In this document: positions 1 to 33,686 of the stretch, piece after piece
Position numbering within the stretch: position 1 is the first letter of the stretch
Layout: each line of letters opens with the position of its first letter
Source of the DNA: Pseudomonadota bacterium
GTDB lineage: Bacteria > Desulfobacterota > WTBG01 > JAPLJA01
DNA length: 33,686 nt
Direction: 5' to 3'
NCBI GenBank assembly: GCA_026388815.1
Contig: JAPLJA010000259.1
Location: 1-33,686, forward strand
Notes under the pieces: generated by a model
What the model was told of the DNA's origin: nothing
Databases searched by the model: none
What the model saw: the letters and a program-made list of their open reading frames with translations, nothing else
Program-made: the position numbers and the translations under genes

Positions 1-1
1 C

Positions 2-688
2 CGTGGTACCAGCAATACTGCCCAGAACATCATCCGGACAAAGGTGTGCACCCTCAACTTTATCTCGCACAAAAGGAAATATATGAAAAACTGTGTAGTG
101 CTGGGTTATCCCGGTGAAACCACCGAAGAAAAGATGAAGAACAGCATCTTTAAGCTGCTGCCCGCTACCGCCTATGGCAAGCCGCGCAACAGCCAGGTTT
201 CCTCTGTTTACCCTGATATCGTGAAAGAGACGGTCCAGACCTTTTTATGCAGCTGGGATGAGAGCTATCCCTTCCAGAGTAATCCAGAGCGGATGGAATA
301 CCACTTCCTCCTGCGCATTGACAAGATCATCATGAAGGAGAAATGGAAGGATTGCCTGTTCAAAGGGAAGGGATTCCCGATCCTTCCGATCGATTTTGGG
401 TACCGCGACAATGTACGATTCTGGTTTGCGAAACAATCCCGGCCCTATGCTGTTCCTGTTCCGAGGGAGAAAGGCAATACGCTCGATACCGTCAAGTATG
501 CCTGCACCCGGTTTGACCCGGATATCAAGTGGGAAGATGAAGCCTGCGCAAAGCTCCTGAAAATCCCCGCGATATTCTTGAAGATGATGGTAGGCAGGAT
601 TGTTGAGAGGGCAAAGAAAGAGGGAGTTACCGTCATCACTCCCGAGTTTTTAGATAAGGTTCAGGATAAGAGGTTCGGCGAGAAGTAA
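2..688 (+). CDS. Flavin-reductase-like protein with C-terminal PCP_red domain (5' partial)
   Basis: The frame is open from the left edge of the window, so the start lies outside it; the GTG at 44 and ATG at 83 are internal candidates only. The N-terminal part (GTSNTAQNI, then CTLNF, then LGYPGETTEEKM) resembles flavin reductase-like FMN-binding split-barrel proteins, a moderate assignment from pattern only. The last ~50 residues (WEDEACAKLLKIP, then IVERAKKEG, then ITPEFLD) match the PCP_red fold, a small domain first seen at the end of a protochlorophyllide reductase subunit and found in many anaerobes on redox proteins. The reaction is unknown; a flavin- or Fe-S-linked redox role is likely. 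It ends at 688 and converges on typA. Confidence is good for the PCP_red tail and lower for the reductase part. Confidence 0.6.
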   Translation, partial: RGTSNTAQNIIRTKVCTLNFISHKRKYMKNCVVLGYPGETTEEKMKNSIFKLLPATAYGKPRNSQVSSVYPDIVKETVQTFLCSWDESYPFQSNPERMEYHFLLRIDKIIMKEKWKDCLFKGKGFPILPIDFGYRDNVRFWFAKQSRPYAVPVPREKGNTLDTVKYACTRFDPDIKWEDEACAKLLKIPAIFLKMMVGRIVERAKKEGVTVITPEFLDKVQDKRFGEK

Positions 689-912
689 AATCCCACGCCT
701 TCTGTCTCCTGAATTCTGCTTTTTTCATTCCGCATTCCAAAATCCGCAATCCGCAATAAATAAAGCTGTCAGCTATCAGCCCTCAGCTTTCAGCGCAAAT
801 TACAAATTCTAACCCCTAACCACCAATCACTGTTTTTTATTCTGGATTCTGACTTCTGTATTCCGCCTTCTGTCCTCATATTCCGCACTCCGCAATCTGC
901 AATCCGCATTTC
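689..912. repeat. Intergenic low-complexity repeat cluster
   Basis: The gap between two convergent genes is filled by degenerate short words repeated many times: ATTCCGCA / AATCCGCAATCCGCA, TCTGACTTCTGTATTCTG and GCTGTCAGCTATCAGC. The same words recur in most intergenic gaps of this window on either strand. No open frame or RNA gene is visible. Function unknown. Confidence 0.75.
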
Positions 913-2706
913 TCACGACCGGCCGAGGTTTACCTTACGAAGCCTGATGGAGCACGGGGTCACCTCAACCAGTTCATCATCATTAATGTACTCTATAGCC
1001 TGTTCGATGGTAAACCGGCGCGGCGGAACAAGTTGCAGCGCCTCGTCGGAGCCGGCTGCCCGCATATTGCTAAGCTTTTTTTCTTTCGTGATATTGACCC
1101 AGAGGTCATCTGGGCGCGAATTTTCCCCCACGATCATGCCGGTATATACGGGGTCACCAGGGTTGACAAAGATCGTGCCCCGCGGCTGCAGGTGAAAAAT
1201 AGCGTAAGCAACAGCCCTTCCAGGGCGGTCTGAGACCAGGACGCCGTTAGGCCGGCCCGTGATGACGCCGGTATAAAGAGTAGTGCCGATGACCAAGGTA
1301 TTGAGGAGCCCGGTTCCGCGCGTATCGGTCAGGAACTGGTTGCGGAAGCCGATCAAGCCGCGGGAGGGGATTTCAAATTCGAGGCGTACCCGGCCGAAGC
1401 CGTGGTTGACCATTTTAGACATCCGGCCGCGGCGGGCGCCCGTCTTCTCCATGACGATTCCCAGGTATTCCTCAGGGATGTCCACGACAGCCAGCTCAAG
1501 CGGTTCCCTAACCTCTCCATTCATTGACCGGGTGATGATCCGGGGTTGGGAGAGAGAGATTTCAAACCCTTCCCTCCGCATGGTTTCAACCAGAATCGCG
1601 AGTTGCATCTCGCCCCGGGCGCCGACCCGAAAGGAGTCCCGGTCTTCCGCCTGTTCTACCCTGATGCTGACATTATAAAGGAGTTCCTTTTCGAGGCGCT
1701 CCTTGATGTGCCGGGAAGTTAACAGCTTCCCTTCCTTACCAGCCAGGGTTGAGGTGTTAACGGAGAAGACCATGGAGATAGTCGGCTCTTCAATCGTCAT
1801 GAGCGGCAATGGCCGGCTGTCGCCGGGGTCACCTATGGTATCACCGATAAAAGCATCGGCTACACCAGAAATGGCAGCGATGTCGCCGGCCCCGACGCTG
1901 TCCTGCTCGATTCGGTTCAGCCCCTCGTAAGTATAGACTGTGTTGATACGGGCCTTGCCGGCAATACTTCCCTGTTTGAGGAGGGTCACCTCCTGTCCGG
2001 GATGAACGGAGCCGCTGACTATTTTGCCCACGACAATGCGACCGACATAGTCATTGTAATCCAGATTCGTGACCAGAAACTGTAAGGGAGCTTCAGGCTC
2101 GTATGATGGAGAAGGTATGGCGGCGAGAATCGCCTCAAACAACGGTACCAGGCCTTTCCCCTTCTCCTCCGGATCCGTAAGGGCGATACCTGCCCTGGCG
2201 TTCGTGTAAAGCACGGGGAAGTTGAGCTGTTCTTCCGTGGCATCCAGATCAATAAAGAGATCGTAGATTTCATTCAAGACCTCATTGATGCGGCGGTCCG
2301 GACGATCTATTTTATTGATCACCACGATGGGCGGAAGTCCGGCAGCGAGGGCTTTGCCCAGGACAAACCTGGTCTGGGGCAGCGGTCCCTCCGTTGCATC
2401 AACCAGGAGCAGGACACCGTCCACCATGTTCAGGGTACGCTCCACTTCGCCGCCAAAGTCGGCATGGCCGGGCGTGTCAACGATATTCAGCTTTACATTT
2501 TTGTAGGTGATCGCCATGTTCTTGGCCATAATGGTGATACCTTTTTCCCGTTCAAGGTCTAAGCTGTCCATTACCAGTGCAGGCACCAGCTCGTTCTCCC
2601 GGAAAACGCCGCTCTGCCAGAGCATGGCATCCACCAGCGTGGTCTTACCATGGTCAACGTGGGCGATAATTGCCAGATTCCTCAGATCGTTACGTGTGAC
2701 TCTCAT
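913..2706 (-). CDS. typA: TypA/BipA ribosome-associated translational GTPase
   Basis: TypA (BipA) is an EF-G-like GTPase that binds the ribosome and acts in ribosome assembly and stress or low-temperature growth. With the start at 2706 it has 597 residues, the usual length. G1 is AHVDHGKTT (15-23), G3 is DTPGH (77-81) and G4 is NKID (131-134), followed by EF-G domain II, III and V-like regions and the TypA C-terminal domain. The frame extends ten codons upstream to 2736, but I prefer the ATG at 2706: [10 protein letters not shown] is the normal family N-terminus, and GGAAG lies about six bases before it. It stands alone on the minus strand. Its ~190-base leader carries a promoter-like pair and a terminator hairpin (separate entries), which suggests control by attenuation. 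Confidence 0.97.
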
Positions 2707-2812
2707 AGATTCTTCCATTCCCTGTGTGTGGAACATATCCTTTCTTACGTTTACGCATTAAAATCCGCTGTTGGGGATGATGGTGGAAAAGCTGTCGGGT
2801 ATGCGTTACATG

Positions 2813-2855
2813 CAAAAATCGCAACCACGGTTTCTCTATCACCCGTAGTTGCGAT
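2813..2855 (-). terminator. Intrinsic-terminator hairpin in the typA leader
   Basis: On the minus strand, arm ATCGCAACTACGG (2855-2843) pairs with CCGTGGTTGCGAT (2830-2818), 12 of 13 positions, around a 12-base loop, and runs straight into a U tract (2818-2814). It lies about 110 bases upstream of the typA start and downstream of a promoter-like sequence. It is therefore either an attenuator for typA or the end of a very short transcript. Confidence 0.65.
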
Positions 2856-2903
2856 CAATCGAGGGGTTAAAATCTCAACAACGGCGCCAGTTAGTATTTT
2901 ATA

Positions 2904-2932
2904 ATAATAGCCGACTCACCGGTAAATAGCAA
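2904..2932 (-). promoter_or_regulatory. Candidate sigma-70 promoter for typA
   Basis: On the minus strand TTGCTA (2932-2927) is followed after 17 bases by TATTAT (2909-2904), a good match to the -35/-10 consensus. Transcription would start near 2897 and produce a leader of about 190 nt before typA that includes the 2813-2855 hairpin. Read from sequence only. Confidence 0.5.
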
Positions 2933-3130
2933 GCCATTCCGCAATCCACGTTTCTTCTGACTCCTGAATTCTGACTTCTCTATTTTATTCCTGTCTGCTT
3001 CATTCCGCATTCCGCAAGGTGACAAGTCGTAACAAGTGTCAGGTATGGACATTTGACTTAGGTACTTTCTCCTGCACGAAGAGTAAATAATCTGCTATAT
3101 ATGAGTTGTACTTCAGGAGGAATTTTTTGC

Positions 3131-3199
3131 ATGCTGAAAGCTGTTGAATGGCAGAACACTTATGAGAAGGAGGGTTTACCATGGAAATCCATGAATTGA
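3131..3199 (+). CDS. Possible 22-aa leader peptide overlapping the PNPOx start
   Basis: The ATG at 3131 is preceded by AGGAGG (3116-3121) with ten bases of spacing. It opens a 22-codon frame (MLKAVEWQNTYEKEG, then LPWKSMN) that ends with TGA at 3197-3199. It therefore contains the ribosome binding site of the next gene and overlaps its first 19 bases in another frame. It could couple or regulate translation of the PNPOx gene, or the strong Shine-Dalgarno may be chance. There is no homology that I recognise. Confidence 0.3.
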   Translation: MLKAVEWQNTYEKEGLPWKSMN

Positions 3200-3723
3200 C
3201 AGACGAAGAAATGGACCGGATGGCAGACGCGCTGCTCAGGAAGATGCGCATTGAGCGGAAGCAACTGAGCAGGCAAGAGCTGGAAAAGGAGATCATTGAC
3301 TACCTGGGCAAAAAACAGGCCTGTTGCCTGGCCACTGCCAGCAGGGACGGGATACCGCGAGTTTCAGTGGTGGACTATGTGAATGACGGGCTTACCATCT
3401 ACATCTTCAGCGAGGGCGGGAGAAAGTTCAAGAACCTGAAGGAGAACAACCGGGTGGCAATCGGCATCGGGACCTCGGCGAGGACCTTCAGGTCGGTGAG
3501 GGGAGTGAACATCCTGGGTACTGCCGAGATCTTCACCGAAGATACCAGGGAGTTTGCCCACGCTATGAAATTAATGAGACCAGCCTTTGAAGATGTCGAG
3601 CGGGAGACAGGCGGTCCTATCGAGTTCCCCAAGGGGATGGTGAGGATCATCAAGGTAACGCCGACGAAGATGGTCTACTACCACAACAACCGAGGCATCT
3701 TTAATGCCCACTGGGAAGCGTGA
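3181..3723 (+). CDS. Pyridoxamine 5'-phosphate oxidase-family FMN-binding protein
   Basis: The 180-residue protein has a helical N-terminus (1-45) followed by a PNPOx-like split barrel: CCLATASRDGIPRVSVVDY, IYIFSEGGRKFKNLKEN and VAIGIG, the typical FMN-phosphate-binding strands. Members of this superfamily bind FMN, F420 or haem and include many uncharacterised reductases; the substrate cannot be named. The start at 3181 has AGGAGGG eight bases upstream. It is first in a + strand cluster with 3883 and 4383, all small redox or hydrolase-like proteins, though a 160-base repeat-containing gap separates it from the next gene. Confidence 0.8.
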   Translation: MEIHELTDEEMDRMADALLRKMRIERKQLSRQELEKEIIDYLGKKQACCLATASRDGIPRVSVVDYVNDGLTIYIFSEGGRKFKNLKENNRVAIGIGTSARTFRSVRGVNILGTAEIFTEDTREFAHAMKLMRPAFEDVERETGGPIEFPKGMVRIIKVTPTKMVYYHNNRGIFNAHWEA

Positions 3724-3882
3724 GGCAAGAAGAAGGCAATAGGCAACGGGCAACAGGCAGTAGTGAAAAACAGGAGTCAGAAGTCAGGAGACAGAAGAAA
3801 TGCGGAGTGCAGAATGTAGGGCACCGCTTGCTGCGCCCAGGTGAAGAATAGAAGGTGATAAGGTGATAAGGAGGGGGAGGGC
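3724..3882. repeat. Intergenic repeat gap with a GTAGGG-type palindrome
   Basis: The gap holds reverse-orientation copies of the low-complexity words (CAGGAGTCAGAAGTCAGGAG, ATGCGGAGTGCAGAATG). It also has an imperfect palindrome at 3816-3838 that begins GTAGGGCACCGC and closes with GCGCCC, then a tandem GGTGATAA next to the Shine-Dalgarno of the following gene. No gene is seen. Confidence 0.6.
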
Positions 3883-4386
3883 ATGGAAAAAAACAAACCG
3901 TACATTGATAAAGATATCCCCATCGAGAAACAGATCCAGTACCTGAGAGACAAGTTCAGCTGCCAGACTGTGAGGACCTACAAGTTTTTCCGGCAGGAGT
4001 TCGGTGACCGGGCAGATGAACTCTATGAGCGGTTATACGATATGTACATGGAGGACACCGTCAGGGATTACCACATCGATCTCCGCAATATCCCTTTTAA
4101 CGCCGTGGTGGCCATGGCAGAAAATGAAGAGGACAAGTCCCTCGGCTTTCAGCCTGAAGTAATTCACACGTTACCCGAAGAAGTACACACGAAGTTTGGT
4201 GCCTGTCCTTACCATGAGGCAGCGAAGCGGCTGAACTTTCACGAACCCGTATGCACCTTTGTCTGTGCATTGAATGCCAAATACATCAGTGAACATACTG
4301 CCTACCAGGCGGAATTGATTGCAAGGATAGCCGGGGGCGATGACTGCTGCATCATGAAGATAGTGAAGAAAGGAAAAGGAACATGA
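3883..4386 (+). CDS. L-2-amino-thiazoline-4-carboxylic acid hydrolase-like protein
   Basis: This is a 167-residue soluble protein. The C-terminal half carries spaced cysteines and a closing motif (GACPYHEAAK, EPVCTFVC, then RIAGGDDCCIMKI) that fits the ATC_hydrolase-like family; the characterised relative opens a thiazoline ring on the way to cysteine, but most family members have no known substrate. It has a strong ribosome site (AGGAGGGGGAGGG) just before the ATG. Its stop overlaps the start of the FAD reductase at 4383 (ATGA), so the two are translationally coupled and probably act together. Family call is moderate. Confidence 0.55.
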   Translation: MEKNKPYIDKDIPIEKQIQYLRDKFSCQTVRTYKFFRQEFGDRADELYERLYDMYMEDTVRDYHIDLRNIPFNAVVAMAENEEDKSLGFQPEVIHTLPEEVHTKFGACPYHEAAKRLNFHEPVCTFVCALNAKYISEHTAYQAELIARIAGGDDCCIMKIVKKGKGT

Positions 4387-5705
4387 CAAAACAATACAAC
4401 GTTGTCATTGTAGGTGCGGGCCCGGCCGGCCTCATGACGGCAAAAACTGCCGGCGAGAGCGGTCTCAGCATTGCCCTGTTAGAGCGGAGGACAGACATTA
4501 CCAGGAGCCGCCGTACTGATGCCGGGGTGATTGCCCTCAATGAGTATATGTTCGGTCAGATCGCAACATTCAACCGCAGAACGCAGACCCTGGTCTTCCC
4601 TGTGACCGGTTTTTCACTGAAGTATGAAGGCCCCTGGAATGACAACCGGTATGGCTTTCACTTCTACTCACCCGGCGGGAAACGGTTGATGGTAGGAGAC
4701 TGGGCAGAGTTGAAGAAGGATCCGGTGAAAAACAGCAAGGGTGTTGCCGTATCCAAAGGACGGTTACTTGAAGGCATTCTTACCGACGCCCGGGCCTACG
4801 GGGTCGAGTACTTTCCCAATACCAATGTGACCGGGGTAGCCATACAGGATGACAGGGTCATCGTGGCAACGGATCAGGGAGAATATCAGGGGCGGTTTGT
4901 CGTTGCTGCAGACGGAGTCAACTCCCGTATCGTTCGAGCTCTCGGCCTGAATAAGGATCGGCAGTTTCTCGGGACCACCCGCTATCTCACCTGGGCGATG
5001 ACCGGCGTACAGCCGCCCGATGCGGAAGGACTCATTTTTGTTTTTACCATGTACGGGACCTTCTCAATCTCACAGACATGCGACGCAGATCACTATCATG
5101 TGGGCATCATGACAAGTGACCCGAAGGATGATCTGGAGTCTCTTCTGGAGAGGTTTACCCGGGATGACCCTGTCTTTTCTCAGTGGTTCAAAAAAGCAAA
5201 GAGCCTGGATAGACCTGAGAGTTGTGTGATGAACTACTGGTCACCTTTTGAGAAACTCTTTTACAGAAACGTTATTCTTGTCGGGGATGCGTTCGCGTCC
5301 GGGCAGTTCTCCACGTTCCCCTCACTCAGTGCAGGATACCAGCTCGGCCATGCGCTGACTAAGGCCTTTCTTGATGGAAAGGTGAATGAGGAAGGGGTCG
5401 CACCGTATCTGGAATGGTATAGCACCTACGCCTACAAACCCGGGCAACGAACTTTTGGCGGGGTAAACTTTGTCAAATATCTCACCGCTGAGGAGCTGGA
5501 TTACCTGGCCGCACTTGCCCCAGAACCAGCTCCACCGACTGCGAGTTTTGTCAAAGTCTTCAACAGCATCCTTGAAATCTACATGCCCCTGGTGCCGCGC
5601 ATCAAGGAGGAGCGTCCGGAAATTCTGGAGAAGTTCAAGAGAATGGGAGAGGACATGGAAGCGAATCAGGAGGAAAGGAGGAAAGCCGGCTTCCCGAACA
5701 AATGA
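4383..5705 (+). CDS. FAD-dependent oxidoreductase, geranylgeranyl-reductase/PHBH-like
   Basis: The 440-residue flavoprotein has an N-terminal dinucleotide-binding fold (VVIVGAGPAGL, residues 7-17), the internal VVAADGVNSRIV stretch that contacts FAD, and the late GD motif (VILVGDAFASGQFSTFPSLS) of the p-hydroxybenzoate hydroxylase/geranylgeranyl reductase superfamily. Possible roles are reduction of an isoprenoid or aromatic substrate; nothing in the sequence fixes it. The start overlaps the preceding gene by four bases. The last ~60 residues are helical and charged. A terminator lies about 335 bases beyond the stop. Confidence 0.8.
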   Translation: MTKQYNVVIVGAGPAGLMTAKTAGESGLSIALLERRTDITRSRRTDAGVIALNEYMFGQIATFNRRTQTLVFPVTGFSLKYEGPWNDNRYGFHFYSPGGKRLMVGDWAELKKDPVKNSKGVAVSKGRLLEGILTDARAYGVEYFPNTNVTGVAIQDDRVIVATDQGEYQGRFVVAADGVNSRIVRALGLNKDRQFLGTTRYLTWAMTGVQPPDAEGLIFVFTMYGTFSISQTCDADHYHVGIMTSDPKDDLESLLERFTRDDPVFSQWFKKAKSLDRPESCVMNYWSPFEKLFYRNVILVGDAFASGQFSTFPSLSAGYQLGHALTKAFLDGKVNEEGVAPYLEWYSTYAYKPGQRTFGGVNFVKYLTAEELDYLAALAPEPAPPTASFVKVFNSILEIYMPLVPRIKEERPEILEKFKRMGEDMEANQEERRKAGFPNK

Positions 5706-6040
5706 CCAGGAGACTGAAGATTTATTATTGTTCTATCTTCTGACTCCTGACTGCTAAATTCTGTCTTTTTACACTCCGCACTTCGCATTTGACTAACCCC
5801 TAACCCCCAATCCCAAAGTCCTGTCTTTCCCCACTCTACACTCCGCATTCCGCACTCCGCATTTGATGTGTCTCCTGACTTCTGTATTCTGCTTTTGTGT
5901 CGCTGGGGAGGAATAGAATTATGTTCGGGGAGGAGTACAGGAAGGGGATAATTGATGCTTAATTATTTAACCCTGATCCCATTTTCCTGACATCGACTTG
6001 GGGAAAATCTGTCAAGGTGAAAGATTTGCCCCCATCCTTC

Positions 6041-6072
6041 AAAAAAGGGAGTAGGAAACTACTTCCTTTTTA
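6041..6072. terminator. Bidirectional intrinsic terminator with GAAA tetraloop
   Basis: GGGAGTAG (6047-6054), loop GAAA (6055-6058) and CTACTTCC (6059-6066) form an eight-pair stem with one G-U pair. It is flanked by A6 on the left and T5 on the right, so it can end transcription from both sides. It separates the upstream + strand operon from the island. Confidence 0.7.
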
Positions 6073-6125
6073 TCTCAAAAATCGTTTGTTTATTTTTTGT
6101 AAATGCTGTAAAAGTGAATAGATTT

Positions 6126-6156
6126 TTGACAAGAATGGCAAAAAGCGAGATGATAA
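6126..6156 (+). promoter_or_regulatory. Weak candidate promoter for the restriction-modification genes
   Basis: A perfect -35 hexamer TTGACA (6126-6131) is followed by TGATAA (6151-6156) at a long spacing of 19 bases. It lies about 140 bases upstream of the methyltransferase start in AT-rich DNA, so chance occurrence is possible. Confidence 0.25.
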
Positions 6157-6206
6157 AAATAGCAAAAACAAGATGTTAGGGCTATGGTTATTTTTATAGA
6201 TACTGA

Positions 6207-6308
6207 ATTTCACTAACAAAACACTTCGCGTTTGTTATGGCGAATACCGCCAAAGCGCTGGGTGTTTCAATTGAGAATTTGATCAAATTGAATTATGCAA
6301 CAAACTAA
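6207..6308 (+). pseudogene. Remnant of an XRE-type helix-turn-helix regulator
   Basis: The frame from 6207 to the TAA at 6306-6308 encodes a stretch with NTAKALGVSIENLIK, which matches the recognition-helix and last-helix part of XRE/Cro-type repressors. The preceding part of the domain is absent: an in-frame TGA lies at 6204. It overlaps the methyltransferase start by 14 bases. The likely reading is a truncated control (C-protein-like) gene of the restriction-modification system; a short functional peptide is less likely. Confidence 0.4.
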
Positions 6309-7881
6309 ACAACTCCTAACAATTAAAGAAGCAAGCCGTTGGGCTAGCGATTTTCTCAGACGTGATATTGGCGAATCAAATATTTCATATTTGGTGCAAT
6401 ATGGGAAGGTTAAAAAACATAATGGCGACAATTCAGTTTTTGTTGATTTAAACGACTTAAAGAATTATTACGAATCGTATCGTAGAGAACGCGAGATCAA
6501 CTGGAAAAAGCGACTCGGTGATGATTTAAACTGGGCATTGTCTTTTGATCACCTTCGAGAAAAAGACACAACAAAGCACGTCCACCGCCTGCACCCTTAC
6601 AAGGGCAAGTTTATACCCCAACTTGTCCAGTATTTTATTGATGACCACACAGACGGTTTTAAAAAAGATGGTTATTTCAAAGCAGGTGATATTATTCTTG
6701 ATCCGTTTTCCGGTTCAGGAACAACGCTTGTGCAAGCACACGAGATGGGAATACACTCCATCGGCATTGATATATCCCGTTTTAACTGCATGATTACGGA
6801 AACAAAATTGCTTGACTATGATTTATCTGCACTTGAAAGCGAAGTCAAAAAAGTAAGGCAAGCAATCACAAATTATGAAGCTGATAGCAAAATCACTACT
6901 TTTGAAAATGAGCTATTAGCTCGTATGGCAGATTTTAATAGTAGGTATTTCCCGAGTCCAGAATTCAAATACAAAATTCAGAAAGGGCAAATAGATGAAG
7001 ATAAATATGTAGCTGAAAAAGAAAAGGAATTTTTGGAAATTTATAACGATCTCGTTAAAAAATACAATATTGAATTAAATCACTTTTCTGCCAAAAACTT
7101 TTTGGATAGGTGGTATATCAAGAATGTACGCAAAGAAATTGATTTTGCATTTGAACAAATTAAAAAAATAAAAGATCTAAAAAATAAAAAGATTCTGGCT
7201 GTAATTTTAAGCCGAACAATTAGATCATGTCGTGCAACAACGCACTCGGATTTAGCTACTCTCAAAGAACCACAGGTAACCACTTACTATTGCTGGAAAC
7301 ACAAAAAGATTTGCAAGCCGCTTTTCTCAATAAAAGCATGGTTTGAACGCTACGCCATTGATACAGTCAATCGTCTTAAAATTTTTGCTAAATTAAAAAC
7401 AAACTCGCATTATGCAATTATCCCAACTGACTCTAGAAATATTGATATTTTCAAGGAAGTTGAAAAGAGAAATAAAAAGTTCGGAGAGATATTGAAGAAA
7501 CAAAAAATTAAAGGGATTTTTACTTCACCGCCATATGTCGGCCAGATTGATTATCATGAGCAGCATGCCTATGCTTACGATCTTTTTGGATTTGAGCGGA
7601 AAGATGAGCTAGAAATAGGGCCACTGTATAAAGGTCAAGGCATGGAGGCACGAGCTTCTTATGTTGATGGAATTTCAAAAGTCCTGCTGAATTGTAAAAT
7701 TTTTCTAGTTGATGACTTCGATGTCTTTATTGTAGCGAACGATAAATATAACCTCTATCCCTCAATTGCAGAACGGTCCGGCATGAAAATTGTGAATCAA
7801 TTCAAGAGGCCGGTATTAAATAGAACAGAACGAGATAAGGCACCCTATTCAGAAATTATTTTCCACTTGAAAAGCTTATGA
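6295..7881 (+). CDS. Site-specific DNA methyltransferase with N-terminal HTH
   Basis: The 528-residue protein starts with a helix-turn-helix-like segment (residues 5-60, LLTIKEASRWASDFLRR), then HRLHPYKGKFIPQL, the AdoMet-binding motif DPFSGSGTT (136-144), a long middle region (about 170-405) and the catalytic motif SPPY (411-414). The acceptor is an exocyclic amino group (N6-adenine or N4-cytosine). Motif I precedes motif IV with a large insertion between them, likely the target recognition region. It is followed with a four-base overlap by the AIPR gene and then a TdeIII-like nuclease, so it is probably the protecting methylase of that system. No clear Shine-Dalgarno is seen. Base composition is AT-rich compared with the flanks, which suggests transfer. 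Confidence 0.85.
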   Translation: MQQTKQLLTIKEASRWASDFLRRDIGESNISYLVQYGKVKKHNGDNSVFVDLNDLKNYYESYRREREINWKKRLGDDLNWALSFDHLREKDTTKHVHRLHPYKGKFIPQLVQYFIDDHTDGFKKDGYFKAGDIILDPFSGSGTTLVQAHEMGIHSIGIDISRFNCMITETKLLDYDLSALESEVKKVRQAITNYEADSKITTFENELLARMADFNSRYFPSPEFKYKIQKGQIDEDKYVAEKEKEFLEIYNDLVKKYNIELNHFSAKNFLDRWYIKNVRKEIDFAFEQIKKIKDLKNKKILAVILSRTIRSCRATTHSDLATLKEPQVTTYYCWKHKKICKPLFSIKAWFERYAIDTVNRLKIFAKLKTNSHYAIIPTDSRNIDIFKEVEKRNKKFGEILKKQKIKGIFTSPPYVGQIDYHEQHAYAYDLFGFERKDELEIGPLYKGQGMEARASYVDGISKVLLNCKIFLVDDFDVFIVANDKYNLYPSIAERSGMKIVNQFKRPVLNRTERDKAPYSEIIFHLKSL

Positions 7882-9584
7882 ATACTATTATAAGAAATTT
7901 GATAAGAGATTTTTTAAAAAGTGAAGAAATAGAGTCTTCTGATGACGCTAAAAATTTTGAGAACTTCTGTAATTTTTCAATAATTTCCTCTGAGTATAAA
8001 AGTGATTTTTCTATAGAAGATATCTCAATGGGTTCCACGCAAGGAATAGATGGCATAGCAATAATTGTGAATGGAAATTTAATTACTACCACAGAGGAAA
8101 TAGATGATCTGGTTGTTCGTAATAATTTTCTTGAGGCCTCTTTTATTTTTACACAAGCAAAAACCTCAAATTCTTTTGATGGCGCCGATATTAGTAATTT
8201 CTTTGTCTCCATAAGTGATTTTCTCAGCGATGAACCGAAGTCAACCCAATCAACAGAGATTAAAAGAGCGATTACTTTAAAAGAAAAAGTTTGGGAACAT
8301 GTGTCAAAAATGACCAAAGGGAAACCCATTTGTAAGATTTATTATGTTACCACGGGAACTTGGCAAAGGGACAAAAGTTTAGAATCTAGGATTAATGGCC
8401 ACAAATCAGATTTGGAGAAATTATCTTTGTTCCAAAAAATAGAAGTCTTCCCCTGTGGAGCAGATGAAATACAGCAATATTATTTGCGGACAAAGAGGAC
8501 AACAAGATGTGAGTTTACATTTGATAAGCATATAGTTTTGCCAGTAGAAGAAAGAGTTCAAGAAGCATATTTTGGAATAGTTAATTTTGCAGAATTTAAA
8601 AAAATAATCTCCGATGATGGTGACGAGATTAAAGATGTTTTTTATGAAAATGTTCGTGCCTTTTTAGGCGAATCAAATAATGTTAACAAAGGGATAGAAG
8701 CAACTCTTGAAAATAAAGAGTTCGATATTTTTTGTCTACTTAATAACGGGGTCACCATCGTTGCTAACTCAAAAACAAATAAGGGAAATAAGTTTTTCAT
8801 CGAAAATTACCAAATCGTAAATGGGTGCCAGACTAGCCATGTATTATTTAATAATAAAGAAATTGATGGCATCAATCAGATATATATACCATTAAAGTTA
8901 ATAATTACTGATGATGAAAATATACAAAATAAAATTATCATTGCCACGAACAATCAAACCTCTATCCCCAAGGAGCAACTGGAGGCATTCTCAAAATTTC
9001 AAAAAGATTTAGAACTATATTATCAATCCGAACAAAATCAGCGAGCTAAGTTATTTTATGAGAGAAGACAAAAGCAATACCGCGATAAAGATGTAAGCCG
9101 CCCTCGTATTGTAACTATCAGGGAACAAATAAAATCTTTTGCTGCCATGTTTTTAGATCAGCCACACACAGCATCGGGGTATTTTAGTAAAGTGTACAAC
9201 AATAACAGAGAACAAATGTTTATCTCTGGCCATAAATTTTACCCTTATTACATATCTTCCCTTACAATGTATATATTAGAATCATTTTTTAAAACTGGAA
9301 AAATAGATAAGAAATATCGAATTGCTCGGTATCACATTATAATGATATTCAAGACGTTATCGCAGAAGTTAAAAACCACCCCTTCTCTGGGGTCTAAAAA
9401 AATTGAGGATTATTGTGAAGAAATCAAGAAAATATTATTAAATACCAATAAAGCTCTAAAATATTTTAAAAAATCTATAGAAATTTTAGACTCCGTGCCA
9501 TCGATAAATATTGGCGATCAAAAAACCTTATATACAGCAGAAAATACCGAGGCTTTAAAAAGTAAAATGATAAAATTGAAATAG
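7878..9584 (+). CDS. AIPR-family (abortive phage infection) protein
   Basis: The 568-residue protein carries the AIPR signature in its middle: LLNNGVTIVAN (287-297), QIVNGCQTS (312-320) and, further on, IIIATNNQTSIPKEQLEA. AIPR proteins occur in phage-defence and restriction-modification loci; the founding example causes abortive infection, but the biochemical activity is not settled. The N-terminal ~230 residues contain FIFTQAKTS and IYYVTTG, a layout seen in nuclease-like N-terminal parts of this family (weak inference). It overlaps the methyltransferase stop by ATGA, and the restriction gene follows five bases later, so the three genes form one operon. Confidence 0.8.
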   Translation: MNTIIRNLIRDFLKSEEIESSDDAKNFENFCNFSIISSEYKSDFSIEDISMGSTQGIDGIAIIVNGNLITTTEEIDDLVVRNNFLEASFIFTQAKTSNSFDGADISNFFVSISDFLSDEPKSTQSTEIKRAITLKEKVWEHVSKMTKGKPICKIYYVTTGTWQRDKSLESRINGHKSDLEKLSLFQKIEVFPCGADEIQQYYLRTKRTTRCEFTFDKHIVLPVEERVQEAYFGIVNFAEFKKIISDDGDEIKDVFYENVRAFLGESNNVNKGIEATLENKEFDIFCLLNNGVTIVANSKTNKGNKFFIENYQIVNGCQTSHVLFNNKEIDGINQIYIPLKLIITDDENIQNKIIIATNNQTSIPKEQLEAFSKFQKDLELYYQSEQNQRAKLFYERRQKQYRDKDVSRPRIVTIREQIKSFAAMFLDQPHTASGYFSKVYNNNREQMFISGHKFYPYYISSLTMYILESFFKTGKIDKKYRIARYHIIMIFKTLSQKLKTTPSLGSKKIEDYCEEIKKILLNTNKALKYFKKSIEILDSVPSINIGDQKTLYTAENTEALKSKMIKLK

Positions 9585-9589
9585 ACAAT

Positions 9590-10366
9590 ATGGCTTTATC
9601 AAATTCACAAAAAGAGAAAATCACAGCATTACTCGAAAGGAAGATTGAGGATAAATTACGTCGCTACGCCCGCGAAACTTCCTCAATGCCGTTCCTGACA
9701 CGCCTTATTCAAGATAGCGAGAAGGTGGCGGCATATTCATTCATACACTCAATTGCCACAACTTTGGGCATGTCTATTTACGAAGATGTCTCAAAAATTA
9801 TTGCAGAAGAAAGTGCGGACGAATGTTTTACAAAATATGATGTCGGCGGTGTTATTTCACGCGAGCAAAAATCGGTTATTGATGACATAGTTAGAAAACT
9901 TCGTAACGGCGAAAAAGAAGTCAATAACGCACAAGAAATAAAATTGGTGCTCGACGCTTCGGCGAAGGACGGCAAAGCCCAAAAAGAAGGAAGGATTGCG
10001 GATTTCTATATGCGGCGCGCCGGCAAAGAACATTATTTTGAAATCAAAACAGTAAAACCGAACATCGACGTTTTTACAAAATCAAAAACAAAACTTTTAG
10101 AATGGGTTGCGCGTCGGGGAAGTCCGATCAGAGTTTTTCTTGCTTTTCCCTACAATCCATATCACCCCCAACCATACGAGCGGTTTACAGAGCAAGGAGT
10201 TTTGGAAAAAGGAGAAGAGTTTTTAATAGGAAACGAATATTGGGATTTTCTCGGCGGGGAAAATACCTTTGAGCAATTGCTGGCTTTATTTGATGAAGTA
10301 GGAAAAAAGTTCAGAGAGAAAATTCGTCAAAAGATACAACAAGTTGCGAAAGAAAAAATGGGTTAA
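9590..10366 (+). CDS. TdeIII-like type II restriction endonuclease
   Basis: This is a 258-residue protein resembling the TdeIII restriction endonuclease family; the named member cuts GGNCC. A PD-(D/E)XK-type core is visible as RIADFYMRRAGKEHYFEIK, with the Asp, Glu and Lys in the expected order, followed by VFLAFPYNPYHP. The C-terminus is highly charged (KKFREKIRQKIQQVAKEK). It lies five bases after the AIPR gene in the methyltransferase operon. The recognition site of this copy is unknown, and the methyltransferase does not prove it. Confidence 0.7.
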   Translation: MALSNSQKEKITALLERKIEDKLRRYARETSSMPFLTRLIQDSEKVAAYSFIHSIATTLGMSIYEDVSKIIAEESADECFTKYDVGGVISREQKSVIDDIVRKLRNGEKEVNNAQEIKLVLDASAKDGKAQKEGRIADFYMRRAGKEHYFEIKTVKPNIDVFTKSKTKLLEWVARRGSPIRVFLAFPYNPYHPQPYERFTEQGVLEKGEEFLIGNEYWDFLGGENTFEQLLALFDEVGKKFREKIRQKIQQVAKEKMG

Positions 10367-10406
10367 TGAATATGGCGAAAGAAGAATAGGTTTATGAAAT
10401 CAACTT

Positions 10407-10595
10407 ATGAGTAAATACGATAACTTAAAATATTTTAAGGAAACAAAAGCCAGAGCAAATCATGTTTGCTCGAATTGTGGACAACAAATAAATACGGGTG
10501 ATATTTATTTCCCGGAAGCAATAAAAGACAAGTTTTTACATTCCTTGCACAGGAAGAAACTATGCAAAAAACGGGGAGAAAGGGGACGTTGTTGA
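10407..10595 (+). CDS. Small zinc-ribbon-like protein, possibly cut at its 3' end
   Basis: A 62-residue protein with a CxxC pair (HVCSNCGQQINTGDIYF) and a second cysteine region near the end (KKLCKKRGERGRC). Relatives of this shape usually close with a second Cys-x2-Cys. Here the last residues fall in DNA that looks like a repeat scar (10581 onward), so the original end may be lost. It follows the restriction gene by 40 bases and could be an accessory part of the island. Function unknown. Confidence 0.5.
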   Translation: MSKYDNLKYFKETKARANHVCSNCGQQINTGDIYFPEAIKDKFLHSLHRKKLCKKRGERGRC

Positions 10596-10697
10596 AATCT
10601 TTCACTTCATCCCTGTTACTAAGGAATTCCAGGGACACCATACTTAATTCTTGACTCCCGCCTAAAAAACGAAGAAATTGGGGACGGGTTCATATTT
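10581..10697. repeat. Cluster of RAYT/REP-like repeat ends
   Basis: Three short sequences of one style lie close together: AGGGGACGTTGTTGAAATC (10581-10599), CCAGGGACACCATACTTAAT (10629-10648) and ATTGGGGACGGGTTCATAT (10677-10695). From general knowledge, GGGGAC-headed words of this kind occur around REP-associated tyrosine transposase genes and their mobilised ends. No transposase is present here, so this would be a scar. Confidence 0.45.
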
Positions 10698-10920
10698 CCG
10701 TATCACTGAAGTCCAGCGCCACCAGGGCGAGCTGGACGATATAGAGGTAAAATCAGCGCACGGCGGAACTCCCCAGCGACTGTTTGAGCCCCTCTCTGCA
10801 TTTGCGAACCATCCAGGCGGCGGCGTAATGCTTTTCGGGCTGGAGGAAAAGCGGAAGCGGATTGCACAGATCATGGGTGAACTGAGAATCTTGCTTCAAA
10901 ATACCAACAATGGAGGATGA
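10678..10920 (+). pseudogene. AlbA_2 (Schlafen-like) domain fragment
   Basis: The frame encodes IEVKSAHGGTPQRLFEPLSA and FANHPGGGVMLFG, the start of an AlbA_2 domain as found in Schlafen-like/RecG-like ATP-binding regulators normally 400-500 residues long. After ~55 residues it passes into an unrelated end (RIAQIMGELRILLQNTNNGG). The only start available is a TTG inside the repeat at 10676-10696, so the 5' end was probably replaced by the repeat and the middle deleted. The stop lies directly against the Fic ATG with a shared GGAGG, so both once formed an operon. Confidence 0.55.
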
Positions 10921-11970
10921 ATGCGATCATTTGAATATGGCTATTTACTTGAGCAGCCGATCTCTCAAAATCTTTTAATGACGGTACGGACCTTAGGAGA
11001 GTACCGGGGCCGACAAACCCTGTACCAAAAGCAATCCCCCGAAGCACTGGAGACTCTTAAGAAGGTAGCAATGGTTCAGAGCGTGGAATCCTCCAACCGG
11101 ATTGAAGGGGTGATTGTAGCGGCAGATCGGCTGGAAGCAATTGTGGCAAAGAAAATCAGACCGAAAGGGCATTCTGAGGAAGAGGTTGCTGGCTATCGTG
11201 ATGTGCTGTCCGACATCCATGCAAACGCCAAGCGCATGATACTCACGTCTGATCTCATTCTTCGATTTCATCGTCAGATGTATGCGCGTACACCTGAAAA
11301 AGGTGGACAGTGGAAATCCAAAGATAATGCAATCTTAGAGGTTCTTCCCGATAGGCGTCAAGTCATTCGCTTCCGTCCTGTTTCAGCCTTGGCAACCCCA
11401 GAATTCATAAAGAAACTCTGCACTTTTTACCAGCAGGCAATAGACGAGCGACAGGGAGAACCTCTCCTTTTAATCGCTTCATTTGTTTTTGACTTCGAGT
11501 GCATTCATCCTTTCTGGGATGGGAACGGCAGGATTGGCCGCCTGCTAACTCTCCTTTTACTCTACCAGGCTGGTTATGAAGCGGGCCGTTACATCAGCTT
11601 GGAACGGATCATTGAGGAGAGTAAAGAGACCTATTATGAGGTGCTCTTAAATAGTTCCCATGGCTGGCATGAGGCGAAACACGATCTGCGGCCCTGGTGG
11701 AACTATTTTTTAGGAACCCTCATTGCAGCTTACAAGGAATTTGAAGAACGAATGGGAACCATTACTACAGCCAAAGGGGCTAAGAGAGAGATGGTTCAAC
11801 AGACAATTAATCGTCTCCCAAGCCGCTTCAAATTCAGTGAACTTCAACGTGCCTGCCCCGGCGTAAGCTACCCGACTTTGAAGAGAGCTCTGATGGATCT
11901 CAAGCGGCAAAAGAAAGTTCGGTGCCTTGGTAGGGGGCGGGATGCCGAATGGGAGCGAATTGGATCATGA
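10921..11970 (+). CDS. Fic family protein (AMPylase-type)
   Basis: A 349-residue protein. The Fic active loop is complete: HPFWDGNGRIGR (196-207), with the catalytic His, the metal-binding Asp and the phosphate-binding Gly-Arg. SSNRIEG (57-63) near the N-terminus fits the (S/T)xxxE(G/N) inhibitory helix of class II Fic proteins, so the enzyme is probably auto-inhibited. A winged-helix-like tail (about 285-345, PSRFKFSELQRACPGVSY) follows. Fic enzymes transfer AMP or similar groups to Ser/Thr/Tyr of proteins; the target is unknown. GGAGG lies four bases before the ATG. A terminator follows the stop. Confidence 0.9.
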   Translation: MRSFEYGYLLEQPISQNLLMTVRTLGEYRGRQTLYQKQSPEALETLKKVAMVQSVESSNRIEGVIVAADRLEAIVAKKIRPKGHSEEEVAGYRDVLSDIHANAKRMILTSDLILRFHRQMYARTPEKGGQWKSKDNAILEVLPDRRQVIRFRPVSALATPEFIKKLCTFYQQAIDERQGEPLLLIASFVFDFECIHPFWDGNGRIGRLLTLLLLYQAGYEAGRYISLERIIEESKETYYEVLLNSSHGWHEAKHDLRPWWNYFLGTLIAAYKEFEERMGTITTAKGAKREMVQQTINRLPSRFKFSELQRACPGVSYPTLKRALMDLKRQKKVRCLGRGRDAEWERIGS

Positions 11971-11977
11971 AACGATT

Positions 11978-12018
11978 AATAGGATCACGAAATGATTTTA
12001 TGATCCTATTTCTGTTTT
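11978..12018 (+). terminator. Intrinsic terminator after the fic gene
   Basis: A perfect ten-base inverted repeat, AATAGGATCA (11978-11987) and TGATCCTATT (12001-12010), with a 13-base loop, followed by TCTGTTTTT. It starts eight bases past the fic stop. Confidence 0.7.
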
Positions 12019-12388
12019 TGGTGGAGAATTGTGGAGAATTGGAGATGGGTTCATATTGCTCATAAATTGTCCATTCTTGTCCATTTGTGCCCATTTATTA
12101 TCCATTAGTCTCCCATCTTCATTTGTCATTCATAGAACAGAACACTTCCCTTTCCCTCATCCCCATCTCCCCAGCCATCCAACATATCCTTTTAAGTCAG
12201 TCTTAGCCACTGCCTCAATAAGTGTGAAAGGAGTAAGGTCAAAGGGGAAAGGCACCCCTAATGCGGAGTGAAGAAGACAGGAGTAAAAAACAGAGTTCAG
12301 AAGTCAGAATTCGAGCGTAAAAGAGGGACAACCTCCCGATTAGAGAGTCGTATCCAAAACCTTCACCGTTTTCACTGAAAAATTAAAT
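12019..12388. other. Non-coding gap with repeat scars
   Basis: No convincing gene. It holds a perfect tandem ten-mer GTGGAGAATT (12021-12040) and a near copy (12037-12057) of the repeat at 10676-10696. Next is a loose TGTCCATT-type series (12067-12110), then low-complexity words (GCGGAGTGAAG, GAGTTCAGAAGTCAGAATTC) near 12260-12312. An 80-codon frame across this area looks like composition only. Confidence 0.5.
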
Positions 12389-12478
12389 TTCAACATCTGC
12401 TGAAAATATCATAAAAAATGAAATATAGCTTGACACTAAATTATTTTATTGTAATAATAATTTTCAACGAATGCTGAA
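12389..12478 (+). promoter_or_regulatory. abiE promoter flanked by two palindromic operators
   Basis: TTGACA (12430-12435) with TAATAA (12452-12457, 16-base spacing) or AATAAT (12453-12458, 17-base spacing) forms a strong promoter. It is bracketed by two related inverted repeats: TTCAACATCTGCTGAA (12389-12404) and TTCAACGAATGCTGAA (12463-12478). Their centres are 74 bases apart, close to seven DNA turns. AbiEi antitoxins are known to repress their own operon through two inverted repeats, which this layout fits. A third weaker palindrome (TTTTCACTGAAAA) lies at 12370-12382. Confidence 0.7.
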
Positions 12479-12491
12479 ATAGGTATTATTG

Positions 12492-13550
12492 ATGAAAAAT
12501 AAGCTTTGGGATATGGAGAATAAGGCAGAGAATGTTTTGAGGGCATGCCTGGAAAAGGTCCCCTTTGTCCGAATAGCGTTATTGAGCAGGGAGGTTGGTG
12601 GGGGTGGGTTGAGAGCAGATTTAGTTATTACCCTTGCCCTTCCTGATAGCAAGCAAACTTTGGTGGTGGATGTTAAGAATAACGGCCAGCCCCGTTTTAC
12701 TCGGGAGGCAGTTAATCAACTGATGAGATACCGTGAAGTTTATCCTGGCTCATACGGAGTTTTTATCGCTCCCTACATTTCTCCTCAGTCGGCTGAAATC
12801 TGCACAAAAGATGGGATTGGATATGTAGACCTTGCAGGGAATTGCCGTCTATCATTCAACCAGGTGTATATTGAACAGGAAGGGAAACCAAACCCGTTTG
12901 CAATGAAACGGGATTTGCGTTCGCTCTATTCGCCCAAGGCAGCAAGGGTTCTGTGGGTGCTTTTGAGTAACTCTATGAAAGCCTGGAAAACCCAGGAGCT
13001 CGCCAACGAAGCGAAGGTTAGCCTGGGACAGGTTGCTAACATCAAAAAACTTTTAGGGGATCGGGAATGGATATCAACTACGAGGGATGGGTTTTTGTTG
13101 AGCGAGCCGGAAAGGCTTCTTACTGAGTGGTCTGAAAATTACACCTATCGAAAGAGTAAGCTTCAGGAGTTTTACACGCTGAAAGAACTCGTGGAAATTG
13201 AAAGAGACCTGAGTGCACTCTGTAAACAGAAAGGTATTCAATACGCTTTAACTGGATTTTCGGGGGCAGCACGCCTCGCCCCTGCCGTCCGTTATCAACG
13301 GGCTATGGCCTACGTTGGTAATCAGATAGAGGAGGTAGCTTCACTCCTGAACCTCAAAGAGGTCACAAGCGGGGCTAATGTGTTGTTATTAACACCTTAC
13401 GATGAAGGTGTTTTTTATGGTATCAGGCAAATTGACAGTATCTGTATAGCATCTCCAGTACAGATCTATCTCGATCTAAAAAGCTATCGAGGTCGAGGTG
13501 AGGAAACCGCAAAGGCTCTCTTTGAGGAGGTTATAAGGCCAACATGGTAA
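12492..13550 (+). CDS. AbiEi-type antitoxin/regulator with PD-(D/E)XK-like N-terminal domain
   Basis: The 352-residue protein resembles AbiEi antitoxins of type IV toxin-antitoxin systems. Order: a restriction-nuclease-like domain (about 1-135, RADLVITLALP then TLVVDVKNNG, with the Asp...Asp-x-Lys spacing), a stretch GIGYVDLAGNCRLSF, a winged helix (about 155-215, KTQELANEAKVSLGQVANIK) and the C-terminal AbiEi part (YALTGFSGAARLAPAVRY). It would bind DNA and repress its own promoter, and normally counters an AbiEii nucleotidyltransferase toxin. I chose the ATG at 12492, eight bases after AGG; a TTG lies directly before it. Its end overlaps a truncated partner gene at 13544, so it appears to be an orphan. 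Confidence 0.75.
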   Translation: MKNKLWDMENKAENVLRACLEKVPFVRIALLSREVGGGGLRADLVITLALPDSKQTLVVDVKNNGQPRFTREAVNQLMRYREVYPGSYGVFIAPYISPQSAEICTKDGIGYVDLAGNCRLSFNQVYIEQEGKPNPFAMKRDLRSLYSPKAARVLWVLLSNSMKAWKTQELANEAKVSLGQVANIKKLLGDREWISTTRDGFLLSEPERLLTEWSENYTYRKSKLQEFYTLKELVEIERDLSALCKQKGIQYALTGFSGAARLAPAVRYQRAMAYVGNQIEEVASLLNLKEVTSGANVLLLTPYDEGVFYGIRQIDSICIASPVQIYLDLKSYRGRGEETAKALFEEVIRPTW

Positions 13551-13651
13551 CACGACGGGATTATACAGCCGAGAAGGTTAAGATATCTCGTTCCGTCCTG
13601 ATTGAACTCATCCATCTTTTGGGTGAATACCGGGACGATATCGTGATTTGA
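13544..13651 (+). pseudogene. Truncated AbiEii-type toxin (first 35 codons)
   Basis: The ATG overlaps the AbiEi stop by seven bases, the usual antitoxin-toxin coupling. The peptide MVTRRDYTAEKVKISRSVLI, then ELIHLLGEYRDDIVI, matches the N-terminus of nucleotidyltransferase toxins paired with this AbiEi type, where the next residues would be a VGGW-type strand. A TGA follows instead, and only 33 bases remain before the convergent MoaD-like gene, so the catalytic part is missing. This marks the right edge of the accessory island. Confidence 0.6.
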
Positions 13652-13684
13652 TTTACTATCGGGGAGGAAGTGTTTCTACGTTTC

Positions 13685-13984
13685 CTATTGCAGGGATGAT
13701 CCCCCATCAAAGGGGATAAGGATGGTGACGGTGTCACCGTCTATGACCTTTTCTCCCAGGTCGACGATGGAGCGGTAGACCCGGTCGTTCACCATGATGA
13801 GGACGGGGATCATGTCGCCGGTCACAGGGTCCTTGATCTGCTCCTCCAGGGCCTTGCCGTAGGTCTTGACCAGCTTTTCAATGAGGCTCCCGATGGTCTC
13901 ATCAGAGCCAATCTGAAAATCAATCTCCTTCCCCCCCAGGATTTCTCTCATCCCGGCAAAGGTTCTGACTTTTGCCTGAGCCAT
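13685..13984 (-). CDS. MoaD/ThiS-like ubiquitin-fold protein
   Basis: A 99-residue beta-grasp protein of the MoaD/ThiS type (KVRTFAGMREILGGKEIDF, then VIDGDTVTILIPFDGG). Such proteins carry sulfur as a C-terminal thiocarboxylate for molybdopterin or similar cofactors, and MoaD-like genes often accompany tungsten AOR genes. Oddly, the Gly-Gly is not terminal: four more residues (SSLQ) follow, so sulfur activation would need trimming, or the protein acts another way. It is the last gene of the leftward run, seven bases after the ferredoxin at 13991. A role in W/Mo cofactor supply for AOR and FdhA is inferred. Confidence 0.8.
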   Translation of the reverse strand: MAQAKVRTFAGMREILGGKEIDFQIGSDETIGSLIEKLVKTYGKALEEQIKDPVTGDMIPVLIMVNDRVYRSIVDLGEKVIDGDTVTILIPFDGGSSLQ

Positions 13985-13990
13985 ATCGTT

Positions 13991-14314
13991 TTACCTCGGT
14001 TCCTTTAACTGCTTCTTAAGCCAGGCCTCTGCGACCTCCCTGGCAAGAACGATTTTCTTCTTATCCGGCTTGGGGTTGTTTTCAGTGAAGGTGATGGCGT
14101 TAACGGTACAGTATTTGAGACAGACAGGATCTCCGCCGCATTCATCGCAGAGCCTGCTGATTACGGGGACAGGCACTTCAGGGATTCCGACCAGGTGCAC
14201 CTTGATCCTGGACTTCTTGGGGTTGAAGTTCAGCTCCTTGACCATGGAGCAGGCCAGCTCGCACATTCTGCAGCCAGTACACTTTATATGATCTACCGAT
14301 AGATTCTTCTTCAT
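13991..14314 (-). CDS. 4Fe-4S ferredoxin-type electron carrier
   Basis: A 107-residue protein with CTGCRMCELAC (16-26) and, after NPKKSRIKV, a second set CDECGGDPVCLKYC that supplies further ligands; two [4Fe-4S] clusters are likely. The architecture equals the first and last parts of the 124-residue ferredoxin at 28287, including the shared NPxKSRI element, which is typical of small DmsB/AOR-linked ferredoxins. It sits between an HdrA-like Fe-S protein and the MoaD-like gene, so it probably carries electrons for the Fdh/Hdr group or for an AOR elsewhere. Confidence 0.85.
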   Translation of the reverse strand: MKKNLSVDHIKCTGCRMCELACSMVKELNFNPKKSRIKVHLVGIPEVPVPVISRLCDECGGDPVCLKYCTVNAITFTENNPKPDKKKIVLAREVAEAWLKKQLKEPR

Positions 14315-14334
14315 CAGATTACCGCGTATATCCT

Positions 14335-14363
14335 GTAGGGGTGGGTTTTAAACCCGCCCCCCC
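14335..14363. repeat. GTAGGGG-headed palindromic repeat (REP-like)
   Basis: GTAGGGGTGGGTTTTAAACC followed by CGCCCCCCC forms a strong hairpin in the 63-base gap between two minus-strand genes. It belongs to the same style as the repeats at 3816, 15257 and 28748, which share the GTAGGG head but have different arms. Confidence 0.7.
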
Positions 14364-14377
14364 TTGGAATGATTTCA

Positions 14378-15223
14378 TCATGTCTTCCCTATCCCGCCTG
14401 AAAAGAAGATCTTCTCCTTACCCGTTTCTACGAGGGCGGAATCCAGATATTCGAAGAAAGGCCTGGGTTTCGGGATGTCGAGCTGGTCCATCAGTTTTAC
14501 CACTTCCGGAGCAAGGGTAAGCGGTGTCTGCACGACGACCATCTCAAGCTCCTCTTCCTTCGTTTTTCCGTCTTCTTCCCACTGGATGAGGAGGTTGTTG
14601 TTCTCCCCTGTTTCCTTTATTTCAATGACATCGCCCTTCCGCTGCTCGCAGGGGATACCCTCAGATGTACCCAGATCGTCCCTGGAAAAGAGGATGAGCT
14701 TCATTACAGGAAATTTTTTCTGCGCAGCGGACATTTCCTTCACAGTATACATGAAAGCATCCCTGCCTTCAGCAATAAAGGCAATGGTTTGAGGTATCTC
14801 CCCGTCCGAGGGTCTGAGGATGAGCCCGCCGTACGGGCCGTCCTCCCGCAGGATGGCCTCGAAATCCACTCCGCTCACCACGTTCAGGAACTTTCTGTAG
14901 CCGAGCTCCTGCCTGGTTTTTGCCGGCACCTTTTCGACGCCCGGAGCGATCACGATGGCATCCACGGTGAGTTCAATCGCTTCTTCCTGCTGGCTGAAGT
15001 CAATCGCCTTGGGTTCGCAGGCCGCAAGGCAGAGCTTGCAGCCAAGACAGCGCCGGCAGGAAAGGCACCTCTTTGCCTCGCGTTCTGCTGCATCCTTTTC
15101 TAGGACGAACTCCACCTCGGAGAAATCCTTTATCCTCTTCTCGACCGGCAGTTCAGCTATCTTTGCCCTGGCTGACGGGATATCTTTGAATTCGGGGATA
15201 TACCGCTTTCTCTCTTCGATCAT
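14378..15223 (-). CDS. HdrA-like Fe-S/FAD protein lacking the N-terminal FAD domain
   Basis: About 281 residues. It starts with a charged segment typical of the C-terminal tail of GltD-like flavoproteins (RYIPEFKDIPSARAKI), then a cysteine-rich block CLSCRRCLGCKLCLAACEP, then a part like the middle of HdrA (VIAPGVEKVPA, GPYGGLILRPSDGEIP) and a late FFSGGIG. HdrA's own N-terminal FAD motif is absent. The likely partner is the flavoprotein at 15338: together they resemble a single longer polypeptide, split here by a 105-base gap that holds a palindromic repeat. The start is uncertain (ATG 15223, or TTG 15232). Confidence 0.7.
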   Translation of the reverse strand: MIEERKRYIPEFKDIPSARAKIAELPVEKRIKDFSEVEFVLEKDAAEREAKRCLSCRRCLGCKLCLAACEPKAIDFSQQEEAIELTVDAIVIAPGVEKVPAKTRQELGYRKFLNVVSGVDFEAILREDGPYGGLILRPSDGEIPQTIAFIAEGRDAFMYTVKEMSAAQKKFPVMKLILFSRDDLGTSEGIPCEQRKGDVIEIKETGENNNLLIQWEEDGKTKEEELEMVVVQTPLTLAPEVVKLMDQLDIPKPRPFFEYLDSALVETGKEKIFFSGGIGKT

Positions 15224-15256
15224 CTGCGTCAAACTTTCATGTTAATAAAGAAAATT

Positions 15257-15283
15257 GTAGGGGCGAGGTAACCTCGCCCTTAC
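15257..15283. repeat. GTAGGGGC palindromic repeat (REP-like)
   Basis: GTAGGGGCGAGGT and ACCTCGCCCTTAC form a nearly perfect 13-base inverted repeat with almost no loop. It lies in the gap between the two halves of the NfnB/HdrA-like pair. Confidence 0.8.
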
Positions 15284-15337
15284 GAATTGTCGAAAAAATG
15301 TTGTTAGGCATCGAAGAATCCTATTTTCCCTATTTTC

Positions 15338-17008
15338 CTATTTTTCAGAACTCTCTTTCAAAAACCGTTCAATAGATAATGCTGCCTTTTTCCCGGCAGC
15401 AATTGCAGCGATAGCAATGAATGGACCGGTCACGCAGTCGCCGCCGGCAAATACCCCCTTGCGGCTGGTTGTTAGGGTGTCGGGGTCGGCGATAATGGTT
15501 CCCCACCGGGTGAGGGCAATGCCGCTCTCCCCGTCAATGAAGGAGAGGTCTGATGCCTGACCGATAGCCGGCATGATGGTATCGAGCGGGATGACAAATT
15601 CTGACCCGGTAATTGGCACCGGCCTTCTCCTTCCGCTCTTATCAGGCTCTCCCAGCTGCATCCTGACACACTTGAGGCCGACGGTTTTACCTCCCTCTGC
15701 AACCACCTCCGACGGGGCAACCAGGTACTCTATCTTTATCCCTTCATGGAGGGCTGCTTCAATCTCTTCGTCGCTTGCGGGCATCTCTTCCCGGGACCTG
15801 CGGTAGAGGATTGAAACCTCCTTTGCACCGAGCCTGAGCGAGCTCCGGGCAGCATCCATTGCCACGTTGCCGCCTCCGATCACGCCTACCTTCTCACCCA
15901 CCTTCACCTCTCTGCCGAGGTTCAAGTCGCGGAGGAAGAAGACGCCGGGAACGACGCCGGGCAGATCCTCGCCCGGTATCTTCATCTGCTGGTTGTTGTG
16001 CGCCCCGACCGCAATGAAGATTGCCTTGTACCCCTGGTTGAAGAGGTCGGTGAGCTTGATCTCCTTGCCGATACGGGTATTGTTTTTAATCTCTGCGCCG
16101 AGCTGCCTTACCAGGTCAATCTCCATCTCGAGGATATTCCGGGGCAGGCGGTAATCAGGAATCCCCACTGCGAGCATCCCGCCGGCAACAGGCAGGGATT
16201 CGAAGATAGTAACCGGATACCCCCTGAGGGCAAGGTCATGGGCACAGGCGAGCCCTGCGGGTCCGGCACCCACGATCGCCACTTTATCACTTTTATGCTC
16301 GCCGCTCACCTTTTCTTTTGGCTTGGGCTTCGAGAGGAGCTTCATCTCATAGTCTGCAACATACCGCTTCAGGTCCCTGATGCAGAGGGGCTTGTCCACG
16401 ATGTCCCGGTTGCACGCCTCTTCACAGGGGTGCGGGCAGATCCTGCCGATGGTGAGAGGGAAGAGGAGCTTTTCCCTAATGAGGTCGAGGGATTCTTCCG
16501 GCTTTCCGTCTGCAATCAGACCGATGTAGCCCCTGATATCCAGATTGACCGGGCAGGTTTCCTGACAGATGGGCTTCTCCTTGATGATGTGGTAACAGAG
16601 GGTGCTGAAGTAATCAACGGCTGTCCGTAAATTCAGGTCCTGGTTGTAATCATCGGACATGCTCATGGGGCAGACCTTGATGCAGTCCTTGCAGTCATTG
16701 CATTTCTCGGGGATGATGCGGAGCGGCCTCTTCGTTGCCTTGATTTTGAATCCGCCCTCGTTCTGCTCAATCCTTTCAATGTCCACATTGGTGAGGATGT
16801 GGATGTTGGGGTTTGATCGCACTTTTTCTAATTCAGGGGAGAGGAAAGGCATACCTCCGTTTGAGGGGTTGTCGGCAATGATCCGGTCGAGCTTCAGGTC
16901 AGGACGTGACTCGAGGAGGTAGACCTGGTTTCCCTGCTCTGCCAGCTCGATGGCCTTATGTATGCCGCTTATGCTTCCTCCCACGATGAGGAATCGCTTA
17001 GTTTCCAC
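15338..17008 (-). CDS. NfnB/GltD-like NAD(P)H- and FAD-binding oxidoreductase
   Basis: A 556-residue fusion. Residues 1-95 are a short HdrA-like nucleotide-binding piece (FLIVGGSISGIHKA), then a [4Fe-4S] motif CNDCKDCIKVCP (103-114), then a full GltD/NfnB module: Fe-S ligands near 148-199 (CQETCP, ICPHPCEEACN), FAD site VAIVGAGPAGLACA (243-256), NAD(P) site VGVIGGGNVAMDAARSS (around 375-393) and the closing GVFAGGDCVTGP. NfnB-type subunits bifurcate electrons between NAD(P)H and ferredoxin. The GTG start (17008) overlaps the MvhD stop by 11 bases, with GAGGT upstream, so it belongs to the Fdh/Hdr operon and probably supplies its pyridine-nucleotide port. Confidence 0.85.
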   Translation of the reverse strand: METKRFLIVGGSISGIHKAIELAEQGNQVYLLESRPDLKLDRIIADNPSNGGMPFLSPELEKVRSNPNIHILTNVDIERIEQNEGGFKIKATKRPLRIIPEKCNDCKDCIKVCPMSMSDDYNQDLNLRTAVDYFSTLCYHIIKEKPICQETCPVNLDIRGYIGLIADGKPEESLDLIREKLLFPLTIGRICPHPCEEACNRDIVDKPLCIRDLKRYVADYEMKLLSKPKPKEKVSGEHKSDKVAIVGAGPAGLACAHDLALRGYPVTIFESLPVAGGMLAVGIPDYRLPRNILEMEIDLVRQLGAEIKNNTRIGKEIKLTDLFNQGYKAIFIAVGAHNNQQMKIPGEDLPGVVPGVFFLRDLNLGREVKVGEKVGVIGGGNVAMDAARSSLRLGAKEVSILYRRSREEMPASDEEIEAALHEGIKIEYLVAPSEVVAEGGKTVGLKCVRMQLGEPDKSGRRRPVPITGSEFVIPLDTIMPAIGQASDLSFIDGESGIALTRWGTIIADPDTLTTSRKGVFAGGDCVTGPFIAIAAIAAGKKAALSIERFLKESSEK

Positions 17009-17804
17009 CGTTGACCTCTTTACTCACCAGACCGTAGATGGGGGATGACCCCCTGATCTCTTTTGATTCGAGAAATCCTTTTCTCCTCAGCGCCTGCACC
17101 TGGCGGAGCACCTGGGAAGAAGGCAGGCTCAGATTCTGGGCTATCTCCCTGACCGAGTAGTTTCCACCTTCCAGGAGGAGGAGGATCTCCTGGTTTGTTA
17201 TCTCCTCAAGGGCGAGCATGTCAAAGACCCTTCCGATCTCATGCCCGGTGAAGACTTCGCCGTATACATTCCCGTCCTTCGAAATCTCTGTATGCTTGCC
17301 GAGGATCCACCTCATCTTTTCACCTTCGGCTGCCCGCTTTGCTGCCTCCAGCTTGAAGAGCAGCTTCTCTGCATCAATCCCTTCGCCCTGTCCGAGGGGT
17401 CCGAGCTCCCTGATGAGAGAGGTGAATTTCGTCACGATCTCGGCAAACCTCAACCCTTCCCCTGCTGATACCCACTCGAGGGCAAGCCTCTTCGGATTGA
17501 CCCCGGCACCCTTCAGGATCTTCCAGGTCATGTTCACCATATTTACCGCTTCGTAATTACCAGACTGGTAATGACAGTCCCCGGGGTGTCAGCCACTCAC
17601 CAGGAGGCCGTCCATCCCCCGGGAGAATGCGTCCAGCACAAAGGCGGCATCCACCCTCCCTGAGCACATTACCCGGATCACCCGCAAGTTCGGGGGATAC
17701 TGGAAGCGGGATACGCCGGCTAAGTCTGCACCGGCGTAACTGCACCAGTTGCAGAGGAAGCCGAGTATCTTCGGCTCAAAATCATTTCCGTTCCCGTTGC
17801 TCAA
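16998..17804 (-). CDS. mvhD: MvhD-family selenoprotein fused to a winged helix
   Basis: MvhD carries a [2Fe-2S] cluster and passes electrons into Hdr[12 protein letters not shown] lies at 18-28. At 17589-17591 an in-frame UGA replaces the first Cys of the family motif GCHPGDCHY; reading through gives GLLVSG-U-HPGDCHY and restores the whole family sequence up to LEWVSAGEG, so it is Sec72 of 268 residues. A hairpin with loop AGUCU follows (separate entry). After the MvhD core comes a linker and a winged helix (about 205-260, [20 protein letters not shown]), absent from the Cys paralogue at 24739. I prefer TTG 17804, eight bases after GGAG; a GTG at 17855 would add residues encoded by intergenic repeat DNA. 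It overlaps the next gene by 11 bases. Confidence 0.88.
17556..17591 (-). promoter_or_regulatory. SECIS element of the MvhD selenoprotein
   Basis: UGA at 17591-17589 is followed 22 bases later by loop AGUCU (17566-17562), closed by a perfect six-base stem ATTACC/GGTAAT (17572-17567 and 17561-17556). Bacterial SECIS hairpins sit just after UGA with a small apical loop containing G and U, and this fits in both shape and distance. Confidence 0.75.
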
Positions 17805-17913
17805 TGTATCAACTCCACGTTTGACTATTAAAAGCACTTGGCTTTCAGCTTTCACTAAAAAGCTGTCAGCGATCAGCTCTCAGCTTTATTGAATTTAAGC
17901 TGAAAGCTGAGAG
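17805..17913. repeat. Intergenic repeat of AGCTTTCAGC type
   Basis: Words such as GGCTTTCAGCTTTCA, AGCTGTCAGCGATCAGCTC and the inverted AAGCTGAAAGCTGAGAGCT fill the gap between the HdrA stop and the MvhD start. The long inverted pair (17869-17888 and 17898-17916) can fold into a hairpin, and the repeat runs into the last codons of HdrA. Confidence 0.6.
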
Positions 17914-20900
17914 CTATCCACTTGCAATCGCTGCGATCTGGGCAGAAATCTGGTCGTAGGTGTACCTTCCCATGCTGATCGCCTGCTTCGGGCACCGGGC
18001 TGCACACACCCCGCACCCCTTGCAGGAGGCGGTGATGGTTTCTGCACGCTCTCCTTTTTCTGTCTGTACCACCCGGATCGCCTTGTACGGGCAGTTGTAT
18101 TCACAGATTCCGCACCCGAAACAGAGTTCCTGATCCACCGAAGAGATGATGGGCTCGACCTCAACCTCCCCCCGTGAAAGAGGAATGGCTGCCCGGGCTG
18201 CTGCTGCCTGTGCCTGGACAATGGACTCCTCCAGCGGCTTCGGCGAGTGAGCCAGCCCGCAGAGGAAGATACCGTCGGTGGCAAAGTCTACCGGCCTGAG
18301 CTTTACGTGGGCCTCCAGGAAGAACTTGTCATCTGTCAGCGACACCTTGAGCAGCTTGCCCAGCTCTTCATTCCCCTGCGTGACTATTGCCGGGCTTAAG
18401 ACCAGGAGGTCGCTCTTGATGAGCACGTCCTCTTTCAGGATCGGATCAAAGACCTTGATCTCAAGAGTTTCGCCTTCCTTCACTTCGGGCTTTCCTTCCA
18501 GGTCATAGCGGATGAAGATGATACCCACATCGCGCGCCTTGTTGTAAGCGTCCTCTTTAAATCCATAGGTCCGGATATCCCGGTACAGGATATAGACATT
18601 ACAATCCGGATTGAGCTCCTTTATCTTCAGGGCGTTCTTGATCGCCTTGCTGCAGCAGAGCTTGCTGCAGTAGGGCCGCTTTTCAGGCTCCCGTGAGCCC
18701 ACGCACTGGATCATCACAACATCCTTCACAGAGCAGATCTGTGATGGGTTAGTACCAAGTTTCTCCTCCAGCTCCTGCTGGGTGATTACCTTCGGGCTCT
18801 TCCCGTAGAGGTATTCATCTGGCTTGTACTCCTGTGCACCGGTAGCCACCACGATGATGCCGTGCTCGATCTCCATCGGTTGATCCGATCCGTTTTTCTG
18901 AACGACCTGGGTCCTGAAATTACCGATATACCCGCTTACTCCTGTTACCTCGGTAGAGGTCAGGATGGTGATCCTCGGGTCTTTCTGGATCTTTTCAATG
19001 GTATCGCTCAGGAATTTCTGGGGGTCATTCCCGTCTAACGTGAAATAGAGCTTCCGGAGATTCCCTCCCAGCTCCTTCTCCTTTTCAACCAGGAAACATT
19101 CATACCCCTGCCGTGCGATCTCCAGGGCAGCAGTCATGCCTGCAAGCCCGCCGCCGATCACCAGGCCCCTGGGGTTTACCTGGACCCGCTGTTCAGGGAG
19201 GGCGCTTAAGAGGCGTGCCTTGGAGACTGCACTCCTGATCAGGTCTTTTGCCTTTTTCGTTGCCCGTTCCTTTTCATGCATGTGGACCCAGGAGTTCTGA
19301 TCCCGGATGTTTGCCATCTCAAAGAGGCACCGGTTAAGCCCTGCCTCCCGGATCGTCTCCTGGAACAGGGGCTCGTGGGTCCTCGGCGTGCAGGCAGCCA
19401 CGATAACCCGGTTCAGCCTGTGCTCCTTGATGAGCTCCTTGATCCTCACCTGTGAATCCTGGGAGCAGCTGTACATGTTTTCTTCTGCATAGGCCACGTT
19501 GGGGAGGGTCCTGACATACTCAGCCACCTCAGGCACATCCACCACGCCGGCGATGTTGGTCCCGCAGTGACAGACAAAGACGCCGATGCGTGGCTCTTCT
19601 CCGGAGACATCGATCTCAGGAGGGAACACCCTTTCCTTTACCCTCGTGCCCCGGCTTGCCGAGAGAAGTCCTGATGAGAGGGCTACTGCGCCGCTCGCCT
19701 GCATGACGCTTTCCGGGATGTCCTTGGGCGACTGGTAGGCGCCTGCCACGTAGATCCCTTCCCGGCTCGTCTTTAAGGGGGCGAACTCGTTCGTCTCGCA
19801 GAAGCCGTAGGGATTGAGGTGGATCTTGAGAGAGTCAGCAAGCTGCTGGTATCCGCGACAGGGCTCCATCCCGACGGAGAGGACTACCAGGTCAAACTCT
19901 TTTTCGTCTTTTGCTCCGCTTTCATTCACGTAGCGAACAATGAGGTTCTCAGTCTCAGGGATTCTCCTGATCTTCGTTGCCTTGGAGCGAACGAAGTTGA
20001 TGCCGAACTCCTTCTTCCCCCTCTCGTAGAACTGCTCAAAGCCCTTGCCCATGGTCCGCATATCCATGAAGAAGATGGTGATCTGAAGATTGGGGTCATG
20101 CTCCTTGATGACAATCGACTCCTTGATGGCATAGGTGCAGCAGACCGTAGAGCAGTAGGGATTTCCTGCCTGAACATCCCTTGAGCCCACGCACTGGATG
20201 AAGGCGACGCGCTTGGGGTGTTTGCCGTCGGACGGCCTCATCACTTCTCCCAGGAAGGGACCGGAGGCACACATGATCCTCTCGAACTGGATGCTCGTGA
20301 CCACGTTGGGATAGCGGCCGTAGCCGTACTCAGCCTTGAGCCCTGCATCAAACTCCTCGAATCCGGGCGCGAGGATGATCGAGCCGACCTCCAGGTTGAG
20401 GATCTCGTCCTTGTCCTTGAAGTTGATCGCGTCAGTGCCGCAGACCTCTTCGCACTGCCTGCACTCGTTCTTGCTTAAGTAGAGGCAGCTTTTTTCATCG
20501 ATCCCGAAATAGGCCGGGACAGCCTGGGGGTAGAGCATGTGGATGCACTTCACGTTTTTCAGATTTTCGTTGTAGCTGTCCTTGATCTCGATGGGGCAGT
20601 AGTTGATACAGATACCGCAGGCATTGCACTTCTCCCGGTCCACATACCGGGCTCTCCTCTTCACCTGGCAGCGGAAGTTACCCGGGACGCCCTCGATCCC
20701 CTTCACCTCTGCATTGGTGATGATTTCGATGTTGCGGTGCCTGCCGCATTCCACCAGCTTGGGTGAGAGGATGCAGAGCGAGCAGTCAAGGGTGGGGAAG
20801 GTCTTGTCCAGTTGTGCCATGACCCCGCCGATAGCAGGTGATGCCTCAACCAGGTAAACGTAGTAACCGAGCTCAGCCAGGTCAAGGGAGGCCTGCACTC

Positions 20901-20973
20901 CTGCTACCCCGCCGCCCACTACCATGACGGTGCCGATCTGTTCCTTCTGCTTCGTGAGGTCACTGCTGCTCAT
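17914..20973 (-). CDS. hdrA: HdrA-like flavin/Fe-S subunit (Fdh-linked copy)
   Basis: A 1019-residue long-form bacterial HdrA. HdrA is the FAD subunit that bifurcates or confurcates electrons in heterodisulfide-reductase-type complexes. Order: FAD motif VVGGGVAG (18-25), cluster DCSLCILSPKLVECGRH (63-79), CNACGICINYCP (116-127), CLYLSKNECRQCEEVC, QCVGSRD with YCSTVCC, the CHCGTNIAGVVDV region, a second nucleotide-binding fold GLVIGGGLAG near 610, and two C-terminal [4Fe-4S] motifs (CFGCGICEYNCP, CKGCGVCAARCP). It lies between hdrC and the Sec-MvhD. No HdrB is present, so a CoM-CoB-type disulfide is not the likely substrate. Closely similar along its length to the copy at 25206. Confidence 0.93.
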   Translation of the reverse strand: MSSSDLTKQKEQIGTVMVVGGGVAGVQASLDLAELGYYVYLVEASPAIGGVMAQLDKTFPTLDCSLCILSPKLVECGRHRNIEIITNAEVKGIEGVPGNFRCQVKRRARYVDREKCNACGICINYCPIEIKDSYNENLKNVKCIHMLYPQAVPAYFGIDEKSCLYLSKNECRQCEEVCGTDAINFKDKDEILNLEVGSIILAPGFEEFDAGLKAEYGYGRYPNVVTSIQFERIMCASGPFLGEVMRPSDGKHPKRVAFIQCVGSRDVQAGNPYCSTVCCTYAIKESIVIKEHDPNLQITIFFMDMRTMGKGFEQFYERGKKEFGINFVRSKATKIRRIPETENLIVRYVNESGAKDEKEFDLVVLSVGMEPCRGYQQLADSLKIHLNPYGFCETNEFAPLKTSREGIYVAGAYQSPKDIPESVMQASGAVALSSGLLSASRGTRVKERVFPPEIDVSGEEPRIGVFVCHCGTNIAGVVDVPEVAEYVRTLPNVAYAEENMYSCSQDSQVRIKELIKEHRLNRVIVAACTPRTHEPLFQETIREAGLNRCLFEMANIRDQNSWVHMHEKERATKKAKDLIRSAVSKARLLSALPEQRVQVNPRGLVIGGGLAGMTAALEIARQGYECFLVEKEKELGGNLRKLYFTLDGNDPQKFLSDTIEKIQKDPRITILTSTEVTGVSGYIGNFRTQVVQKNGSDQPMEIEHGIIVVATGAQEYKPDEYLYGKSPKVITQQELEEKLGTNPSQICSVKDVVMIQCVGSREPEKRPYCSKLCCSKAIKNALKIKELNPDCNVYILYRDIRTYGFKEDAYNKARDVGIIFIRYDLEGKPEVKEGETLEIKVFDPILKEDVLIKSDLLVLSPAIVTQGNEELGKLLKVSLTDDKFFLEAHVKLRPVDFATDGIFLCGLAHSPKPLEESIVQAQAAAARAAIPLSRGEVEVEPIISSVDQELCFGCGICEYNCPYKAIRVVQTEKGERAETITASCKGCGVCAARCPKQAISMGRYTYDQISAQIAAIASG

Positions 20974-20977
20974 ATGA

Positions 20978-21451
20978 TCAGCTCTTCTCCACGATCTCTT
21001 TTAACATTTCCTTGGGGGTTACCTTACTTTCTTCTTTCCTCTTCTCCACCGCGGATGTGACCATCTTGTCGCGGACGGTCTGGATGAAACTTTCTATGGA
21101 CTTCAGGGTCTTGGGGAAGGAGGGATCTACAAACCCTTCTTTCACCGCCATCTCTCGGAGCACCTCCATGGCCTCGCTGAACCGTACATCCTGGGGACAG
21201 ATGAAGGAGCAGGTGTTGCAGAGCGAGCAGAGCCAGATGAAGTCAGAGGAGAGTACCCTTTCCTTCATACCCAGCATGATCATCCTGATGATCTTCCTCG
21301 GGTCGTACCGGTCATCGATCTCAGCCACCGGGCACCCGCCTGTGCATACCCCGCAGGCAAAGCAGGATTTGATATGTCCTCCCCCGGGCTTCTCCGCCAC
21401 TTCGTACTTGAAGCCGGGATTCAGTTCATTTAAGAATTTTGGTAGCGCCAT
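20978..21451 (-). CDS. hdrC: HdrC-like 4Fe-4S subunit
   Basis: A 157-residue protein with two classic [4Fe-4S] motifs, CFACGVCTGGCP (30-41) and CSLCNTCSFICP (75-86), in the HdrC spacing. HdrC normally relays electrons from HdrA to HdrB; with no HdrB in the locus it more likely wires HdrA to the formate dehydrogenase encoded just upstream. The start at 21451 has GTGAGGTGGGAGG before it. The stop is four bases from the hdrA start, and the gap from fdhA is 14 bases, so the genes are co-transcribed. Confidence 0.9.
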   Translation of the reverse strand: MALPKFLNELNPGFKYEVAEKPGGGHIKSCFACGVCTGGCPVAEIDDRYDPRKIIRMIMLGMKERVLSSDFIWLCSLCNTCSFICPQDVRFSEAMEVLREMAVKEGFVDPSFPKTLKSIESFIQTVRDKMVTSAVEKRKEESKVTPKEMLKEIVEKS

Positions 21452-21465
21452 CCTCCCACCTCACT

Positions 21466-23517
21466 TCATATGATCTTTTTTATCTTTACAGCACACGCCT
21501 TATACTCGGGAATCTTGGAGATCGGGTCGAGTGCCGGATTGGTCAATATGTTCGCCGCACTCTCAGCAAAGTGAAAGGGGATGAAGACAATCCCCGGCCT
21601 GATCTTCTTGCTGATCCTGGTCTTTGTCTCAATGCTCCCCCGCCGGGATTCTACCTCTACCATCTCGCAATCCCTGATGCCGAGCTTTTTTGCATCCCGG
21701 GGATTGATCTCCATGTACCCCTCAGGCACCTCGCTCTCCAGGTTCGGCGACCTGCGGCTCATGCTTCCTGTATGGTACTGGAAAATCACTCTGCCGGTCG
21801 TGAGGGTAAAGGGGTATTCCTGGTCAGCTTCCTCTGCCGGTTTCTTGTACGGCGCCGGCTTAAACAGGCCCTTCCCCCGGGTGAACTGTTCCTTATGGAG
21901 AATGGGTATTCCAGGATGCTCGACATTCGGGCAGGGCCACTGGAGCCCTGATGGTGTATTCAGCCGTTCGTAGGTCATCCCTGCATAGCTCGGCGTTACC
22001 TTCCTGATCTCTTCAAAAATCTCCTCTGCATTCTTGAAGGGGAATAAATTTCCTGCACCCATCTTCTCCGCCAGCTTGCAGATAATCTTGCTGTCTTCTT
22101 TCGCTTCTCCGGGCGGCTCGACAGCCTTCCGTACCCGCTGCACCCTCCGCTCCGTATTGCTGAAGGTTCCCTCCTTCTCTGCAAAGCAGGCCGAGGGGAG
22201 GACGACGTGGGCAAACTTCGCTGTCTCGGTAAGGAAGATGTCCTGGACAACAAGGAGGTCGAGCTGCTTTAAGCTGTGCTCGACGTGTTTCAGGTCAGGG
22301 TCAGAGACCATGGGGTTTTCCCCCATGATGTACATGGCTTTTACCTTCTTTTGATTTGCAGCCTCCATCATCTCCATAACGGTAAGCCCCGGCTTGGAGG
22401 GGAGTTCTTTCACACCCCAGGCTGAGGCGGCTTTCTGTCGTGCTTCATCGTTGGCAACCTGCTGATAGGCGGGGAGCACATTGGGGAGAGCACCCATGTC
22501 GCAGGCACCCTGGACATTGTTCTGTCCCCGGAGCGGATTCACGCCGGTGCCCGGCCTTCCGATATTCCCTGTGAGCATGGCCAGGTGTGCGGTTGCCATC
22601 ACATTCTCTGTACCGGTGGTATGCTGGGTAATCCCCATGCAGTAGACAATGGCTGCGCTCTCAGCCTTGGCATAAAGCCTCACTGCCTCCCTGATCTGTT
22701 CTTCGGGCACGCCGGTTACCTCAGCCACTTCGTCAAGGGAGATCGTGTCCAGCAGCGCCTTGAGTTCCGCGAACCCCTCTGTCCGCTGCTCAATAAACTC
22801 CTTGTTCTCAAGCCCTTCTTCGAGGGTCACCTTTGCCATCCCGTTGAGCAAGGCGAGGTTTGTCCCCGGTTTCAGCGGGAGGTAGAGGTCAGCCATTGAG
22901 GACAGTTGAATAGCCCTGGGGTCGCACACAATAAGCTTTGCCCCCTTCTCCTTTGCCCTGACCATCCTGCGGGCGATGAGAGGATGCTGGGAAGTGGTAT
23001 CCGATCCGATCACTAAGATGCACTTCGCCTCTTCCAGGTCGCTGATTGAATTGGTCATTGCCCCGCTGCCAAAAGTTGCGGCCAGACCGGCCACGGTTGA
23101 GGAGTGTCAGAGACGGGCGCAATGGTCCACATTGTTTGTCCCGATGACTACCCGGACAAACTTCTGTAAGAGGTAATTCTCTTCATTGGTGCAGCGCGCA
23201 GAAGAAAGGAAGGAGATCGCATCAGGGCCTGACTGCTCCTTGAGGGCAGTGAGCTTTCCGGCAATTAGGGTAAGTGCTTCATCCCAGGATGTCTCTGTGA
23301 ACTCATCCCCCTTCCTGATCAGGGGCTTGGTAAGCCTGTCCGGATGATCGATGAACTGGTGGGCATTCCACCCCTTGATGCAGAGCTTGCCCTCATTGAC
23401 CGGGTGTCTCTGCCAGGGCTCGCACCCTGCGACTTTCCCGTCCTTGACCACGAGCAGCATTCCACAGCCGCAGCCGCAATAGGGGCAGACCGTCGGGATA
23501 AAGCTAAGCAAGGTCAA
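21466..23517 (-). CDS. fdhA: Formate dehydrogenase catalytic subunit, selenocysteine-containing
   Basis: FdhA oxidises formate (or reduces CO2) at a Mo/W-bis-pterin centre. The reading continues through UGA at 23109-23107 as VDHCARL-U-HSSTVAGL, exactly where E. coli FdhF has its selenocysteine; the frame is unbroken on both sides, giving 683 residues (Sec137). Before it lies the [4Fe-4S] motif CPYCGCGCGML (11-21); after it GSGAMTNS, YCMGITQHTTGTENV, LRGQNNVQGACDMG and a molydopterin-binding C-terminus. The start is TTG 23517, or TTG 23511, which has better spacing from AAAGGAGGGG; both overlap the end of the 23504 gene. A SECIS hairpin follows the UGA. It is no pseudogene. Confidence 0.95.
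23078..23109 (-). promoter_or_regulatory. SECIS element of fdhA
   Basis: Eighteen bases after UGA comes loop GGUCU (23088-23084), closed by GUGGCC/GGCCGC (23094-23089 and 23083-23078; five Watson-Crick pairs and one U-G). Loop sequence and distance equal those of the E. coli fdhF SECIS that binds SelB. Confidence 0.92.
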
Positions 23518-24550
23518 CCCCTCCTTTGGTTAATTCCTCCTCGGTGATCATACCGAGCGGTGGAATCTCATCCTCATGAACGCCCGACTCATAGTGAAAG
23601 AGGGCAGAGAGGTCGTGGTAGAGGGCATGGTAGAGCAGGGAGATAGGGATCTCAGCCGGGCAGGCTGCCTCGCACTGCCCGCAGTTCAGACAGCTGTCAG
23701 CGATATGGAACAGCCTGATCAAGTGGAACATCTTGTCCGGCGGTATCTCTCCACCTTTGACCATGAACCGGTTCGGACCGAGGTAACAATCCTTGCAGTA
23801 ACAGACAGGGCAGGCATCCTTGCAGCCATAGCACTTGATGCACTTGTCAAACTGCCTGAACCAGTAATCCAGCCTCTGTTCCGGGCTCATCTTCCTGAGC
23901 TTTTCAAACGTCTCTTTCTGCCGCTCTAAAGCCTTCTCCCGTTTCGCAGTTTTCGGTGCCCCCTTCTCAAAGTCTATGCCGGCAAGCTTCGCCAGCTTCT
24001 CACCCTTTTCCGTACAGGCGAACACCTGCGTCGCCTGCGCTTCTATCTTCAGGCTCAGGTCAGCCATAAACGGTACCGGGTATTCACACCGCTGGCAGTT
24101 GGGCGAAATGCTCTCCTCGCTGAGCTCAACCTTTTTGCCGCCAACCTCTGCGCCCTGATCAGTGATCCTGAACTCCTCCTTCTGGTTTCCTGCCCTGCTG
24201 CTCTTCACGGTGCCATAGCATTCAATGCCGATCAGAAACAGGTCTTCCCGTTTGAACTGGTTTCTCTTGATGAGCTCGATTGCCCCGCGGGCATCACAGG
24301 AACGGACCACCAGGCCGATCTTTTTCCCTTCTTCTCCATAGTCCCGGAGCAACCGGGAAAGGCTGTAGGGATAGTATGAGGCGGTGGAGATTTTCTCCGC
24401 CTCTTCAGGTTTCGTGATGAAGCAGGGGACAAGGTCAGCCCGGTCCAGGCCCTCAGTATAGGCCAGGACTCCTTCTACCATATTGTTCTTTAGTAAGGTG
24501 GCTGCGAGGGTGTTGATTACCCCGCCGCCGTATTTCTTCTCTGTCATCAT
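23504..24550 (-). CDS. FrhB/FdhB-like formate dehydrogenase electron-transfer subunit
   Basis: About 348 residues, related to the F420 hydrogenase/dehydrogenase beta-subunit family (FrhB, FdhB), flavoproteins that link formate dehydrogenase to other carriers. N-terminal half: VVRSCDARGAIELIKRNQ and FLIGIECYG; then CQRCEYP; two C-terminal [4Fe-4S] motifs, CIKCYGCKDACP and CLNCGQCEAACP. In bacteria lacking F420 such subunits probably serve ferredoxin or NAD(P), so F420 use is not implied. The start is ATG 24550 or 24547; an upstream TTG (24562) lies in repeat DNA. Its end overlaps fdhA, so the two subunits are translationally coupled. Confidence 0.85.
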   Translation of the reverse strand: MMTEKKYGGGVINTLAATLLKNNMVEGVLAYTEGLDRADLVPCFITKPEEAEKISTASYYPYSLSRLLRDYGEEGKKIGLVVRSCDARGAIELIKRNQFKREDLFLIGIECYGTVKSSRAGNQKEEFRITDQGAEVGGKKVELSEESISPNCQRCEYPVPFMADLSLKIEAQATQVFACTEKGEKLAKLAGIDFEKGAPKTAKREKALERQKETFEKLRKMSPEQRLDYWFRQFDKCIKCYGCKDACPVCYCKDCYLGPNRFMVKGGEIPPDKMFHLIRLFHIADSCLNCGQCEAACPAEIPISLLYHALYHDLSALFHYESGVHEDEIPPLGMITEEELTKGGVDLA

Positions 24551-24562
24551 TCCATTCCGCAA

Positions 24563-24738
24563 TAAAAAACCCGAAACTCGAAACTAATACAAGGGCATTA
24601 AGTAAAGCGTCATTGCGAGGAGTGAAACGACGAAGCAATCTCTTGTTTATGAGGTGAGATTGCCACGCTCCCGTTGGTCGCTCGCAATGACAATGTAATA
24701 ATTAATGTGTTTGTATTAAAACAAAATATTTTCATTCT
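24563..24738. repeat. Intergenic gap with an 83-base palindromic repeat element
   Basis: Inside the gap lies an element at 24609-24691: left arm GTCATTGCGAG...GCAATCTC (24609-24642), right arm GAGATTGCC...CTCGCAATGAC (24656-24691). The termini are perfect inverted repeats and the centres diverge. GTCATTGCGAG-headed palindromes are a known widespread bacterial repeat type. Left of it are AAACCCGAAACTCGAAACT words; right of it is an AT-rich stretch. No gene. Confidence 0.75.
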
Positions 24739-25203
24739 TCATTTTCTTAACGGGTTTGGCCCGAGTTTTTTGATTTCCTCGGTAAAGTTCTGTATGGTCT
24801 CAGCAAACTTCGGCCCTTCCGATGCTGATATCCATTCAAGGTGGAGCCTCTCCGGCTCGATTCCGACGTGCTCGAGGAGTTGCTTCGCCAGGAGCATCCG
24901 TCTCCGGGCATAGTAGTTCCCCTTCATGTAATGGCACTCTCCCGGATGGCAGCCGCCTACGAGGACGCCGTCCAAGCCCCCGGTCAGAGCCTTTAATATA
25001 TAAATGGGGCTCACCCGGGCTGAGCACATCACCCTCACCACCCGGACATTGGGTGGATACTGGAGCCTGCTCACCCCGGCAAGATCAGCGCCGGCGTAAC
25101 TGCACCAGTTGCAGAGAAAGCCGATGATCAGCGGCTCGAAACCTTCTTGTTTTGGGTTTCGGGTTTCGGGTTTCGGGTTTGTAGCTTTTAGATCTTTATT
25201 CAT
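24739..25203 (-). CDS. mvhD: MvhD-family [2Fe-2S] subunit, cysteine form (AOR-linked copy)
   Basis: A 154-residue Mvh[29 protein letters not shown] and GVLVGGCHPGECHYMKGNYY, then LEWISASEGPKFAE. Here the motif has Cys where the paralogue at 16998 has Sec, and no winged helix follows. It should feed or drain HdrA at 25206, two bases upstream. Oddly, residues 8-18 (NPKPETRNPKQ) are encoded by a heptameric AACCCGA repeat of the same kind as found in gaps, so the N-terminus seems built from repeat DNA; family proteins normally begin near FEPLIIGFLCNW. No better start codon is visible. Confidence 0.9.
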   Translation of the reverse strand: MNKDLKATNPKPETRNPKQEGFEPLIIGFLCNWCSYAGADLAGVSRLQYPPNVRVVRVMCSARVSPIYILKALTGGLDGVLVGGCHPGECHYMKGNYYARRRMLLAKQLLEHVGIEPERLHLEWISASEGPKFAETIQNFTEEIKKLGPNPLRK

Positions 25204-25205
25204 AT

Positions 25206-28200
25206 TTAACTCGTAACTTCAAACTCGGAACTCGCAACTTCTTCAATGAGGGCATCTACCTCTGCCATGATCTGGAGGTCCTGGAAGTTCTGGACAAAGC
25301 AGGCTGCAGAAGGGCAGCAGGCAGCGCAATTGCCGCATCCCTTGCAGAGCACCTCATTGACCTGCGCCACATGTTCCTTTTCATCAAAGCTGATCGCCTC
25401 ATAGGGGCAGACCCGGACACAGAGCATGCATCCGGAGCACCTCTCCCTGTCAATCGAGGCAACGACCCCCTCGCTCAGCAGGGTATCTTTTACCAGGACC
25501 GTGGTGGCACGCGAGGCAGCAGCCTGCGCCTGGGCAATGGACTCATCGATGAACTTGGGAAAGTGGGCAAGCCCGCACATGAATACCCCCTCGGTGGCAA
25601 AGTCCACCGGCCTGAGCTTCATGTGGGCCTCGAGGAAGAAGCCGTCCTGGGTGAGTGGCACCTTGAAGAACTGAGAAAGCTCCTTATTCTCTTTTGGGGC
25701 ACACGTGGCAGCAGCGAGCGCCAGGATATCAGTGTCGATGACCAGATGCTCCTTTACGATCGGGTCATAGACGCTCACCATGAGAGAAGACTTTGTTCCC
25801 TCTTTTACCGCTTCCACCTTCGGCTTGTTATCCAGGTCATAGCGGATGAAGATGATCCCGAGGTCCCGTGCCTTCTGGTAGAGTTCCTCTTTGAACCCGT
25901 AGGTGCGGATGTCGCGGTAGAGGATGAAGATATTGATCTCAGGGTTGAGCTCCTTGAGCTTCAAAGCGAGCTTGATGGACTGGGTACAGCAGACCCGGCT
26001 GCAGTAGGGCCGTTTCTCTTCCCGTGAGCCCACGCACTGGATGAATACGGCATTCTTCCCCTTCTTCAGGCGGGCACTCTTCTTCGCTATCTCGCCTTCC
26101 AGCTCCAGCAGGGTTGTCACCCTGCGGTCTTTCTGGTAGAGGTATTCTTCAGGCTTATATTCAAAGGCACCGGTGGCGATGATCGCCACGCCGTGCTCTA
26201 TCTGGACGGGTTTGCCTTTGGCCGCAATCTCGGTCTTGAAGTTTCCTACATAACCTAACACCTTCGTGATGGCTGCTTCGGTATACACCATGATCATGGG
26301 GTTATGGGAAACCTTTTCCATGAGGGAGGAGAGGTATGCAGGTATCTCCTCGCCGTTCAGACTGTAGTGGAGCCTCCGGGCAAGCCCTCCCAGCTCCTTT
26401 TCCTTTTCGATGAGATGAACCTTGAATCCCTGCTCAGCAAGGTTCAGGGCTGCATTCATCCCCGCAATCCCTCCTCCTACCACGAGGGCTTCGTGGGAGA
26501 GGGTCAGGGAATGCTGCTTTAACGGCTTGAGGAGGGCAGCCTTGGCCACTGCCATTTTCACCAGGTTCTTTGCCTTTTCCGTTGCCTCTTCCTTTTCATG
26601 CATGTGGACCCAGGAGCACTGGTCGCGGATATTCGCCATCTCGAAGAGATAGCGGTTCAGTCCGGCCTCTTTCATGGTCTCCTGGAAGAGAGGTTCATGG
26701 GTCCTCGGCGTACAGGCAGAAACGACGATCCGGTTCAAGTTGTGCTCTTTGATCTTCTCCTTGATCTTCTCCTGCGTATCCTGAGAACAGGTATAGAGGT
26801 TCTGGTCTACAAAGGCCACGTGGGGAAGGGTGGCAGCGTATTCCTTCACCCTGGTTACATCCACCACGCCGGCGATGTTGATCCCGCAGTGACAGACAAA
26901 GACGCCAATCCGGGGCTCTTCTCCTTCTACCGGTTTCTCCGGCGGGTACTCCTTCTCTTCGACTAAGCTCTTCCTCACCTCCCCGAGCAGGGCTGAGGAG
27001 TTTCCTGCTGCCCCGCTTGCTTGCATCACCGTCTCAGGGATGTCCTTCGGTCCCTGGAAGGCGCCGGCAACGAAGATCCCGGGCCTGGTCGCTGCGAGGG
27101 GCGCGAATTCAGAAGTCCTGCAGAAGCCATACTGGTTCAGTTCAATGCCGAGCGTGTCAGCCAGTCCCTTCGCGCTCGGGGTAGGCTCCATCCCGACTGA
27201 GAGAACGAGGAGGTCGAATGCTTCCTTCCTGACCTTTCCGTCCTCAGTGACGTACTCAAGGATGAGGTCCTTGTCTTCGGTTTCCGCTACTGATGAGACC
27301 ATGGAGCGGAGAAAGTGGATTCCCTGCGCCTTGGCCTGTTCATAGTAGGCATCAAATCCCTTGCCGTAGGCCCGCAGGTCCATGAAGAAGATGGTGATAT
27401 CAAGGTCGGGGGCATGTTCCCTCGCAATGATTGACTCCTTGATTGCGTACATGCAGCAAACGGATGAGCAGTAGGGATTGCCTACCGTTACGTCCCGGGA
27501 GCCTACGCACTGGATAAAGGCGATCTTGTGGGGGTGTTTCCGGTCTGATGGCCGTTCCACGTTGCCCTTATAGGGGCCGGATGCGGAAAGGACCCGCTCG
27601 AACTGGATGCTCGTAACCACGTTCTCAAATCTTCCGTAGCCGTAGTGATATTTGGCGAGGGGTGAAAATTCGCTGAACCCCGGGATCAGGATCACGGAAC
27701 CGACATTCACCTCGATGGTCTCTTCCTTCTCGTCAAAGTTTATCGCCTTGCTCTGGCAGAACTTTTCGCATAACTTGCATTTCCCCTTGGTGAGATAACG
27801 GCAGTGTTCAGGGTCAATCAGATAGGACAGGGGAACCGCCTGGGGGTAGGGGATGTAGATTGCCCTTCTCTCCATGAGCCCCTCGTTATATTCATCCTTT
27901 ACCTTGATGGGGCACTTCTCGGTGCAGGCACCGCAGGCTACGCATTTCTCAATGTCCACGTACCGGGGCTTCTTTAACAGGGTGACGGTGAAGTTCCCTG
28001 CGTCCCCCTTGATGCCGGTCACGCTGGTGTTGGTCAGGATCTCGATGTTCTTGTGTCTGCCGCACTCCACCAGCTTGGGCGAGAGGATGCACATGGAGCA
28101 GTCGTTGGTGGGGAACGTCTTGTCAAGCTGTGCCATCACCCCGCCGATGGCAGGCGAGTCCTCAACAAGATAAACCTTGTATCCGCTCTCTGCGAGATCG

Positions 28201-28280
28201 AGGGCAGCCTGGACTCCGCCCACTCCGCCGCCTATCACCATGACAGCGCCGATCTTTTCCTTCCCTTTCATCAACTCCAT
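25206..28280 (-). CDS. hdrA: HdrA-like flavin/Fe-S subunit (AOR-linked copy)
   Basis: A 1024-residue paralogue of the HdrA at 17914 with the same order: FAD motif VIGGGVGG, DCSMCILSPKLVECGRH, CVACGACTEKCP, QCVGSRD with YCSSVCC, CHCGINIAGVVDV, a second fold VVGGGIAG, and C-terminal CSGCMLCVRVCP and CKGCGNCAACCP. It is the likely flavin site for splitting or merging electrons between AOR, ferredoxin and MvhD. It lies six bases after the ferredoxin at 28287 and two before MvhD. The last residues (SSEFEVTS) are encoded by a GAGTT-type repeat, so the 3' end seems to run into repeat DNA. Confidence 0.93.
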   Translation of the reverse strand: MELMKGKEKIGAVMVIGGGVGGVQAALDLAESGYKVYLVEDSPAIGGVMAQLDKTFPTNDCSMCILSPKLVECGRHKNIEILTNTSVTGIKGDAGNFTVTLLKKPRYVDIEKCVACGACTEKCPIKVKDEYNEGLMERRAIYIPYPQAVPLSYLIDPEHCRYLTKGKCKLCEKFCQSKAINFDEKEETIEVNVGSVILIPGFSEFSPLAKYHYGYGRFENVVTSIQFERVLSASGPYKGNVERPSDRKHPHKIAFIQCVGSRDVTVGNPYCSSVCCMYAIKESIIAREHAPDLDITIFFMDLRAYGKGFDAYYEQAKAQGIHFLRSMVSSVAETEDKDLILEYVTEDGKVRKEAFDLLVLSVGMEPTPSAKGLADTLGIELNQYGFCRTSEFAPLAATRPGIFVAGAFQGPKDIPETVMQASGAAGNSSALLGEVRKSLVEEKEYPPEKPVEGEEPRIGVFVCHCGINIAGVVDVTRVKEYAATLPHVAFVDQNLYTCSQDTQEKIKEKIKEHNLNRIVVSACTPRTHEPLFQETMKEAGLNRYLFEMANIRDQCSWVHMHEKEEATEKAKNLVKMAVAKAALLKPLKQHSLTLSHEALVVGGGIAGMNAALNLAEQGFKVHLIEKEKELGGLARRLHYSLNGEEIPAYLSSLMEKVSHNPMIMVYTEAAITKVLGYVGNFKTEIAAKGKPVQIEHGVAIIATGAFEYKPEEYLYQKDRRVTTLLELEGEIAKKSARLKKGKNAVFIQCVGSREEKRPYCSRVCCTQSIKLALKLKELNPEINIFILYRDIRTYGFKEELYQKARDLGIIFIRYDLDNKPKVEAVKEGTKSSLMVSVYDPIVKEHLVIDTDILALAAATCAPKENKELSQFFKVPLTQDGFFLEAHMKLRPVDFATEGVFMCGLAHFPKFIDESIAQAQAAASRATTVLVKDTLLSEGVVASIDRERCSGCMLCVRVCPYEAISFDEKEHVAQVNEVLCKGCGNCAACCPSAACFVQNFQDLQIMAEVDALIEEVASSEFEVTS

Positions 28281-28286
28281 CGTGCT

Positions 28287-28661
28287 CTATTCCTCAACTA
28301 CGGTTATGGCAGCGCACGGGCACCACTTGACACAGTCTGGATCAGGCGGATCCCCGCAGAAATCGCACTTCAGATTCACCTGGGTCTCCGGCTCTTTAAA
28401 CCACGGTTTGATGGGGCAGGATGCCCGGCAGATGACACAGGCATCATACTGCCGCCCCTGGATGGAGACCATGTTCTTTGAGGTGCACTCTGCGTCATTG
28501 AACGGGCCGGCCACCACCGGGTAGAAAAGGTCATCTGCCATGAATACCCTGATCCGAGATTTTTCAGGATTCACCGAGCCCGGGTAATGCTTCAGGGAAC
28601 AGGCAACCTCGCAGCGCCGGCAGCCAATGCAGATTTCATGGTCAATCTTTAAACGTTTCAT
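28287..28661 (-). CDS. Poly-[4Fe-4S] ferredoxin, AOR-associated (DmsB-like)
   Basis: A 124-residue protein with cysteine groups CIGCRRCEVAC (11-21), CVICRASCP and CDFCGDPPDPDCVKWCP, enough for three to four [4Fe-4S] clusters, plus the NPEKSRIRV element shared with the ferredoxin at 13991. Such ferredoxins accompany AOR-type enzymes and move electrons out of them. It lies between AOR (upstream) and HdrA (six bases downstream), exactly where an AOR-to-HdrA wire would be expected. Confidence 0.87.
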   Translation of the reverse strand: MKRLKIDHEICIGCRRCEVACSLKHYPGSVNPEKSRIRVFMADDLFYPVVAGPFNDAECTSKNMVSIQGRQYDACVICRASCPIKPWFKEPETQVNLKCDFCGDPPDPDCVKWCPCAAITVVEE

Positions 28662-28853
28662 GTATTAAAAAATCCTAAATTAGAATTACTAAATCCAAAA
28701 CATTCAAGCGTTCAACTGTCAGCGGTCAGCTTTCAGCCTCATTTAATGGGCAACCACGGGGGGTTGCCCCTACATAAAACCGAAGGCCCGCCTTGCGGGT
28801 AGGTCTTTTATTCATCATTCCGCAATCCGAAATCCGCAATCCGCACTCCGAAA
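28662..28853. repeat. Repeat-filled gap between AOR and its ferredoxin
   Basis: It contains CAGCGGTCAGCTTTCAGC words, a palindrome at 28748-28773 (GGGCAACC...GGTTGCCCCTAC, GTAGGGG-headed on the minus strand), a short hairpin CCCGC-CTT-GCGGG (28787-28799) and AATCCGCAATCCGCA words up to the AOR stop. No gene. Confidence 0.7.
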
Positions 28854-30671
28854 TTACTTCAGCCCCAGTTCCTTCATCTTCTCCGGGGTTGGATTTCCCT
28901 CCTTATCCCATCCCCTCAGCTCATAGTACTCAGCAAGCATTCCCTTCAGCTCGCATACCCTCCCTTTCGCAGGACCATCCTTCATCGGCTCGTTTAAGAA
29001 TGTGAGCGGCAGGGTATCGTCCTTTCCGCTCAGCCCGGCCCTGAGATTGAACGAACGCTCTGCATTCCATACCCTCTCTCCGGCCTTGAGCAGGGAAGCA
29101 AGGGTGAAGTTCAATCCGGCCCCCCCTTCCAGCATGGGCAGGATCTCGTCAATCCAGATCCCCCAGAGGAGGAGCGGGCATAAGCCGCTTGAGTCTGATA
29201 CGGCTGTTACATCCTGGTATTCCTTTACCAGCAGCGCCTTTCCTTCCGGTGAAAGGGGATCAACCTTCTTCCTGATTCCGAAGATCTCAGAGATCAGGGT
29301 AAAGCCGTTTGCATGGGTGGCCCCGGTACTGGAGGTGGCAAAGTGGAGGCCGAGCCCCTGGATGCCCCGGGGATCATAGGGAGGCATCTCCTGCCGTTTC
29401 ACCCCTATGAACAGTTCAGGATGCCCGAGACTCCGGGCGAGTTCAAAACCGCCTTCTCCCATGTTCTCGCCGAAGCCCTGTCCCTCGCCAATCCGCTTCA
29501 CTGACTCAACCATTGCTTCGGCATTCCCGAAGGTGAAGGGGTAGCCGATCTCTTTCTCCTTCAGGATCTTCCTCTCAAAGAGGTCCATGGCAAGTGCGAT
29601 GACCGAGCCGGTGGATACGGGGTCAAGCCCCAGCTCGAGGCAGAGAAGGTGTGCCCTTTCAATCGCTGCTATCTGCCCGATCCCGCAGGCGATCCCCAGC
29701 ATGCCCAGGGCGTCGTAGTCTGCTCCTTCGATGGGCAGGGGCATATCCGGCTCATTCAGCTCCAGGACCTTCCTGCAGCCGATGGGGCAGCCATAGCAGG
29801 CGCGGCTTTTCTTCTGGATGGTATCAGCGATGAGTTCCCCGCTCACCTGATGGGCGTTTTCAAAGATGCCCGACTGGAAATTCCGGTACGGAAGAATGCC
29901 CCTCGAGTTAAGGATGCTTACCAGGAAGGGGGTGCCGAGGTTCCTCAATGCCTGGGAGACCATTGATGTGGTCTTGAACCGGGAGAGGGCCTCGGTGACA
30001 GCAGTGGTAAAGGTTTCCTGGGCTGCGAGGGTTATGTCCCCGGTTCCCTTGGCTGCGATTGCCTTGAGGTTCTTCGACCCCATGACAGCGCCGACGCCTG
30101 AACGGGCAGCCATCCTGAACTTGTCATTCACGATGGAGGAAATCCTTAAGAGACGTTCACCGGCCGGGCCGATACTGAGTATGGAGCACTCACGTGCTTG
30201 CCAGGGGTCTTCCCATTCAGCCCTGATCTGGGCTTCCGTCTGATGGGTGGTAGCGCCCCAGAGGTGCGATGCGTTCAGGATCTCGACCTTCCCGTTATTG
30301 AGGGTGATGAATACCGGATAGGGGGCCTTCCCCTCCACAATCATCAGGTCGTATCCTGCAAATTTCAGCTCTGTTCCGAAGTTGCCGTCACAGCCTGAAC
30401 AGGCAATCGCCCCGGTTAAGGGGGACTTGGTTACAACAAAGAATTCACAACTGCACAGAGCGCCGGTACCGGTGAGGGTACCGGTGGCAAAGACGAGCTT
30501 ATTCTCAGCGCTTAAGGGATCAACCGTAGCGTCAATCTCATCCGAGAGAACTTTTACACCCAGGCCTCTTCCGCCAATGAAATCCTTAAAGAGGCGGGTA
30601 TCCAATTCTTCCACGGTGTGCGTCCCCCGGGTGAGATCAATTCTCAAAGCCCTTCCCCGGAACCCGGCCAT
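28854..30671 (-). CDS. aor: Tungsten-type aldehyde:ferredoxin oxidoreductase
   Basis: A 605-residue AOR-family enzyme with a bis-pterin W (or Mo) site that interconverts aldehydes and carboxylic acids with ferredoxin. The [4Fe-4S] ligands are all present: Cys292, 295, 299 (CYGCPIGC) and Cys498 (SSGLCPLL), the same spacing as Pyrococcus AOR. ARSGVGAVMGSKNLKAIAAK (189-208) is the family pterin-binding signature; FIGGRGLGVK lies at 31-40. It begins on the last base of the ferredoxin stop (30671). The HdrA and MvhD downstream recall benzoyl-CoA reductase class II (Bam) clusters, whose BamB is also an AOR relative, but the length and motifs favour a true AOR. Substrate unknown. Confidence 0.92.
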   Translation of the reverse strand: MAGFRGRALRIDLTRGTHTVEELDTRLFKDFIGGRGLGVKVLSDEIDATVDPLSAENKLVFATGTLTGTGALCSCEFFVVTKSPLTGAIACSGCDGNFGTELKFAGYDLMIVEGKAPYPVFITLNNGKVEILNASHLWGATTHQTEAQIRAEWEDPWQARECSILSIGPAGERLLRISSIVNDKFRMAARSGVGAVMGSKNLKAIAAKGTGDITLAAQETFTTAVTEALSRFKTTSMVSQALRNLGTPFLVSILNSRGILPYRNFQSGIFENAHQVSGELIADTIQKKSRACYGCPIGCRKVLELNEPDMPLPIEGADYDALGMLGIACGIGQIAAIERAHLLCLELGLDPVSTGSVIALAMDLFERKILKEKEIGYPFTFGNAEAMVESVKRIGEGQGFGENMGEGGFELARSLGHPELFIGVKRQEMPPYDPRGIQGLGLHFATSSTGATHANGFTLISEIFGIRKKVDPLSPEGKALLVKEYQDVTAVSDSSGLCPLLLWGIWIDEILPMLEGGAGLNFTLASLLKAGERVWNAERSFNLRAGLSGKDDTLPLTFLNEPMKDGPAKGRVCELKGMLAEYYELRGWDKEGNPTPEKMKELGLK

Positions 30672-30949
30672 CAGAGCTTTCCTCCCAGGATTTGAAAGAA
30701 GGTCTTGGTATTCCCCTTCTCAATGAGGGTAATGGCAAAGCCGGGGCAGGCTACCACGCAGTCATTGCACATTGTGCAGTCCACCGGCTTGATCACCTCA
30801 GGGATATTGTAATCATTCAGGGCGAGCACCTTGTTCGGACACACGTCGACACAGACCTTGCACTTCACGCACCATTTCGGTGAGATATTGACGCATTGCT
30901 TATGGTACTTGCTCTCTGTCTCTTTGGTCTTCTTTTTCTTCGATATCAT
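30671..30949 (-). CDS. 2[4Fe-4S] ferredoxin preceding AOR
   Basis: A 92-residue ferredoxin with a lysine-rich N-terminus and two motifs, CVKCKVCVDVCP (27-38) and CTMCNDCVVACP, the classic two-cluster arrangement. It is a likely direct electron acceptor of AOR: its stop shares a base with the AOR start. The start at 30949 lies just after the WD40 stop (30953) without its own Shine-Dalgarno, so it appears to be translated by coupling to that gene. Confidence 0.9.
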   Translation of the reverse strand: MISKKKKTKETESKYHKQCVNISPKWCVKCKVCVDVCPNKVLALNDYNIPEVIKPVDCTMCNDCVVACPGFAITLIEKGNTKTFFQILGGKL

Positions 30950-30952
30950 CGC

Positions 30953-32626
30953 TTACTGTATCGCCCAGAGCTGACAGGTTCCGTCGTCTGAACCGGAGAT
31001 GAGGTATTTCCCTTTCGGGTCAAAGGCAACTGATTCCACTTGGTTGGTATGGCCGGAAAAAGTATTCACCAGGGCACGTTTCCTGAGATCCCAGAGGTCG
31101 ACCATAGTTCCACCCCGCGCAGCAGCAAGATACTTCCCGTCGTTACTTATTGCTATAGACCAGATACGGTCTGTTTTCTCACCAAGGGTTCCTACTGACT
31201 TGCCGACCGCTAAATCCCAGAGGGCCATACCGCCCTTTTCAGAGGCGGTAATCAGGTATCTCCCTTCCGGCAGGAAAGAGAGCGACCAGACCTCTCCCCC
31301 ATCACTCTTGAGAATACGTACCGCTTTTCCCATCGCCACATCCCAGACCCGTACGGTTCCATCCTGTGAACCGGATGTGATATATTTTCCATCAGGGCTG
31401 AAACTGGCTGTCCACACCGGCTTTCTGTGGCCGGTGAGTGCCTTGACCTCGATCCCCTCAAGCACATCCCAGATCCTGATTGTCCTGTCGTCAGAACCGG
31501 ATGCGAGATAATCGCCGTCAGGGCTGAAGCAGAGTGAAGTGACATAATCGGTATGTCCCTTCAGGGTCTTCAGTTCAATCCCTTTTTCATAATCCCAGAG
31601 TTTTATGGTGTCATCATCCGATGATGAAGCTAAGAGCTTTCCATCCGGGCTGAACCTCACGGAATTTACATCGTCGGTATGGCCCTTCAACGTGGTTACA
31701 AGGACATTCGTCTCATAATTCCAGATGCGGAGGCAGTTGTCCTTGGAGCCTGAAGCGAAGAGGGGTTGTGAAGGATGAAAGGCGACTGACCATACATGGC
31801 CGGTGTACCCTTCAATGGTCTTCAGGAGTTTACCGCTCTTTGCTTCCCAGAACCGGATCGTGTTGTCTCTCGAACCTGAGACGATGTGTTTTCCATCCGG
31901 ACTGAAGTTCAGTGACCAGACAAAACTTGTATGACCGATAAGGGTCTTGATCTCTTTGCCGGTTGCAACGTTCCAGAGCTTGATGGTCCCGTCGTCTGAG
32001 GCAGAGGCCAGGTATTTTCCCTCAGGATCGAAACAGACTGCGATTACATAATCTCCGTGTCCTTCGAGGGTTTTAATATTCTTCCCTTCACGGTCCCAGA
32101 TCTTTATCGTCTTATCATCCGAGCCGGAGACGATATATTTCATGTTCGGGGAGAAGTCGATGGATTCGATGATGTTGGCATGGCCTTCGAGCACCTTCAC
32201 CTCTTCCCCGGTCTTCACGTCCCAGAGCCTGATGGTGTCGTCGTTGGAGCCGGATGCCAGGAGCTTCCCGTCAGGGCTGAAGCGGACAGAGGTTACGTCG
32301 TCCTTGTGCCCTTTAAGTGTCCTGATGGCCTTTCCGGTCTTCACGTCCCAGAGCCTGATGGTGTCGTCGTTGGAGCCGGATGCCAGGAGCTTCCCGTCAG
32401 GGCTATAGTTTACGGTGACCACATAGTCTTTATGCTGGGTCAGTGACTTTATTAGCTGTAAATCCTTTACCCGGTAGATTTCGATTCCCCGGGTGGTGGC
32501 GACGGCAATTGATTCACCATCCGGTGAATATTTACAGTCAAAGAGCCACCCCTTGCCGAAGTGCCTGACAGGTTTTACCACAGGCTTCACAGCTTTCATC
32601 TTTTCTGTCACACGTAAGGACTTCAC
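30953..32626 (-). CDS. WD40-repeat beta-propeller protein
   Basis: A 557-residue protein made almost wholly of 13 WD40 units of about 42 residues (typical unit SVRFSPDGKLLASGSNDDTI, then RLWD). No signal peptide, membrane segment or catalytic domain is seen, so a cytosolic binding scaffold is likely. Two neighbouring units share a 71-base identical stretch (32208-32278 and 32334-32404), evidence of recent internal duplication. The start is GTG 32626, or ATG 32599 (MKAVKPVVKPVRHFGKG); neither has a strong ribosome site. It lies between the CoA-transferase and the AOR ferredoxin with gaps of only 3 to 60 bases, so it is part of that operon. Confidence 0.9.
   Translation of the reverse strand: MKSLRVTEKMKAVKPVVKPVRHFGKGWLFDCKYSPDGESIAVATTRGIEIYRVKDLQLIKSLTQHKDYVVTVNYSPDGKLLASGSNDDTIRLWDVKTGKAIRTLKGHKDDVTSVRFSPDGKLLASGSNDDTIRLWDVKTGEEVKVLEGHANIIESIDFSPNMKYIVSGSDDKTIKIWDREGKNIKTLEGHGDYVIAVCFDPEGKYLASASDDGTIKLWNVATGKEIKTLIGHTSFVWSLNFSPDGKHIVSGSRDNTIRFWEAKSGKLLKTIEGYTGHVWSVAFHPSQPLFASGSKDNCLRIWNYETNVLVTTLKGHTDDVNSVRFSPDGKLLASSSDDDTIKLWDYEKGIELKTLKGHTDYVTSLCFSPDGDYLASGSDDRTIRIWDVLEGIEVKALTGHRKPVWTASFSPDGKYITSGSQDGTVRVWDVAMGKAVRILKSDGGEVWSLSFLPEGRYLITASEKGGMALWDLAVGKSVGTLGEKTDRIWSIAISNDGKYLAAARGGTMVDLWDLRKRALVNTFSGHTNQVESVAFDPKGKYLISGSDDGTCQLWAIQ
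32208..32404. repeat. Exact 71-base duplication inside the WD40 gene
   Basis: Bases 32208-32278 and 32334-32404 are identical. They are offset by 126 bases, one WD40 unit of 42 codons. Other units are clearly diverged, so this copy is young or kept alike by recombination. Confidence 0.85.
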
Positions 32627-32658
32627 AACAGGTAATACGTAATTGGGCCAGCTATTCT

Positions 32659-33686
32659 CTATACCACTTTATCTGCTATAAGTTTTTCAATCTCCTCTGC
32701 GCTGTACCCGAGATCTTTAAGCACCTCTTTATTGTGCTGACCCAATAGAGGAGGGGGAGCTGTGATTTCACCCGGGGCCTCAGAAAGTTTTACCGGGACT
32801 CCTGTCACCTTGATCTTCCCCGCCTTGGGGTGGGTAAGCTCTACCATCATCTTCCGGTGGAGCACTTGGGGATCGGAGAAGAGTTTGTCGAGGGTGTAGA
32901 TGGGTCCTGCCGGTATGCCCGCATCCTCGAGCAGCTTGAGCCACTCAGCCCCGGTCTTGGTCTCGATTATCTTGCTCAGGATAGCAATCAGCTCCTTCCG
33001 GTTCTCAACCCGCTTGGCGTTGGTGACAAACTTCGGGTCATCCATGATGTTTTCCATGTTGATCACTTTGCAGAACCTCTTCCAGAGCTGGTCGTTTCCT
33101 GCGGCGATATTGATGTATTCATCCTTTGCCTTGAACGCCTGGTAGGGAACAATCATCGGATGCCCTGACCCGACTTTTTCAGGCAGCTTGCCGGATGCAA
33201 AAAACTCACCGGCCCGGTAGGTAAGCCAGGCGATCTGGCTGTCGAGGAGAGATGTGTCAACCCACTGCCCTTTGCCCGTCTTCTCACGATGGAAGAGGGC
33301 CAGCATGATGCCGAAGGCGGCAAACATACCGCCGGAGATATCAGCAATGGCAACGCCCACCTTCATGGGAGGGCCGTCCGGTTCACCGGTGATGCTCATC
33401 ATTCCACCCATGCCCTGGAGCGTCTGGTCGAAGCCGGGCAGTTCCCGGTAGGGGCCGTCCTGTCCAAAACCCGAGATGGAGCAGTAAATAATTTTGGGAT
33501 TAATCTTTTTCACCTGCTCATATCCCAGTCCCAGCCGATCCGCTGCACCGGGGCGGAAGTTTTCAACGATGATATCTGACTGCCTGATCATCCTCTCCAG
33601 GATGTCTTTTGACCTGGGGTTCTTCATGTCCAGGGTGAGGCTTTTCTTGTTCCGGTTGATGCTCATGAAGTAAGCGCTTTCACCTT
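32659..33686 (-). CDS. CaiB/BaiF class III CoA-transferase (5' partial)
   Basis: The frame runs to the right window edge (GESAYF precedes MSINRNKKSLTLDMKN), so the first ~50-60 residues lie outside. It moves CoA between acids. Conserved features: ENFRPGAADRLGLGYE, CSISGFGQDGPY, the catalytic Asp in SLLDSQ (residue 142 counted from the Met at 33666), the glycine-rich GSGHPMIVPYQAF and the late GIPAGPIYTLDKLFSDPQ. Substrates of this family include carnitine, formate/oxalate, benzylsuccinate and phenyllactate, and cannot be told from sequence. As first visible gene of the AOR operon it may activate or release the acid that AOR handles (inference). Confidence 0.9.
   Translation of the reverse strand, partial: GESAYFMSINRNKKSLTLDMKNPRSKDILERMIRQSDIIVENFRPGAADRLGLGYEQVKKINPKIIYCSISGFGQDGPYRELPGFDQTLQGMGGMMSITGEPDGPPMKVGVAIADISGGMFAAFGIMLALFHREKTGKGQWVDTSLLDSQIAWLTYRAGEFFASGKLPEKVGSGHPMIVPYQAFKAKDEYINIAAGNDQLWKRFCKVINMENIMDDPKFVTNAKRVENRKELIAILSKIIETKTGAEWLKLLEDAGIPAGPIYTLDKLFSDPQVLHRKMMVELTHPKAGKIKVTGVPVKLSEAPGEITAPPPLLGQHNKEVLKDLGYSAEEIEKLIADKVV

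Follow-up and report, generated by a model that had tools for sequence, protein, structure and literature searches.

What keeps an antitoxin gene in a genome after its toxin has been lost? The question is raised by a gene in the window (the whole stretch of 33,686 nucleotides analysed here) that encodes an AbiEi-type antitoxin, and for which a sequence-only reading had proposed an answer: the N-terminal part of the protein would contain a PD-(D/E)XK nuclease core, and the antitoxin, as a nuclease or DNA-bound effector by itself, might survive without a toxin. Because the N-terminal domain is cutter-like with the likely residues kept, and because the gene has outlived its toxin, the antitoxin itself may be an enzyme. 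The features of the locus are listed in Table 1.

Table 1. Features of the antitoxin locus, in window coordinates; residue numbers refer to the antitoxin.
Feature	Position	Strand	Remarks
Operator-like palindrome 1	12388..12405	+	TTTCAACATCTGCTGAAA; 18 bp
Sigma-70-like promoter (candidate)	12430..12458	+	TTGACA-17-AATAAT, TG before second hexamer; between palindromes; 11/12 consensus matches
Operator-like palindrome 2	12462..12479	+	TTTCAACGAATGCTGAAA; 18 bp; at expected (inferred) transcription start
AbiEi_2/COG4861 antitoxin orf	12489..13550	+	Including stop (coding 12489-13547); 353 aa; start TTG 12489 or, likelier, ATG 12492
N-terminal PD-(D/E)XK nuclease-fold domain, NucS C-domain-like	12492..12896	+	Residues about 1-130; predicted fold and profiles
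D44, predicted metal-binding Asp, strand 2	12618..12620	+	Alignment, model, rates
D61-V-K63, (D/E)xK motif, end of strand 3	12669..12677	+	Glu at 61 in most relatives
Q77-x-x-x-Y81, QxxxY-like motif	12717..12731	+	Aligned with NucS
G111-x-x-D114-x-x-G117-N118 (VDLAGN)	12819..12842	+	Invariant; not catalytic core
Winged helix domain	12918..13136	+	Residues 144-216; model; carries W156
AbiEi_2 domain PF09952, nucleotidyltransferase-like fold without DxD	13101..13535	+	Model residues 232-353
Relic of partner nucleotidyltransferase toxin gene	13544..13651	+	35 codons then stop, just before GGW motif

Domain order and predicted fold of the antitoxin

The segment that had been singled out (12492-12900) spans residues 2-137 of the orf and is almost exactly its N-terminal domain; the motifs cited for a nuclease are in place (RADLVI at residues 42-47, LVVDVKNNG at 58-66, VDLAGNCRL at 113-121). 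The assignment to the AbiEi type also stands: PF09952 (AbiEi_2) matches residues 205-349 with an E value of 1.7e-18 and 67.8 bits against a gathering score of 21, which places the protein in that family. PF09952 is equated with COG4861, and PF08843 with COG2253/COG4849 (PMC7251935). PADLOC assigned the window antitoxin to no family. On the predicted structure it is a three-domain antitoxin, PD-(D/E)XK followed by a winged helix and then AbiEi_2.

The structure was modelled with AF2 from alignment A1, which holds 73 proteins (that of the window and those of 72 of 81 loci, without L040, L044, L045, L052, L055, L059, L061, L069 and L078), and the model has a mean pLDDT of 92.3 and a pTM of 0.67. 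Residues 2-130 follow, according to DSSP, the order H-E-E-E-H-E-H-E-E-E, which is the PD-(D/E)XK topology, with D44 within the second strand (41-50) and D61-x-K63 closing the third (55-62); the register of this hairpin, in which residue 50 pairs with 55, would set D44 opposite D61. The outcome named beforehand as speaking against the proposal, a predicted fold lacking the catalytic residues in one site, was not obtained. By VIA-align, on whose own scale the values obtained are middling to good and a Z below 8 possibly reflects a mere common arrangement, the N-terminal domain matched PaqCI (8epx_D; Z 11.0, rmsd 2.7, 120 aligned), EndoMS (5gke_A; Z 10.0, rmsd 3.2, 108 aligned) and NucS (2vld_B; Z 9.8, rmsd 3.0, 102 aligned). 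The CRISPR ancillary nucleases Can2, Card1 and Cdn1 (Z 8.0-9.7) are likewise multi-domain defence proteins with a PD-(D/E)XK domain; their other domains include CARF sensors, whereas the nuclease fold of the window protein is joined to a winged helix and a nucleotidyltransferase-like fold. A Foldseek comparison of the model with the PDB had NucS, an XisH-like protein, EndoMS, PaqCI and MspJI in its top rows, the best at E 1.1e-3 and none at E <= 0.001, and a viral structure library yielded two matches at E <= 0.001 (4.6e-5 and 4.6e-4, each to some 118-119 columns of the model), both to unnamed or uncharacterised proteins.

Profile comparisons also point to NucS. The window protein has a sub-threshold Pfam match to NucS_C (residues 70-115, E 0.076) and an NCBIfam match to NucS (residues 54-116, profile positions 170-235 of 250) that, at 16.9 bits, falls far short of the equivalog cut-off of 216 bits; the likeness to NucS/EndoMS consists in the C-domain fold and the order of the (D/E)xK...QxxxY motifs, whereas the match is confined to the C-domain region of NucS. 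When the 73 members were scanned singly with E values up to 1, NucS_C was matched by 19 (best 0.0025), HSDR_N by five, Mrr_cat by three (best 5.5e-5), SfsA by two and NCBIfam NucS by 27 (best 8.3e-5), the position of the match within the protein being known for the window alone. An N-domain profile of 44 hand-chosen sequences (A2) aligned by hhalign with two NucS proteins from archaeal genomes at E 1.1e-4, with a probability of only 56% and a two-sequence template, and the alignment pairs D61-x-K63 with the ExK and Q77-x-x-x-Y81 with the QxxxY of NucS. As A2 lacks 12 of the 17 rows that have lost a triad residue (see below), its conservation was not used as evidence.

That the PD-(D/E)XK likeness is a coincidence of motifs in a protein of unrelated fold would agree with the absence of significant matches in the PDB when it was searched with the single sequence, with a whole-protein profile or with A2 (NucS 2vld at E 0.24, below designed proteins at the top). 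Such a coincidence is very improbable, however, given the fold, the profiles and the conservation described in the next section. Structure prediction and comparison with restriction-fold proteins have thus upheld the proposed PD-(D/E)XK fold: the confidently predicted topology has PaqCI, EndoMS and NucS as its structural matches, and profiles and conservation agree.

Residues 144-216 of the model matched winged-helix proteins with Z 8.0-9.1 (4ev0_D, Z 9.1, rmsd 2.2, 71 aligned); residue 156 is Trp in the window and Arg in the other 72 of the 73 A1 members. The C-terminal domain (232-353) matched MenT1 (8rr5; Z 11.2, rmsd 2.9, 117 aligned), TM1012 (Z 10.6) and ANT(2'')-Ia (Z 10.3). At the strand where the partner toxin of relatives has an invariant D57-x-D59, no acids were found in the window protein, which has R268...Y275 instead, and on the model the AbiEi_2 domain is probably a pseudo-nucleotidyltransferase. 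An antitoxin domain is here predicted to share the fold of the toxins it controls, minus the DxD.

Relatives and conservation of the putative catalytic site

COG4861-type antitoxins are widespread. A scan of genome contigs found 84 relatives in many bacterial phyla and some archaea, the best 80 of the 84 being designated L001-L080. Nine of the 58 genomes searched have a match, among them the genome of the window, which is the only one of its genus or family in this set and which also contains one distant paralogue (L082, 24% identity) with a downstream orf of 297 residues that aligns with the partner profile along 0.81 of its length and has no match to a Pfam family. Plasmids yielded 85 records, all below 60% identity, 72 of which cover at least 80% of the query; among the best 25 of the 85, the name is AbiEi family antitoxin in 20 cases and hypothetical protein in four, and one has no feature. 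The window antitoxin had no match in phage records and four in viral contigs, where the L082 protein had none. One 58-kb viral contig (L095) has the same toxin-antitoxin pair downstream of orfs that by eye resemble a DNA methylase and a large terminase, and one plasmid copy (L104, 5137-7065) lies beside genes annotated as a DUF4297 family anti-phage-associated protein and an anti-phage-associated helicase HerA.

In the window itself, a three-gene restriction-modification-like island (6295-10366) encodes a type II methyltransferase, an AbiU/AIPR-like protein and a TdeIII-type restriction endonuclease; at 10678-11970, an apparent N-terminal Schlafen/AlbA_2 fragment (E 7.5e-5, under the cut-off) is directly followed by a SoFic-like Fic gene; and 30953-32626 encodes a bacterial protein in which 11 WD40 stretches are spread over 557 residues. 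At L038, a 347-residue orf from about 2999 that by eye resembles the Fic protein of the window follows a toxin-less antitoxin; the Fic gene of the window is upstream.

Conservation was counted in an alignment of the window protein with 81 relatives, in which 80 rows were counted and 69 relatives have a letter at the triad. D44 is present in 64 of the 69, Glu61 in 61, Asp61 in one and K63 in 58; the window has Asp at position 61, as does L013, where Glu is usual and Asp is still a PD-(D/E)XK residue. In a count by rows, from which twelve rows with a missing or partial N-domain and L082 had been dropped, the D,(D/E),K triad is kept in 52 of 69 rows, the window included, and in this respect the proposed Asp...Asp-x-Lys set, which the model places on strands 2 and 3, is borne out. 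When rates were computed (LG+G4; 67 sequences including the window, without L052, L055 and L059, three of the 17 triad-losing rows), D44, K63 and D61 were the 6th, 13th and 17th slowest among the 135 positions of the N-domain, with a chance of about 0.0017 that three named positions all fall within the slowest 17; the QxxxY motif ranked lower (Q77 29th, Y81 87th). Fifteen further rows, from relatives and viral contigs, have D,E,K in 13 cases (one has lost the acid and one is without the first position), or in 12 of 14 if L090 and L113, which are one orf, are counted once; the rows are not independent in other places also, as L085/L086 read like L006/L007 and L095-L097 are alike in the stretch compared. 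Several of these rows are only 24-28% identical to the window protein, and three plasmid copies keep D, ExK and Q.

The sequence-only reading had also placed VDLAGNCRL in the Asp...Asp-x-Lys core. G111 is invariant in 72 of 72 sequences and D114, G117 and N118 in 71 of 71 each; N118 and D114 are the slowest and second slowest of the 135 positions, and these residues persist in L028, L055 and L059, which have lost the triad. Since it is invariant even where the triad is gone, VDLAGN was rejected as catalytic core, conserved as it is. L055 and L059 are antitoxins of 523 residues, longer than the others, with D,G,S in place of the triad and an intact toxin orf.

The same observations favour a reading in which the PD-(D/E)XK domain is catalytically idle, aiding only the grip of the winged helix on DNA or holding a dimer, and in which the VDLAGN surface outweighs the active site: conservation is higher at G111, D114, G117 and N118 than at the triad, and seven archaeal members (L073-L076, L078, L079 and L080) lack the N-domain altogether. 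At least one triad residue has been lost in 17 of the 69 rows, 11 of which sit beside an intact toxin, which argues that catalysis is dispensable for the pair. An idle scaffold, on the other hand, should not retain three catalytic residues among its slowest 17 positions and so far into the family, in three-quarters of the rows and nearly all of the further ones, and an idle domain is therefore considered rather unlikely. The triad site looks selected across most of the family, yet it is not indispensable.

Operator palindromes, toxin relic and persistence of the orphan

Two copies of TTTCAAC-N4-GCTGAAA, starting at 12388 and 12462, flank a promoter-like site that was called by consensus scan only, the scan giving five such sites in 12250-13750 against 2.0 expected. 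The pattern TTTCARCRNNTGCTGAAA occurs without mismatch twice in the 3.49-Mb genome, both times here, with one-change matches at two further places. Operators were counted upstream of relatives at 73 of 81 loci (80 relatives and L082; the window is not counted, and eight loci were left out because the upstream DNA was too short or the start was truncated or doubtful). At 45 of the 73, in relatives from several phyla, the interval from -150 to +15 contains a site that departs from the 12 fixed letters by at most one mismatch; in single-base shuffles the count was 3 of 1460, and at other positions 5 of 507,324; palindrome 2 is the counterpart of the commonest site, about -27 from the start codon. 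At least two sites (within two mismatches) are present at 19 of the 73 loci, and the 28 loci where no operator was found within one mismatch belong mostly to distant members, among them those from archaea. Inspection by eye shows the palindrome ahead of two of the three plasmid copies as well (L104, L105). Because the palindromes flank the promoter and recur upstream of relatives, the window protein is most likely an autorepressor, and the DNA-binding nature once suggested for it is supported by its winged helix together with the two predicted operators. The palindrome arm is GGTGAAA at L018, L022, L034, L035, L038, L039, L041 and L047, and GCTGAAA or GTTGAAA at L001-L004 and L019-L021; a specificity switch in the winged helix could possibly underlie the difference between these groups.

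The toxin is indeed missing, as had been noticed from the letters alone. Directly downstream of the antitoxin, no intact nucleotidyltransferase gene was found, only the 35-codon relic, which has none of the catalytic motifs; it overlaps the antitoxin gene by seven bases (ATGGTAA), an offset of -7 that is found in many relatives, is 75% identical to residues 1-36 of the L003 partner, and is the sole match to that partner in its genome. The downstream orfs of relatives have about 275 residues and are AbiEii-like, with a PF08843 match in 29 of 54 at E values up to 0.01, and their alignment has an invariant GG, the DxD and two Lys. A model of the partner (pLDDT 91.9) matched by VIA-align MenT1 (8an4_A; Z 13.9, rmsd 3.5, 180 aligned), MenT3 (6y5u; Z 12.3, rmsd 4.0, 221 aligned), MenT4 (Z 11.8) and also AbiEi (6y8q_A; Z 8.6, rmsd 3.4, 139 aligned); by its predicted fold, the partner is a MenT/AbiEii-like nucleotidyltransferase.

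The partner is intact in 55 of the 80 relatives, broken, truncated or absent in 20 and undecided in five (L005, L029, L042, L052, L068), counts from which L082 was left out and in which sequencing errors in metagenome-assembled genomes could mimic some of the breaks. Status was assigned by a script, which called 15 of 82 'full-length but broken', and then corrected by hand with orf lengths. For ten partners (L030, L035, L043, L047, L053, L066, L073-L076) the verdict was changed to intact, as the single stop is most likely the terminal stop of the gene itself; their orf segments of 268-361 codons were judged by length and not stop by stop. L009, at a contig end, was changed to broken, and L042, which is open at a contig end, from intact to undecided.

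On the earlier proposal, the orphan is kept for a nuclease effector activity of its own. The triad is present in the window and in 12 of the 17 toxin-less rows (window included), which does not exceed the share among rows with an intact toxin (36 of 47; Fisher p = 0.75), and an association of triad with toxin status was rejected. With retention about the same on both sides, the idea that nuclease activity explains the survival of the gene without a toxin is not supported; the 58 genomes, moreover, include no other of the same genus or family by which maintenance could be judged, and this explanation is held to be improbable.

A stronger competitor, though somewhat short of an even chance, is that the gene is what remains of a broken toxin-antitoxin operon, in decay and without present function. 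The toxin is down to 35 codons here and is absent or broken in 20 of the 75 relatives that could be judged, and the window protein departs from conserved residues by R156W and E61D. Against this, the orf, the promoter-like site and both palindromes are intact, and two departures at 42 conserved columns are exactly the median of 65 full-length rows, so that an argument for decay from an excess of unusual residues was rejected as unproven. The ten nearest relatives (L001-L010) show 0-2 departures, and a recent deletion would look alike. W156 and D61 may reflect relaxed selection, early decay or adaptation after the loss of the toxin.

Proposed role and relation to known systems

The reading preferred here, with a probability of roughly two in three (0.68), is that the gene encodes the antitoxin half of a COG4861-COG4849 (AbiEi_2-AbiEii/MenT-like) operon, an autorepressor and neutraliser with the NucS-like domain as its probable second function, left as a toxin-less orphan in the window. 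The winged helix would repress the promoter of its own gene by binding the two TTTCARC-N4-GYTGAAA operators on either side, and the degenerate nucleotidyltransferase-fold domain would most likely neutralise the true nucleotidyltransferase toxin encoded downstream. The nuclease-fold domain, judged from its conservation and model, is in most members probably a working metal-dependent domain that cleaves nucleic acids or binds their ends or damage, and it may give the repressor a second function such as attacking or sensing invading DNA. In the window, deletion of the toxin gene to 35 codons would have left a self-regulated and probably still foldable orphan. A bolder version, offered as speculation that is doubtful at present, would make COG4861 antitoxins operator-bound nucleases that cut or sense foreign or damaged DNA, leave the operator and free a MenT-like toxin; one protein would be sensor, repressor, neutraliser and effector, and the orphans would be self-regulated nucleases.

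The pair itself is known. COG4861-COG4849 (AbiEi_2/PF09952 with DUF1814/AbiEii) had been reported by 2014 as a candidate type IV toxin-antitoxin pair (PMC3985639), and Rv0837c-Rv0836c (MenA2-MenT2) is its example in Mycobacterium tuberculosis (PMC7319586, PMC3968373); a later study omitted MenT2 for having no detectable activity (PMC11375011). The window locus resembles this pair in antitoxin family, partner type, antitoxin-toxin order and the common 7-base overlap, and differs in that its toxin is deleted. In AbiE of Streptococcus agalactiae, AbiEi is an autorepressor whose promoter carries the pair of inverted repeats (23-3-23) on which it acts (PMC3985639). The AbiE system (AbiEi COG5340 with AbiEii) is like the window locus in having inverted repeats at its own promoter, here predicted operators, and a nucleotidyltransferase partner, whereas AbiEi of COG5340 has two domains with the winged helix first, and the winged helix of the window protein is central and preceded by the nuclease fold; COG4861 and COG5340 are reported to share no sequence identity (PMC3985639).

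In the portions of three papers that were available (PMC3985639, PMC7319586, PMC3968373), COG4861 is described as a putative transcriptional regulator and the nuclease-fold domain is unmentioned. A literature search that took in few subscription papers, and that included the 2007 survey of PD-(D/E)XK proteins (PMC1913061), brought up in the text accessible no recognised description of the nuclease-fold domain of COG4861/AbiEi_2 or of its operator.

Should a conserved nuclease site be present in most members of the family, the customary view of antitoxins as inert would not fully describe the COG4861 branch, and nucleic acid could be what triggers the toxin. The palindrome common to several phyla lends itself directly to a binding assay, for which relatives that have lost the triad would be at hand; these would also serve as natural controls.

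Follow-up and report, generated by a model that had tools for sequence, protein, structure and literature searches.

The 33,686-nucleotide stretch of DNA analysed here (the window) contains a cluster that probably encodes an electron-bifurcating complex, like that of class II benzoyl-CoA reductase (Bam) in its electron delivery and centred on a tungsten AOR; a probability of roughly 60 % is given to this reading. Its candidacy is based on the identities and order of the genes, a BamC-type adaptor, bifurcation residues and recurrence of the arrangement in other genomes; the formation of a complex, its electron path, its substrate and its direction are proposed from these. The seven genes from a CoA-transferase to MvhD1, which a sequence-only reading had described as an AOR wired to HdrA and MvhD, are all present on the minus strand in the order claimed, with spacings of 32, 3, -1, 192, 6 and 2 bp. 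The cluster does not end at 24739, as had been supposed; the colinear same-strand run reaches 13685, and besides the AOR half that had been recognized it holds a half with a formate dehydrogenase, a second HdrA and an HdrA-GltD protein.

Features of the minus-strand gene run in the window, in order of transcription.
Feature	Position	Strand	Evidence or remark
CaiB/family III CoA-transferase	32659..33684	-	PF02515 398 bits; contig edge truncates 5' end
WD40 beta-propeller protein	30953..32626	-	PF00400; possible scaffold
Fd1, 2[4Fe-4S] ferredoxin	30671..30949	-	Fer4_7; stop overlaps AOR start
Tungsten AOR catalytic subunit, 605 aa	28854..30671	-	AFOR_N and AFOR_C far above cut-off
Gap, 192 bp, with interspersed repeats	28662..28853	.	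between AOR and BamC-type gene
BamC-type polyferredoxin	28287..28661	-	12 conserved Cys, three [4Fe-4S] clusters
HdrA1, type II (two FAD domains)	25206..28280	-	E228/K281 and E728/K770
MvhD1 (FlpD)	24739..25203	-	PF02662 194 bits
Gap, 176 bp, with interspersed repeat	24563..24738	.	between MvhD1 and FrhB/FdhB-type gene
FrhB/FdhB-type subunit with HdrC-like two-cluster domain	23504..24562	-	PF04422, PF04432, PF13183
FdhA formate dehydrogenase	21466..23517	-	TIGR01591; in-frame UGA (Sec) at 23107-23109
HdrC-like two-cluster protein	20978..21451	-	TIGR03290 88.5 bits, under model cut-off
HdrA2, type II	17914..20973	-	E231/K284 and E736/K779
MvhD2	16998..17855	-	in-frame UGA (Sec) at 17589-17591; C-terminal wHTH-like extension
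HdrA N-terminal part fused to GltD, first piece	15338..17008	-	HdrL/type III-like
Second piece of GltD-split HdrA	14378..15232	-	matches HdrA1 167-381
Fd3, short WorS-type ferredoxin	13991..14314	-	
MoaD/ThiS family protein	13685..13984	-	PF02597 30.1 bits; WorX-like, pterin cofactor

In the tree, the AOR of the window is nested in the canonical AORs, together with PfAOR, AaAorB and the structure 9mqx of a bifurcating WOR, and BamB is a distant outgroup, split off at 100/100. Clustering within BamB, named beforehand as the result that would speak against the proposal, is therefore absent. Likewise, the protein scores 555 bits with PfAOR against 185 with BamB, and the tungsten ligand Cys322 of BamB is replaced by Ile314 in the alignment; the tree and the missing Cys322 together rule out a BamB identity. 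The argument for a true AOR from Cys292, 295, 299 and 498 does not hold. These residues are [4Fe-4S] ligands, as had been said, but BamB of L251 carries the same four (C299/302/306/535), therefore they are not diagnostic.

The second shell of the active site consists of T247, Y319, D320, Y432 and H453. Equivalents of Thr243, Tyr312, Tyr427 and His448 are retained, Glu313 is replaced by Asp320, and the equivalents of Arg76, Asn93 and Tyr452 differ. Thr243, Glu313, Tyr427 and His448 are reported second-shell residues, Glu313 being the proposed proton acceptor of AOR (PMC12096430). Across the subclade the Glu313 site is D in the window, R in L027 and L125, N in L126, T in L236, and L in L036, L133, L140 and L240. 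Because of the four changed positions, and the non-acidic Glu313 site of the nearest relatives, the substrate or the chemistry may differ. Structure predictions for the AOR from its single sequence (pLDDT 36) and for the BamC-type protein from a 6-row alignment (pLDDT 41) were discarded.

The gene following the AOR, previously reported as a poly-cluster ferredoxin, is present and is more exactly a three-cluster relative of BamC. It best resembles BamC (4z3w_E; 110.9 bits, 5.6e-31), with only 45.6 bits for AorA, its alignment has 12 invariant cysteines in a three-cluster pattern, and the tree places it apart from WorS/AorA at 100/98. The WorS-type neighbours at L127, L147 and L187 gain a BamC label from a loose score limit alone, and this label was rejected; WorS of L127 and L187 separates from BamC in the ferredoxin tree. 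A stricter BamC score limit was used when AOR+BamC loci were counted.

HdrA1 and HdrA2 are both two-FAD type II proteins in which the bifurcation Glu/Lys pair is kept in both halves, and E and K are also kept in the GltD-split HdrA. This pair (Glu356/Lys409 at the FAD, M. thermolithotrophicus numbering) has been proposed to mark bifurcating HdrA (PMC12054007), and HdrA1 and HdrA2 can be described as carrying predicted bifurcation-competent flavin sites. In the HdrA tree the two do not group as a single AOR-specific clade, therefore HdrA seems to have been recruited more than once. A GGGNVA motif in the first piece of HdrA-GltD suggests NADP(H) as its cofactor. FdhA reaches 940 bits with TIGR01591 (cut-off 666) and has a stem-loop 3' of its in-frame UGA; with a tRNA-Sec in the genome (71 bits), selenocysteine machinery is present.

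When the same gene order was sought in other genomes, WD40-Fd1-AOR-BamC was found in two other genera (G002 L056 and G004 L057) at about 51-71 % identity (51-55 % for WD40 and 53-57 % for Fd1), with HdrA next in line in one of them. HdrA lies within 8 kb at 21 of the 26 AOR+BamC-type loci and at none of the 79 other AORs (p 1e-17, a value that ignores kinship and sampling through BamC). The arrangement is therefore more than chance, given the order kept in two genera and the strong AOR-BamC-HdrA association. No HdrA is present at the AOR-BamC loci L126, L248 and L250, the first of which carries 2-oxoacid:ferredoxin oxidoreductase genes. At AOR+BamC loci the partners HydB-HydG, NuoE-NuoF-HoxU, MvhG-MvhA and HdrBC replace one another; judged by gene content, the partner module is exchangeable and would serve NAD(P)H, H2 or formate. 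NuoE/F/G-like genes occur in relatives L067 and L240-L242. None of the other AORs examined has a similar CoA-transferase gene next to it, and membership of this gene in the module is doubtful. Of the original proposal of a Bam-like AOR wired to HdrA and MvhD, the wiring is thus favoured by the BamC-type adaptor, the non-BamB AOR and the recurrent order, and the role of the CoA-transferase and the ligand argument are given up.

In the proposed mechanism the tungsten AOR would exchange electrons with its substrate, most likely an aldehyde/carboxylate couple, and its [4Fe-4S] cluster would pass them through the three-cluster BamC-type adaptor to the double-flavin HdrA1 and MvhD1. Flavin-based bifurcation or confurcation there would link the AOR couple to low-potential Fd1 or Fd3. 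The higher-potential partners would be formate/CO2, through FdhA-FrhB-HdrC, and NADP(H), through the split HdrA-GltD. As precedents, coupling in Bam runs through BamC-E-F, and the electrons of aldehydes are bifurcated by AmWOR1 (PMC13328260, PMC12096430). Aldehyde oxidation feeding ferredoxin and formate or NADPH is somewhat favoured over Bam-like driven carboxylate reduction.

Counting against a single AOR-BamC-HdrA complex are the 192-bp gap and the lack of HdrB (CCG) and NuoEFG parts in the window. The region could instead hold two independent neighbours, a ferredoxin-linked AOR with WD40, Fd1 and the BamC-type protein, and a separate HdrA-MvhD-FDH-HdrL complex bifurcating between formate and NADPH. 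Such a division is improbable, although loci of HdrA-MvhD-FdhB-FdhA and of HdrL-MvhD without AOR are described for Desulfobacterium autotrophicum (PMC2702500), and G047 retains the HdrA1-MvhD-FrhB triad with neither gap nor AOR. The repeat gap between AOR and the next ferredoxin was confirmed, and it contains a weak terminator-like hairpin; however, its repeats are genome-wide interspersed elements (a hairpin element at 28773-28799 with 12 copies in the genome; for the 176-bp gap, a repeat at 24658-24689 with 16), terminator-like matches in the region are at chance level, and promoter-like sites are not above chance there, with none in the gap. The gap leaves the BamC-type gene on the side of HdrA1, 6 bp from it, although at other loci related genes are paired with AOR, whose gene they often overlap (L067, L240, L140). 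In addition, AOR-BamC-HdrA recurs widely.

A less remote alternative, still unlikely, is that the AOR scaffold handles, instead of aldehydes, another low-potential substrate, such as a CoA thioester or some other group that is hard to reduce; the HdrA hub would be its driver, and its likeness to BamB would be convergent. The diverged Glu313 site of the subclade, the loss of Arg76 and Asn93 and the upstream CoA-transferase would fit this, as would relatives with a near-complete Bam partner set (BamC-HdrA-MvhD-HdrC-NuoE-NuoF-HoxU) beside AOR, but four second-shell equivalents and an acidic residue at the Glu313 site are retained, BamB Cys322 is missing and the CoA-transferase is not conserved. 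About as tentative is the broader proposal of an HdrA-driven tungsten enzyme family, so far unassigned, whose AOR fold would have been converted, separately from BamB, to a low-potential reaction beyond plain aldehyde oxidation; in the window this reaction would be powered by up to five bifurcation-competent flavins connected to formate and NADPH. A true class II benzoyl-CoA reductase is very improbable: BamC, a BamE-like two-FAD HdrA and a BamF-like Sec MvhD with the wHTH extension (also found in BamF of L251) are all present, but the AOR falls outside the BamB clade with Ile314 for Cys322, and the BamD-type CCG domain and NuoEFG subunits are absent from the window.

The proposed AOR-centred bifurcating complex suggests that the energy-coupled tungsten enzymes include a family of which little has been described. 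A search of open-licence papers found none proposing AOR-HdrA coupling, and a 2026 classification of tungsten oxidoreductases has Bam as the sole HdrA-linked complex and WorABC as the bifurcating module of aldehyde enzymes. With a recurring AOR-BamC-HdrA family, aldehyde/carboxylate chemistry would have a second bifurcating route, and the electron-delivery kit of Bam would prove not to be restricted to the reduction of aromatic rings. Some of the >20 AOR-family genes in certain uncultured anaerobes would also gain an explanation that can be tested. If the reductive direction is true, carboxylic acids would be activated without ATP.

Class II benzoyl-CoA reductase (BamBCDEFGHI of Geobacter metallireducens) shares a WOR-family catalytic subunit, the three-cluster BamC, a two-FAD HdrA-type protein and an MvhD-type subunit with the window, in which the catalytic subunit is instead a canonical AOR without Cys322, and a formate dehydrogenase and HdrA-GltD take the place of BamD (HdrB domain) and BamGHI. 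PF02754, the HdrB-type CCG domain present in BamD of L251, is in none of the window cluster genes, and no BamG/H/I (NuoE/F/G-like) is found in the window. The bifurcating WORs (AmWOR1/ElWOR1, WorLSABC, Class IV; PMC13328260) belong to the same broad AOR clade and have a bifurcating module, but theirs is the Bfu/NuoEF-type WorABC with a four-cluster, AorA-type WorS, whereas the window has BamC with HdrA/MvhD and no NuoE/NuoF/NuoG-like gene of a WorABC (BfuABC) in its cluster. AorABC of Aromatoleum aromaticum likewise combines AOR with a polyferredoxin, but there a four-cluster AorA leads to an NAD-reducing flavoprotein, with no HdrA.

The loci of Desulfobacterium autotrophicum HRM2 (PMC2702500) share HdrA, an HdrA-glutamate synthase fusion, Sec MvhD and FdhB-FdhA, and a figure legend already places Aor5 beside an hdr locus. 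AOR-HdrA coupling is not proposed in the parts of that paper on these loci, and the window unites all parts with a BamC-type adaptor in one run. The type II HdrA-Molybdop-FdhB clusters of methanogens and ANME (PMC12054007) also have a two-FAD HdrA, MvhD, FdhB and a molybdopterin protein. Their molybdopterin protein is thought to be non-catalytic, whereas the FdhA of the window is above the Fdh-alpha cut-off, contains Sec and has an AOR attached.

The AOR encoded in the window scores 555 bits against the P. furiosus AOR and 185 bits against BamB, the catalytic subunit of class II benzoyl-CoA reductase (phmmer). In two trees, of 106 and 47 rows, it is nested in the canonical AORs with PfAOR, AaAorB and 9mqx, the structure of a bifurcating WOR, with BamB as a distant outgroup (100/100); placement within the BamB clade, one of the outcomes that the sequence-only reading said would refute its AOR-HdrA-MvhD module, was seen in neither tree. 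BamB also has all four of the cysteines by which the same reading recognised a true AOR, therefore they cannot decide between the two families. The discriminating site is the BamB tungsten ligand, Cys322 (PMC12096430), which aligns as C322 in a Bam cluster (L251) and as Ile314 in the window AOR. Among the second-shell AOR residues listed in PMC12096430, Thr243, Tyr312, Tyr427 and His448 are kept (T247, Y319, Y432 and H453), Glu313, Glu311 and Tyr452 are changed to Asp320, Asp318 and Phe457, and the Arg76 and Asn93 positions are Glu and Gly. The closest relatives have Arg, Asn, Thr or Leu in place of Glu313. The active-site surroundings have thus diversified within this subclade, and the substrate is not to be taken for granted.

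The adjacent 124 aa polyferredoxin scores 110.9 bits against BamC (4z3w_E), compared with 45.6 against AorA and 34 against the WorS of 9mqx. It has 12 conserved cysteines, as in BamC, which has three clusters to the four of WorS (PMC13328260), and it groups with BamC, separate from WorS/AorA (100/98). Together with the placement of the AOR, this gives the central finding as judged by sequence comparison, a Bam adaptor paired with a canonical AOR. L235 has an AOR from a different clade next to an Fd3-like protein and a BamC-type gene that shares 63 % identity with that of the window, therefore the adaptor can partner AORs from more than one clade.

The comparison covered 105 non-identical WOR-family loci whose flanks total 7 kb or more. 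HdrA, scored on the same strand up to a distance of 8 kb, is present in 21 of the 26 in which a BamC-type gene adjoins the AOR and in none of the 79 others (18 out of 23 AOR and BamC loci without the three real Bam clusters). The p value (1e-17) is only a rough guide, because BamC was part of how the loci were found and kinship is uncorrected. The AOR and BamC rows form one clade (99/95; AOR tree, 47 rows). Conservation of gene order, suggested earlier as a check, was found, with WD40-Fd1-AOR-BamC also in genomes G002 and G004 and HdrA next in G002. In L126, AOR-BamC is followed by four subunits resembling 2-oxoacid:ferredoxin oxidoreductase, in place of the hub architectures; L249 shows a comparable mix that includes HdrA. 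These gene mixes hint at a further partner module. Architecture C, like loci related to it, has a gene for a conserved glutamate-synthase-like protein directly upstream of AOR. In architecture D, the protein after BamC, which has a PEP-utilising mobile domain in the L237 copy, could hint at a substrate activated by a PEP-type synthetase or carboxylase-like reaction.

Architectures and features of the window and of the loci compared (L numbers)
Feature	Gene order or product	Location	Remark
AOR		window 28854-30671, minus strand
BamC-type gene		window 28287-28661, minus strand
HdrA1		window 25206-28280, minus strand
MvhD1		window 24739-25203, minus strand
Architecture A	WD40-Fd1-AOR-BamC-HdrA	window, G002, G004	G004 contig stops before HdrA position
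Architecture B	AOR-BamC-HdrBC-HdrA-MvhD-FeS-HydB-HydG	five loci, one (L058) in the window's own genome	L058 order differs, AOR and BamC placed after the HydB-HydG end
Architecture C	AOR-BamC-HdrA-MvhD-HdrC-NuoE-NuoF-HoxU	complete in L067, L240, L241, L242	contig end cuts L243/L132
Architecture D	HdrBC-HdrA-AOR-BamC	L237-L239
Architecture E	HdrA-MvhD-hydrogenase subunits-AOR-BamC	L244; L245 and L247 from MvhD onward
Oxidoreductase-like mix		L126:2823-8098
AOR of another clade with BamC-type gene		L235:3207-5952
Upstream protein	glutamate-synthase-like, 521-524 aa	L067:372-1937, L240:3834-5399, L140:218-1783, L248:4288-5853, L236:6626-8200
Post-BamC protein	560-580 aa	L237:8923-10605, L239:8219-9958, L162:7612-9294
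Element in AOR-BamC gap		window 28773-28799	12 copies in genome
Element in MvhD1-FrhB gap		window 24658-24689	16 copies in genome
Island-like region		window 6295-13550, plus strand	adjoins operon end

The cluster lies on the minus strand of a 33.7 kb contig (G000:C182) from a 3.49 Mb uncultured genome (98 % complete, 5.3 % contaminated). All seven genes claimed from the sequence were found, but the run does not end at 24739; same-strand genes reach 13685, in the order FrhB/FdhB-HdrC, FdhA (in-frame UGA), HdrC, a second HdrA (HdrA2), MvhD2 (in-frame UGA), an HdrA-GltD piece, a second HdrA piece, a short ferredoxin (Fd3) and a MoaD/ThiS protein. Downstream of each UGA codon there is a stem-loop whose apex reads GUCUGG, and a tRNA-Sec (71 bits) is encoded in the genome. 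No HdrB domain or NuoEFG was found in the window. The adjoining DNA methylase, AIPR protein, TdeIII-type restriction enzyme, Fic protein and AbiEi-like antitoxin genes resemble a restriction/defence island. The genome has approximately 22 AOR-family genes in 3.5 Mb (25 matches, L001-L025, some partial), including a divergent clade distant from both AOR and BamB (L016-L018); other genomes of the class have up to approximately 30 first-look candidates.

Gaps of 192 bp (AOR to BamC) and 176 bp (MvhD1 to FrhB) could be taken to divide the run. Each holds a genome-wide repeat. In relatives, AOR and BamC are 72 bp apart (L056) or overlapping (L067, L240), and MvhD lies next to FrhB in genome G047. 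In the window cluster, promoter-like sites are rarer than in shuffled sequence, and terminator-like sites occur about as often as expected by chance. This argues for probable later repeat insertion, not a functional boundary. The CoA-transferase gene, which heads the gene order given in the sequence-only reading, is truncated by the contig edge and lies 32 bp from WD40. None of the other AORs examined has such a CoA-transferase within 8 kb, and other genes precede WD40 in G004. The CoA-transferase of the window is not counted in the module.

HdrA1 and HdrA2 are approximately 1020 aa each with two FAD domains, the type II form, and the Glu and Lys pair described as marking bifurcating HdrA (PMC12054007) is kept in both halves of each (HdrA1 E228/K281 and E728/K770; HdrA2 E231/K284 and E736/K779) and in the GltD-split HdrA. 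By the criterion of PMC12054007, the motif GGGNVA in GltD indicates the NADP type. The FdhA score is 940 bits, over a cut-off of 666. Compared with HdrA1 and MvhD1, HdrA2 and the Sec MvhD2 are nearer to their architecture C counterparts, which connects the latter half of the cluster with AOR-linked hubs; Fd3 and MoaD, at its far end, are AOR-associated kinds of protein.

In the proposed mechanism, the AOR-BamC pair would swap electrons with HdrA1-MvhD1, where bifurcation would couple the AOR redox pair to ferredoxin, formate/CO2 and NADP(H). The sequences themselves show which genes are present, in what order and from which families, and which residues are conserved; that the proteins form a complex, and the electron path, the substrate and the direction, are inferred. 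Oxidation has a precedent in AmWOR1, in which aldehyde oxidation requires ferredoxin and NAD together (PMC13328260, PMC9304861), and reduction in the ATP-free acetate activation by AOR postulated for Thermacetogenium phaeum (PMC6895022) and in Bam; the sequence is compatible with both.

AOR, HdrA-FDH clusters and Bam are each already known. For Desulfobacterium autotrophicum, a 2009 paper describes HdrL-MvhD-FdhB-FdhA loci and, in a figure legend, places an Aor5 next to an hdr locus (PMC2702500). No description of AOR, BamC-type adaptor and HdrA as a family was found in the open-licence literature, and Bam is the sole HdrA-linked entry in a 2026 tungsten oxidoreductase classification (PMC13328260). 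In architecture C, HdrB is absent and AOR replaces BamB, but the layout is that of Bam.
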